A stretch of 64,000 nt of DNA from Enchytraeus crypticus (Eukaryota; Annelida; Clitellata; Enchytraeida; Enchytraeidae): positions 1,729,501 through 1,793,500 of the forward strand of contig CAJHZI010000192.1 of NCBI GenBank assembly GCA_905160935.1, given 5' to 3'. Position numbers and translations under genes: made by a program. Under the pieces are notes generated by a model. That model saw nothing but the letters and a program-made list of their open reading frames with translations, searched no databases and was not told the DNA's origin. Of the stretch, positions 1 to 64,000 are shown one piece after another; within the stretch, counting starts at the first letter, position 1; every line of letters starts with the position of its first letter.

Positions 1-395
1 GACTGTTAGACAACATGATCAATGACTCATCAATGACTGTTAGACAACATGATCAATGACTCATGAATGACTGTTAGACAACATGATCAATGACTCCTGA
101 ATGACTGTTAGACAACCTGATCAATGATTCATCAATGACTGTTAGATAACATGATCAATGACTCATCAATGACTGTTAGATAACATGATCAATGACTCAT
201 CAATGACTGTTAGACAACATGATCAATGACTCATCAATGACTGTTAGACAACATGATCAATGACTCATCAATGACTGTTGGGCAACATGATCAATGACTC
301 ATCAATGACTGTTAGATAACATGATCAATGACTCATCAATGACTGTTAGACAACATGATCAATGACTCATCAATGACTGTTGGGCAACATGACTA
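1..395. repeat. 34-bp minisatellite, about 11.5 copies
   Basis: A unit starting gactgttagacaacatgatc and ending aatgactcatcaat repeats head to tail from the first base of the window, so the array probably continues beyond it. Copies differ by one to three bases (caacat/taacat/gggcaacat). Each unit contains the sub-motif atcaatgactcatcaatgact, an internal near-repeat. No coding frame runs through it. Confidence 0.97.
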
Positions 396-1775
396 TGCAT
401 CCTTTCATACTTTAGGTTAGTTTCATCTGTACGATCACGTGCAATTACTAATAAATTCAATTCCACTTTCAAAAATCTACAATTTTCTAAAGCCAAAATT
501 TCTACGTGATTAAAATGGATGTAGTAGAGTACTAGATTATTTACCCTCTCAATAAAACTCTCCTTCTTCCTGAGATAAATTTTATTATTACTTTGAGCTT
601 CAAATACGTAGGCCTATTAGTACATTATGAACATATCTCAGTATTAAGTTAGTGTGCTTTTAGATAATAATTTGTTAGAAACCTCCAAGTAAATTAACAT
701 TTACAATGACATATACTGTTATGCACACATTAAGATGTCTAAGAAATCCATGTAAAGTAATTTAGGATCACAAGAACGTAAATTATTGCGCTTTTTCAAA
801 AAAACGTAGAGGTCACGGTCGTGGGCGTTGGTGTAGCCGATGATTGGCACCTTGTTGATCTTCTCTTCAGAGAGATCTCTAGAGTGGCGAAAGTAATAGA
901 TGACGAACATTACCAGTAGTACAGCCGATAGCAAGCCTTTTGTAGAAGAAGCTCTCAGTTCTCTGAGTCAAACGAGAAGGTCATAAAGTTAGGTCAGTTT
1001 AAGTCATTCATACTTAACTACAAAATTAACTTATTAATTAATTAGTTATTAATTAGTTTTTATCTAATTAGCATCTGACAGCAAGTTATTAGCTATTTAA
1101 CATTTGATAGCAAGTTCTTAGCTGTTTAACATTTGATAGCAGGTTACTAGCTATTTAACTATTAAAACTTATTCAATCTAATTTTAACTTTCTAAGGTTA
1201 TCTGCCAATTAACCCCCGCATATTTGCTATATTATATAAGATTTTTCACTTAAGTGTGATACGTTTGTTTTCTAAATTATATGATAGCAACGTTTTATTT
1301 AATTTCAACTTGACGCTATCATTTATTAGAGCATTAAATATTTATTTCTTCCTAACTTTTCGTCTCAACATGAACACATAATTTTTGCGAGGTATCATGT
1401 GTGACTGCCAGTAAAATTAAGGAAATGACATCAGTGTATTGTCACCAGAAAGATGGCGTTGTAAATGTTTTATGTTCGCCTTGACTTGGTAACACCTGCT
1501 ACCTCGGATATATGGTTCTTGTCGTTCACATTTTCAACATAAATATTTCTGCTGTAGCATAAAAGGCACAATTATGAGCATCTATAAATATTAGTTTGCT
1601 AGTGCGATGCCTAATGGCAGACCCGCTACATAAAACTCTTTCACATATCGCAGCCTTTTAGTTAGTTATTCGTGTCTACTGTATATATAGTAAATAGCGA
1701 ATTGTTAGTTAAGGGTTTAATACTTATATTTACAACAGTAAATGTTTAACAATAGTAAATAATTCTCACTCTCTC
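396..1775. other. AT-rich intergenic DNA; one weak exon candidate inside
   Basis: Apart from the exon candidate at 719-934, I see only a short local repetition around 1070-1160 (three copies of a phrase like agcaagttattagctatttaacatt). No RNA gene or recognisable transposon. Confidence 0.5.
719..934 (-). CDS. possible exon of an unidentified single-pass membrane protein
   Basis: A 71-codon open stretch begins with a hydrophobic segment of about 12 residues (AVLLVMFVIYYF) followed by a basic/acidic stretch (RHSRDLSEEKINKVP) and IIGYTNAHDRDLYVFLKKRN. This is the layout of the N-terminus of a type II membrane protein such as a Golgi glycosyltransferase, but I recognise no family. There is no ATG at its head, and a possible acceptor lies just upstream in the sense direction (acaaaag). 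If real, it is one exon of a gene reading leftward out of the window. It could equally be a chance open frame. Confidence 0.2.
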   Translation of the reverse strand: MLSAVLLVMFVIYYFRHSRDLSEEKINKVPIIGYTNAHDRDLYVFLKKRNNLRSCDPKLLYMDFLDILMCA

Positions 1776-1804
1776 TTTCTCTTTCTCACTCTCTCTCTCT
1801 CTCG
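1769..1804. repeat. (CT)n microsatellite
   Basis: Imperfect CT/CTTT repeat ending in ctctctctctctcgag. Confidence 0.9.
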
Positions 1805-1892
1805 AGCTCTTCCAACTGGCAAAGCTCAGGGTACCAAGTAATCTTGAATATCAATCCAAGTATTAATATTAATCAGTCCAAGTATTCTATAC

Positions 1893-2045
1893 TTTGGAAA
1901 ATCCAGAAAATCATTCTGGATTTCGGAATTTGCACCGTTTTTTGGATTTCCTTTTTGCTCGTCGGCTTGTTTTTGTCTCAATAGTCCTCGATGTTGTCAT
2001 TGATAACTGTAGCACTCTAATTGTTGTTGTTATTATTATTGTTAC
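1893..2045 (+). mobile_element. 5'-truncated LINE 3'-UTR (family C)
   Basis: Matches the 3' untranslated tail that follows the LINE reverse-transcriptase C-terminus at 63787-63925: ctttgga...ctggatttcggaatttgcaccgttttttgga, then tttgctcg, gtctcaatagtcctcgatgttgtcattga, and a final ttgttgttattattatt tail. Related copies are at 30945-31090, 33265-33395, 47175-47310, 53310-53385 and 57060-57300. All share the 3' end and differ in 5' end, as expected for target-primed reverse transcription. Confidence 0.8.
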
Positions 2046-2124
2046 TATTATTCGTACCCACTGTCTGCTCCCGGTGGAGCAAGAGCAATCGGTTGAGCGA
2101 CAAGTTGATCTCAACACAAAGGCT

Positions 2125-2245
2125 AATCCTCTAACGTCGGTAAGATATTCGACCGCGGATCAGTATGTGCGGGGTTCAAATTCTGGGCTCGCCCGTCACT
2201 GACATCACTTTCGAGTAACGAAACTGACGTTAACATTAGCTTTAC
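2125..2245 (+). mobile_element. tRNA-derived SINE (family B)
   Basis: Carries a pol III B-box-like stretch (ggggttcaaattctggg), the phrase ccgcggatcagtatgtg, and the family tail cactttcgagtaacgaaactgacgttaacattagcttt. Other copies: 12045-12160, 36505-36640 (minus), 38238-38345 (minus), 47340-47460 (minus), 48775-48865, 56895-57030. Confidence 0.75.
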
Positions 2246-2251
2246 CAGCTT

Positions 2252-2400
2252 TTGCCAAGCCTAAGGCTTGGAATAATGGCTTCTGAACTGGTTTCTTATC
2301 GCTTTTCCCAGCCTCTGCTTAGTCACCTCTTTCCACACATACATTTTACTGTTGATCTATTTTGCACCAACCCGGACACAAATCCGATTAATTATTATTC
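2252..2400 (-). mobile_element. LINE family D 3'-end fragment
   Basis: Diverged copy of the segment also seen at 22565-22680 and 27500-27625 (minus): on the plus strand ...tcacctctttccacac...caacccggacacaaatccgatta. Too decayed to translate. Confidence 0.5.
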
Positions 2401-5100
2401 AAGGGTGATTCTATTTAATTATAAAACAATACATTATCTTTCGCTGTGGTGACCTATCCTAAATTAGCCTACAAGCACAATCAATTGTACAAATTAAATA
2501 AAATGCAGTGTTATGCTTATTAATTATATTTTTCACAAATATTCTATCTAAGTTGTCATTATGAAATTATACTGATTTGCTTTCAGGCTCATATAAATTA
2601 TGTATAACTCTACTAAATTAATCTGACAATTATATCACAATCTATAAGCATTAAGCAACAACCCAATATGAAGTTCATAAGGCCCTATTATGTTATTAAA
2701 CGTAATGCGAATTTTCATAGATTTCTTTTCTAATTTCTCTCAATGCATGTCTAATAATTATGTAGTGCATAAAGTAACATTAAACGGCCAGCAAAGGTTG
2801 ATGCCAAAGATTTTCCACACAAGTTTAGGCAGTGGTTTGCATTTATGGAATAAGAATTTTTAGCTGAACGGGGTCGAAAAATAGTCCTATTCTAGTTTTT
2901 TATATTATTTCTGTTTTCTAATGCATATTTAGGCCAATAATCTGAAATAAAATTGATCATATTAAAATCTTAGACTGACCCTTAAAATAAATTCTGTGAA
3001 TAACAGTTCACGCGACGTTCCTATTATTCATGGCTTATTTATTTAAATAATGACTTTATTATTTATGTAGAATTATTTAACTGCTCAATTAGCTCTTAAA
3101 TTTCTAACAGCTGAGAGCAGAGAAGCTAATGAAAGCATGGACAGACAGAAAGCTTAAGGGAGATATACATTCCTCGTTAAATCAATGAAGATTAGTTCCT
3201 ATACGACCATCGACTTCTCTCTCGTAATTCCCTCACGCATCAATTGTCATTTTCTACGTTATACAAACCCTACGTTCTCCGTACAAATGAATTAATTAGC
3301 GGCCTAGTCACGAAATGTTATTGCAGCCTAGACGGTTAAGTTTACAGTACAAGATTATTAAAAAAAATGAACGTAAGACATAAATCAACATTTAACAAAT
3401 TCGCAGAACAACGAATATCAGACGCATAGAGCTTCGTTTAATTGGTGTTAAAAGCAAGAATAGCATCAGTATATTTTGAGACTTTGAGGCTAAGCCTGCG
3501 TTTGGTTCAGCATGCGGTTCGTGTCTTTACCTGAAAACGTTAGACAACGAAGATATGAGTATATCTAACTAGCCTAACTACGTAGTATTGAGAACACTTA
3601 GATAAAATAATGTGTATTAATCATAGTAGTATCATCGTATTACGATTAAATATTTCTGTTATATTATAGTTACCTAGAATTAGGTATAAAATATATTATT
3701 CATAACACAGGTATTATAATCAATGCGAAGTATGCGTAGTATTTTCTCAAGCTATTCTCATTATTATAGAATTCTAAGTTGTATTAATCGTTACATGATT
3801 ATTTTACTTCTTACGTTTATATTTTTCAGGCAAAATTAGCTCTATTGGTGTTTCAGTGGAATAAGTTGACTGAACTAAGGCACTGCGGTATCTACTTGTT
3901 GATCCATGAAGTGTACGTAATGAAAGGTCATCAGATATAAAAGAGTGTCTTGAGTAAGAATGTACCATTTTGGATGCTTTATTTGTTTTAGCACTTCTAA
4001 GGTAAGATTTTGTAGCACATTAAATAAGCGGAGTGCGTTACAAACTACGGCGAGAGCACAACGGTATTACTGTGAAATATTACATAAATATTACAGGCGC
4101 GAGCACTACAGTATTACATAAATTTGGAAAAATTGACTTCAAATTTGGTATCCGGATAATATCAAATAATTGGATATTATGGATATGAAGATGGTTCAGA
4201 TTCGATGAAATCAGTCACCGAATCGTAATAGATCCTTATGGCAATAATTGTGCGGTAAATTTGCTTACTTTCCGATTATTAAAGAAAAATCAACTTAAGA
4301 TGATAGTAAGTTGATAGCAAATATAAAAACTTCAGTTTCGTAGATATATTCTTAAAAATTATTTCAAAAATAAAGACCACATGCACTAGTATGGTATTAA
4401 AGATTAGTTACGTGTGAATTATTGTATAAATAAATACAAAATAAAATAAATATAACTCTTAAAAGCCCCCTACGCACAGAGATGCTTTGCCATATGTCTA
4501 TTACGGTATGTTTAATCGGAATTGTTGTTCCATTATTTCACCTAAAAGATGTTGAAAAAAATCACGACTTTAAACATATGACACATTTACATCACAGAAG
4601 GAACTTTAAACGAAAACTCAAATGTACATAAAGGTTCGCTGAGTCAGTTTAGAGCGAATTCTGTGAAAGGCTCTCACACAATTCCGCAAAACGATACGTG
4701 CTTCAATTATGGGTAAGTAAACTTGTAACTCTCGTTTATCTCAAATGTTCTACTTTTTCTTGATAAAATGCTTCACAATACTATTGATGATAAATATACA
4801 ATTGTACACTATCCTTAGTTATTAGTAATGACAGGAATAGTCTTAATTTTAGTAAAAGCAGTGAATTCCATTTCTTTTGTTGTTGCAGCTCGTATTACCT
4901 ATTTTGAACTCTACGAATGCAAAAATTCTTGACCAATACGATCAAAGTTTGGATAAAGATAAATAGAGTATCACACGGAACGGTTTATGGGCATAAATGT
5001 ACGTATAGAATAGAATCGTTTATTGCAATTTGTAACAAATAAAATTAGTTTTCAGTAGATAGCCAGTCTCTGGTAGAGATGGACACTGACTATTTAAAAG
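2401..5100. other. AT-rich intergenic DNA, nothing recognised
   Basis: No open frame of note, no RNA gene and no clear repeat family over 2.7 kb. Only scattered A/T-rich low-complexity sequence. Confidence 0.5.
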
Positions 5101-5104
5101 CAGT

Positions 5105-5262
5105 AAAACTTTCAATTAGTAACTTTAGTTAGTTTAAGTTAGTAACTTTTAGTTACTTCAGTTAGTAACTTTTAGTTACTTTCAGTTAGTAACTTTTAGT
5201 TAAATTGAGTTATTGACTTTTAGTTACTCTCGGTTAGTAACTTTTAGTTACCTCCGGTTCTA
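5105..5262. repeat. degenerate (AGTTAGTAACTTTT) minisatellite
   Basis: Repeats of ttagttactttcagttagtaact with a 20-24 bp period, each made of two inverted halves (agttac / gttagtaact), so the array can also fold on itself. Confidence 0.85.
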
Positions 5263-6300
5263 AATTTACATCACCTTTTTTGAGCCAACGAGCCAAACGC
5301 AGCCTAACGCAGTGATTCGTGCCTTTTTTATGGAAAAGTGTTGTAAATGCGTGAGGCTAGAAAGGGCAGCACGAAGATAAATTTTCCTATCTAGAAGCTT
5401 ATATCTGCAGTAGTCTCCTCCGACTGTAATCTGTTGCTGACGAAGCGTCTATAAATAAAAGCTTTTTACTTATTTTGATTTTACTGAAATATTTAGGATT
5501 TGAACTTTCAAATTCTCCTCAAGCCGTCGTAAGCAATACGCTATTGACCATTGCGTAACTCAAAAATTCCAACCAATAGGAATGCAGTAGCCTGATCTTT
5601 CTGAACTATGTCATCTAGATACTTTCATGATTTATTTTGGTTAGGATTAGAAAATAATTATGCCGAAATTATCCCCTTTTTTCAGTAGGCATACTGCTTC
5701 TCAGTAAGATTATCCCTAGAGCTATGCAGGCAATCAATCTGAATTTAGCTTGGCAGATAATGCAGAAAATTGCACAATTGATGCATGCATCTCAATCTGA
5801 AAATTCATAGCTGAAATTAGTCTCAAAATAAATTGTCATGCATATGAAAACATGTGATATTTTTGAATCTACATGTATAAAATAATTGATTTGCAGTGTT
5901 GTTTGAAAGAATGTATCTTTTCTTAATAAAAGTTTGTTTATTAAATTCATAACTGTAGGCCTTAATTATTTCTAGTAAGAATTTCATTAACAAACACGCA
6001 AGGCAACTAAATTGCAGCAATTTAATTAGAGCACAATTATTCTATCAGATATTGTTTGCTATATAAGATTAATTAGCAGTACGTGTTTCCATGTTAAGTT
6101 TTCGCATTAGTAATTCAAGACAAAAAGATTTCACAGTCAAGGATAATACGGTGTAGTTTCGTCAACAATATACGACTGTTCACGAAATCAATTTTTGAGG
6201 AAACCAACTTATTAATTAGACTACACTATTCAAATTTTTTCGAACATTAAATATGCGAAATAGCAATTTAAATAATCTAGTCGATTAATTTCAGAGACCC
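5263..6300. other. AT-rich DNA between minisatellite and LINE
   Basis: No supported gene. A 65-codon minus-strand open stretch at 5823-6020 lacks any recognisable motif and looks like chance. Confidence 0.4.
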
Positions 6301-6367
6301 TTTAAAAATTGAGAATGAAAATCTGTTTTTGCCACGAAAAACTTAGAGCTGTAACAATTGATATTGA

Positions 6368-8020
6368 AGCAAAAAAAACAATCAATGTAATATTGCTATT
6401 GACGGATTTAATAAGGATATTGAGATTGCTAATGTTCTAGCCAGTAGTTTTAAAAAAGCCTGTACTCCAAACTCGATGGAAAAACATCAAACGTTTCGAG
6501 ATATTTACTTTAGTAAAAAAGAAATGCCTGTAAATTCAGATAATATATGCGGCATTGAAGTAGGAATGATTGACAATGCAATTGACAGAATTAAAACAAA
6601 TAAAGCCCCGGGGGCAGACGGTTTAACAATTGAGCATATCGCTTACGCCCATCCGTCTCTAATTATAACTCTAAAAAATCTCTTTAATTTAATATTGAAA
6701 CTGGGTAAGGTTCCAGATGCTTTCGGTGCTGGTGTTACTACGCCAATACCTAAATTTAAGGGTTACAAAAGAAAATTATCCACGGATGATTATCGGGGTA
6801 TAACTATATGCCCAATAATATCTAAAATTTTTGAGTACTGTATTATTAAGTATGTCAATTTTGAAACCTCTGCTAGGCAGTTCGGTTTTAAACAGAAAGT
6901 TGGGTGTATTAACGCTGTGCATAAACTTAGAAAAGTTATTAATTATTTCACTAAAAGGAATACCACCGTTAATATTGGAGTAATCGATCTAAGAAAAGCT
7001 TTCGATAAGTGCAGTGGATATGGGATTTTATGCATGCTACAAAATAAAGGTTTAAATAGATGTATCTTAGATGTGTTGGAAAATTGGTTTTCCAAAAACT
7101 CAACCACTGTTAAATGGGAAAACTGCATGTCTAACTGCGTACCTTTAGTATCTGGCGTCAAACAAGGAGGAGTTCTATCTCCCATATTATTTACGTTATA
7201 TGTAGATAACTTGTTGAATGCGTTGGAGGAATCTAAATTAGGATGTTTTGTCAATTATAAATGTCTGAATAGCTTCATGTATGCTGACGATTTGATTCTA
7301 ATCAGTATATCTGTCACTGATTTGCAGATGATGTTTAATATATGTAATAATGTCTTTATTGATTTAGATCTGCCAATAAATACATCCAAATGCCACTGTT
7401 TAAGGATAGGTCCAAGGTGCAAATATGTGTGCTCTCCGTTAAGCATTCAAGGAGTAAATATTAATTGGGTTGATTTTATTCAATACTTAGGAGTTACTAT
7501 CTGTAAAGCGAAGTATTTTAAATGCCAATGGGATGAATCTAAAGGAAAATTCTTTAGAGCCGTTAACACAATTTTAGGAAGGTTAGGAACAAAGGCAGCT
7601 GAATATGTTATTCTTAAATTGATCAATAGTCATGCAGTGTCAGCATTGCTCTATGGCACACCTGCTGCAACCTTGCGAGAGACAGAGTTAAGGAGTTTTA
7701 GCAATGCATATGATAGTGTCTTTACAAAGATCTTTCATACAACAGACAAAGCAGTAATAATGTGGTTACAATACTATTTCGGTTTCTTGCCTCTAAATAT
7801 TTTATATGATTACAATAGATTGAATTTTTTAAATAAGCTAGTTAAAGACGGTGAATTAAATAGAGGGATTGATTTGGATCATTTAGATTACTTAGCGTTT
7901 GAGAAATTACAAAGGAAATATAATATTTTAAATGATGATTCTGTTGCTACTATAAGATTTAAACTGTGGATCTTCTTTGAAAAAATGTTAACTACGGAAT
8001 CTACATCTAATTTTGATTAG
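6368..8020 (+). mobile_element. non-LTR retrotransposon (LINE) reverse transcriptase, intact frame, 5'-truncated
   Basis: An unbroken frame of about 550 codons (open from 6368; first ATG 6476, 514 aa from there) encodes a LINE-type reverse transcriptase, which copies element RNA into DNA at a nicked chromosomal target. Counting from the ATG: KTNKAPGADGLT (residues 40-51), DLRKAFDK with the first catalytic Asp at 171, GVKQGGVLSP (227-236), and FMYADDLI with the YADD active site at 269-272, then the thumb. No upstream endonuclease domain or ORF1 is visible: a stop lies at 6365 and the DNA before it is not alignable. There is no RNase H domain. The frame has no stop or frameshift, so the insertion looks fairly recent. 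The 3' UTR probably runs to about 8190. Clade is not assignable by eye (I/Jockey-like superfamily is a guess). Confidence 0.93.
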
Positions 8021-8190
8021 TACATGGAACTGTTTATTGTATGGTTTACAGTACATGTATGTTATCAAATCTGTTAGACTAAATTTATGCATATCGGCTA
8101 ATTTCTGTCTTTTTTCGTTTATTTTTAGTTTCGTTTTGTTTGTTTGTATATTTGTGTCTGCCATATAATGGTGAATAAAAGAATATATTG
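8021..8190 (+). other. probable 3' UTR of the LINE
   Basis: T-rich tract (tttttcgtttatttttagtttcg) followed by aataaaagaatatattg, which contains an AATAAA signal at about 8174. No A-tail or simple-repeat tail marks the end, so the right boundary is inferred. Confidence 0.45.
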
Positions 8191-11150
8191 TAGAAGCAAA
8201 TGATTGCAAGGTGTGCCAAGACTGATGTTACTCCTATTAATTTAATATGTAAATTCATCTAAAATGAATGCCTTTTTGTTGTATCATAGAAAACTGCATT
8301 AATTTTGTAGATATAAAGTTCTGTACCAACAGGAAGTTTCTCCGTGTTTCCAGCAGCTTAAAGACGAATTCCCCAAGTTGAAGTTACACTCAAATTCAAG
8401 GCTCTTTTTCAGTCAACATTCTGTGCCATGCTACGAGCCCAATACAGATAGAATAATAGACAATTAGGTCAAGAAATGTCCCGTTGAAAAGAAGATTTTA
8501 TAAGTCCGTCCAGACTAGCTTGCTGCTTAATGGTAACACCGTAAGGCTTAATTGCCTTGCTGAGAATAATTCTAATGGATCCAGGACGAAGTTGAAAGTC
8601 AAAGGTACTTTGTAGATGTCATTAATTACGATCCAAGAGGAATTTCACAGTCAGTTATAATTCACCAGGGTAGAGTGCATTCTAATAAATTAGTCGGTCT
8701 TGGTTTTATGCATCAGAAGTGCTTCTTTATTGCTTATTAGCTAGAATATAGTAAAATCTATGCTCGCGAATTCCGCTAAACAGTGCAAAATATACACATC
8801 AAGTGAATGAAGAGCATTAATAATATCCACTTTATTATTTTGTTTACCATCATATTCTATGATAAATTTAGAAGATTTAACGTGATAAAAATAATTTTTT
8901 TTTAAATTGTAAGAATAAACAGATGAATCCAAAAGCCGAGAAATTGTTTCAAAATTTCAATCGCTTATATGAAATGTTATAAATTACAATCATTCATCCA
9001 TAGCTTTGATCTACCTGACTGATGAATCATTCATTTTGTCTGAATCAAAGCAACTGAGTAATTCCTAACGTTCATAACAGGTTTCACTCTGCTCATTTTT
9101 CAATAAGATTTATTACCACGTGATGTGGCGGTCATGTGAAACTCTAACCAGGATAAACTGAGACAATTGTAAACAATGTGTATTCAGCCAGACATCGTCA
9201 AGACGGGTTGGTTCCTTAGGGATCTCTTGTTGTGTGACTCTCTAAACGAGACAAAAATTACCATGTCATTGCTGGTGACGAAATTAATCTTTCCACCTTC
9301 TACTGAACTTGATGGTATTAATATTTAAAATTTTTAACAGGGAAAAAAATTAAATTTAAAGAAAAAATATAATAGTGAAATATAAAACACTTGTACGTTC
9401 AAATCTGAAGTCTGCTCTAATGTACATTAGATATCTGAGGTCGTTCTCGGTCTACGTGACTCAGTATGCCATTCGTCACAAGTAGGTAGCATATACTAAC
9501 ATGTTGTTCATTTCTTCATTACAAGTTAGGAAAGTAACTTCGTTTGCATAACTTTTACTTGCATTAAATTTCCAAGGTAGTGCAAAAATGTAAGTTTTCC
9601 TTTTCAAACTATTCTAGCCTATTTGCCTAATTGAGCAGAGTGGGAAAAATTTAAGTGTGTTAGTTTGATCCTGATATGTAACCATTACCCTTGATCATTC
9701 GGTCATGAATATGTCACACTGGCCTTTGGGCTGAAAAGTTTTGTGAAACAGACCTCTTCAATATAATTATATTCCATATGGGTAATGGGTATACATGTAG
9801 AATGACTTTAATCTTTCTTGAACGTATGACTTCACACATGACACCCGCATGTGCTAAGGAGTTTCCTTGCTGTGTTGCTGTAGGTAGGTTATAGTGTGTT
9901 TAACGTCAAGGTTCAGAAGCACAAGGCTTCTCTTCAAGACGACTTGACACAATCGAGCTACCATCACAAAGATTAAGGTAACAGTTACCGTTTCAAGCTA
10001 TATTACTATGTTGCTGTCTTTGTAGTCTTTCCATATATCCTCATTCCTCTCCATGGAGTTTCCTTGCTAAGTTCCTGTCTTTGTTATTTTTTCCTTATTT
10101 CATCCTTTCTCTGCATGGCGATTAGTAATCGTTTCCTTTAATAGCGCACTGAATGCAGCCAGTGATACGTTGGGACTTCCTTTCATTCAAAGCTGCCAAA
10201 ACTCGGCCTTCCAAGGTGATCACCATCCATGTAATAACCGGGTCCGACATAGCATAACTTCGTTCATTGTCGCGCAGCTTAACCAAGTGCGATAAATCCC
10301 GCCCACAATAATAGCTGTTATCTAGGGCATAAGCTTACAATTATGTACTGGAAAGCGTGTATAATATCAAACTTAAATCTTTAGCAGGATTTGAATGTAC
10401 ACTTTTGAGATTAGCGCCCTTGTAACTCTGTATGTCAAATGAGTTGCTGGCATCTTGCTCAATTAACAAATGTTTCTAGTCAACAGAACCACCTTTGATA
10501 CGGAAGAGACATTTAGAGTTTCTCTACAAATGATTGTTATTTAGCTAAGTATAACTATGTTATTCGCTTAGCCACGAGAGCTTCACAAAAAGACCTTAAC
10601 CAGAATTTAGAAACAATAGAAGATCAATGTATGTCGGTGCATAATTAATTAGTCATGTAACATAGCCATTATATCAATGTACGTGCAGCACAATAGTGAC
10701 CAAAATGATTTGATATATTTGCTTAAAACTCCGGGCAGACAGAATAGAAGAAATATTAGGTACAAGTAGAGCTGTTGTGAAATAGAGATGATTGATTGCG
10801 CAGGCAACACGTTCAGTGCCATGCCTTTACTGGAACGACAGCGTGATAAACTTCTATCGCTAGGTTAGAGAAATTGGTCAATCTCCGAGCGGTAACCGAG
10901 CTAATACAAAATTCAACAATATCGTACATATACACAAAATTTACTGTTTCAAATGTGGAGCTAAACCATTATTCTACACACAGACGTTGATCATTAAACT
11001 TGCACCACTGACATAAACATGAGTAAACTCGTGCGTTTGTCAAAGAGTTGAATACACAAATAATAGAAATTATAGAAATAATTGAAAGCAGGCATAATAA
11101 ATCTTTAATAGCAGACACAGAAAATATAAAATAATAAAAATTGTAATACA
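8191..11150. other. intergenic DNA, nothing recognised
   Basis: No coding exon or named repeat that I can support in about 3 kb. The stretch 10140-10320 is less AT-rich (cctttcattcaaagctgccaaaactcgg...) and may be an old repeat, but I find no second copy here. Confidence 0.4.
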
Positions 11151-11154
11151 AAAA

Positions 11155-11345
11155 AGTTATAGTTATAATAGTAATAAAGTTGCAAAATGATGGTGATGAT
11201 AGTGATAATTATAATGAGAGTATTAAAAATACTAATAATATTTATTGTCATTATATTTTATTTTATAATAATAATAATTATTATTATAATAACAGTCATA
11301 TTATTAATTAACCTTATCATTAAATAATATTAATATTAAATACAA
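11155..11345. repeat. AT-rich TAA/TTA low-complexity tract
   Basis: Irregular runs of ataataataattattatt on both strands; typical decayed simple repeat. Confidence 0.7.
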
Positions 11346-11461
11346 TAATAATAGTTGCAACTATATAACACGGTTTTTGACGAAACTTATAAGGACATGA
11401 CATCCTGCAGTATAGAGGAACAGTAAAAAGGAATCTCCTTGTTAAGGGGTTGCAAAAATTC

Positions 11462-11545
11462 TAATAATAATAAGAGAAAGAAGAAGAAACAGAGGAAAAA
11501 GAAGAAGAAGACGTTGATGATGATGATGAAGAAGAAGAAGAATGT
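11462..11545. repeat. (GAA/GAT)n microsatellite
   Basis: Purine-rich agaagaag...gatgatgatgatgaagaagaagaagaatg. May be the tail of a truncated LINE, since LINE D and related ends in this window terminate in GAT repeats. Confidence 0.8.
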
Positions 11546-12044
11546 GACTAGCGAGAAGCTTAAAGCAATCTTTCCTTAGCAGAGCCTCTCAGACGCTTTA
11601 CGAAGATTCAACTTGGCTTCTTCTTCAGTTGTTCTAATTTACTAGAACATCTCTGATATCTGGTAATTCAGCATGTTCTTTTTAATGATGTTTAGTATTA
11701 TAATGAGTATGCTATGAATTTTTTGGCTTACTTAATAGTACAGATACAGATTTGATGTCGCAGTTTTCTATTTATAATAAGATTTCAGGATTGTCACTGG
11801 GCTCGGGAAAACTGAAATGAGTCCTGGACTGGTTTAAATTCCCGGATACGATATTTATAGGGAGCTGAGACCGGATGGAATGGTAATTATTTGCTCAAAC
11901 GAAACCTATACAGAGTTACATCGCACTGCCGACAAGCTACCCACTGTGTTGGGTGATTGAAACGGAGTTTATTTTTCAAAATCAGTTAAAAGCCGGATGG
12001 TCGGTGTCCCAGTACGTAATCTGGATGCATAAGTACAATTGAGC

Positions 12045-12165
12045 TTAGCCGGTGGCTTGTTGGCAAGTTGTTCGACAGCCGTTCAGTAGGTGCGGGGTTC
12101 AAATCCAGTTATCGCCCGTCATTGACATGCTATTAGACCAGGAAACTGAAGTTATATCAGGCATA
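12045..12165 (+). mobile_element. tRNA-derived SINE (family B), diverged
   Basis: Phrase agtaggtgcggggttcaaatccagttatcgcccgtcattgacat matches family B around the B box. The tail is degraded (aggaaactgaagttatat instead of gaggaaactgacgttaac). Confidence 0.65.
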
Positions 12166-12265
12166 ATTCATCTTTTATTCATTTTTCGACGAGACAATAT
12201 AAAACAGTGGATAGTAGAACAACATTGGCTTCTATTCGTTTCGTACTATGCGGCATATTGAGTCT

Positions 12266-13020
12266 GTTAGGGTGAATAAAGTATGTACTATATTGTTAGT
12301 AAAGTATATTTTAAATATTATTTTGTAAAGTATTAGTAAGTAGTAATTATGTAAGTGGTTGTACTAGATTAGTATTACGAGTCAGCAGGATTCACGTCAC
12401 CCACGGGGGTGTGGCTGGTTGTAGCTTAAGATATCAAGCTTGATCAGACATGTCTAGGCACGTCAGTCGAATTTGAGACGTCTAGGGGAGAAGACGAAAC
12501 GTGTGGAAAAGCAGTCGAGAAAGGAAAACACGTGTTGGATGGATAGTAGACAAGAGTTAGCCTTTTTACGTCTGGACTGAGCAGAGTGCAGTGGCTTATA
12601 TAAACGTTGCATAAGACAGTTGAGAACTTAGATAGACTAACTGTCTGGTCCGGGTATGCTAGAGAAAGGATAGGAAGAATATTAGAGGTTAATTAAAGCA
12701 GGTATTCCGTATTGTAAAAGTTATAAATTTCTAGAAAGGTATATTTGTGATAGCTTTACAGTCCTTAAATTATCATATTAAAAATTGAATTTCGTTTTAA
12801 CGTCAATGATTTTCAGTTTTATAAGATCTCATGCACAAACGTTCAATATTTAGTTTGGCGTTGAATATTTAAACTAGACAATTTCTCAATTCATTCTAAT
12901 TTCGCTTATTATAAATACTTGACCGTTTCTTGCTTCTTCTGAACTGTCTGTAAGAATTTTAAATCCGTGATTTATTTTAATAAATTGAATTCATTTTCAA
13001 TCCAGTTTTGAGATTCGAAG
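12266..13020 (+). mobile_element. possible LTR-like element, ends undefined
   Basis: Begins TGTTAGGGTGAATAAAG, carries a TATA box (ttatataaacg, about 12596) after a less AT-rich block with repeated acgtct motifs, and later an AATAAA (about 12978). A minus-strand stretch ending at 35905 starts with the same TGTTAGGGT and also has a TATA box. I could not find a matching target duplication or a clear CA end, so an LTR origin is inference only. Confidence 0.25.
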
Positions 13021-13076
13021 CAAGACCCTTCGATTAGCTCAGAGTTATAGAGAACATAGTTTTTCTTTTAGAATGT

Positions 13077-13345
13077 CTCTCTCTTAGTGCACTGCCTATT
13101 GGCAGGTCCATGGTATATAACGCCTCCACTCTTCTCTGTCTTCCGCCTTCCTCTTGATTTCCACATATGAGTGGGTTTTTAAATCATCTAACATACCTAA
13201 TCTCGGCCTGCCTCTACCTCTTTTTCTTCCACTCTACCTTCTATGACCTCTTTTAGTAGACCTTCCCCCCTTAGAATGTGTCCTATTCATCTCTTCTTCC
13301 TATTTCTTAATACATTTTTCAACTGTCTTTCTGTTTTAGAATGTA
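13077..13345 (-). mobile_element. LINE 3' fragment (family A, ETWTLRK type)
   Basis: The same 3' coding end as 15240-15660 and 49245-49660. In the minus sense it encodes the degraded tail ...LKEVIEGR...RLGMLDDLK...EDREEW..., then the phrase ccatggacctgccaatagg and a short CT/GA run. 5'-truncated and broken. Confidence 0.75.
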
Positions 13346-15230
13346 TCGAATCTTAAAAGGATCTAGCCTTGACAGAAACCACTGCGTAAGCTTCATGTAA
13401 CGCATTCAGACCTACAAAGCTATTACTGTTTTCTATATCTCATTTGACATCTGTGTTTAAGATCTAGTCAAGATTTATGCTTAAGATAGAAAAGATTGTC
13501 ACCAAAATGTTAGCCTGGTTATTTCAGTCTATATATCTACTCCAAATAACGTAATAGAATGACGGTCAGACATAAGGTGAGCATGACATGGTAGGTGAAC
13601 GATCACAGTAATATTGCGTCACCAAAAACAATCTCGTTTTAAATAGGATCGTGACTTCTAGAGACACGATATTTCGAGACCTGCTGCAAGAAGAGTTTAA
13701 AGTTTTCTATCTCAAGAACCTAAACGAATATTTAAGTTCATAATGTGCTTAAGATTTCATTTGAATATGTAATCAAAAGCACATAATAACTTCAATTACT
13801 GCAACGCAATAATTATAAATTACTGTTGCATATATAAAGATATATTTAGATGTATGTTGTACTGCTCTATGGTCAAAAATCTTCTCAGGAACCCACAATT
13901 CACTCTAAATGTAACCACTGTTGATTTTAATGCAATCATTATTTGGCTATAGCTTACATGTCATATCTATTAAAATCTATATTTTCTATACGAAAGTGAT
14001 TACTCTGTGGGCCTATTTATCGTGTGGTACGGAATAAAATAAAATAAATGAAAATTAGAAATAAAATCGTACATATATACCTGTACTAAATAAAAACTAA
14101 TTCTGCTTAACTTAAAGTAAGTGCACATATATATGCCGCATCTAATTGAATAGTGAAATTTTAAGGTTGCGATGAATTCAGATGAAATTAAATTAATTAG
14201 AACTTTATTGCAAATTATCATTTTAGTGTTATTCTTTACTTCATCACTTAGCGAGATTTAGTAATGCCCACTTTCGCGAATAGAAAGAGAAGTCAAATCA
14301 AAATGGCTTTCTCTCATCAATTTAACTTCGTCCAACCTTATATCTGGCGCTTTCTCAACGCTAAATAGCGTAAGGCAAGATAAAGCAAGATACATTTTCG
14401 CCGATGCTCAGTTTTTGATGAATAATATAATGGAATGTTTTGCATTTAGGAACATTAATTATGTAGTATGCGGAAAGCGTTGCAAATATGCCGGCGAACA
14501 TTTATTAAATCACTCTGACGGAGGTTTATATAAATCACGGGTCCAATATTTCAACAGAAATTTCACAGTCATATCCTGCGGGTAAAGCATCAGGCCGAGT
14601 TAGGCAGTTCCTTAAGGAATATTTCCCGCACTTTGTCAGAAAAGAATTCCCCGGCTATCTACAGTAAAGTAATTGTTACTTGTGCTTTAATGATGCAGTT
14701 TGCTAAACGGAAGAGAACGATAAGCTTTCAAAACTATATGTCTCAAATATTCACATACTAGTGCTTCAAGATTTGATTATTGACTGAGAAAGGCTTACAG
14801 ATAATATTTGCTTAGGCTACATGATCATGAATCGAAATTTAAACTTATGATTTAATCAGTTTATTTAACGTCAATCATTATGCTGATATCATTGTGAAAT
14901 GATTGACGTACAACTGATTGATGTCAATAATTGATGATATGCAATCAATCAATCAATGCATTGTACATCAATCAATTAATTAATTTTGTATCAAACAATA
15001 ACTTTACAATACAAAATATGGCAATTAATTGTATATCAATTTTTCGATTTAATTTTGTACATCAATCAATGCGAATTTAGCGTTTGTCTTTGCCTAAGAC
15101 GATGTATGAGATATCGAAACATCCAAATGCTAAAAGTAAATATTTTATACAGAGACAGTTGTTATCGGCTTTCAATACTGTATGTGCATGTTTAATTTGT
15201 ACGCTTTTTAATGCGTTTACTCTCTCTCTT
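13346..15230. other. intergenic DNA; (ATCA)n-rich near 14930-15070
   Basis: No gene supported. Between 14930 and 15070 there are repeated atcaatcaatcaatg phrases, a degenerate tetranucleotide array. Confidence 0.45.
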
Positions 15231-15237
15231 TCTCTCT

Positions 15238-15660
15238 TATATCTCTATTAGTGCACTGCCTACTGGCAGGTCCATGGTACATAACGCCTCCACTCTTCTC
15301 TGTCTTCCGCCTTCCTCTTCATTTCCACATATGAGTGGGTCTTTAAATCATCTAACATACCTAATCTCGGTCTGCCCCTGCCTCTTTTTCCTTCCATTCT
15401 ACATTCTATGACCTCTTTTAATAGACCTTCCTCCTTAGAATGTGTCCTATCCATCTCTACTTCCTATTTCTTAATACATTTATCAACTGTCTATCTGTGC
15501 CAACTCTCTCCAGGACTTCCTCATTTGTAACCTTTTGAATCCAGCACATCCTCTCCATTCTTCTCCAAATCCACATTTCCAATGCTTCCAGTTTCCTAAT
15601 ATCTTCCTTCCTTAAGGTCCATGTTTCACATTCATACAATAGCGTGATCCAAACCAAAGT
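15238..15660 (-). mobile_element. LINE 3' coding end (family A)
   Basis: Minus-strand frames encode [49 protein letters not shown], then after a one-base disruption near 15456 [20 protein letters not shown] and [20 protein letters not shown]. This is the C-terminal region found after the reverse transcriptase of RTE-like and related LINEs. A frame change makes it non-functional. It ends in a CT/GA run beside the (TA)n tract. Sister copies: 13077-13345, 19140-19310, 45115-45165, 49245-49660, 49765-49925, and a scrap at 16440-16530. Confidence 0.88.
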
Positions 15661-15745
15661 TATTCATCATCGTTATCCAATCAATCCTGTCAAAGGCCTT
15701 CTCGAAGTCTACTAAGCATACAAAAACGTCATAAAACGTCTCTCT

Positions 15746-15746
<1 letters not shown>

Positions 15747-15802
<56 letters not shown>
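15747..15802. repeat. (TA)n microsatellite
   Basis: About 28 uninterrupted TA pairs. Confidence 0.97.
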
Positions 15803-15806
<4 letters not shown>

Positions 15807-18205
15807 TATATCGTCTGAAATAATATTGACATCTTCCAGGCATACAATGAAATATATCTGAGACAGTTTAACGTCGTGACTCTTAGAAATAAAAATTTTC
15901 TCAAACAGTTTCCTGACGCTCAAATCTTCGCACAATCATTTCCTTTGATCTCAGATCATAGACTTGATCAAGGCTCGAGACTCGCAAGAGCAGAAGCGAG
16001 TCAAGCGAGTCAAGTGATTTATGTTTAGAAATTGGTCGAATGATACCGACAATATGTTTCGTAAGTGCAGCAACTTCTGCAAGTTTCGTATTTTTATATT
16101 TCCATTCCTGTTTAAATCTATAGAGGCACTTAATTGGCTGCTGTTAGTTCATTACCACTGTAGCAAATTGTCAATGAATATTTAAAACATTAGGAGAATT
16201 GAAACAGCGTTGATTATGTAACTCTAGCACAAACTCTTTTGATCAAATTTATCCAGTAGATTATGTAATTTTGTCATCTTTTTCTAAAGATAAAGGGAGT
16301 TGTCATGCTTTGGACAGTGCGTTAATGGATTTAAGCATTTTAGACCTTAGAGAATTCAGTTATAATGTCAGGGTTATTTACTGCAACGTATGATTTTGAA
16401 TGCAAAAGTTAATGTTAGATGATTTAAAAGATCCATCCGTATGTGGACATGAAGAGGAAAATGGAAGACAGGGAAGAGTGGAGGCCTTCTATACCGTGGA
16501 GGCGTTATATATCACCAATAGGCAGTGATCAAAAGTTTAGTAACGACAGATTTGAGCAGAGATTTTTAAAAGTAGTTTATAAAGAGAATAAACAAAATGG
16601 GACCCAAGACAATTTCCCGGAACAGCCTACTCAAAAAAGGACGCTTACGAAAGAAGGATGAACCTACTTTGACAGTTTGGGACCTTGTAGACAATGGAGA
16701 AATGTACGTAATATCATTAATCAGAATTTCAGAGGATGTATGTAAAACACTTTAATCGAATCGAACTATAGATTGATTAAGCTTGAATATAATTTGGGAT
16801 AGTAAAGCTGCATCAAATCGACTATGCTGCGAATGTGCAAAACATAATGATAAGAATTTTAAGCTAAAGTTGCACAATAAATTTTATTATTAGCGCTTCT
16901 AAAAGAACTCTGCTAGCATATACATACGGTATTAATTTAAAATTTAATTATAATAAACAATATTTGCACTCAATTTATTTCTGGCAACACGATTTATTCA
17001 AGCCTCCGGCAGTGTATATTTCGATGCAGTTTATATATAGATGATCCTCTCTTTCTAAATTAATTAAACGTGAATTTAAATCTTATAGACTGAATACACT
17101 TAGGTATAATGAGATATATCATAGAACGAGAACTTAATTTGTAGCCTACAGCTCTTTGTAGATAAAATTGAGAATCAATATTAACAGATCGATATTTCAA
17201 ATCAAGCGTATTATTTTTGCACTTGGACACTTAGGTTAGTTTAGCAGAAAATTACTTCTTATATCTACATACCATTCCTGTTAACCAATTTTTCATCTGA
17301 ATGATTTAATCTGCTAAATCAGCCTTGCTAATGTTAGCAAATGTTGCTACTCAATTTTTAGCAAACAGACGAATGTGAAGATCAAATACTTACATATCCC
17401 GTTTTATCAGTTCGCAAGCCTGCAGGCAATTTTATAAAATTAGCATTAGAGCCTATCTTACTAATACTCAAACGTTTAGGCAATGCCAAATTACATTGCC
17501 GATGTTTAAAAATGTCTGATATAGTCAACAATTTATAGTTCCTTTAGATTATAGTAATATAAATAATTATTGAATTTATTACCAGATCTGAAAAACTCAA
17601 ATTATTAACGTCTACGTTGCAAAATGACAGACATATACGAGTAAAAACAAGGGTGTACGGGTTCTAGTTCCCTCTTATGCCAAATTTCAGGTTGTTCAGT
17701 TATGGTAGTTCCAGTTCGTTCTAACCGTGCCGTGAAGTAATTTTGGAACTTTTATGTGATAGAATGTGCTAAAGTAAAACCCAATGAAAACATTTAACTT
17801 GTAGTTTTTCATCTGATAGTGTGGTCATAGTCGTCATGATAGCCTAGTATTAGTTATCACCTTAGTTTCGATTTTAAGTTAAGTTCAATCTATCAAGTTA
17901 AGTTTCAAAGTTATATCATCCCAGGTTTATTGACGCAATGGGCATGCATTCATAATATGATAATAGTATGCTCTCAAAGAACGCCCCTTTCATGAATGCA
18001 TGTTTCATGTCATATTATTCCAGAACACATATAAACCAATTCCGATACAATGTGTCACAGTACAAAATATTCTTCATAGCAAAAATATATTTGAAAACAT
18101 TTGAAACAATCACGACTAAAATTATTGTTACGAAAGGAGAGTAAACTTAATTTTATACATCAGGTAATATAAATGAAATATTTCTTCAAATCCTACTCTA
18201 TCTCC
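15803..18205. other. intergenic DNA with one LINE scrap
   Basis: At 16440-16530 (plus) the frame MKRKMEDREEW followed by caccaataggcagtg matches the end of LINE family A. The remainder is AT-rich with no supported gene. Confidence 0.5.
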
Positions 18206-18211
18206 TACTCT

Positions 18212-18256
<45 letters not shown>

Positions 18257-18302
18257 AATCTATATATCTCTCTTTCCCCCTCTCTCTCTCTTCCTCTCTC
18301 CC
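18206..18302. repeat. (CT)n microsatellite
   Basis: Long pure and interrupted CT run. Confidence 0.95.
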
Positions 18303-19139
18303 TTGCACTATCTATTTAATAGCATTTTGGTGCATTAGGTCATTTCTCTCTCTCATTTTTAAACAATACAACAGATCGACTACTATCATCTTCAGTAATA
18401 ATTTTTAAAGGTTAGGACTGACCCACATTTTTAGTCTTATTCTGGTGCAGATCCCCCTCACCATTAATGTTGTTTTAGGTCAACTCTCTCTTAGTAAGTC
18501 TCGACGCTTGGGTCGGTCGCTCGATGAAGAAAATGTTTGTTTTCTTCAGCGTCACACAGTTTGCAATTTCATCTCTAAATATGCGCAGCAGGGAACCCTT
18601 GCAGTTGGCTCTGAAGAAAGTCAACAGGCAGCGACGCCCTAATAACATTAGCCACAACTAGTCAATCGATCGACAGAGAGGCTTGAGTGTGCATGGCGAC
18701 TTCATAGTGCTTCTGAGCGTGAAGTAAGAGAGTGGAAATATAGAACGTATCTCATAGCATTTAGGAGATTGACGAACCTTTCTTTTTGTTCTCTTCTTTG
18801 AAGAAGAACAAAAGGTCATGTTTTTATAGCACTATTTATGTCTTAAAACTTACTTTGGCCAAATGTTAATTTGTTATTGATTGATAGGCAGATGGATTGA
18901 TTTTAATTTATAGATTAATTTAATGGGATACGTTGTGAAGTACATGTACATACATGTATGCATTTCCATAATTAGCTCTTATAGTTAATTGTGTTTCTGT
19001 TATGGATAAGCTACACAGATTTACCAGTTATCAGTAAGGGATACCTAGTAGTTTTGCAGTTGGTTTGCTCAATCTAATTACATTTAAAAGACTAAAGAAC
19101 TAAATGTTTTGCTATAATCTTTGTCTGGATTCAACAAAT

Positions 19140-19312
19140 ATCTCTCTCTCTCTTAGTGCACTGCCTACTGGCAGGTCCATTGTATATAACGCCTCCACTC
19201 TTCTCTGTCTTCCGCTTTCTCTTCATTTCCACATATGAGTGGGTCTTAAAATCATCTAACATACCTAATCTCGGCCTGCCCCTGCCTCTTCTTCCAGGCT
19301 ACCTTCTATGTC
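19140..19312 (-). mobile_element. LINE 3' fragment (family A)
   Basis: tctctctcttagtgcactgcctactggcaggtcc and the following 150 bp match 15238-15400 almost base for base; shorter at its 5' side. Confidence 0.85.
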
Positions 19313-20104
19313 TACCTTCATCAAATATATAGCTTTGAGAAAGAGAGTCGTTTGCTCACTTATAAAGTGCTTTTAGTTAAATTAAAAAGGAATTTATGAA
19401 TATAATATGTAACTTCTACGTGCAGTTTTGGAAATGAGTCATACTAAAACAAATGTGTCATTTATAACTAAACTCATTACATCAATGCAGTGGCGAATAA
19501 ATTATGTTACGAATATTTATTTTAAAATCAAATTATGTTAAAGAAAAGTATGTAAAATAAAAGCTATAGCATTTAAATGAACTAATTAAAGTATTATGAG
19601 AAAGCTACACTAAAATTTTTCATATCCTCATCGCAAACATTAAGCTAATAAAATTCAGACACATCTGGCACCTAAATACCGTCTAATACTTCCTAATATT
19701 TCAATCACGGTGATATATTGGTTAAGCGCACGTATACACTGAATTCATTTATAATGCATTGTATGAAATTCTGCACTCGTAAATGATTAATATTTTAATG
19801 CGAACAAAGTAGACGGCTAAGAGCTTAGTAGAGAGAGAGAGAGAGAGATCGGCTGCCTCGCACTGGAATATGGAGAAAGGTATTTAGTAGTATCCTGGTA
19901 TGTGCCTATGTCTCATATGTATAGCATTTGGATTAAACATGGAGATTTAGCATCTAATAACATTTTACATCTAAAAGCTTCAAGTGTGTCAGTAGTCAAT
20001 AAAGAATATTCCTGCTCGCGTAGATCTACTTTGTGTCTAATTAAATTAAGTTAATAAGTTAGTTTGTTAAATTAAAGCTATACAAGAGTTCTGTTCCCAT
20101 TGAT

Positions 20105-20325
20105 GGATGTATATATGTATGTATGTATGTATGTATATATGTATGTATGTATGCATGTATGTATGTATGCATGTATGCCTGTATGTATGCATGTATTCAT
20201 GTATGTATGTATGTATGTATGTATGTATGTATGTATGTATGTATGTATGTATGTATGTATGTATGTATGTATGTATGTATGTATGTATGCATGCATGCAT
20301 GCATGCATGCATGCATGCATTCATG
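20105..20325. repeat. (ATGT)n/(ATGC)n tetranucleotide array
   Basis: About 220 bp of gtatgtatgtat changing to gcatgcatgcat at the right end. It is open in several frames on both strands only because a 4-bp period lacks stops; these frames are not genes. Confidence 0.98.
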
Positions 20326-20329
20326 CTCA

Positions 20330-22560
20330 TCATCTGTTTTGTATTAGCATTATTAATATGACAAGGAATATCTTAGCAATTTCTACATTCTAGGGAAATG
20401 GTTCACTACAAATGTGATCAAATCAAAGTTAATTGTCATGACTAAATTGACACTGACAAGCAATTACTATGTAATAGATTAAAGTGACGCATGGCATCCT
20501 AGTTTCTATATCTATTATTCATAGACTCCAAGCACGCGAACAAGCAAATACACACATTATTACAGCATAAACTTACACCTGTACAAAGTCAAGTGCATAC
20601 AGATTTGAACAGACAACGTTACAACAGAAATGCAGTAAGAACATGAACTTCGTGAACATACACACAAAGTCACAAACAAACAAACACACACGCACGCATT
20701 CATACTTACATATCGACACAATTAAATAATTGATAAAAAGCTCTAACATCACGCTTATAATTGCAGCTCAGTGTGTTGGAGTTAACTTTAGATTTTGTAT
20801 TCGGAGTATTTGCAGACCATTTTAATTATTCACTCGGTCAAAATATTCTGCACTAAACGCACCCAATCTCCTCGCGTGATCCTACTTTTAGAATCGTCAC
20901 AATTTAGATGAGAATTAATTGAAACGATTAACAGTAGTAAATATGCGTAATTAGACAACTCTAGAGCTAAGTATAAAGTCTGTTTTCGTTTCACTAGTGT
21001 ACCAGCAGTGACAGTCCGATGTGGTTTTCAACCCGTTGCTTCTTGCTGATTATCAAGTTTATATTATATAAATACACATGTACATGTAGTTATTACACGC
21101 TTTTCACAATACAGGCAGACATTATATAAGAATATTGTAATAAGTAAATGTAATATGCTTAATAGTTACAAAATAAAAATTACATAATTTATTATTTAGG
21201 CCTCAATTAGTATAGGCCTGTTGTATAAACACCTGAGTATGCAGTACTACTCAAAATGTTATTCTAAATATATGCAAAATCGTTATATGCACGTAGGTTA
21301 CTGTATAAAATGTAGCGCATATATGAATTTAAGTTACTAGACTGAAAGGCCAAAGAGCCAAAGACCAGTTTAGAGTTAGTTTCCTGCTCGATAGCATGTC
21401 AGCGAAATGAAACTCTGCAGCTACTGATCCTATGTCGAAAAACTTGCCAATAAGCCACTGGTTTAGCACACAAACAATCGTTGGGCAATTCTTAGAATCA
21501 TGACTGACTGCAAACAATCGATAAATAGGCCTACTTGCAATTACACATAAGGAAAAGGATAACACTAAATGTTATAATTACTTTACTGGTTGGCCTCCTA
21601 CGTATGTAATTGTCATATTCATTGCTGTCTTCACTGTTGAATAGAAATTTTTCATGTTTGGGGTATAATTTATCTGTCGGTTAAAAATTATCGAAACCTT
21701 GGTGTAGAAAAATTCACCACAAGTGCATTTATAATTAAAATCAGTGCTTGAGAAAGTGACAGAAAGGTTCTTGACTTGACCAGTACAAAATTACTAACTT
21801 ATCGGTGTTCGAGTTGCCCTCTGAATGGGTTTGCAAAGTGAATATTATGTTGGGGAGCATCGGGTGTGAATGCGCTTTTGTTTACTGCAATTCAACGATT
21901 CATTAAGTAAGACTGTCACAGTTTAAAATACTCCAAACCGTTATTCATATTTGATTAGTTAGACTATTCCACTAATTAAAGACTCTTTACATAGACCATC
22001 ACAAATGCATCTAAAAGTATTATTGGGATTTCAGTATGGCTATAGAGAGGCAGTCCAGTTCTTTTACCACTCCATGTCTGGGTCAGAGTGAGGAGATGAA
22101 TATGCAAAGTGGCGGGATGGACACCTGGGATTCGCTGTAGATTTGGACGTGGTGCAGAGATAAATGTGCCAAGTCTAACAAGGTTTAATGGCGTGGCTGG
22201 AAGTGGAAAAGCCATACGAAGTAAAATTTAAAGTTACTAAAAGGGGGGGAGGGTAAAACACTGCAATTCATAGTATACTACTATAGCATATGCAAGTTTG
22301 AAATAATATTAATTCATATCTTAATTTGTTTTAATGGCAAACCCTTTAAAAGTAATCTTGGATGTACGAACGGTTAATTATTTTCTATTATGCTAGTGTT
22401 TGTCCAAAGTTAGTCATTGCGCAAAGCCTATGAGAATTTAGAAATAGTGTTGTCCAATGGATTTCTAAAGTTGTCAATGATCTCCAGGAAAGTTTAATAT
22501 TTCGTAGACTATATATTTCATAGTAAGACTATGCCTAAGTACACCTCAATATATCCTATA
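20330..22560. other. intergenic DNA, nothing recognised
   Basis: Two minus-strand open stretches (21329-21565 and 21976-22215) have no motif, no homologous feel and no splice context. I do not call them genes. Confidence 0.4.
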
Positions 22561-22564
22561 GCTT

Positions 22565-22690
22565 AGAAATAATATGGCTTCTGAGATGGTTTCCTGTTGC
22601 CTTCCTTAGTTCTTGCTCAGTCGCTTCTTACAACACGTGTAGTTTACGGTTCGTCTATTCTTAAAAGTTCCGTACATAACAAGGGAACAT
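22565..22690 (-). mobile_element. LINE family D 3'-end fragment
   Basis: atggcttctgagatggtttcc...cttcttacaacacgtgtagtttacggttcgtctattc corresponds to 2275-2350 and 27560-27610. Confidence 0.5.
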
Positions 22691-22959
22691 ACCATGATTA
22701 TGACATTGTGCAGTAATATTTGTTGATACTTCTTAGTATATGCTGATTATTAGTATGTTGCAACTGATGTATGTTTCATTTATTAAACATATATTACTAA
22801 CAAACAACTCCTGATATAATATTAAATTATTATAATTACAAGATAGACTATATGCTGCCGGTCACATAGATAAATCTTCTTAAGAAAAATCTTACCTTAC
22901 TTTTATAAATCTTACCTACTTCTACTTACTAGATTAATTTATATAAAGTCCTTTGAAGG

Positions 22960-23068
22960 TTTGTTTCGTCATCGCAAGAGATAAGTTTGAGACGTACGGC
23001 TGGAATTCGAACCAAGGGTCTCCTGCTTGTCGGCCAAGCTTGCTATCTATTCGGTCATCTAACCGTCA
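22960..23068 (-). mobile_element. tRNA-like SINE fragment
   Basis: In the minus sense, ggttagatgaccgaatagat...caggagacccttggttcgaattccagccg carries A-box-like and B-box-like (ggttcgaattcc) pol III promoter motifs at tRNA-like spacing. It does not fold as a convincing tRNA (no clean acceptor stem), so a SINE head is more likely. Confidence 0.4.
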
Positions 23069-23514
23069 AAATAGTACAGATTGATATAAAATATTCAATT
23101 TGAAGTTTTGTATTTTTTAAGGTAAATTCATTCAATTTTAATGATGCTTCAACTGTTATAATTCTGTAACTGTATAAATTGTAAGTAATGGGCAACAAGG
23201 AGATTTCAAAGGAACAAAGCAGGTAAGCAACAATTATTGTGTCAATCAACTCTTGCCTTCAGCGCATGTTTTACTAATGGAATTCTTTGGCGGTCAAGTC
23301 TTGAAGTCTTATGACTTATCAAATGCATTAGGTCGACAGTTTCCAGTGGGACACAATCAATAAAATAACCTCCTTCCTTCTCGCTCTCCGTCCGTCTAGC
23401 TAACCCTCTCTCTACCTGTCTCTGTTAGACTACCTCTTTGTCGGTTAGTCAGTCTGATAATCTGCGATGACCCAGATAAAGCACGGCCAGACTCCTAGGT
23501 TTATTGTTTGAGGC

Positions 23515-23690
23515 AGTACTTAAACGTCTGTTTCATCCTGCCAAGAACTCTTAAGTAGAACTGACATAATATACTCTAGTGAATGCTTAGAATCAGCAAA
23601 GCCTGTGTTTCATCCTGCCAAGAACTCTAAGTAGAACTGAAACTATATACTGTAGTGAATGCTTAGAATCAGCAAAGTCTGGGTAATGGC
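23515..23690. repeat. 82-bp tandem duplication
   Basis: Two adjacent copies of a unit containing tttcatcctgccaagaactc and gtgaatgcttagaatcagca with small differences. Confidence 0.9.
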
Positions 23691-23734
23691 TATTATAAAT
23701 ATGATTTGCATAATGTCAATTTACTTTCAGTTAC

Positions 23735-23975
23735 TCGTGTGTACTAGACCAACCACCACTGCACATGTCGTAAAAGACGACAAAGCACTAAGATCCAAAC
23801 CGACGTCAGAAAGAGCATACGGTTGGCGAGCGCCTAGACTGCAGAAATATCTAAAAAATATAAATTATTGTAAAATGAATGGAAAGTTCCCCACTACACA
23901 GAGAGGAGTGAATGTCTATTCGAATCCCGACCCTAGCTAATTAGCAGGGATTCAAGGGAAGATGATGATGATGTC
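23735..23975 (+). mobile_element. LINE family D 3' end with (GAT)n tail
   Basis: The frame reads AHVVKDDKALRSKPTSERAY, WRAPRLQKYLKN, then RGVNVYSNPDPS and, past a stop, AGIQGK followed by GAT repeats. The same sequence in minus orientation is at 27405-27625 and 44005-44215, and its extreme 3' end recurs at 48485-48565, 53195-53300, 53720-53830, 31730-31860 and 54470-54590. At 53740 the frame reads [13 protein letters not shown], a typical LINE ORF2 C-terminus. The 93-codon open stretch 23659-23940, with a hydrophobic start, is a chimera of this fragment and upstream DNA, not a secreted-peptide gene. Confidence 0.75.
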
Positions 23976-24207
23976 AATTACTTTCAGTCACTGAAAATTA
24001 TATGGAGAAACTTAAGTGAGGGGTCAAATACAGAAGAATTAGATAAAACTCTGGAACTGCGACCTAAGTAGAATAATAATATCCCAACAGATTTATAGCA
24101 AACATTCAGTTATATTTAACTTAATTATATTTAGAAGCACCACATCTAGAAAGCTAAGTGAAATTTACGTAATACAGTTATTTGAATTTACATTTAACAA
24201 TTAGAAA

Positions 24208-26384
24208 GGAAGAATCAATATTTACCGGCTATGATGAAATAGGAGCTCTGTACATTCTTAATTCTTCTTTGATTGATCATATATATCAATGTGTAAATTG
24301 GTTTCAGTCATTATTTCTCCTAGTGTTTATATTTATCTGCTACCATATTCTTCAAAACAGCGTAAATTACATTAGTCGTGTCTTTCAAGTTAACTTAAAT
24401 CATCTCGCAGAGTCTTTTTAAATTATCCTATCTGTGCAACTTGTTCCTTACACGTACTCTTAGCCTAGATGAATGCGATGCTACTCAGCTGCTAAAGTTA
24501 CTCATCGGCATCAATACTAACACTGTTCAGGCGCTACACTGCAGGTCTACGGATTACAGAACATCAGGTTTTCTTAGTTAAAAATGTCAGATAGGAGCAG
24601 ACTGGAGTGGCTCTGAATGAAGAGCTGCTCTTGAGCACATCTCTATAGAGTGTCGATGTTTGTTGATCGGCACGCGACTGATGAGTGAGAGCGAGTTTAA
24701 CGGAGCGATTCTAGAAAGATCTAAAAATAGATAGAGATGACGAAGTGGTTAGGTAGCGAGAGCGATATTAACCGTCATCATTTTGATATAAGAAATAAAT
24801 GGTTGAAAATATAGTAATGAATTAATTATATTGAGACTTCAGTGACACTATTAACTTATTTGACGTCCCTGACATCATCCTTATATGAGGAAACGGACGT
24901 TAAATCTTTATTATTATTTATTTATCAGATTTTCGTTAAGCTAATGGTTGTTAGCCACTAGTTTTCTGTTATCAGTCAGCCTCGATGTGAAACTGTGTCA
25001 TTATAACTGTGGGCCTTGGAACCGTCAGTTAACATCACTCACTAAGGGGAGAGGGATTGAATAACGCAACCTTGTCGTGTTTAAAGTGAAAGATATAATA
25101 ACATTTATACATCATGTTTCTCCTCCCATGTTGTTAGCAGTGCGCCAAATGGCAGGACCAATTCGAAGTTCCAACGCCATATTTGCTTTGAAACTAAAGA
25201 CAATAAATAGTAGGCCATAGGCTAACAAATTGTTCAAATAAAATATAAATTTTAAGCCCTTACCACAACTTTTAACTGTAGTCTTTGGCTTGAAGGAAGA
25301 ATCAATATTTACCAGCTATGATGAAATAGGAACTCTGTATATTCTTAATGCATCTTTGATTGGTCATACATGGATATATCACCACGTAGATTATGCTTTC
25401 AATTATTGTTTCTCCTAGTGTTTATATTTATTTGCTACCATATTAATCAAAACAGCGTAAATTACATTAGTCGTGTCTTTCGAGATAATTTAAATCATCT
25501 CGCAGAGTTTTTTAAAACTATCCGATCTGTGAAAATCGCTCCTTACTCTTATTATTTACTACTTATTACTTACTTTCTTATCAGCTTATTAGCTTAAGCT
25601 TATTAGACGAGATGAATGTAATACGACTAAACCGGGAAAGTTACTCATCGGCACAAAGACTAGCACTGTAGTCATGCGCCATAATGCAGGTCTACTGATT
25701 GCAGAACATCAGGTTGCGCGGTTAAAGATGTCAGCTAGGAGCAGACTGGATCAGCTCTGAATGAAGAGCGGCTCTTGAGCACATCTCCACAGTATCGCTG
25801 TTTGTTGATCAGCACGCGACTGATTGAGAGCGAGTTTAACGGAGCGATTCTAGAAAGATCTACAGGCTAAAAATAGATAGAGATGACGAAGTGGTTAGGT
25901 AGCGATAGTGATATTAACCGTCAGCATTTGGAACTTATAAATAAATGGTTGAAAATATAGTAATGAATGAATTCTATTGAGATTTCAGTGACGCTATTAA
26001 CTTATCAGATTCTCGATAAGCTTCAGGGTATTTACCCACTAGTTTTCTGTTATTAGCTAGCTTCGATGTGAAACTGTAGATTATGATTAGAACTGCGTGC
26101 ATTGGAACCGTCATTTAGCATCACTCACTACGGGGAGAGGGATTATGACCCAACCTTGTTGTATTAAAAGTGAATGAGATAATAACATTAAATTTTATAC
26201 ATCATGTTTCTCTCCTGTGTTCTTAGCATTGCGCCAAATGGCAGGATCAATATCGGAGTTCCACCGCTATATTTACTAGGAAGCTAAAGACAATAAACAG
26301 TATGCCATAAGCTAACAAATTGTTCAAATGAAATATAAATTTTAAGCCCTTACCACAACCTTTAAATGTAGTATTTGGCTTGAA
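24208..26384. repeat. tandem duplication, two copies of about 1.09 kb
   Basis: Copy 1 (24208-25294) and copy 2 (25295-26384) align end to end. Both start ggaagaatcaatatttacc and end ccttaccacaac...tttggcttgaa, with roughly ten percent differences and small indels. Short open stretches (24182-24421, 25370-25597) encode a shared hydrophobic LFLLVFIFICYH segment, but each is cut by stops and lacks a shared start, so I do not call a gene. Confidence 0.95.
24860..24921 (+). mobile_element. short insertion of SINE/LINE tail (family E) in copy 1 only
   Basis: gacgtccctgacatcatccttatatgaggaaacggacgttaaatcttta plus TTA repeats is present in copy 1 and missing from the matching site in copy 2 (aacttat|cagattctcg). 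The bases ttat flank it on both sides, a probable 4-bp target duplication. Confidence 0.85.
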
Positions 26385-26765
26385 AAACGCGCCTTCTGGT
26401 GATTTTTTACATCACCTTCCTCAAATCTCCGTTGCACAATTATTGGCTCTCGTGAAACACTTTACGTTTTCTGTTGGTCAATTCAAAAGCATTCCAAAAA
26501 CCAGTACAGATTTCTTTTCTGTATGAGCTGCAATTGAACCTTTAAGCGCAAATTTAATGATCCAAAAATTGAAGTTTTTCAGTAACGAAAAACACGACGT
26601 CAAACTTAAAGAGTAAAGGCGATTTAATTATTATCTGCTAAATTTTTCAACAGTATGCCTGGTAAACCAGAGCAGCCGACCGTTCATTAAGTTTTACAAT
26701 CAGCGAAAAAGTCACACTTCAGGTTAACAGTGTAACGTCTGTCCCTAGACGGGGTGCATCCGAGC

Positions 26766-27000
26766 TAGAATGTCTTAATAGCGCAGTGGTAACGTCAAGA
26801 AGTTTGAAATGATAGAGCCTGAGATGAATTTAACCATCGTGGGTTCGAATCCCAGCGGCGCTGATCTGAGAGCAAAATTTCGGACATTCACTGAACGGAT
26901 TATATGGAAAATGGTCTAAATTCCCTAACGGTTCAAATATGTGGCATTAAAAGTGATAGATATCAACATAGTTGATCATTTCACTATAATGCGTGTTAAC
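26766..27000 (+). mobile_element. tRNA-derived SINE (family A), full copy
   Basis: About 235 bp starting tagaatgtcttaatagcgcagtggtaacg (A-box region), with B box gtgggttcgaatcccagc, then tcggacattcactgaac and a 3' body ending agtgatagatatcaacatagttgatcatttcactataatgcgtgtt. Other copies: 48009-48244 (plus), 60414-60645 (minus), 61007-61109 (minus, partial), 61198-61430 (plus). Confidence 0.88.
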
Positions 27001-27404
27001 AAGAGGCGGGTCATCACGAGATAGAATGTGAAAAAAGATAAGAAGATGATAATAATTTAGAAGATAATTTAAGATAAAAGGTAATTTAGTTACGATCATA
27101 ACTTGACCCGCGTTATTAAAGCATAACAAAGCTTATGAACTTATTTGTATAGACACAGAGCATAAGATCGTATCAGTAATATTTGCTTTGGCGAAAAGCA
27201 TTAAAAGGATTTATAGTACTCAACGAATGCCGTCAGATGTGAAACATGAGACAAAATTTAAATACTGACATATTCCTGTATCTTAGGCAATATCAGTTTT
27301 AATTAAATTAAGCGCTTCGATCCTGACATGGTAGTCAATAACCCAACTAATATGAATATTTAAAAGCTCCGTGTAAAAACTAGATAAAAACTATATGAGT
27401 AAAG

Positions 27405-27625
27405 TTATATCTTCTTCTTCATCTTTTCTTAAATCCCAGTTTAAATAGGGTCCTATTATAGACTCTAGAATAAGAGATTCAGAGTCTAGAAGCTCACCAA
27501 CCGAATGCCCTTTCGGGTGTTAGTTTGGTCTTTTTGACGTTAGTTTGATGTTAGTCCTGTGTCGCCTTTACGACACGTGTAGTCAACGGTTGGTCTTCAG
27601 CAACCCGGACACAACACGGCTATTA
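27405..27625 (-). mobile_element. LINE family D 3' end
   Basis: Minus-oriented copy: on the plus strand (CTT)n, catcttttcttaaatcccagtttaa, a 50-bp block with two near-copies of gactctagaataagagattc and then gacgttagtttgatgttag...gtcgcctttacgacacg. Confidence 0.65.
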
Positions 27626-27899
27626 AACGATTAATTAAACAAAGGAATTACAAATATTTAAAATAACTAGAAAATTAATAAAATTCGATCAGAATTTAAT
27701 GTAACAAACCAGTTCCTAACATGATCGGCAACACAGACAATGAGTTATCAAGTCAGTTCATTATTAATTAGCTTCAATTCATTTGCAACTGAAATGCATG
27801 AATGATTTATCCAACATAAGATGTTATAGAAGAGTCTAGATTACTGATTCAATTACAACAATTACAATAGTGAGACTAATTTAAACGACATATATTACA

Positions 27900-30800
27900 C
27901 AATGACATCAAACTGATCAATCAATAAATCAATCATACCCAACCAATTTATCGATCAATCCATATGTTAGTAAATCGATCGATCGATCAATCAATCAGTA
28001 TTTAATAGCGCATTTTATCACCCGAGCACGTAAGTCAAAGAAAAGTTAACGTCCCTTTTAGAATAAGACAACATGCAGGACGTCTATTCCTGAAAAATTC
28101 AAATGCTTGAATAACTCATCTTCCACATATCTCACTGATTGCTGGTTACCATTGCTTGTTTGTTATTGAAAACCGTCATTTCCTGTAGCAGGTCCCAGAA
28201 TGCGGAATAAACCTTCACATTTTATTACTCCTTCTGATTCGCCTGATGGCTTTGATCCTATTGTTTACTGCGTTTGTTGCAAAGTATAGAGATGCCGTTT
28301 CATGATATACCTCATTAAGCATTATACAAACACGAACAGTACCTAATCAGAATTATACGTTTAGAATTATAAAACTGAAAATATCAAAACACGCAACAGA
28401 TCAGGACGCCGTCGAGTCAGTTGTGCCATTCTACGTAAATCCACATTACGATTCTTTCTCTTTAATTTTTATTATTCATCTTGTTGTCATGGTACTTTTA
28501 GAGCAGAATTGAAATTAACAAAGTATTGCTTGTCGGTATAAAAGCAACAGATAATGGTGGACGAATAGGGTTAAAAAAAAGTCACGCATTCAACACGACA
28601 TGCCCATAGGGATCTCATACAAACGTTACCTCGCAGAAATGTACATCAAGTACGAAATATAATTATTAATAATTGCATCTTTAATCATAATGAAGTTGTG
28701 CGAACAAAAAATAACAACTGCTGAATAGCATAAAAAATCTGCCAAAAAACAATATACCTAAATATATACATAGCCTAATCATAATTACAATTCTACGTAA
28801 AATAACGTACAAACTGATCAACTATTGATGCCTAAATAAAACCTTCAGGCTTTCTATAGGTTGCTTTGTAAAGCAAACTACATGATTTTCAACAAACCTT
28901 GTAATTAAAGTAATAAATAGATGGCATCGCACCATATCTGTTTATGTCGTAATTCATATTATCTAAGCTACATCATGATAAATAAAAGTGAAATCATTGA
29001 TTTGGCAAGTGAAGTAAAGGTTAAGCACTTGGCTCCTTAAGGCGTGAGCAGTGAAACCAGACTCGTCAATAGAGATTTGTAATCGGATAGAGAAACCGCC
29101 ATTAGATCTGGCTCCGGAGTTTCAGTACAACTAAAAATTTACGTTCTGGCATCACGAAACAAGCACAAAATCTAAATCTAAATAATTATAATCTAAAGAT
29201 AACAGAAATAATATCTACAAGATATATATTATGCAAGCTAACTTAATTAAATATAAATCTGTGTAAGATGTTTTTCATCACGTATATACTTCAAAAAAGT
29301 TATTAGTATAACCCGAACTAAGAATGCAGAGAATAATGCCACAATAACAGTAACGATAATAATAATAATGGTATCATAAATATATAATTAATAATAATAG
29401 TAATAATAATGACAATAATATTAACAACAACAATAATATTCATGAATTTTATTATTATTAAAATTAATACTATTACTATTAGACATTAATTTTTATCGTA
29501 ACTATAATATTAATATTACTATTATTATTATTGTTACTTTTATAGATTAATTTCTTCACAAATTACGATTTAACCTATGCTGAAGATCCATGGATGATGC
29601 CAATGATATTAATCAATATTTTCAAACATTATTGATCATTACATTTTTACGAAATGCAGATATGCAGTACAAATACATTAGAAACAATACGCAATCACAC
29701 AATTCAATTCATCTAGACTACCAAGATAATAATTTAAGGAATTATAAAAACAGCAGAAGTCATTTATCAACCATACTAGAGCGTTAGATCTAATTGTTTC
29801 ATCTCCAAGCAACAAAATATCATAATAGTAACACAAAAATTATTTTAAGCACGCCATCATCCTATACCACACAGTCGGAGATTCAAAACTCAGACAAAAT
29901 GGAGCAGATTACTAATTCACAACCTTTCTCCAATCAGACCATATTTATCAAAGAAACAACCAAATCAAATATAATTCTAAAATAACGAAATAGCTACAGG
30001 TTAATTGCAAGTTGCTAAAGATTATATTATTATCATTACATAAATCCCATTTTTGTAATAATAAATGAAACAGATGTTTCCTTAGAACAACAGATCAGTC
30101 AATTGAAACCCTAAATGAACCGACTTCGAAGTGCAGGAGATCATTATGAAGAGTGCAGCAAATTGTGATGCTCTCAACAATTGTACGAAGTCAAGTGTTT
30201 GAAAGAACAGCGATTAATCACTCTTTACAATCAATACATTCCACTGAAGCACATTTACGAAGCACTGACTGTTAAACTTGACTAAACAATGTAGTTTAAG
30301 TTCTTCATATAAAATCTAGTCTAAAATCACGACTAAACACGTACTTTCCATATCCAGCAAAAGAATAAATTTACTTTCATACAAATGCAATCATCAAATA
30401 GTCACTGTGCCAGTACTAGACAATTTAGCAAAACACGACAAAATAAAAATTTAAATTATTATTAGTTTAACTTGACAAGTCATTGCTAGGAGAGCGAGAG
30501 TACGGCTTAATGAAATTTCTCAGTTATTTATAAAATACTTAAAACACCACTAACTATGTAACGCAATTCAAATAATTTCACACGAAGCCAAACCTATTTT
30601 AAGATTCATTTATTAAATCAAAATATCTATACTTTATAGGTTATATCAGGAAGATATCATACAACCTGATATAAGTGTTTCATAGAATTTGTATAAATTA
30701 ATCATGGCTTAGATATTATTTCAATAGCGCAATAGTTTCTTTTACATTTTAGAAGCAAGAAATCGAAAAAGCTTGTTATAAAGTACGAAATATGAAATAC

Positions 30801-30940
30801 TTCGAAAGTTATAAATATACTGCAACTTTGCCATAATTATACTACAGTTGATTTACCCCATCAACGTAATATTTCAAAAGAGTCCACTGGATTGCTATGA
30901 TTTTATAAATTAGTACCGCAGTACTGTTTATGCTTACACT
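27900..30940. other. AT-rich intergenic DNA, nothing recognised
   Basis: Contains an (ATCA)n-like patch at 27910-28005 and an AT/TAA-rich low-complexity patch at 29345-29545. Short open stretches at 29590-29985 have no recognisable features. Confidence 0.45.
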
Positions 30941-30944
30941 AGAG

Positions 30945-31090
30945 ACTATCTTTGGACTGATTTTTGGATTTTGGAATTTTCACCGTTTTGGACCTCCTTT
31001 TTGCTCGCGGCTTAGATTTGTCTCAATAGTGCTCGATGTTGGCATGGACGACAGTAGCACTCTAACTGTTTTTATTATTATTATTATAAT
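30945..31090 (+). mobile_element. LINE 3'-UTR fragment (family C)
   Basis: tttggactgatttttggattttggaattttcaccgttttggacc...tcgatgttggcatggacgacagtagcactctaac with a TTA-repeat tail; same 3' end as 63787-63925. Confidence 0.8.
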
Positions 31091-31719
31091 CGATTGCCTT
31101 TATATACGACTAAAATCATCACACAAACATACTTGAATGCTGGTAGATGACGCAATTCTCCGCTCACGTAAGTTTACGATTAACACATTTTATCACAAAT
31201 ACAGATATTTACCGATGATACCAAACACAGATGCTTTGCATAAGTAAAGGATACGAATCACACGATTATCACAATATATTAGTACTATTTCTTACTTTCT
31301 TCCGACATACACGCCTATATACATGTATAATTCTATATCATAGACAGCTTAATGTTGAACATGATATGTAGGATGGTTAGATAATTACACGACGTTTGTC
31401 GGAAGTCCATTTAATTCACTCATATTCATCGTCGCTTGAATCGTTTTCTTCTTCTTTCACCTAAAACGATACCAAACACAACACAATTCTGCGTTATATC
31501 AAAGGTAAAGTTAACAGAGGTAAAAGAGAGAAATAACCCACATTACACTAAGTTTATAAACCTGCATTACACTAAGTTTATAACATTTCTACACGATAAC
31601 GGCACTAGAATCTTATGGCCTTTATAATCGAGATTTTACGATTTACTAAAAAGTACGATTAGAGACTGCAAGTGAGAATTTCAAAGAGCACTTTTCTATC
31701 ACGGCCTAGACGGCTTAAT

Positions 31720-31721
<2 letters not shown>

Positions 31722-31818
<97 letters not shown>

Positions 31819-31862
31819 CCATCATCTTCCCTTAAATCTCAGTTTAACCAGGGTCGGGAAAG
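31722..31862 (-). mobile_element. LINE family D tail with long (ATC)n microsatellite
   Basis: About 33 ATC triplets followed by ttcccttaaatctcagtttaaccagggtcggga. In the minus sense this is the LINE D 3' end plus its GAT-repeat tail, expanded. The poly-serine frame through it is an artefact of the repeat. Confidence 0.85.
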
Positions 31863-32087
31863 AAAAAGAAAGTAATTGTACAAGAGCTAATTAACCAGTC
31901 TGCTAACACCTTTCTCTCATATTCGTGCATTAAATAACAAATAAAAACAACAGTAATAACACTGATAATAACAATAGGAAAATTCATTATCAACGTGTGC
32001 TTTGGCGGATTTTTTTAACTATACGACCTCGAGGAGCACGCAGCGAAAGCAACCAAAAAACAAAAATCTCTTTAGATTTATTTGCTT

Positions 32088-32153
32088 TCATTGCGCCCAT
32101 AGGCGAGAAAAATTCATATCACACCGAATTAGCAACCTTTTCTTATTCTCAAG
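32088..32153 (-). CDS. MAP3K4: candidate terminal exon of MAP3K4
   Basis: After the exon 24 minisatellite the first plausible 3' exon in phase 0 starts after ccggcccag: 21 codons (LENKKRLLIRC to SRLWAQ) and TGA. An AATAAA signal follows at 32082-32077. The peptide does not resemble the vertebrate C-terminus, so only position, phase and poly(A) signal support it. Confidence 0.28.
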   Translation of the reverse strand, partial: LENKKRLLIRCDMNFSRLWAQ

Positions 32154-32174
32154 CTGGGCCGGTGGCGAAACACA

Positions 32175-32763
32175 ACCACAGAGAAACAATCATATACCAT
32201 GACAAACGACACATAACCATAGAGAAACAATCACATACCATGACAAACGACACATAACCATAGAGAAACAATCACATACCATGACAAAAGACACACAACA
32301 ATAGAGAAACAATCATATACCATGACAAAAGACACATAACCATAGAGAAACAATCATATACCATGACAAATGACAAACAACCACAGAGAAACAATCGCAT
32401 ACCATGACAAACGACACATAACCATAGAGAAACAACCATATACCATGACAAACGACACATAATCATAGAGAAACAATCACATACCATGACAAACGACACA
32501 TAACCATGGAGAAACAATCCCATACCATGACAAAGGACACATAATCATAGAAAAACAATCACATACCATGACAAACGACACAAAACCATAGAGAAACAAT
32601 CATATACCATGACAAACCATAGAGAAACAATCACATACCATGACAGACGAAACATAGCCATAGAGAAACAATCACATACCATGACAAACGACACACAACC
32701 ATAGAGAAACAATCATATACCATGACAAAGACAAACCATACAGAAACAATCATATACCATGAC
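32175..32763. repeat. 41-bp minisatellite built from the exon 24 donor
   Basis: About 14 copies of a unit reading on the plus strand gacaaacgacacataaccat then agagaaacaatcacataccat. In the gene's sense each unit holds GTTTGTCATG|GTATATGATTG, the same bases as the exon 24 end and donor. Confidence 0.95.
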
Positions 32764-32937
32764 AAACGGATGTCGCAGCAGCAGGGAAGCAGTCCACCTC
32801 TGCTGAGGATCTTTCTGGAAGATATGATCCAGGAACTCCTGACCTTCATCGCTTAGTCTCTCAGGAATACGGGGGATGTTGCCCATTCCAACCTTGAAGA
32901 AAATTTGAACCTTATTTTCCAGTTCCGGCCACGGCCT
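32758..32937 (-). CDS. MAP3K4: MAP3K4 exon 24: kinase C-lobe
   Basis: Residues 1591-1650, [48 protein letters not shown]. Acceptor atgtttag|AGG. The kinase fold is complete here. If read on without splicing, the frame stops after about 15 more codons inside the minisatellite; splicing at ATG|gtatat is more likely because vertebrate MEKK4 has a short tail after this position. Confidence 0.92.
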
Positions 32938-35900
32938 CTAAACATATAATGTTTGATGTGATGAATAAATAAAAAAATAAATAAATATAAATAATTCACA
33001 TCATATTGTGAAATAAGTAATTTATATAATTCATATCATAATATTCTTTAATATCAGCTTAATTAAATCATACAATTTCTCTGCGATAAATCACACGATA
33101 TGCACTTATTTATTGAATAGAATCTAGTAGCAAGATGGAAATTTCACTCGAAGCTGTTAAGTTGACAGAAAATGACTTTTAATAGCAACCATACAAAGAT
33201 TTCTCATTGCCCTCAACGGTGTAGAATGCAACGATCCTTTTTTAATTTCACATCTTTGCACAGGTTTTCTTGACTTCAGATTTTGCACCCTTTTAAGACC
33301 GTTTGTATTGTGCTCGTCAGCTTCGATTCAGTTTATTACTGCTCGATGTTATCACGGACGACAGTAGCACTCTAATTGTTGTTGTCATATCTGTGGTAGT
33401 CGTATGTTACAAAACACCGGCATTTATCTTATCCAATCTTACTAACATCTTTTTCAAGTGAGGAAATTGAAGTTAATACTAGCTTTTTTACCCAGCTTTA
33501 TGATTTATTTCAAAGGATCTCTAGACCAGACACAGAAGGAAACTGTCCAGCAGAAATGTGGAGACTGTAAAAGCAAACCTTTCCAGTTGTCATTTCAATG
33601 ACGACGCAGCCCACGCTCCAAATATCGGCCGCTCTGCCCAGCCCTTCCTGACTGTTATTGATCACCTCAGGCGCCATGAAAGCTATAAAGTACATGAAGC
33701 TATCAAATACATGAAGCTTATCAAATACATGAAGCTATCAAATACATGAAGCTATCAAATACATGAAGCTATCAAATACATGAAGCTATCAAATACATGA
33801 AGCTATCAAATACATAAAGCTATCAAATACACGAAGTTATCAAATACATGAAGCTAATCAAATGCATAAAGTTATCAAATACATTAAAGTAATCAAATAC
33901 ATGAAGCATGGTGTAATACATCAAATAAAATAAAGAGTTTATGTAATAAACAGAGAGCGAAGTTTACCAAATTCAATAGTACAAACAATACAGGCTAAAG
34001 ACAAGTATGGCGTGAGGTTTCTAGCTAAAAGCATAACAGCAACTGACAGAGCACTAATTTAAGTCCGGCTCCTACAGATCCACAATAGTTGTTTAACTAA
34101 CCGGGCAGCTCATCTCATATAAGTCACATAAGAAAACACTGTAGAGTAAATACAATACAAGCGAGTAAATACAACACAAGCGAACAAATACAACATAACA
34201 GAGTAAATACAATACAAACGAGTAAATACATTTCAATAAGGAAACTTGTACAACCGCTGCTCATGACCTAGTACTAAACGTAATATACAGAGCAGTATGC
34301 ATCACAGATTTTAGAAATAATTCTCAGAATTACTAGTAATTGAGAACGATGGTAAAAATTTTGATGAACAAAAGGCTTAAATACTGTCTGCTTCCTCAAT
34401 TTAAATTAATTAAATTAGATCCCTGGTTTGCCTACACTGGACTTCAATGACTGTGTGATACATACCCGGTGTGCCAACATTAGGCTTCAGTTCTCCAGGA
34501 AGAGTTGTGTGATTCTTTAACTTCACCGAACATCCAAAGTCTCCCAACTTTACATGACCGTGTGTCGTTAAAAATACGTTAGCTCCTTAAACACAACATA
34601 TGTGCATTGTTAACGTTAGTAGATATCTCTAACATTTGTTTATAAGATGTTTCTATTCAAAAAATTCATTAGTTACTTTTATTTAAGTCAAAAGGAAGGT
34701 CAAAAACATATTGACAAAATGAAGTCAGTACCTACCACTAAATTATACTAACTGCACTTTCAACTTTCTCTATTGGAATGCTCTTACGCTCAACCTACTC
34801 ATATAAACAAGCTGCTGGGCATGTATTAAATTTTCGCTAATAGATTTTGCGTTAGTAAGCCGACTACCTTTGATGTCCCTGTGAACAATCCCATGATCAT
34901 GAAGCTCGTTGACAGCTAGTAGAATCTCTTTAGTGTAGCGACGTATCAGCGGCTCCTCCAGGCCTTGCTTAGCGGCTAACTCCTCTATAGTTCCGTTCTG
35001 ACAGTACTCCATAAATATGATCATCTCGTCCTGTGAAAACAAGCAGAGCTTCTACATGTACAGTACTGATTATATCTCACCACGTTCATCCATACACTGC
35101 TATTTAGACCAATCTAACGAAACGTTCATAACATCAAAACGATAAGATATCAGTCAAAATAACAGCAGCAAAATATTTTTTTAATCTTTCTCCAACTGAA
35201 GCAGGGTGATTCCCCACGCTGTGGAATGGAGGGGGCATCTGACAACCAACGGGGGGGGAAACATCATCTAACCCACGGGGGACACCGTCCACCCCGGGGT
35301 GCCCCTCCAACCCGAAGTGCACCTTCAACCCAAGGGTGCTCCCATACACCCAGGTGGATGTCCCCTCCACCGCTAGAAGAGCACCCCGAGGGGGCACGGT
35401 CCCTTTACCCCGGGGGCATTCTCCTTTCCGGACTAGGCATTCTCCATCCCGGTGGGCACCCTCCACCTCGGAGGGGGTGGCACCCTCCATCACGGGAGGG
35501 GTATCCAGTTCCCCTGGTTTCCACCACGGGGCACCCTATGCTCCGGGGTACTCGGAGAAGGGCATTTTACGCCATAACAACCAAGACCTGCCAAGCCCTG
35601 GAAATTTCCGTCCCAACATATTGCCAGTAGAGATACTCCGCTGCGACTGCCTACCTAAAAATATTTCCCTAATTAGCGAGCCGAAGCTCGCATCACCGAC
35701 CTGAGACGAGACGCCTCGAGATCAGCAGTTAAGCAGAGGAGGGATTGACCTAGGTCAGCATCTCTTCTATCGTAAGAGAGCCTTGATATCGTCTCAGTTA
35801 ACTGATGACTGATGTGACAAGCAATCAGGAACTGGCCTTTTATACTGCTTCAGAGGCGTAACAGTCATGTGATTGCAGAAGCGGTTAAAAGCCGTTACCC

Positions 35901-36961
35901 TAACAGAAAAATATAATGAGTGTGTGATTTTAACAATTGTCGAAATCTATAGATAAACTGTACATGCATTAATTATGCACTGTTCATAAACATGATAAAA
36001 ATCCAAAATAAAATGTATTACCCGATGGACTTCTACTCCATAGTAGTGAATGAGATTTGAATGATCTATTCCTTCCAATATTTTAATTTCATCCGTGATT
36101 ACCTTCACAGTTTGCAAGTCATTCGAAGCAAACTGCACCTAAACACAGTAAATATCACAGCATGCATTATGTTGAATATACGTGCAGATTTAATTTGTTG
36201 TTAGTTTTTCACATATGTATCACCACTAGGGTTGATGATCGAGACTGCTTTACAAGTCAACTGATGTTAATTGATTTTTTATGCCATCCAAGCTTAAACC
36301 AAATCTCGCCCTACAGACTCAATATGGTTGCAAGCTCATAAACATAACCCTCACAGAGTCCCAAATTTATGTAGATTAGTATACTTATTTATATTTACTG
36401 AGTAAAACAAATACCTAATCCTTCTTTTTAGAGGAATAGCTTATACGGCGTGCACAGTTTTTCTAAGATACTTAGACATACACTGATCTCAGTTACACTG
36501 AAATAAAAAAACTAAGGTTAACGTCAGTTTCCTCACTCGAAAGCGATGTCAGTGACGGGCGAGCCCAGGATTTGAAACCTGCACATACTGATCCGCGGTC
36601 GAGTATCATATCGACTTCGACACTGGCTCCAGCCAGGAAACCAATAAACCTAGGAAGCTTTTTTATTTAGCTAATTTTTATGTTGGCAGTATAGTCCAGA
36701 TCCAATAAGACTTAACAACTGTATCAATGTAGCAAACTCCATTAAAAAGTGTCAGGAAATTAACACACACCAACAACAGGAAAATTACTCGAGAATTAAG
36801 CTCAGAAAAAGTAAATAGATCATTAAACTCTAATAGAAGTATATTCCTACCTCCTTCATTGCCATCAGTTCACCAGTATCCATATTGACTGCAGTATATA
36901 CCTTACCAAAATGACCTTCACCTACAAAATCATAATAATTAGAACGATTTAAAGTCTTATC

Positions 36962-36993
<32 letters not shown>

Positions 36994-39900
36994 GGTTTAA
37001 CGTCAGTTTCCTCATACAAGGATGATGTCTGAGGCCGTTCCCCATCACATGTCACTACAAATCGATTCACTCCAAACGATCTGAAATAACATGTGCTGAA
37101 AAGAAAACGATCCTAAACGGTGCCGGTCCAGTGATAAAAAAACAGATATTATAGTGGATGATGATGTTGTGGATATTCAGCATGTAGGAAAACATACATA
37201 TGTAGTAAGCAAATACACGTAATGAGATACTTACAAACAAGTAGTATAAAACAAAATATCTTGATCTGTCATTTTGCTTTATCAGTGGTAAATACAATAC
37301 AAATAAATACCATTTTTAAAACTTTAGCAAGAAAAAAATCCAAATTTTAGGAAAGTAATATCACTTTCCTATAGGTAATATAATAAAGATTTCTTCAAAA
37401 TTTAAAAAACATATGAAATAAATATTCCATAAATTAAAATTGAAGTTATAAATTGCACAATATGTAAGCAGTTTCAATAATTCAATAAATAAACAAGACT
37501 TAATATCATTACGCAAGTAATAAAATTTCATATTTAACAAAAATATAAAAGAATAAAACTACGAACCAATTTTAATGCCTCTCTGCCACTTAAAGTTGAC
37601 TTTCTTAAGGTTGATGTGATAGTCGATATCAACTTTTTTATTGGTAGGTCTACCGACCACATGCTCCTTGTAGAGCAGGTTGATCCTCTTCTGCTCCAGA
37701 GTCCTGATCTTCTTCATCATCTTCTTAGTCCTCTCCACCTGCCCCACGGTGGGTCTCATACAACTCCATACCCCCTGACCGTCCAGGAAGTCAGACAAGT
37801 CTGCAAATTAGTCAATATCAATAGACCTGCTTATCTATAAGCAGCTTTCTTATCTACTTAATTGCATCATTCATTACGTTTGTTTCAATTTTGTGCACAT
37901 AGTGTATTATTTACTTACAATCGTGATTTTCATTTGGTATTTGCAAATTCGTCATTATTAATAGACTATTATTTGTATTTTGTAATTTCTTTATTTATTA
38001 CATTTATCACATCATACACATTTAAATATGATAAAATATTTTACAGAAATAGGAAAACAACATTCCGCAAGTATGAGTGAAGCGGTTAATAAAGGCTATG
38101 GACAGCACTTACATATTCCCCGATTGTAAAAAATTAAACCTTAACAGTAACTAAAGTTGCCTGAAAAAGTTGTATTAGACTGCTTATCTATCTATTAGCA
38201 GCTTTCTTATCTAGCTCACTGATACAAAAAGATGTAAAAAGCCGATGTTAACGTCAGTTTTCATCTCTCAAAAGCGATATCTGTGATGGGAGAGCCCAGG
38301 ATTTTAATCCATACATACTGATCCGCGGTCGTATATCTTAACGATTTAATATGAGCTCACCAATATAATCAAGTTCATCATAAAATGAGCTCACTGGTAT
38401 AACCAAGTTCGTTACAAAAGGAGCCAAGGGTGAGTATAAAGTCAGCTTAAGCATCGCATGGGATACTGTAAGAAATAGATACATTAGTAAACTAATAGAA
38501 GATTTCAAAATAGCTCTGTTATAATGATCAAAAGCAGCATTAGGCTGAAAAGTAGTCTAGAAGATCACATCTCGCGACCAATAAGGTAAGTCTCAGACTA
38601 GTAGAGCTTGAGTGTGCCTCAAACACCTCAAACACTATGAATAACAACAACAACAACAACAGTAACAACAACTGACCAGTGCCACTAGTAGAGCTTGGGT
38701 GTGCCTCAAACACTATGAACAACAACAACAACAGCAACAACTGACCAGTGCCACTAGTAGAGCTTGGGTGTGCCTGAAACACTATGAACAACAACAACAA
38801 CAACAACTGACCAGTGCCACTAGTAGAGCTTGGGTGTGCCTCAAACACTATGAACAACAACAACAACAACTGACCAGTGCCACTAGTAGAGCTTGGGTGT
38901 GCCTCAAACACTATGCCTACATCGTCATCGTTGTCAGCAACAGAGGACGACAGAGTGGAAGTAGACGCGAGGCTTCTTCTCGAAGCTGAAAAATAAATTG
39001 TAATATAAAGCCACAAAATAGAATGACGAGAATATCAGCATAACTATTAAATGAAATATCTATTTCTTGAGTTCTTTAGAGTTATTTTACATAACAAGAT
39101 CATATATTTTGTAGGTTTTTAATTAGCACTGATTAATTGACATTTAGTGTTTACTCACTGAATTGATTTTGGCTTCATAGACCTCAATTAGAATGTTACT
39201 GTGAGGTAACATACTAATTGCAGTGCTGTTATTGCTTATGTAGTCTATATTTCAATTTTCACTTGGATACAAATACTATACAATTCCTTTAAAACACTAA
39301 AAAAATGCTCCCTACATTTGCATGGCTAGAATATTTTCTGATTTTCAATTGTATCTCTTATCTAAGCTCTTTTGACCACGGCCATTTCAATTTAACAACT
39401 AAAAAATAGAAAAATATGTTAAATTAAAAACACTCATTTTTTACTAAATTGAAATATCTTTTTAATAAGCACAACTTAATATCATAGCAAGTTCAGACAG
39501 AAGACAACTAGCGTCAGCATATTTCGCAAGGAATGTAACTTTCCACGCCATCAAGCAAGAAGAAGAACCATGTAGATAATCCAAATCGCTAACCTTTGTC
39601 CATCAGAACCAAAGTATTAAAGAATTTTACGAATTTACACATATTAAATCTCATTGTACTAATATTTACTAAATACAACATAGTATTTAATAAATATAAT
39701 ATAATATTTACTAAATACACTGTATTTAGTGAAATGGTCATGATGCTTACTCTGGCGTGATGGCCGCATGAATAATGGCGTAGACGGTTCGCTGTAGCGC
39801 AGAGACGGTAGATTTCTAGAATTCTGTCGAGTAGGCTCTGGACAGGAAGTATTTCGTAGTAAACCCATCTTTGTCAGCAGCTCTGGGCTCTCCATGCGAT

Positions 39901-42059
39901 AGGCTACACATATATATACGAAACAGAGTCGATTTAACCATGAGTTAAATCGCAGGGATCGTACTTTGGAAGACAGATAGTCCCTGGAAGTGAGAAGATA
40001 TCTAGCTTAATCACCTATGACCTAGTTCTTATTTACTCAATGTTGTTTACTTTAAGCTACTCGGTTGGCCTATGCGAGAGGTAACTCTAATTGATAAATT
40101 ACTAACCCTATCCCTATTGTATTGGAATAATAACTCAACTGTTGATAACAGCTGTTTACTTGTTGAGTGACTGATTGATTCTCTCGACTAGTGTCGATAG
40201 CGATCTCGGTAGAGCACTCGGTTTCAGATCAGCATCCGTGGAATTCAAATCCCATGCTCGGCCGTTACTGATAATAGATCGTACGTGAAGAAACTGTCGA
40301 TAACACTAGTTATATCTTTATACTGTTTCTAAAATATGCAGGATGCTTTTATTTAACAATTGAACAATCCGTACATATGAATCATTTAGAAACAACTAAG
40401 GCTAAACAAACCACACTGTTCAAATATATAATATTAAGCATAGACACGGTTAAAATGCTACTATAATTAAACAGTAAACCGAAACCAACGAAACTGGCTT
40501 AGTAATGACTGACTTCCCTTTAGTTAAAGAAGTATTAGCTAAGCTTTTCAATACCCGGTCGTAGTGGATTCCCACCTCGGACTATAGCTGGGCCAACTGG
40601 ACGGAGTCTGGACTAACTAATTTCTGACTTTTACTTAACTAACTTTTCCGGGCTTTAATCCAGCTCTTTATATAGTAAGCTAATCGTATTCATAAGATTG
40701 CTCATTAACCAAATCATGTAGTGAAGTCCCATTATGACATAATAAATATCAGTAATATTTCACAAACTTGGCTATAATTCATAACTAAAGTTCGTTACAT
40801 GAACTCGGTCATAAAACAGAAATTACTTCTTAAGATTAATTGGTAAGCAAACTCGGTTGCTACAAGATTAATGAAGACTTATGTCGAACTGATTTCACAG
40901 CTCTCTTATATTAATATATCAACATATCAGTAATATTTCTTCATACTTGAGATAATAGAGTTCTGCTTCATGATAGATGATTAACTATAAATCTTTCCTT
41001 ATGATAAACGATTACATCATAAACCGGCCTAGTGATTGACAGGTTCAGCTTTGAGAATACCAGTTTTGTTACATCAGTTCTTGTAGAGAGTTATTAGTAG
41101 TAATCTGTCTTAGTCGTGACTGCCAGATGTATATATTGCCTGCCTTATATATTAATTGCCACTTCCTATGCCAGGAAACTTATAAATGACAATGGCCTTG
41201 AGTTCAAACCTGCATTTGTCCATCAAAGTCATTTGTTAGACCATACACTACATATATATACAGGGTGAGTATAAAAAAAAAATAACACCTGCAAAAAGTT
41301 TGAATATCTCAGGCTATTGTTAATATTTTACAATAAAACTTTTACCAATTACTAAAGGACTAATTTTTGATGGGGTGGCCAATTTTCATCCATTTTGGTA
41401 CATAGACAGGCCAGTTATGCAAGTTTCAGCAGAGCAACCCCCCTATTTTTACCTAAAAATGGCGTAAAGCACCTCCTGCAGTTCTGTCTTGTTTTTAGGC
41501 TTCGGCTGGTGTTTCTGATAGAGATGCAGCATGGTTCCCCAGATATGGTAATCCAGAGGATTATGATCGGGTGAGTTTGGAGGCCATTCATTCTTCTTGA
41601 TGTAATACGGGTTTCTCTCGCTGATCCTTTCCTGTGCATGACGAGATGCATCAGCCGGAGCACTATTCTGCTGAAAGATGAAACCATTTGGTAGAAGAGC
41701 ATGGCAATCATCAAACAGCTCCGGAAGCAAAGTACTGATGTAATACTGAGAGTTCAACCTTACCTTTTCGTCAATGAAGTGCAATCTGCCCTTACCGTTG
41801 TAGCAAACGCCATTTAAGGTAAAAATGGGGGATTGCTCTGCTGAAACTTGCATAACTGGACAATCTATGCACCAAAATGGATGAAAATTGGCCACCCCAC
41901 CAGAAATTAGTCCCTTATTAATTGGTAAAAGTTTAATTTACAAATATTAACAATAGCCTGAGATATTCAAACTTTTTGCAGGTGTTATCTTTTTTTTTTA
42001 CTCACCCTGTATATATATATATATAGGCTACGCATAGGCTATATATATATATATATATC

Positions 42060-42126
<67 letters not shown>

Positions 42127-45100
42127 TGCGTCTATAGATAGTAGAGAGTGTCTAAAAGTTACAGTATAGAAATTTAGAAACTTATGGACTTTGGACTTAT
42201 GGAATATTTGATGTTCCATTAGGTACTGAGATATTTAGACCTACTTTGCTCAAAATTTTAGAAAACGAAAACTTTATGGAGGTTCTCGTTAGTTATATGA
42301 CATGGCAAATGTGGAGGAAATACAACAGAAATAATAACTCGGTAACAAGATTTTAAAGAGTTAAAATCTTATTTTAATTCTTTAAAATTAAAAAGTTAAC
42401 TTACGTATTAAATTAAGGATTTAATACATAAGCAAAAATAGTAGGATAAATATTTCCTGTAGAATTCATATTCCTGTTTAGAGAACTCTAACTTCAATGT
42501 ATAAACTTTTTGCCACTCAAAGACGGAAATATATTAAAGCGTAAGAAGAATCTAATAACACATATGATGTATTGAACAAGGTTCGTGTGGTCATACTATC
42601 ATGCACAGGTTATATAAGAGCATCATAGCCACAAATAGTCTGCAGTAGTGAAGTATCCAGACAAAACCACGTAATAACAGTACAAATCCAAGAAAATATT
42701 ACATACCATTAGAAAATTAATTAATCTAAATTTCTTGAAATTCATTTTAGTATCCATGCAGTCTCTAATTCAATTCTATTTGCTATACCGAGAGTGAGAC
42801 AACTGAGAATATAGCGTCAGATAAGATGCATAAGAACGTATTATGCAACTATAACCATTACAGCAAATGAAGGAACATTGGCCTGAATCAACATCGTTGT
42901 GAGTCAGACCAGTTCACTGGACTAGTCTGAGCGATCATCCCGTCACATTGTATGTGGCTGTTGAAAAACAAGGCTACTTATTTCTTGCTGAACAAACAGT
43001 TAAGAGGATGCGATATAGAGCTGAAGATTGATTGATTGATTGATAGAACTTACTGGGTGTACTGAATCCGTTTTTCTCGCCTATCACGTGTGTGATGCAG
43101 CCATTGATTGTATTCTTCAGCTCCTACAGCACAACACAACTCATAACACATCACATACCTTACAGCACAACACATAACTTACAACACAACACATAATTTA
43201 TAACACATCACATAACTCACAACACATCACATAACTTACAACATATCACATAACTTACAACACATCACACAACTTACAACACATCACATAAGTTATACCA
43301 CATCACATAACTCACAACACATCACATAACTTACAACACATCGCATAACGTACAACACATCACATACCTTATAACACATTATACATCTTACAACACAACA
43401 CATAACTTACAACACAGCACATAACTTGCAACACATCATAATCATATAACTTACAACACAGCAATAACTTCCAACACATCACAACTTTCAACACAGCACA
43501 TAACGTACAACACATTATAGAACTTACAACACAGCACAAAACTTACAACACATCACATAACTTACAACACATCACAAAACTTACAACACATCATATAACT
43601 TACAACACAGCACATAACTTACAACACATCACATAACTTACAACACAACACATAACCTACAACATATCACATATCTTGCAACACATCACATAACTTACAA
43701 CACAGCACATACCTTACAACACATCATACATCTTACAACACATCACATAACTTACAACACATCACATAACTTACAACACAGCACATACCTTACAACACAT
43801 CATACATCTTACAACACATCACATAACTTACAACACATCACATAACTTACAACACATCACATAAACTTATAACACATCATATATCTTACAACACAACACA
43901 TAACTTACAACACAGCACATAACTTACAGCGCAACACATAAATTCATAGAGCTTTAAAAAAGTACGCACAGTAATAATAACGACAAAAGAATCGGTTTAG
44001 ATATTGCACCGTCTTCATCGTCTTCCCTTGAATTTCCGTTTAACTAGGGTCGGGACTTTTAAATTAAAATGTTGTAGGAATTTCTGGAGCCTAGGCGCCC
44101 AAATTTCCTTTCTGACGTTAGTTTAGATTTCTAAGATTCTGTCGCCTTTATGACATGTGCAGTCCACGGTTGGTCTATTCTTCAGAAACTCGGATACAAC
44201 ACGGGTAAGCACAGAGACTAGGCATGAATTATTAAGTAATTAATTAGAAATAGTAACACAGGATCAATCATAAACTTACAGCGAACTCTTGGTCAGTGAG
44301 AGTGGTGAGCACACGAGGCTCACACGCCACGATCAGAAAGTCCATTCCTTGAGCAGCCCACCTACAAATAAGATAAACAAATCCTAGTCCAACTACAAAT
44401 CATATAAACATATTCTAGCCCACCTACAAATAAGATAAACAAATCCTAGTCCAACTACAAATCATATAAACATATTCTAGCCCACCTACAAATAAGATAA
44501 ATCCTAGTCCAACTACAAATCATATAAACATATTCTAGCCCACCTACAAATCATATATAAACAAATCCTAGCCCACATACAAATCATAAAATCCTATTCT
44601 AGCCCAACTACAAATCATAAAAACCTATTCTAGCCCAACTACACATCATAAAAACCTATTCTAGCCCAACTACAAATCATAAAAACCTATCCTAGCCCAA
44701 CTACAAATCATATAAACAAATCCTAGCCCACATACAAATCATAAAAACCTATTCTAGCCCAACTACAAATCATAAAAACCTATCCTATCCCAACTACAAA
44801 TCATATAAACCTATTCTAGCCCACCTACAAATCATATGCACCTGTTCTAGCCCACTTATAAATAATGTCAACCTATCCAAGAAATATCTCAGCTTCTGCA
44901 AACTAAGCAATATTTAAATTAATTTTCTACGGCATAAATTCGAAGCTATTACATGGCAACAGCTTAAAAAAGAAGACTTTTACTGGTATCAAATTAAGAT
45001 GGAATGCTGTAAACATCTCAGAAACTAGAAATGCTTTCTGTTGCATTAAATAGATCAAAATTTGTTAAAACATCTAAATAAGGAGTTAAATAATTACATA

Positions 45101-48100
45101 AGGCATCAAATCTTCCTTCCTTAAGGTCCATGTTTCACATCCACGTAATAGCGTGGTCCATATCAAGGAATCACTATCTCTATCTTAGTGTCCTGTACGA
45201 AAACGATTCCAATGGCACCAACTTCCAGCCACTAACTAGATGGCACTGCTTCTGATCGCTTAGATTTCTCACTGAGGTTCGCACGTCATTGATATCACTT
45301 AGGTCTCACAGCATGACGAAACTGACGTTAAACTTGAATAAATAATTCAGCTTAAAGCCTTACCTTGGTCTTATACCCCTGCCACGTTCACATTTCTCAG
45401 ACACAAATTTCATCCACTGATTAGCGAAGTGAACTAGAGCCGTCGACAGCTGGTTGCGTAGCTCACCAGAGACTAGCCTTGTGACACCCTTGTGATACTG
45501 TACACGTTTAGTTATCATTCTAAATGCCATACTACTTTATGACTTGACTTCTATTAGTTATCATTCTAAATGCCATATTTATGACTAGACTGGTAGTTTG
45601 ATAAATATCAAACTACCAGCCTCGTCACGCCGTTGTGATACTGCGCACGTTTAGTTATCATTTGAAATGCCATACTTATGACTAGACTGGTAGTTTGATA
45701 AATATCAAACTACCAACCTCGTCACGCCGTTGTGATACTGCGCACGTTTAGTTAATATTCTAAATGCGTACTACTCATGACTTCTCACTCGACTGGTAGT
45801 TCTATAGATGCCATATCATTTAAAGGATGTACTAATTATGACAAGTAAGTATAAATAATTATACTGAACTTACTAATTCTAATTATAACTAATCATTTAA
45901 CTGCTCATTTGGTGAAGTAAGTGTCATACAACCAAGCCTGGAAGACATATTTTTTCAGGTAATAAAATCAATTCTCTTCGATACATTTCCACTAACCATC
46001 TTTGGTTAATAAATTAGTAGTGCTGTATGCTACAGGGACGTCGCTAAAATCATCCTTGGTTAAAGAAACAGAAGTTAAATCTTTAATATAATTATTAATA
46101 AGATGGAAAACTCAGCAGCAATGCTTTCTTTCTGGATAGACGACAACAAAAAATAACTTAAGCACCTAATTTATGCCCACTATTTAAACCTTAATGTTAA
46201 AAATGCTGAATATTACCGCAAATGATATTTGAATTAAAATTACTTACAAGCAATATTTATTTTTCACAGAGAATGGTAAACTTTTAGATAGCACCTTACA
46301 ATAGTTTAAAACAAACTGTAGGACAATATTATCATCCCACAATATTATACAAATGTAAACCTTTGGAATTTATTAACTGTATGCGTATGTAGAGCACTAC
46401 TGTTTATAACACACTATAAGATGCTCTTCTAGGACTTCTAATGTCACCCGCATCAGTTAAAAGGCTTCATTCTAATTCCGTTCAATGAGAATTGTCCGTT
46501 CAATGCTACTGTCGCATTTAACATAGAGCGGCGCTTTATAAATATACTTATTATTATTACTACTATTATTTAAATTTATTTCATTATTTTTATTTTTTAA
46601 ATGCCCCGGGAAGCATAGGGCCCTGGGCTAAAAAATAAGATAAAAGAGACTTTATTTAATTTAAAGTAAAAAAATGAAACGATTAAAATAATTCATCTAC
46701 ACTCTGGGAAGCCACATTAGATAAGTTCCCAATGACATTGCACATAATATAAAACTGATTTCGGCAGAGGACTGTGCTACACAACCTCAAATCCAAAGTT
46801 ATAGCACTGGTGCAGAGTCTCCTTGTGAAGCTTCTGTATGCTGACCTTGTCAGCCTCGTCAAGGTCAGCCAGGTCATCAGGCACCAGTCTTCTGTCCACC
46901 TCAGCGATAGCAGTGGCAACTTTCTCTCTCAGATCAAACACGGCACTCTGTAGAGATAGGCAAGAGGTATATTGTCTACAGCACTATACACACACCAACG
47001 ATTTATATTCCCTATTTTCTATCATTTATATTCCTTTATATTCTCTTTAGAGTACTTATCTTTGGATTGGTATTTTGGATATTGAGTGTATATATTATAT
47101 TTCATATTATATATTATGTATCATATTATATTGTATTATAATTATATTCCATTATATTCTCCTTAGATTACTTATCTTTGGATAGGTATTTTGGATATTG
47201 AGTGAGCACTTTTTTGTTTTTTGATTCAGCAGATTGGCTTTGGTTACATTGTGTTCGATGTTGTCATTGACGATAGTATCATTCCAATCGTTATCGTTGC
47301 ATTTTCAATATAGAGAAGAAAATAATAAAGTTAACAAAGCTAAAACCAAGTTTAACGTCAGTTTTCTGATTGCTATCCAGTCAGTAACGGGATAGCACTG
47401 GATTTCTTAACCCTGCATCCACAGATCATCTAACAACTTGCCAACAATCCTCTAGCTCAGCCCGTTATTATATAGTAACCTAAATACATATTATAAATTC
47501 AACACAGCAGACTATTAGTTTAGTCATAATTAATATGATTAAATCTGTGACATTAGTGCCTTCTATAATACTTAACACAATAAATATACTCACGTCAAAT
47601 TTTTTATAATTTTTTTCTAATAAATTTCATTAAATTCATCAGTAATTTCGAAATAATTCACACTTAAAAAAAGTCAATGTGCTAAAGCTAAATTAGCTGC
47701 ATCACACAATATGATGATTGATGATGATGATGATGATGACTGTTTCGATTATTTAATTATTTGATTCTGCATGATTGTTTTAAAAAGTACATTTTTAAGA
47801 TAGACAGAGAAACGAGAGAATATAGGAATTCATGCCTTGAGTTCAGCAAGAGACTCGGAGATAGCTTGATGCCAGGAGATCTGCTCACTCTTCGGCATCA
47901 CAGAGTCTTTCATAGTGACCTGGAAGTTACGTCTGACCTCCATCAGTTGATTTGAGTGGCTTACCACTAACAGTAGTCCGTTAACCTGTCACAAACATTC
48001 CTTGACTTTAGAATGTCTTAATAGCGTAGGGGTAACGTCATGAAGTTTTAAATGACAGATCCTGAGGTGAATTGAACCTTCGTGGGTTCGAATCCCAGCC

Positions 48101-51100
48101 GCGCTTATCTGGGAGTAAAATCTCGGACATTAACTGGACTGGTTAAACGGAAAATAGTCTAAATTCGCTCAACGGTTTAAACATGTGGTATTAAAAAGTG
48201 ATAGATATCAACATAGTTGATCGTTTCACTATAATGCGTGTTTACTTTTACTTTTTTTGACATGTGTCACTGCAAATGTAATTATACACTCTATCATCAT
48301 CACCATCATCATCACGACCACCACCATCATCATTATCATCAGCATCATCATCATTATGGCCTACCTATAAATAATCGTTCTCAGTAAATTTTCAGTAAGC
48401 ACACCCAAAATTACAAGATTAATTTCAATGGTCTTAATAAAAGGCACAGTTTATATTTTAAGAAATAGGGGATTGATTAATGATATGGTGTGGGACAGGG
48501 AGGACTCGAGAAAGTCTATTCGTATCCCGACCCTGGTTAAAATGGGATTTAAAGGAAGATGATGATGAATAAAAGGCATAGTTTATCGGCATAATCAACT
48601 TTAGAAAGAATACCTGCGATAGACTTGGACAAACCATTCAACTACATATCTGCTGTCCGAAATCATATCCAAGACATTGACTCAACTATTACATATCAAC
48701 ATAACATCAGGAATCAAGCAAAGCATCGTCAACAAACCACAAAATATATATCGTTAAAATATCGTTATATATCGTTCTTTATGTGCGTGGTTCAAATCCA
48801 GGGCTCGTCCGTCACTGACATCGCTTTCGAGTGAGGAAACTGACGTTAACCTTAGCTTTTTTTTAAAAACAGAAATGTACTGACCTCAATGTGAATGAGA
48901 GTTATGGTAGTCTCAGCAGTTAGCTTCACTTTCACTACAGGCCCTTCCCACTTCAAATCACCCTCCTCCCCCTCACTCCACCCGTCCAGCTTAATCAGCA
49001 GCAGGTACTCGTTGTTTGACAAATGGGAGGAGTCATCGGTGAATCTATCTAAGCCACGCCCACACGTCAGATTGAGCAACTGAAGAATTTGCTCTTCGTT
49101 GTCTCGAATAGACTGCGGTATGAATATCAGATAGTCCGTATCCTGTGGTGTGATTACCTGTCAATCAATCAATACATCAAATACACAATCATTAAATCAC
49201 TATTAAATCACAGTATTGAATTATATATCGAATAATTCTATAAACTTTGGTTAGGACCATGCTATTGTATGGATGTGAAACATGGACCTTAAGGAAGGAT
49301 GATATTAGGAAACTGAAGGCATTGGAAATGTGGATTTGGAGAAGAATGGAGAGTATTAGCTGGACTCAAAAGGTTACAAATGAGGAAGTTCTGGAGAGGG
49401 TTGGCACAGATAGACAGTTGATAAATGTATTAAGAAATAGGAAGAAAAGTTGGATAGGACATATTCTAAGGGGGGAAGGTCTATTAAAAGAGGTTATAGA
49501 ATGTAGAAAGGAAGGAAAAAGAGGCAGGGCAGGCCGAGATTAGGTATGTTAGATGATTTAAAGACCCACCCATATGTGGAAATGAAGAGGAAGGCAGAAG
49601 ACAGAGAAGAGTGGAGGCGTTATACATGTATATCATGGACCTGCCAGTAGGCAGTGCACTATGAGAGAGAGATAATTTAATAAATAATTCCATCTCTAAA
49701 AGAATTATTTAATACGTCAAATCAATCAATCAATAAATCAATGCATTCAAATATTCTCTCTCTCTCTCTCTCTCTCTCTTAGTGCAATGACTATAGGCAG
49801 GTCCATGGCATATAACTCCTACACAAATTTCTATCCTCTGCCTTTCTCTTTATGTCAACATATGAATTAGATATCAAATCATCCAGTATCCCACGTATCG
49901 GTCTTCCTCTAACCTCGGTCTCCTCTATTCATATATTAAATCACAATAAAAAGCAGTGCGTCGTCCATGCAACACTCACCCTAACGTGTCCGGTGTCGCT
50001 CAGCAGTCTCAGAAGCTCATCGGCTTGTATTGCAATACTGAACTCTGCGGCAACCTCCAGATCCTACAAAACAAATACGTAGTGCAAGATCTATCGTAAT
50101 TTTACAATAATAATAATAGAGATAAGTTAATAATAGATAATAATAGAGATAATTTAATAATTATATAATAGATAATTTCAATATAGATATGTTCAAATAT
50201 AATAAACTAGTTAATAAAATTCTTCGACACTTAACGACTTGCCTTCTGCAACTTTTTCCTTCATTTGCGTATGCTCTCTACTTATTTTGTCTCGTAATTT
50301 GAAACATGTACACAGTAAAGCATTATACTTGTCTTGCTTACAGTATCAACTATATTACTTAATGATATACAGATGCTGCAACACAGAATAAACTCTACAC
50401 TTTTCCGTAATTAATAAACTAACATCAAATATTCTCTATGAAGTTCTACACAAAAATTTAAGTAGAATAATAACAATTTTAACAGTCCCAATTTCAATTT
50501 TTTAAAATATTTTAATGATAATAGCTTTAAATATAATAAACAAATAAACAATTCTCTTATGAAATTATATTACACTACTACTAATTCAAACGACTAACTT
50601 TGCGAAGCATCTTAGCAAAGCCGAGCGCCTTGGTAGACCTCTCTCTGGCCTCACGAAACGTTTCCTTGAAATGTCGACAGGTCTCAGTTATAGCTCTCCT
50701 GCATCAGAATCATTAACACAATTAATATACAAAAAAAAAACAGTACAAAAAATAACTTTATAACATGCTAAAGATTTTAAGTAATATTGAGAAAATTAAA
50801 TTTTCATGTCTTTTAAGCTTCACATTGACAAAGAGACTGGATTAAAACTAACACAATAAATAAAACTCCATTAAAATATAATTTGAGACATTGTTGAGGT
50901 TTAGAGAGTCAATAATCTTTTAAAGCATAAAATATTAAATATTAGTATTCTTTGCTTATTAAAAATTAATCAATTGAAACCTAAACTAAACTTAAAATTA
51001 CATTAATATAATAGTAAAAATTCCTAATCTACCTAACCTTCCATCAGAGTACATTATTATAACAATTAAAAATTCCTAATCTGTCAAACCTTCGATCAGA

Positions 51101-54100
51101 TTACGTAAATGTGATAGCTAAATAGTTAGTTTCGTTTAGGACCTTACTTCTCCTTAGCACATTTATTTTGCTGATTCATCATCATCATCATCATCATCAG
51201 TTCCTTGAGTTCTGTACAGAAATAGGGCGGCAACATTCCTCCATTCGTTTCTATCATCAGCAATCTTCACAACGTCTTCCCATGAAATGCTTAATGCTCT
51301 CAAATCCTTATTTATCGTATTTAGCCAAGTACTTATAGGTCTTACTCGTTTTATTTTTCCTCGAGTTGGTTTCCAGTTAACTGCTGTCTTTGCGTATCTA
51401 TCCTCAGACATTCTTAGTAAATGACCTAAAATTTTGTAGATTGGTCTGGGTGAGTTGATCTGTAGTGCTGTGTGCTGTTGGGGACGTCCCTGACATCATC
51501 CCTGGATGAGGAAACGGACGTTAAACCTTTATTATTATTATTATTATTAAAATCTGGCGTACCTTCGATCAGATGACTTGTTGGCCCTGAGCTGACCCAG
51601 AGAGTCTGCAGACAGACTCCTCACGTGTCTCTCAGGAGAGACCTCCTCGGCACTCTCCACTGTCGTAGTGTCGTGCAGCTGATGTATGCAGTCATCCATC
51701 CCCGTCTCCAGGAAATCTGATATAGACTTCACCAAGCTGCTAGCCATCAAACTGTAATGCCAATCAATCAATCAGTCAATAGATCAATCAATCAATAGAT
51801 AAATGAATAAAAAATATTAATAATGGAAAGATAATAATCAATCAATAGATCAAACAATCAGTCAGTCAGTCAATCAAACGTACAATCATATAATTTATCA
51901 ATCAATAAGAGCAGCTGTTCTACAAATACAGTCCAATATAGAATTTGCTTAGTTATATGTCATCAAACTGTAAATCATTCAATTAATCAATCCATCATTC
52001 AACAAATAATTGTAAGTGTAACTGTTACTTATAAATACAAAGCAATACAGAATTTACTATGTTACTGGCCATCAAAACTGTAAATTGATTAATCAATCAA
52101 TCAAACAATAAGTATAGCTTCAGTAAAGAAGTATTCGTCCTGGCTACAGAAAATCTACTAATAGACACAAAATAACAAATAGAGATTTCAACATGCAAAT
52201 GGATATCAAACTGTATAAATAATTAATCTATCAATCACTAAGTGAAATGCAGAATCTATCAGTTAGAAACTCAATCAAACTATAAATTCTATCCAGATAC
52301 TGGCCATTAAACTAGACTAACAAACAGTGCAGCAGTTATAGTCACAGTACAGTAGATGACTTGTCTAGGCCATAAAAAAATCAAATAGAGCACCAGCTCA
52401 GCTAGCTCATAATGAGTACACTTTAGATCATCTAAAAACATGTAGTCAGTGAAAAAACAAAATCACTTAATTACAAAATTTCCAAAACTTTTAACTTAAG
52501 AAAAGGCTCAAATTAAGAAAAGGATTCTAGTTTCATAAATATTATCTTCCCCAGCATCTGCATTAACTTAGATTTTTCACACGTGCAGCTTAATTTGAGT
52601 ATTATTATATTTTTCAGAACTAACATAGTAAAAATAAAAATATTAGTCAACTGAATAATTACCAAATAATTTAACAAGCACACAAACTAAACAAGCATGC
52701 AAACTAAACAAGCACACAAATTAAACAAGCACACAAATTAAACAAGCACACAAACTAAACAAACGCACAAACTAAACATGCACACAAACTAAACAAGCAC
52801 ACAAGCTACACAAGCACACAAATTTTCAACAAACACATTAAGCAACAAAAGCTTATAAAGCTGACCAGAATCTATTCCCTGCATTTGCTTCACCACCCTG
52901 GATGTGTGGACAAACTTTCTTGGTGAAATTCCACTCAGCTTCTAGAAAGTTCTTCAACCTCTTTGACAGTTCTGGCAGCTGTTGAAGATGAGACATGTAG
53001 GACTGAATGTAATCGAAATAGACCTGCACAGTGTTGACAAAAAAACATGAGGAAACTGAATTTAGCCTGTCGTTATAATTATTAGAGAAATCCCATGGAA
53101 AAACTGATTATTACAGAAGAACAGTAAGTATATTAACATTTTAAGCAAATAATCTATGTACTCATTTAAATGAATAGAAAAGTCCCAAATAGGGGATGTA
53201 TGATACGATGTAGGACAGAGGCGATTACACACAGTTTATTCGTATCTCGACCCTAGTTAAACTGGGATTCAAGGGAAGATGATGATGATGATGAAGATGA
53301 ATCTAAGTACTTGTTGGCTTGGATCGGATAAGTCAGTGCTCAATGTTGGCCCAGACGACAGCAGCACTTTAATTATTGATGTTGTTAGTACTAAATAACG
53401 TCCCTGACATCATCCCTGGATGAGGAAATGGACCTTAAACTATTATTATTATTATAAATAAACCTCTAGAGTTTTCTTCATGTCAGACTCGTAATGTTCC
53501 ATGTCCAGCTCAGGACTCTCGTGCTCGGCACTGGATGTGATATCAGAGACCATGTGCTGAAAGTAGAGCTTCTGAAGCACTGCGGTGTACAGAGACTCCT
53601 TGCACTCGCTTATCAGCTGCTCAACATAGCGACAACACAGAACGCATTGTAAATGAATAGACAGAAGTAAAGAGGCCAAGTTTTGATTAAGAAGGATATG
53701 AATAATACAGGATTGACTGATAATATTGCAAGAGACAGAGAGGACTGGAGAAAGTCACTTCGTATCCAGACCCCCCGTTAAACTGGGATTTAAGGGAAGA
53801 TGATGATGATGATGATGACGATGATGATGAGCACAGTGAAGAAGAAATGCTCAAAATAAATACTTCATATAACATAGACGAAAAATAAGCATGTACATGA
53901 GATGAAAGAATAATATACACAAATAGTGAACATTAGAAATGATTATATAAACAAATGCAATGAATTCTTAAATCTAAAGATACTTAGAAAAAATTACTCA
54001 TAACACAAGCAAAATAACTAGCAATTGCTACAGAGTATTTGTTACATAAATAAACAACTAATTTTTTTATATGACTAAATGACTAATATTTACAGAAATA

Positions 54101-57100
54101 ACGACAGTTGAGTGCAGTAAAACAACTAATTTATTTATATGACTACATGACAAATATTTACAGAAATAATGACAGTTTATTGCAGCAAAACGTATAGAAG
54201 AATCAAGTTTCCATGAACCTGTTTAAGGCTGAGTAAGTGTGGATCTTTCTTCGGTCGCTGTTCAAGCCTCAATTTCAAGCATTCGTGCATGACATCGAGC
54301 GGAATACGAGTGAGGAAGAGATAGATAGGTTTGAACGACGGCAACTTCATCTCAGTGTACTGTTGACTAGAACAACCGTGCGAGTAGAGATCATCACAGT
54401 GATCTGGTGCCATCTGTGAACAGAATATTCATTTATTAACTTCAATTCAGCCAAATTTTAAATTCTAACATCAATTGTCATCATCACAATCACCATCATC
54501 ATCACTATCATCATCTCCATCATCATCATCGTCATCCTCTTCTCTTTAATGCAAGTTTAAATAGGGTCTGGATATGAGTAGATTCGATTTGTTTTAGAAA
54601 ATTTTGTAGCATTTTCTAAAACAATCATAATAATATATTGTATAATCTAGGAGAGCTGTTTTCAAGGTAGCCACTTCAAATTGTTGTATAGCTACAATAT
54701 ATATTCTTTGTATTTGTAAATATTTGTGCTGAGATCAACAGATAAACTTTTAATTTAAAGAAATATGTCATAAATTATTGTAACTTATAACTTACCGAAA
54801 CAACTCAAAACTCCAATGAAGTACTTGTGTTGAGATTACAAATGCCTAATATACCACTCAATTCAGAATAGTTTAAATAGTACCTGGTCAAGAAATGATA
54901 GATAGTTCAGGTAAATAATGTTAAGGGCAAATGTAGGGCGGGCTAAATAGGGAACTGTAATTAATAATTAATAGTAATAATTTAATCATAAATATTGTGG
55001 TAGAAATAAAGTCAATTCCTGAATTGTTTATACGGACAATCAGGTATATTTAATGTTTTAAACCATAAAATAGAACAAATCGAAAGTAATATGTATGCAT
55101 AACACTCCTCACCTCTGGCATACCCCTGTGAACTAGTGGCTGTTTTAACAATGCATGTCTTGCTCTCTGCAAGCTGCTATCCAATAGATTTTTCAGCTTT
55201 CTGTGCAATTTTTTCATCCCCATCTTCTTCAATTCATTCTCAACGTAATGCCTGTAAACAGAAGTGACGGAGAATCCTTCAACGCTACTGGCAGCCGACA
55301 GAAGAGGAGGTTGACGAGTGCTTAGTAACGACTCAGATGAATCACTGGATTCAATTGGATTAGTTTCGTTGACTTCATCGTTAAACCTAACGCTCTTCTG
55401 CCGTGCACGCTGGAAATTAGTCCGAACGGCTTCTGAGCTGAGAGGTGCGTCTTCCTCGTTTGACTTCTCATCTTCTTCTTCTTCGTCTTCTTCATCTTCC
55501 TCCCCACCATCATCTTCACCAATTAATGCCTCATAAGACTCTGACAAAGCTGTATCACTATGAGAAGAAATTGACAACGAGCGATTCCTCAGCAATTCCC
55601 GCAGACAATTAATATCAACGCAATCCCAGAGTGTGTTATCGCAACGATGAATCACCATCATGTCTTTCATTTGATGAAGTTTGGCACAGAGATCTCCTGT
55701 TATATTTAACCAGAGACAAATTGTTCCAAGCCGAGCCTGAAACTCGGCACTGGCGTATAGCTGATGATCTCGAGCGAGTGACTTTTGGGTGGGATATAGC
55801 GACTGAATGTATTCTATCCGCTCCACGAGCTGCATCAGCTCAACGAGAACTGTGTTTTGATGCCTGAAATCTGACCTCAAGCACAGGCCAAACATTTCCG
55901 TCGAGAAAGCACAAAGAGAGCCTCGTCGTGAGCCGCAGCAGAATCCTCCCTCGCTAGCGGAGGAGGCGGAGTTACTCTCCGGAGGTTTCAGAAGATTGCC
56001 GTCGTTAATACGATCGCTGACTTGATAACTCATAAAGTCTTCGAGGATTGATTTAACGCTGGCTCGTGCCGAGCAGAGGTAACTGTCCTGATCGTTTACT
56101 TGTCGAGCCCTGACCTTGGCCTGCAGCTCCAGCCATATTATGTCGCTCAGGCGTGTCTGCCACACTTCCTGCTCACTACTTCTCTGCCGCGAATAAATCG
56201 CGGCTTTGGAGTTAATCTAAAACATCGCCGCAAGTACATAAAGGCTTTAAAATTAATCTAAAACATTTCGAAAGTGCGTAGAACAAAAATAAGAAGAAAT
56301 TATTAAATTAGAAGATATTAGAAGATTACTTTAACATAAATTGTATAAATAATGCTCAAGAAAAAAACAACTCTATGATGATTTGAATAAAGAGGTCTGA
56401 ATTATCACACAACCTGACAAACATTTGAAAATAAAACTGCCGTATTTTAAGTGTAGGAATAAATTCTCTAATTTTCATAATTATAATTCAATATAACGAA
56501 TGCATTAGTAATATTGCAAATGAGTTAGAGATAATTATTAGAATTTCAACATTTTATAATTTTATATATAAAACAATTTTATAAAATATTTATAAAATGC
56601 TTCAATTATAATTATTTTTAAGGCTAGTTCTTCTACAAAAATAGATAACATGAAATATTAGATAACTAAGAATATTGTGCATTTTGAGGCAACAACATAA
56701 AAGACAATCTCGCTCACTCAGTAGCAATTAAATTTTATTAATTAATGATACAAAAATTCGGATGCATTGCTACACATTTAATCTCAATCAATTTAAAATT
56801 TGCATACTACATACTACACCAATCCAAAAAATGTCATGATAACTATCAGCTAAAGAGCTTGCAGAATTTTGCAAAATCAATCACACAGTGTAAATAGATG
56901 TGCTGGAGCCAGTGGCAATGATGGTAAGATATTCGCCTTGCGGATCAGTATGTGTGGGGTTCAAATCCTGGGCTCGCTGTCACTGACATCGCTTTCGAGT
57001 GCGGAAACTGACGTTAACATTAGCTTTTGTGATATTTCAACTTAAGCCCATAGTCTAGCTCATGTTGTCAACTTAGATTTGATTCAATAGTGCTGGATGG

Positions 57101-58957
57101 TATCATTAACAGAAGCATTGAAACTGTAGTTTCCTGGGCTCGCTGTCACTGACATCGCTTTCGAGTGAGGAAACTGATGTTAACATTAGCTTTTGTGATA
57201 TTTCAACTTAAGCCCATAAGTCTAGCTCATGTTGTCAACTTAGATTTGATTCAATAGTGCTGGATGGTATCATTAACAGAAGCATTGTAACTGTAGTTGT
57301 TGCTGTTGGCTAACAGTTTCGCTTACAGACATAGCTGTAGCCTGTAGCTCTCAAACATTTTCAAAATGATCGCAATAACAGAACTATCAATAAAACAGAG
57401 TTCTTACCTCCTTTTCTTTTCGGGCAGGATTTCCAAGATTAATAAGCATACTAAATGTTCTATAGAACAGCAGCCTTTCCTCAGGACAACCTAACTGGGC
57501 AATTGACTGTGAATGCTGCATGCCTACTCGACTCCCTACAGCATTGAGATTATTAGAAACTGGTTTAGGATGCAGGCTATCATAGCGATTTGTTGACTCA
57601 ACTTTAAATGTACCTGATGAGCTGAGACATTGCAGTGGATGAGATAGTTCCGAGAATGCATCCGACGAATTTATGCCTACGGTGTCTATCTCTGAAAAAC
57701 TATTGAGACTTCGCTTCTTATACTCCCTATCATACAATCTCGCTTTTGTGTCCTTCTTCTTTTTCCCATTTATATTTTCAACAAACCCCGTCTCATTTAC
57801 ATCTGAGGTTTGCTCAGAGTCGCTGCCGATACAAACTACGTCGCTGAGCATGCCGAGCTGAAGCATTCTTTCACTCTGTTGCTGAGTTCTCGGAATACTG
57901 CTATCAAAATTCTCACTCTTAAATCCCTTTTGCATGTTGTAGAGCAGCTTACGACTGTTCTTAGTTTTGTCTCGCAAGCGCCTATCGGCCCGTGGATTTG
58001 GTGGTGTGACTCCATACTGGTACATGTCGAGCGAGGTAAATTCCTGAGAATTGCTCGGAGAATTCTCCCCATCGTCGTCTGCGTCTTGGTTGTCCTCATT
58101 GTCCAGCGATGGACTGAAACAAATGGATTAGAATTTTTAATTCAGTCATATTTACAACAGGACACAAGACATTTCTATAGATAGTCCTTCCTCATTTTTC
58201 ATAGCAACATTGCACATGTTTTAAATCTTCGGCATTGAAAAGATTGACCATATCATAAGCAGTAGTCTTAACTTTATCAATACAGAATCCTACAGAACGT
58301 ATGAATATGCTGACTGTTCCCAATTGCATTTCACAGTTTCTGCACAGCTTTTAACAACTCTAAGATCTGCGTTAGAATATTTAAGACTTTTCTGCATTTT
58401 TATTATCGTTATACTATGTGAAATGTTAGTAAGTAGCTTGACCTCTAGCTATAGCAAAGTAATTATATAGCTATGTGACGTAAGTAAGTAGCTTGGCCCC
58501 TAGTTAATGCAAAGTTGTTATCTATGTTTGCGTTTTGAGTGTATGCTTGTGTATTTGTTTGTTTGTGTGTACGAGCGTGCGAGTACATGCACATTAATTT
58601 TTGTATGTACTTTAGAGAGTGTACACTACAATAACATGGAGTGTTGACAGATGCATCGAGAGCATATTTACTCAGTTGGCAATTGATTCTTTAAATCAAC
58701 GAAACAAATGATTAAACTTGTTTTCATTCTTTATCTCACGAATGCTTGTATCCATGCAAAAAGGTTAAATGCCAAATATTATAACATGTTTTAAAACAAA
58801 TTAGTAACTTAGATACTAACAAATGTTCATCCAAGGGATTGAAGTCTTCACAAGGAGAATCAGTTCGTTCTGGATACAAATATTCCTTATCCATACTGAA
58901 ATCGTCTGAAAGCATCTTGGATTGAACAGCGTTAAAATTCTTAGCCCAATCACTCAT
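32758..58957 (-). CDS. MAP3K4: MAP3K4 (MEKK4) orthologue, 24 coding exons, near complete
   Basis: Cytoplasmic Ser/Thr kinase at the MAP3K tier. Vertebrate MEKK4 phosphorylates MKK4/7 and MKK3/6 to activate JNK and p38, and is held inactive until partners such as GADD45 bind its N-terminal region (family knowledge). I joined 24 exons through matching splice phases; all introns are GT-AG except intron 11 (GC-AG). The frame is open for 1650 codons; vertebrate MEKK4 has about 1600. Diagnostic stretches include [55 protein letters not shown] and [11 protein letters not shown]. Kinase residues: glycine loop G1399-x-G-x-x-G1404, Lys1421, C-helix Glu1439, HRD Asp1513, DFG Asp1531, APE 1559-1561. All are present, so it should be active. 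Start: ATG at 58957-58955 with an in-frame stop upstream. The last few residues are uncertain because exon 24 runs into a minisatellite. Confidence 0.95.
33265..33395 (+). mobile_element. LINE 3'-UTR fragment (family C)
   Basis: cttgacttcagattttgcac...ttgtgctcgtcagcttcgatt...tgctcgatgttatcacggacgacagtagcactctaattgttgttg. In intron 23, antisense to the gene. Confidence 0.7.
33579..33682 (-). CDS. MAP3K4: MAP3K4 exon 23: APE motif
   Basis: Residues 1556-1590, [20 protein letters not shown], then [14 protein letters not shown]. Acceptor tttatag|CT, donor AAAG|gtttgc. The acceptor is preceded by a 17-bp array copying it. Confidence 0.97.
33683..33912. repeat. 17-bp minisatellite built from the exon 23 acceptor
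   Basis: About 13 copies of tacatgaagctatcaaa. In the gene's sense, TTTGATAG|CTTCATG copies the real junction TTTATAG|CTTTCATG. Confidence 0.95.
34130..34245. repeat. short-period minisatellite in intron 22
   Basis: Repeats of agtaaatacaatacaagcg and variants, five to six copies. Confidence 0.85.
34466..34585 (-). CDS. MAP3K4: MAP3K4 exon 22: DFG and activation loop
   Basis: Residues 1516-1555, [20 protein letters not shown]; Asp1531 binds magnesium. Acceptor tttaag|GAGCTAAC chosen because it restores Gly-Ala-Asn across the junction; donor CCGG|gtatgt. Confidence 0.96.
34868..35030 (-). CDS. MAP3K4: MAP3K4 exon 21: hinge and HRD loop
   Basis: Residues 1462-1515. [19 protein letters not shown] hinge, ends [12 protein letters not shown] with catalytic Asp1513 and Lys1515. 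Acceptor ttcacag|GAC, donor AAAG|gtagtc. Confidence 0.97.
35145..35905 (-). mobile_element. LTR-like element with GC-rich minisatellite, in intron 20
   Basis: In the minus sense it starts TGTTAGGGTAACGGC (35905), has a TATA box (agtataaaaggcc, about 35850), and a moderately GC-rich body including a short hairpin (cgagcttcggctcg). At 35215-35560 it holds a G/C-rich repeat of accctccacc/ccacggggggcacc phrases, very unlike the flanking DNA. No polymerase genes and no confirmed target duplication, so solo LTR is an inference. Confidence 0.35.
36022..36138 (-). CDS. MAP3K4: MAP3K4 exon 20: kinase C-helix
   Basis: Residues 1423-1461, [20 protein letters not shown] with C-helix Glu1439. Acceptor gtttag|GTG, donor CGG|gtaata. 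Confidence 0.96.
36505..36640 (-). mobile_element. tRNA-derived SINE (family B), in intron 19
   Basis: In the minus sense: ggctggagccagtgtcg...ccgcggatcagtatgtgcaggtttcaaatcctgggctcgcccgtcactgacatcg, with tail ttcgagtgaggaaactgacgttaac. One of the best-preserved copies. Confidence 0.82.
36851..36921 (-). CDS. MAP3K4: MAP3K4 exon 19: glycine loop and catalytic Lys
   Basis: Residues 1399-1422, [12 protein letters not shown] then TGELMAMKE. Acceptor tttgtag|GTG, donor GAG|gtagga. Lys1421 is the ATP-binding lysine. Confidence 0.97.
36950..37138 (-). mobile_element. retroposon family E, full copy, in intron 18
   Basis: In the minus sense it begins tatcactggaccggcaccgtttaggatcg and ends catcatccttgtatgaggaaactgacgttaaacctt plus nine TTA repeats. 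The same element in plus orientation is at 59093-59270; tails are at 24860, 46025, 51470 and 53390. Confidence 0.8.
37567..37800 (-). CDS. MAP3K4: MAP3K4 exon 18 (residues 1321-1398)
   Basis: Acceptor atttgcag|AC, donor ATTG|gttcgt, phase 1. Basic helical segment ([20 protein letters not shown]) then [17 protein letters not shown], which leads into the kinase glycine loop. Confidence 0.95.
38238..38345 (-). mobile_element. tRNA-derived SINE (family B), in intron 17
   Basis: gatgttaacgtcagttttcatctctc...gtgatgggagagcccaggattttaatccatacatactgatccgcggtcg on the plus strand; B box degraded. Confidence 0.7.
38590..38915. repeat. minisatellite of exon 17 end plus donor, in-frame period
   Basis: Four full copies and a degenerate fifth of a unit holding cagtgccactagtagagcttgggtgtgcctcaaacactatga and a variable (AAC)n. 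Donor copies are 63, 66 and 69 bp apart (last exon bases 38875, 38812, 38746, 38677). Confidence 0.95.
38875..38985 (-). CDS. MAP3K4: MAP3K4 exon 17 (residues 1284-1320), repeated donor
   Basis: Acceptor tttttcag|[22 protein letters not shown] then [12 protein letters not shown]. Donor ACTG|gtcagt in phase 1 is required by exon 18. The exon end and its donor are repeated three more times downstream in the same frame, so the exon end shown is the shortest choice. Low complexity makes the call less certain than its neighbours. Confidence 0.72.
39751..39903 (-). CDS. MAP3K4: MAP3K4 exon 16 (residues 1233-1283)
   Basis: Acceptor tgtgtag|CC, donor CCAGA|gtaagc, phase 1 in and out. Ser/Pro/Arg-rich linker with Ser-rich phosphosite-like stretches ([18 protein letters not shown]). 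Confidence 0.88.
40195..40315 (+). mobile_element. tRNA-like SINE, in intron 15
   Basis: gatagcgatctcggtagagcactcgg (A-box-like) and gtggaattcaaatcccatgc (B-box-like) then family-B-like tail gtgaagaaactgtcgataac. Related to family B but with a different head. Confidence 0.55.
41261..42009 (-). mobile_element. mariner/Tc1-like element, deletion derivative with long inverted repeats
   Basis: 749 bp bounded by cagggtgagta ... tactcaccctg, flanked by TA on both sides (the TA target duplication of this superfamily). The terminal inverted repeats run about 195 bp (41261-41455 and 41815-42009). Between them only the C-terminal part of a transposase remains. Inserted in intron 15 antisense-free (ORF on the same strand as MAP3K4). 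Confidence 0.92.
41449..41895 (-). pseudogene. transposase C-terminal fragment (mariner-like DDE)
   Basis: 148 codons. Transposases of this type cut and paste DNA using three acidic residues. Visible: [12 protein letters not shown] where the family has Q-D-x-A-P-x-H, so the second catalytic Asp is Asn; then [17 protein letters not shown] with the third acid in LDY. The spacing between these two positions is 37 residues, as in DD37D (maT-like) elements. The N-terminal DNA-binding domain and first Asp are gone, and its start lies inside the inverted repeat. Non-functional. Confidence 0.88.
42010..42124. repeat. (TA)n microsatellite
   Basis: Interrupted TA run directly abutting the mariner-like right end, which inserted into TA-rich DNA. 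Confidence 0.95.
43054..43123 (-). CDS. MAP3K4: MAP3K4 exon 15 (residues 1210-1232)
   Basis: Acceptor gctgtag|GAG, donor CCCA|gtaagt, phase 1 out. [20 protein letters not shown]; matches the family ...NECIGHVIG segment. Confidence 0.92.
43126..43945. repeat. 19-bp minisatellite filling the 3' part of intron 14
   Basis: About 40 copies of acttacaacacatcacata with variants. In gene sense the unit reads TGTTGTAAGTTATGTGA: it carries a GTAAGTTATG donor-like motif matching the exon 14 donor (GTAAGTTTATG) with one base missing, and lies against the exon 15 acceptor (TGTTGTGCTGTAG). Confidence 0.95.
44005..44215 (-). mobile_element. LINE family D 3' end, in intron 14
   Basis: Plus strand: gtcttcatcgtcttcccttgaatttccgtttaactagggtcgggac ... 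ggagcctaggcgcccaaatttcctttctgacgttag; the reverse complement of 23750-23975. Confidence 0.75.
44280..44361 (-). CDS. MAP3K4: MAP3K4 exon 14 (residues 1182-1209)
   Basis: Acceptor atttgtag|GTGGGCT, donor GCT|gtaagt. [20 protein letters not shown]. Upstream intron carries an array of copies of this acceptor. Confidence 0.93.
44362..44878. repeat. 31-bp minisatellite built from the exon 14 acceptor
   Basis: About 16 copies of ctagcccacctacaaatcat ataaacatatt. In gene sense the unit reads ATGATTTGTAG|GTGGGCTAG, identical across the real junction ATTTGTAG|GTGGGCT including seven exon bases. Later copies change GGTGGG to TTGGG. Confidence 0.96.
45200..45345 (-). mobile_element. degraded SINE B/LINE fragments in intron 13
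   Basis: cttccttaaggtccatgtttcacatcc (45115-45165) is LINE family A, minus. ggttcgcacgtcattgatatcac...acgaaactgacgttaaac (45275-45335) is a plus-oriented family B tail. Confidence 0.5.
45364..45497 (-). CDS. MAP3K4: MAP3K4 exon 13 (residues 1138-1181)
   Basis: Acceptor gtacag|TAT, donor CCAAG|gtaagg, ends phase 2. [20 protein letters not shown] ... CERGRGIRP. Two copies of its acceptor and first codons lie in the upstream intron at 45611-45640 and 45708-45737. Confidence 0.94.
45498..45795. repeat. 97-bp duplication of exon 13 start and acceptor, with hairpin
   Basis: Two upstream copies of gtgatactgcgcacgtttagtta...atgccata with the exon 13 start at 45611-45640 and 45708-45737. Each also carries a perfect 13-bp inverted repeat (ctggtagtttgat / atcaaactaccag, loop aaat). 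Confidence 0.93.
46018..46105 (+). mobile_element. retroposon family E tail
   Basis: gtgctgtatgctacagggacgtcgctaaaatcatccttggttaaagaaacagaagttaaatcttta, diverged. Confidence 0.55.
46786..46947 (-). CDS. MAP3K4: MAP3K4 exon 12 (residues 1084-1137)
   Basis: Acceptor tctacag|AGT, donor GAG|gttgtg, phase 0. [20 protein letters not shown], ends [10 protein letters not shown]. Open stretches in other frames here are shadows. Confidence 0.93.
47175..47310 (+). mobile_element. LINE 3'-UTR fragment (family C), intron 11
   Basis: Contains ttggttacattgtgttcgatgttgtcattgacgatagtatcattccaatcgtta; diverged copy of 63850-63925. Confidence 0.65.
47340..47460 (-). mobile_element. SINE family B, intron 11
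   Basis: aagtttaacgtcagttttctgattgctatccagtcagtaacgggatagcactgg then aaccctgcatccacagatcatc. Degraded. Confidence 0.55.
47836..47985 (-). CDS. MAP3K4: MAP3K4 exon 11 (residues 1034-1083), GC donor
   Basis: 50 codons, [20 protein letters not shown] to SESLAELK. Acceptor gtgacag|GTT. The only position that joins in frame to exon 12 and keeps family alignment is AAG|gcatga, a GC donor; two codons later a TGA stops the frame, and no GT occurs in between. Confidence 0.88.
48009..48244 (+). mobile_element. SINE family A, full copy, intron 10
   Basis: Same 235-bp structure as 26766-27000, B box gtgggttcgaatcccagcc intact. Confidence 0.88.
48485..48565 (+). mobile_element. LINE family D extreme 3' end, intron 10
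   Basis: gggacagggaggactcgagaaagtctattcgtatcccgaccctggttaaaatgggatttaaaggaagatgatgatga. Confidence 0.75.
48775..48865 (+). mobile_element. SINE family B 3' half, intron 10
   Basis: gtgcgtggttcaaatccagggctcgtccgtcactgacatcgctttcgagtgaggaaactgacgttaaccttagctttttt, ending 15 bases from the exon 10 donor. Confidence 0.75.
48885..49157 (-). CDS. MAP3K4: MAP3K4 exon 10 (residues 943-1033)
   Basis: Acceptor ttgacag|GTA, donor GAG|gtcagt, phase 0. Contains [20 protein letters not shown] and ends TTITLIHIE, continuing into VNGLLLVV of exon 11. Confidence 0.92.
49245..49665 (+). mobile_element. LINE 3' coding end (family A), intron 9
   Basis: [60 protein letters not shown], then a frame change near 49535 and [20 protein letters not shown]. 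Best-preserved copy of this family in the window; opposite strand to the gene. Confidence 0.9.
49755..49925 (-). mobile_element. LINE family A fragment with (CT)n head, intron 9
   Basis: ctctctctcttagtgcaatgactataggcaggtccatggcatataactcctac; about a fifth diverged from 15238-15400. Confidence 0.75.
49980..50063 (-). CDS. MAP3K4: MAP3K4 exon 9 (residues 915-942)
   Basis: 28 codons, phase 0, acceptor ttttgtag|GAT, donor AGG|gtgagt. [20 protein letters not shown]. Confidence 0.93.
50599..50698 (-). CDS. MAP3K4: MAP3K4 exon 8 (residues 881-914)
   Basis: Acceptor gatgcag|GAG, donor AAA|gttagt. [18 protein letters not shown] is nearly identical to vertebrate MEKK4 as I recall it. Confidence 0.95.
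51165..51480 (-). mobile_element. LINE 3' coding end, separate family, intron 7
   Basis: Minus-strand frame [60 protein letters not shown]; the C-terminal layout of many animal LINE ORF2 proteins. Ends in a short GAT tail. 5'-truncated. Confidence 0.8.
51450..51550 (+). mobile_element. retroposon family E tail
   Basis: gttggggacgtccctgacatcatccctggatgaggaaacggacgttaaaccttta plus TTA repeats, stopping 12 bases from the exon 7 donor. Confidence 0.75.
51563..51751 (-). CDS. MAP3K4: MAP3K4 exon 7 (residues 818-880)
   Basis: Acceptor attacag|TTTGATGGC, donor CGAAG|gtacgc, phase 2 in and out. [20 protein letters not shown]. Its acceptor plus first bases are repeated four or more times in the upstream intron (51950-52320). 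Confidence 0.92.
51750..52320. repeat. spaced repeats of the exon 7 acceptor and (ATCA)n, intron 6
   Basis: The phrase catcaaactgtaa, which on the sense strand is the exon 7 acceptor TTACAG|TTTGATG, recurs at 51961, 52071, 52204 and weakly at 52275 and 52306, each followed by caatcaatcaatc-like sequence. Spacing about 100 bp. Confidence 0.85.
52673..52825. repeat. minisatellite near exon 6 donor
   Basis: Seven copies of aaacaagcacacaaact (17 bp). It starts about 45 bp past the exon 6 donor and does not copy the junction. Confidence 0.92.
52866..53023 (-). CDS. MAP3K4: MAP3K4 exon 6 (residues 766-817)
   Basis: Acceptor gtgcag|GTC, donor TCTG|gtcagc, ending in phase 2. [20 protein letters not shown] ... 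NAGNRF; the codon split across the junction restores Cys. Confidence 0.9.
53195..53300 (+). mobile_element. LINE family D extreme 3' end, intron 5
   Basis: gtaggacagaggcgattacacacagtttattcgtatctcgaccctagttaaactgggattcaaggg plus GAT repeats. Confidence 0.75.
53385..53455 (+). mobile_element. LINE C/retroposon E tails, intron 5
   Basis: A family C scrap at 53310-53385 (ttgttggcttgga...tcaatgttggcccagacgacagcagcac) runs into a family E tail acgtccctgacatcatccctggatgaggaaatggacctt ending in TTA repeats, six bases from the exon 5 donor. Confidence 0.65.
53464..53616 (-). CDS. MAP3K4: MAP3K4 exon 5 (residues 715-765)
   Basis: Acceptor gagcag|CTG, donor GAG|gtttat, phase 0. [20 protein letters not shown], helical. 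Confidence 0.92.
53720..53830 (+). mobile_element. LINE family D 3' coding end, intron 4
   Basis: Frame [13 protein letters not shown], then ggatttaagggaagatgatgatgatgatgatgac. Confidence 0.8.
54055..54195. repeat. 78-bp tandem duplication, intron 4
   Basis: Two copies of aactaattt.tttatatgactaaatgac.aatatttacagaaataa.gacagtt..tgcag. It ends at the exon 4 donor side but does not include the junction. Confidence 0.9.
54219..54413 (-). CDS. MAP3K4: MAP3K4 exon 4 (residues 650-714)
   Basis: Acceptor ttcacag|ATG, donor CAG|gttcat, phase 0. Encodes [20 protein letters not shown] followed by [13 protein letters not shown], one of the strongest MEKK4 family signatures. Confidence 0.95.
55113..56216 (-). 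CDS. MAP3K4: MAP3K4 exon 3 (residues 282-649)
   Basis: Largest exon, 368 codons, phase 0 at both ends (acceptor gttttag|ATT, donor GAG|gtgagg). Begins [12 protein letters not shown], then [17 protein letters not shown], the conserved N-terminal region of MEKK4. Residues about 515-537 form an almost pure Glu/Asp run, coded by gatgaagaag repeats; an internal slippage-prone tract. Confidence 0.93.
56895..57300 (+). mobile_element. SINE B plus LINE C scrap, 165-bp part tandemly duplicated, intron 2
   Basis: A near-full family B SINE (gctggagccagtggc ... ggggttcaaatcctgggctcgctgtcactgacatcg) is followed by ttagcttttgtgatatttcaacttaagcccata...gattcaatagtgctggatggtatcattaacag. The block from tgggctcgctgtcac onward is repeated head to tail (about 56965-57130 and 57135-57300). 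Confidence 0.85.
57408..58113 (-). CDS. MAP3K4: MAP3K4 exon 2 (residues 46-281)
   Basis: Acceptor tttgtttcag|TCC, donor GAG|gtaaga, ending in phase 0. Contains an acidic stretch ([14 protein letters not shown]), then [17 protein letters not shown], a Lys-rich patch (NGKKKKDTK) and a Ser-rich region. Likely disordered; ends [20 protein letters not shown], where the conserved helical region begins. Confidence 0.9.
58821..58957 (-). CDS. MAP3K4: MAP3K4 exon 1 (residues 1-45)
   Basis: Starts [14 protein letters not shown]; acidic and Ser-rich. An in-frame TAG lies about 25 bases upstream of the ATG. Donor CATTT|gttagt, leaving two bases of codon 46. Confidence 0.75.
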
Positions 58958-59092
58958 CACAGATTGATTTACATATTTCTATTTTAAAAGATAATAATCT
59001 AAACAGTAAAACACAGAATACCACTTATAGTCTATACTTCCAATATTAAAGAAATAAAACTATGATAGCAATGCATTTCATCTTGCCTGACT

Positions 59093-59270
59093 GTTTTTTT
59101 GATCACTGGACCGGCACTGTTTAGGATCTTTTATTCTCTTCAGAACGTGTTTTTTTTGAGATCGTTTGGGGTGAATCAATTTGTAATGACATGGGATGGG
59201 GGGACGTCCCTAACATCAGCCTTGTATGAGGAAACGGACGTTAAACCTTTATTATTATTACTATTTTACA
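59093..59270 (+). mobile_element. retroposon family E, full copy
   Basis: tttttttgatcactggaccggcactgtttaggatc...gggggacgtccctaacatcagccttgtatgaggaaacggacgttaaaccttta plus TTA repeats. Sits about 130 bp upstream of the MAP3K4 ATG. Confidence 0.8.
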
Positions 59271-59279
59271 TAATTAAAA

Positions 59280-60060
59280 TTAATTATTGTTAATTTTAAC
59301 CAAGAATTATATCTGTATCATTAATTTGCTGCCAAATAGGTAAAAGTAAGTGCTACAATGAAGTATGCAAAGACAAATTTGGAAGATTGTAGCGATATAT
59401 CCAGTGACGGAGCTAGCAAGATCTGCAAAAATTACTCAAGAGTTCAATAGGTACTGATAAAAAAGCTTAGCATCACATATCCTGTCTTGAAAGTCAGTCA
59501 ATTATACGGCAGGAATAGATTTTAACTCCTAATGCATCTACTGATCTGCAGTTGAACTGCAGTTGAATGGATCGCATGAATAGTAACGATTATAGTGTGT
59601 TCATATTTTTAGGATACAGAGACAACTCACTGAAAGTTCTACAGACAGAAAGCATTACTGGTTCTGGTGTTCTTTAAACAGATTGTGATTTAGGGATTTG
59701 CAATTAGTATTACATAATTTTGAAGATGCTGATAATTTAACAGAATTTTACCAGCATACTCATATCCACCATCACAGCATATCTAAGTATCAGGTATACC
59801 GAAATAACCAAAAGCTTATTTTAATGCCTAATGAAAACTATAAAATATAATTTATCATTTATGCCACAAATTGTGCTCTAAACTACATACATACTTTCAT
59901 TATTCAAGCAGAGAAAGGCACATGATATAATAACTCGTTAATCAGGAGCTGCAGACATTTAGATCAGAATTTGTCCAATAAAACTACGCAGAATGTCAGT
60001 AGACGAATGCATACTAATTATAGACATATTCAGATTTATATTATATTACATATATTTAGC
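59280..60060. other. AT-rich DNA upstream of MAP3K4
   Basis: No coding exon or repeat recognised. Confidence 0.4.
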
Positions 60061-60064
60061 AGAT

Positions 60065-60200
60065 CGTTAGTGGGCATAAAAAATACTGCCGGAACAAGGC
60101 GAAGAGAGCGTGACCGGGATCAAAATTGCCAGAACTGAACAATGAGCAACCTCTGGAACTAAGCGCACCGCGCAACGTCAAGAAAGTAGCAATGCACAAG
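60065..60200 (-). promoter_or_regulatory. possible MAP3K4 promoter or 5' UTR exon
   Basis: A short GC-richer island in AT-rich DNA, about 1.1 kb upstream of the start codon, reading in the gene's sense cttgacgttgcgcggtgcgc ... atcccggtcacgctctcttcgccttgttccgg. It has a TGACG core (CRE-like half-site) and no TATA box. The ATG exon has an acceptor-like taaaatag just upstream, allowing a separate 5' UTR exon here. Position and base composition are the only evidence. Confidence 0.25.
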
Positions 60201-60413
60201 AGAGAAAGCAAAAGTTTGGAAATTTATTTATAATAAATTAGATACTATTTGCTCCGATCAGAGCAAAATTCTTTTGTTGTTTTTGTTTCTAACTAAAACA
60301 ACATAAAGGTCTCAGTGTTGCCAATGCTGCCGAACAAACGTTTTTGCATGTGAACAATTAAATTGTTAATGAAAAAATAAAATAAAAATATAAATGCTTA
60401 TAAAAGTAAAGTA

Positions 60414-60645
60414 AACACGCATTATAGTGAATAATCAACTATCTTGATATCTATCACTTTTAAAAGCACATGTTTAATCCGTTAGGCAATTTACACCATT
60501 TTCCGTGTAGCCAGTCCAGTGAATGTCCGAGATTTTACTCTCAGATCCGCGCTGCCGGGATTCGAACCCACGAGGATTCAAATCACCTTAGGATTTGTCA
60601 TTTAAAACTTCAAGACGTTACCCCTACGCTATTTAGATATTCCAA
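60414..60645 (-). mobile_element. SINE family A, full copy
   Basis: aacacgcattatagtgaataatcaactatcttgatatctatcac ... gggattcgaacccacgaggattcaa ... cgttacccctacgctatttagatattc, reverse complement of the family consensus. Confidence 0.88.
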
Positions 60646-60925
60646 ACAAATTGGTCAGGGACTGGGAGAGAATTAAGTCCAAACGTTTATATATTTTCCA
60701 GCTTAGCAACTTGTGATTTAGAACTGATAATTATTACTTATAAGAACATACTATATATGTATAAGGGGTGGAAAGCCTTCCTTTTTCTCGAAAAAATTGT
60801 TAGGCTTATTTGAAATTTTAAGTTTTTTCCACTGCTACTTTAGAAACCTGCAATCTTGAAAATTCCGAAATACATAATAACCGTATGCATGTATGTATAA
60901 GTTAAAAACTTAACTTAATTGTCAA

Positions 60926-61509
60926 TTGTCAATTATTAATTACAAATTACAAATTAGTAATTACTCAGATTTCTTTACTCAGTACTAATTTTTTTTAAAG
61001 TAAAAAAACACGCATTATAGTGAATAATCAACTATGTTGATATCTATCACTTTTAAAACCACATGTTTAATCCGTTAGGCAATTTAGACCACTTTCCGTG
61101 TAGCCAGTCCACATAACTTAACTTAACTTAACTCAACTTAAGTTAAGTTAAGTTGAAATGTTAAGAAATTTTTGTAGTAACCGACGACATAGAATAAGTA
61201 AGAATGTCTAAATAGCGTAAGGGTAACGTCATGAAGTTTTAAATGACAAATCCTAAGTTGATTTGAATCCTCGTGGGTTCGAATCTCGGTCGGGTTGATC
61301 TGAGAGTAAAATCTCGGACATTCACTGGACTGGCTACACGGAAAATGGTGTAAATTGCCTAACGGATTAAACATGTGCTTTTAAAAGTGATAGATATCAA
61401 GATAGTTGATTATTCACTATAATGCGTGTTTTTTTCCTTTTTTTAAAATTAGTACTGAGTAAAGAAATCTGAGTAATTACTAATTTGTAATTAATAATTG
61501 ACAATTGAT
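60926..61509. repeat. large inverted repeat (foldback) containing SINE family A
   Basis: Arm 1 (60926-61109) and arm 2 (about 61325-61509) are reverse complements over about 185 bp, from aattacaaattagtaattactcag to gtgtagccagtcca. Arm 1 holds a partial minus SINE; the full plus copy (61198-61430) spans spacer and arm 2. In the spacer a second palindrome, cttaacttaacttaactcaacttaagttaagttaag (61116-61152), forms an almost perfect hairpin. Confidence 0.9.
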
Positions 61510-61858
61510 GCTGCTCTTGTGCAATCGAAGTTGGACTACTGCAATTCCCTGTTTTTAAATCTCCCTGGCTGTGAGATTGATCGGTTGCAGTTTGTCCAGA
61601 ATTCTCTTGCGCGAGCAATTTTTTGTAGTTCCAAGTACTCACATGTTACGCCTATTTTGAAGTCTTTGCACTGGCTAAAGATTAAAGAGCGTATCATAAC
61701 AAAACAGCTTCGTTAACCTATAAGTCCATCACCATCCCTGGACAAACTTGTATGTCTCACTTGATTAAAGTGATGCAGCCTGCTGTTACTCGGTCTTCTA
61801 AGTTAATTACTCTTGTGAGACATAGCTTACCTTCACGCTCTAAGCTATCTAATCGTTC
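61505..61858 (+). mobile_element. LINE reverse-transcriptase C-terminal part, left half
   Basis: ALVQSKLDYCNSLFLNLPGC ... FVQNSLARAIFCSSKYSHVT, PILKSLHWLKIKERI, then after a stop SLPSRSKLSNR. Typical CR1/Jockey-type C-terminal segment. Interrupted by the LTR-like element; continues at 63592. Confidence 0.88.
61854..61858 (+). other. target-site duplication CGTTC, left
   Basis: CGTTC here and at 63592-63596 flank the inserted element; removing one copy and the insert rejoins the LINE frame. Confidence 0.8.
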
Positions 61859-62480
61859 TGTAATGAACACGCCTAGTTCACAATTATTATATTAAGAAAT
61901 ATATATTGTAGATAGAAAACAGATATTATATAGCAGTTATTAATATATTAGAAAATATATATTATAGATCGAAAGCAAATATTATACAGCTGTTATTTAT
62001 AAATATTAAGTGACGTACGGTATTTCCAAAGACTTATGATAGATTATATAAGTCGAAGTTATAAGTAGGCCTAGCTAGATTATTACGCTGGGTATTTCCA
62101 AAGTGACGCAGCTAACGCGTAAATCGATTAAACGAGAAGCGCCGTGGTTGGCTGAAGTCGATCGCTTGAGTAGTATATTAAGCGGCCGTCGATACATAGA
62201 AAGACAGATTGGGTTCTGTGTGGTTCGTCTGCGCAGTAACTCAGGGAGGCCAGAACCTTCTACGCGAAAGTACTGGGAACCGAGGGAGGATAATACGTAA
62301 TATCCCAATCCCAAGGCAAAAGTACGATTAGTATACAGAAATCTGGTCTTCGTCTAGCCGAAAGCTTTCAAGCTCGCTTGTTAGTCTAGGCTCGTAGCCC
62401 CTCAGGTTGACTAGTTACCCAAGCCGTGAAGGCTAATTTGGAGACGAGAGAGTTCAGTGTCCCCTGGGTAGGCCCAGGTA

Positions 62481-62936
62481 AGAGGCTAGTAGTCCACGGC
62501 GATACCCGGGTCGAGTCCGTCTCTGCGGGTATTCGCTAAGCGCCTGGGTCGAGTGTGTCTCTACAGGCGAGGAGGCTGGTAGTCCACGGCAATACTCGGG
62601 TCGAGTTCGTCTCTGCGGGTATTTGCTAAGCGCCTGGGTCGAGTGTGTCTCTACAGGCGAGGAGGCTGGTAGTCCACGGCAATACCTGGGTCGAGTTCGT
62701 CTCTGCGGGTATTTGCTAAGCGCCTGGGTCGAGTGTGTCTCTGCAGGCGGGAGGCTGGTAGTCCACGGCGATACCCGGGTCGAGTTCGTCTCTGCGGGTA
62801 TTTGCTAAGCGCCTGGGTCGAGTGTGTCTCTGCAGGCGGGAGGCTGGTAGTCCACGGCAATACCCGGGTCGAGTTCGTCTCTGCGGGTAGTTGCTAAGCG
62901 CCTGGGTCGAGTGTGTCTCTGCAGGCGGGAGGCTGG
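62481..62936. repeat. 90/89-bp minisatellite with two half-units
   Basis: Copies of agtccacggcaatacccggg start at 62491, 62581, 62671, 62760 and 62849. Each copy contains two related halves: gggtcgagttcgtctctgcgggta and gggtcgagtgtgtctctgcaggcg. Confidence 0.95.
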
Positions 62937-63591
62937 ATTACAAATTAGGAGTAGAAAATACGGGAAGACCAATAGTAAAAGGATAGGGAAGAATAAGTCT
63001 AAAAAGATAAAGGGACGTGTTAGTAGGGCAAAGAAAATAAAGTTCGTCGCAGTTAAAACAACCAATCAATTAATTATATACTACAAGTTTGTAAAACTAG
63101 GAAGCAGGGTAGAAAATCCAACCGTGATCGCCCAAGATAACGCAGACGCTTCCACTACTGGTTCGGGTCACCACATCACTTCGCCCCGAGAACCACAGAT
63201 ATTACGGGATAGGATCTACCAAAGGAGCATGGAAGAAAATCAACCATCATCGTCTAAATACATAGAAGACGTGGAGTATGCTTCTACTCCCGACTCGGGC
63301 CAGCGCGGACGCTGTGCACCGGGTTCCCGAGAACCCAATTACGAAGTAGGCAAGGGGGGTTGGACCTTGGCCTACTCAGTCGGTAACGAACAAGAATGGC
63401 CTATCGAGACGGATGATACGAGGAAAGAAGTATCATTTGAAGACGCAGCACCTCGGTTCCTCCTGACAAGCGGTACCCTTAATAAAGCATTCGACGAAAA
63501 AGCTGCCGTCTCGAAGTACTGCCGACCGTCGAGCGGGTCCAGAATAAGACAACCGCTCGAGGACGAACAGGCAGCAAGGCTGTTCGCGACA
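62911..63591 (+). CDS. open frame inside the LTR-like element, unidentified
   Basis: About 225 codons, very basic at its start (GKTNSKRIGKNKSKKIKGRV), then hydrophilic with Ser/Pro/Glu-rich stretches. It begins within the last minisatellite copy and runs without a stop through the element's right end into the LINE C-terminus, giving a 291-codon chimeric frame ending at 63786. No known domain seen. Translation is unproven; it may be chance openness in GC-richer DNA. Confidence 0.3.
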
Positions 63592-63786
63592 CGTTCTTTC
63601 CAGCATGTTGTACCGCAGATCTGGAATTCTCTTCCATCCAATCTTCGGAAATCTTCATTTGAATCACGTCAGCCTTTACTTTCCTATGAGCAGTTCCATA
63701 AGCAATTGAAGACCTATCTTTTTCATCTCACTTTTCCATCCAGTGTCCATGAGCAGCGACCTGCGCCTAAACCACCTTTTCTTTAA
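63592..63786 (+). mobile_element. LINE C-terminal part, right half
   Basis: SFQHVVPQIWNSLPSNLRKS ... LSYEQFHKQLKTYLF then stop. This is the typical extreme C-terminus of CR1/Jockey-like LINEs and completes the segment cut at 61858. Confidence 0.9.
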
Positions 63787-63930
63787 CTCCCTTTACTTTG
63801 GACTGAATTTCTGGATTTTGGAATTTGCACCGTTTTTGGACCTTCTTTTTTGCTCGCCAACTTGATTTTGTCTCAATAGTGCTCGATGTTGTCATTGATG
63901 ACTGTAGCACTTTAATTGTTGTTAATTGTC
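63787..63930 (+). mobile_element. LINE 3' UTR (family C reference copy)
   Basis: ctttggactgaatttctggattttggaatttgcaccg ... tttgtctcaatagtgctcgatgttgtcattgatgactgtagcactttaattgttgtt. Linking this UTR to the coding end identifies the dispersed family C fragments. Confidence 0.88.
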
Positions 63931-64000
63931 AATTAATTGTCAATTAGTAATGTGTAATTCTTTATGCTACGGTAGCAACTTTGACAAGTGATACATTCAA

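Follow-up and report, generated by a model that had tools for sequence, protein, structure and literature searches.

MAP3K4 and its surroundings

Most of the right half of the window, as we call the whole stretch of 64,000 nucleotides that was analysed (contig C110, 1729501-1793500, of a 524-Mb animal genome), is occupied by a MAP3K4 gene on the minus strand (58957..31416). The gene was modelled as 25 coding exons and 24 introns, which together give one stop-free frame of 1665 amino acids, and the exon numbering is identical in this model and in an earlier note on the same DNA. The Pfam domains MEKK4_N (E 2e-198) and Pkinase were found in the product, and most exons could be aligned with the MAP3K4 of molluscs, of an annelid (Owenia) and of vertebrates. 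On the basis of this alignment the acceptor of exon 5 was shifted by 3 bases. The stretch of exon 17 is not conserved in the aligned mollusc, annelid and vertebrate sequences; this exon was modelled on splice signals, phase and open frame, and we chose the first of several near-identical donors as the true one. The start of intron 11 is apparently GC (AAG followed by GCATGA, boundary at 47836/47835), which would make it a GC-AG intron.

The best-scoring named relatives of the C-terminal part of the protein were mainly molluscs, Owenia and nemerteans, with a fish in fourth place (best 120 of 1215 matches), and for the N-terminal part Haliotis came on top and vertebrates next (best 120 of 637 matches). 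The nearest match was a protein designated P0121. Branchiostoma is absent from both sets of best 120 matches, whereas an amphioxus sequence would have had its own protein at the head, and the reading that the window comes from amphioxus was rejected. In a tree the window's MAP3K4 was joined with one further protein and placed next to Owenia, with weak support. Judged by these comparisons, the MAP3K4 of this genome appears to group with those of lophotrochozoans, and the animal is probably lophotrochozoan-like, a placement that we leave at this level.

To the left of the gene lies an open frame of 550 codons (6368-8020, plus strand), which may encode a reverse transcriptase. Two tandem arrays were observed towards the ends of the window, namely a GC-rich array of an 89-bp unit (62482-62936; 5 copies with 96% matches) and an array of a 34-bp unit (1-392; 11.5 copies) that is interrupted by the window start. 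Outside the gene, minisatellites are about half as dense as in the introns (0.45 versus 0.80 arrays per kb); the 55.5 kb counted comprise window positions 1-31000 and 59501-64000 and the 10 kb that flank the window at either end.

Duplicated exon borders in MAP3K4

For each of the 48 exon borders of MAP3K4 we determined a score S, the best match running through the border with at least 4 on each side, both in the border's own intron and in the 23 other introns. The latter, non-cognate introns were chosen as the control for border matches; a reversed-sequence null for the repeat families was dropped after it had yielded 122 matches, simple arrays in our opinion presumably matching their own reverse. 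In nine of the 48 cases the border's own intron contains a copy that spans the border and outscores any match in the 23 others: the acceptors of exons 3, 7, 13, 14, 16 (doubtful) and 23, and the donors of exons 7, 17 and 24. Their own-intron S ranges from 14.5 to 67, and for none of the 48 borders was an S above 11 found in any of the 23 non-cognate introns. All six borders that the earlier note had named (acceptors 7, 13, 14 and 23, donors 17 and 24) were reproduced in the 25-exon model. It was also right in describing the unit lengths as unrelated between loci and the arrays as local, the nine duplicated borders being without an equal match in the other introns and the exon 24 array matching its own locus in a genome search (see below).

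Taken in the order of the gene, and all on the minus strand, the duplications are of varied form. The acceptor of exon 3 (56186..56266, border at 56216/56217) is duplicated in 2 units of 41 bp, with about 31 exon bases copied (S 17.5). At the acceptor of exon 7 (51745..52215, border at 51751/51752) degenerate, spaced copies are found at 51967 and 52210 (S 14.5), with a further related copy near 52076. The donor of the same exon (51015..51577, border at 51562/51563) recurs in 52-bp copies at about 51000-51104, at a distance of 473 bp (S 17). Unrelated sequence separates this donor from its copies, perhaps as the result of an insertion. The acceptor of exon 13 (45472..45767, border at 45497/45498) has a 97-bp unit with 2 copies besides the border and 21-26 exon bases, and that of exon 14 (44355..44881, border at 44361/44362) a 31-bp unit in about 16 copies, each with 7 exon bases. 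Intron 14 contains an array of about 42 copies of a 19-bp unit (43127..43948) that reaches the acceptor of exon 15. The earlier note had listed this array with the duplicated borders; the array itself is present, but the likeness of its unit to the exon 14 donor is weak, with an S of only 11. The doubtful case is the acceptor of exon 16 (39894..42048), for which TA-rich partial matches lie 2.1 kb upstream (42038; S 15). In the preceding intron 15 lies a transposase-like open frame (41415-41937, minus strand) that resembles the mariner type.

The donor array of exon 17 (38597..38915, border at 38874/38875) consists of 4 units of 63-69 bp, the border included, and of a truncated unit in addition. 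Each unit has 41 exon bases, the donor copies are all in one phase, and the frame at 39034..38540 (minus strand) is open through them. Use of the alternative donor copies would add a repeat of 21-23 amino acids in frame, which makes the array a possible coding VNTR. The acceptor of exon 23 (33675..33907, border at 33682/33683) has a 17-bp unit in about 13 copies with 3-8 exon bases, and the donor of exon 24 (32166..32768, border at 32757/32758) a 41-bp unit in 14 copies plus the border itself, with 9-11 exon bases. In the exon 24 array GT is kept in 14/14 copies, and 11 consecutive bases spanning the donor, TGTCATGGTAT, do not vary across the 15 units (permutation P 0.002, for a run picked post hoc). 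When this array, the only one so compared, was searched for in the whole 524-Mb genome, a close match was found at its own locus only, next to two stretches of 74-75% elsewhere on the same contig. The idea that the arrays are copies of one dispersed element was rejected on the strength of this search and of the lack of an equal match in the gene's other introns.

ATTG-rich runs stand directly before the AG of several intron ends, e.g. ...TTGATTGATTGACAG; they were seen at window positions 51752-51780 and 49158-49180 and in the sampled loci L010, L014, L032 and L048. Such runs are a possible seed for slippage on the acceptor side.

Duplicated borders in other genes

A sample of other genes was taken from the same genome by way of its rows for the Pfam profiles Pkinase, Myosin_head, DHC_N2, AAA_6 and Kinesin. 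Adjacent exon matches were paired, and the introns between them were solved from the reading frame, the position in the profile and the score of the splice sites. In this way 143 introns were solved outside MAP3K4 (7; 60 of 85 pairs; 71 of 89; and, for kinesin, 5 of 11), seven kinase exon pairs having been picked by eye. The dynein rows on C178, C283 and C353, one short row on C210 and one row on C775 (75320-75394) were left out. The sample consists mostly of dynein heavy chain borders, so that its genes do not stand for a random selection, and the 38 genes were assigned by us from contig position. For 123 of the 143 introns the spliced 40-residue peptide gaplessly matches another fetched locus across the join. 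The same holds for 31 of the 34 duplicated borders outside MAP3K4 (the other 3 lacked a checking match), and misplaced exon borders were rejected on these grounds as the main cause of the duplications.

With MAP3K4 included and the kinesins excluded, 43 of 324 borders in 38 genes (162 introns) are duplicated, in a count that omits low-complexity borders and does not require superiority over other introns. They are spread over 42 of the 162 introns and 18 of the 38 genes. The number falls to 41 when the copy must also outscore the other introns, and 38 of 294 borders are duplicated after removal of the introns that share at least 40% with another locus. The exon-side score is at least 8 in 35 of the 43. 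A CT microsatellite at the L009 donor (position 446) is included among the 43 and also enters the 14/134 figure given below. Donors and acceptors (17 versus 26) do not differ significantly (P 0.22). Across the sampled borders the unit lengths range from 17 to about 140 bp, and the splice dinucleotide is intact in 101 of 113 copies. In the kinesin set 2 of 10 borders are duplicated; the five kinesin introns enter the Tandem Repeats Finder test described below and are absent from the family, 43/324 and recount figures.

The impression conveyed by the earlier note that MAP3K4 is special is not supported by this comparison. Its rate of border duplication is not detectably different from that of the other genes (9/48 versus 34/276; Fisher P 0.25), and neither is the array density of its introns (0.80 versus 0.79 per kb).

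Two observations on the dynein loci may be added. The introns of L041 (C199) and L051 (C109) are 84-86% alike, and the two loci could represent a recent gene copy or two haplotypes. On C178 (634799-639147, minus strand) DHC_N2 and most of AAA_6 lie in one frame of 1177 codons, which would be a dynein heavy chain gene with few introns and perhaps a retrocopy.

Borders are overrepresented per repeat family, not per base

Counted per base, exon borders are not preferred, contrary to what the earlier note had supposed. In MAP3K4 845 of 4231 interior intron points (20%) fall in a local duplication, as against 9 of the 48 borders by the same test. In the other genes the figures are 14/134 for borders versus 1736/8056 for the interior and 18/142 versus 1629/6749, in counts where borders alone were held against other introns and simple repeats were left in the interior. 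Random intron bases, with rates of 20-24%, are no less often duplicated than borders. Since expanded arrays multiply interior bases, the number of repeat families is in our view the better count of events.

Counted per family, the picture is different. In MAP3K4 7 of 22 families straddle a border (8 of 22 in a hand count that includes acceptor 7), where 1.5-2.4 are expected. Outside MAP3K4 37 of 123 families do so, versus 8.2 expected under uniform placement (P 6e-16) and 13.2 when expansions and 30% of the intron length are removed (P 1e-9). When a minimum of 8 bases is required on either side of the border, 28 of 123 families remain (5.7-9.3 expected), and among the families of at least 90% identity 24 of 72 straddle a border (5.3-8.0 expected; P 1e-7). 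Dropping the 14 introns that share at least 40% with another locus gives 32 of 111, versus 7.2-11.6 (P 1e-13 to 3e-8), and in no case was a family counted at two borders. When the arrays of Tandem Repeats Finder were placed as rigid blocks within their own introns, 24 of 108 straddled a border versus 10.1 expected (P 1.2e-5), and in MAP3K4 5 of 19 versus 1.5 (P 0.011). The gene sample, in a test close to the junction-overlap test that the earlier note had proposed, has straddling arrays above random placement by both routes (37/123 and 24/108). The excess outside MAP3K4 is 2.4 to 4.9 fold, its size depending on the null model, and the figure for the recent transposon content of the introns, 12-18% shared between loci, is a lower bound. 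Borders are therefore not the commonest target per base, yet they are overrepresented per repeat family.

The excess outside MAP3K4 is strongest for multi-copy arrays, of which 28 of 71 straddle a border (4.7-7.6 expected), and weak for two-copy duplications (9/52 versus 3.5-5.6), although the two-copy duplications of at least 90% identity again show one (8/32 versus 2.0-3.0; P 0.0005-0.008). In the other genes, the unit of a multi-copy array that lies closest to the border covers 10-12% of the borders between -3 and +20 bp, and no more than about 1% past 100 bp; such units are concentrated in a zone that extends about 20 bases into the exon and about 60 bases into the intron. The coverage by two-copy duplications is nearly flat to 220 bp, going from 0.035 to 0.012-0.028.

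Relation to the mirages of amphioxus

The earlier note knew of no described system of this kind, but one is on record in amphioxus. According to the available text of two papers, amphioxus has so-called mirages, minisatellite-like tandem duplications that contain an exon-intron boundary (PMC3087553, PMC3902484), in the genes for Adh3 and globin (PMC3087553) and for PGBD5 and troponin C (PMC3902484). Length and somatic instability with undisturbed splicing are reported there, and the way in which mirages arise is called unclear in the same text (PMC3087553, PMC3902484). As far as these descriptions go, the likeness is close: the unit contains the boundary, as at the MAP3K4 borders; 5' and 3' boundaries are both affected (here 17 donors and 26 acceptors); AG or GT is retained in many, though not in all, copies (here 101/113); and the unit length is local and locus-specific (10-72 and 150-160 bp in amphioxus, 17 to about 140 bp here). 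Since the amphioxus mirages match these arrays, the kind of repeat is already known. Here the spliced MAP3K4 frame is open and mostly conserved. Differences from the amphioxus cases are a genome whose MAP3K4 groups with lophotrochozoans, the nine borders in one gene, the 43 of 324 sampled borders and the measured junction excess. In the open-licence papers that were searched by title and abstract start, no mirage report outside lancelets and no genome-wide count was found, so that the taxon (lophotrochozoan-like), the nine borders per gene and the measured junction excess are new as far as the literature was searched.

Other described phenomena touch on these arrays. A paper of 1995 reportedly, to go by its title, deals with tandem repeats that provide one transcript with several splice donors; likened to that title, the arrays at exons 17 and 24 could also supply several donors. 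Introns are likewise said, in the titles of Rogers 1989, Zhuo et al. 2007 and Gao and Lynch 2009, to come from tandem duplication or tandem arrays. The origin of introns by tandem duplication is treated in the available text of a further paper (PMC4974935), which shares with our case the local tandem duplication at splice sites; new introns are formed there, whereas in our case it is the existing introns that contain duplicates of their own borders. Tandem repeats that modify human gene structure have reportedly been described (PMC2812944), and the minisatellites of an earthworm lie, in the part of the report that is available, within an intron and not across its borders (PMC12783039).

With about 1 in 8 sampled borders having a local self-copy (43/324), this genome would offer a large natural set on the choice of the spliceosome among near-identical sites. 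The measured junction excess makes the origin of mirages testable within one genome. One may also ask whether duplicated borders are a source of new exons, of new introns or of coding repeats, the copies at exon 17 leaving the frame open.

A mirage seems to be visible even in a plain Pfam search. At L048 (C775:75320-75394 and 75487-75558) the AAA_6 profile positions 1-25 are matched twice, 167 bp apart, as if the exon end had been copied along with the donor; the true exon end at this locus may be at the other copy of the double match.

Origin of the junction-straddling repeats

The repeats are junction-straddling minisatellites of the mirage kind, and we consider it probable that their excess at borders is due to exon-anchored growth or persistence more than to directed birth. 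The genome produces many local tandem duplications in introns, some of which straddle a splice site. Such a duplication would be tolerated because the exon and one working splice site remain intact. The array could then expand and shrink on the intron side by slippage or unequal exchange, while selection would hold the exon part of the border unit, so that the array would stay pinned to the border and keep carrying copies of the splice site. The arrays, their local character, their presence in many of the sampled genes and the junction excess per family are observed; we infer in this scheme the engine (slippage or unequal exchange), the tolerance, and exon-anchored growth or persistence as the cause of the excess. 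Identity among the donor copies is 0.92-1.00 over the nine exon bases that adjoin the border, versus 0.61-0.87 for the intron bases from the fourth on, a figure in which the exon 24 array, with 14 of about 49 copies, carries much weight; this asymmetry is consistent with pinning on the exon side. The acceptors do not show it. Among the 15 arrays with at least 4 copies the rank correlation of identity to the border with distance is negative in 9 and positive in 6, without a steady fall.

It is possible, though we hold it only tentatively, that the arrays are born at the junction, where the step in composition at the border, splicing-coupled structure of nascent RNA, stalling of replication or transcription, or end joining would seed multi-copy arrays. 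The border excess per family points this way, as does the higher array density in introns (0.79-0.80 versus 0.45 per kb outside the gene). The excess among two-copy duplications of at least 90% identity (8/32 versus 2-3) would suit directed birth and go against persistence. However, two-copy duplications of all identities are little in excess (9/52 versus 3.5-5.6), and intron interiors are duplicated per base at least as often as borders. The MAP3K4 arrays, moreover, have no common unit length, and their borders have no good match in another intron. Junctions might, with a similarly modest probability, be hot spots at which an amplification coupled to splicing, to transcription or to the change in composition at the border repeatedly gives rise to minisatellites; duplicated splice sites would then be supplied steadily, in animals as far apart as amphioxus and the present one.

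It is unlikely, in our estimate, that there is no bias at all and that in a minisatellite-rich genome some arrays overlap borders by necessity, the undecayed exon copy merely making them more visible. Such a reading agrees with the rates per base, which for borders equal those of the interior in MAP3K4 (9/48 versus 845/4231) and are lower in the other genes. It also gains when more of the intron is discounted, since counting 40% of the intron length as old leaves P 0.04 for MAP3K4 and P 0.005 for the first 67 other introns, and a doubled visibility weight, with expansions and 30% of the intron length removed, leaves P 0.06-0.15 for MAP3K4. Against this, the excess outside MAP3K4 retains P 1e-9 after removal of expansions and 30% of the intron length, and 1e-7 at an identity of at least 90%; it survives the removal of near-copy introns and recurs with another tool and null (Tandem Repeats Finder).

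We regard it as very improbable that selection maintains the copies as backup or decoy splice sites. The dinucleotide is intact in 101 of 113 copies, and the exon 24 array, with GT in 14/14 copies and an invariant 11-base run over the donor, would fit such a role. The exon bases adjacent to the border are, however, about as well kept as the splice site, so that this conservation lends little support to selection for spare sites. The exon 14 array has lost AG in 3 of its 16 copies and the exon 23 array in 5 of 12 listed ones, and splicing to a copied exon 23 acceptor, at steps of 17 bp, would in most cases put the kinase domain out of frame. An assembly artefact, with tandem copies mis-joined or inflated, is hardly credible, since the copies bear their own substitutions, each locus has a different unit, and duplicated borders occur in 18 of the 38 genes, spread over many contigs.
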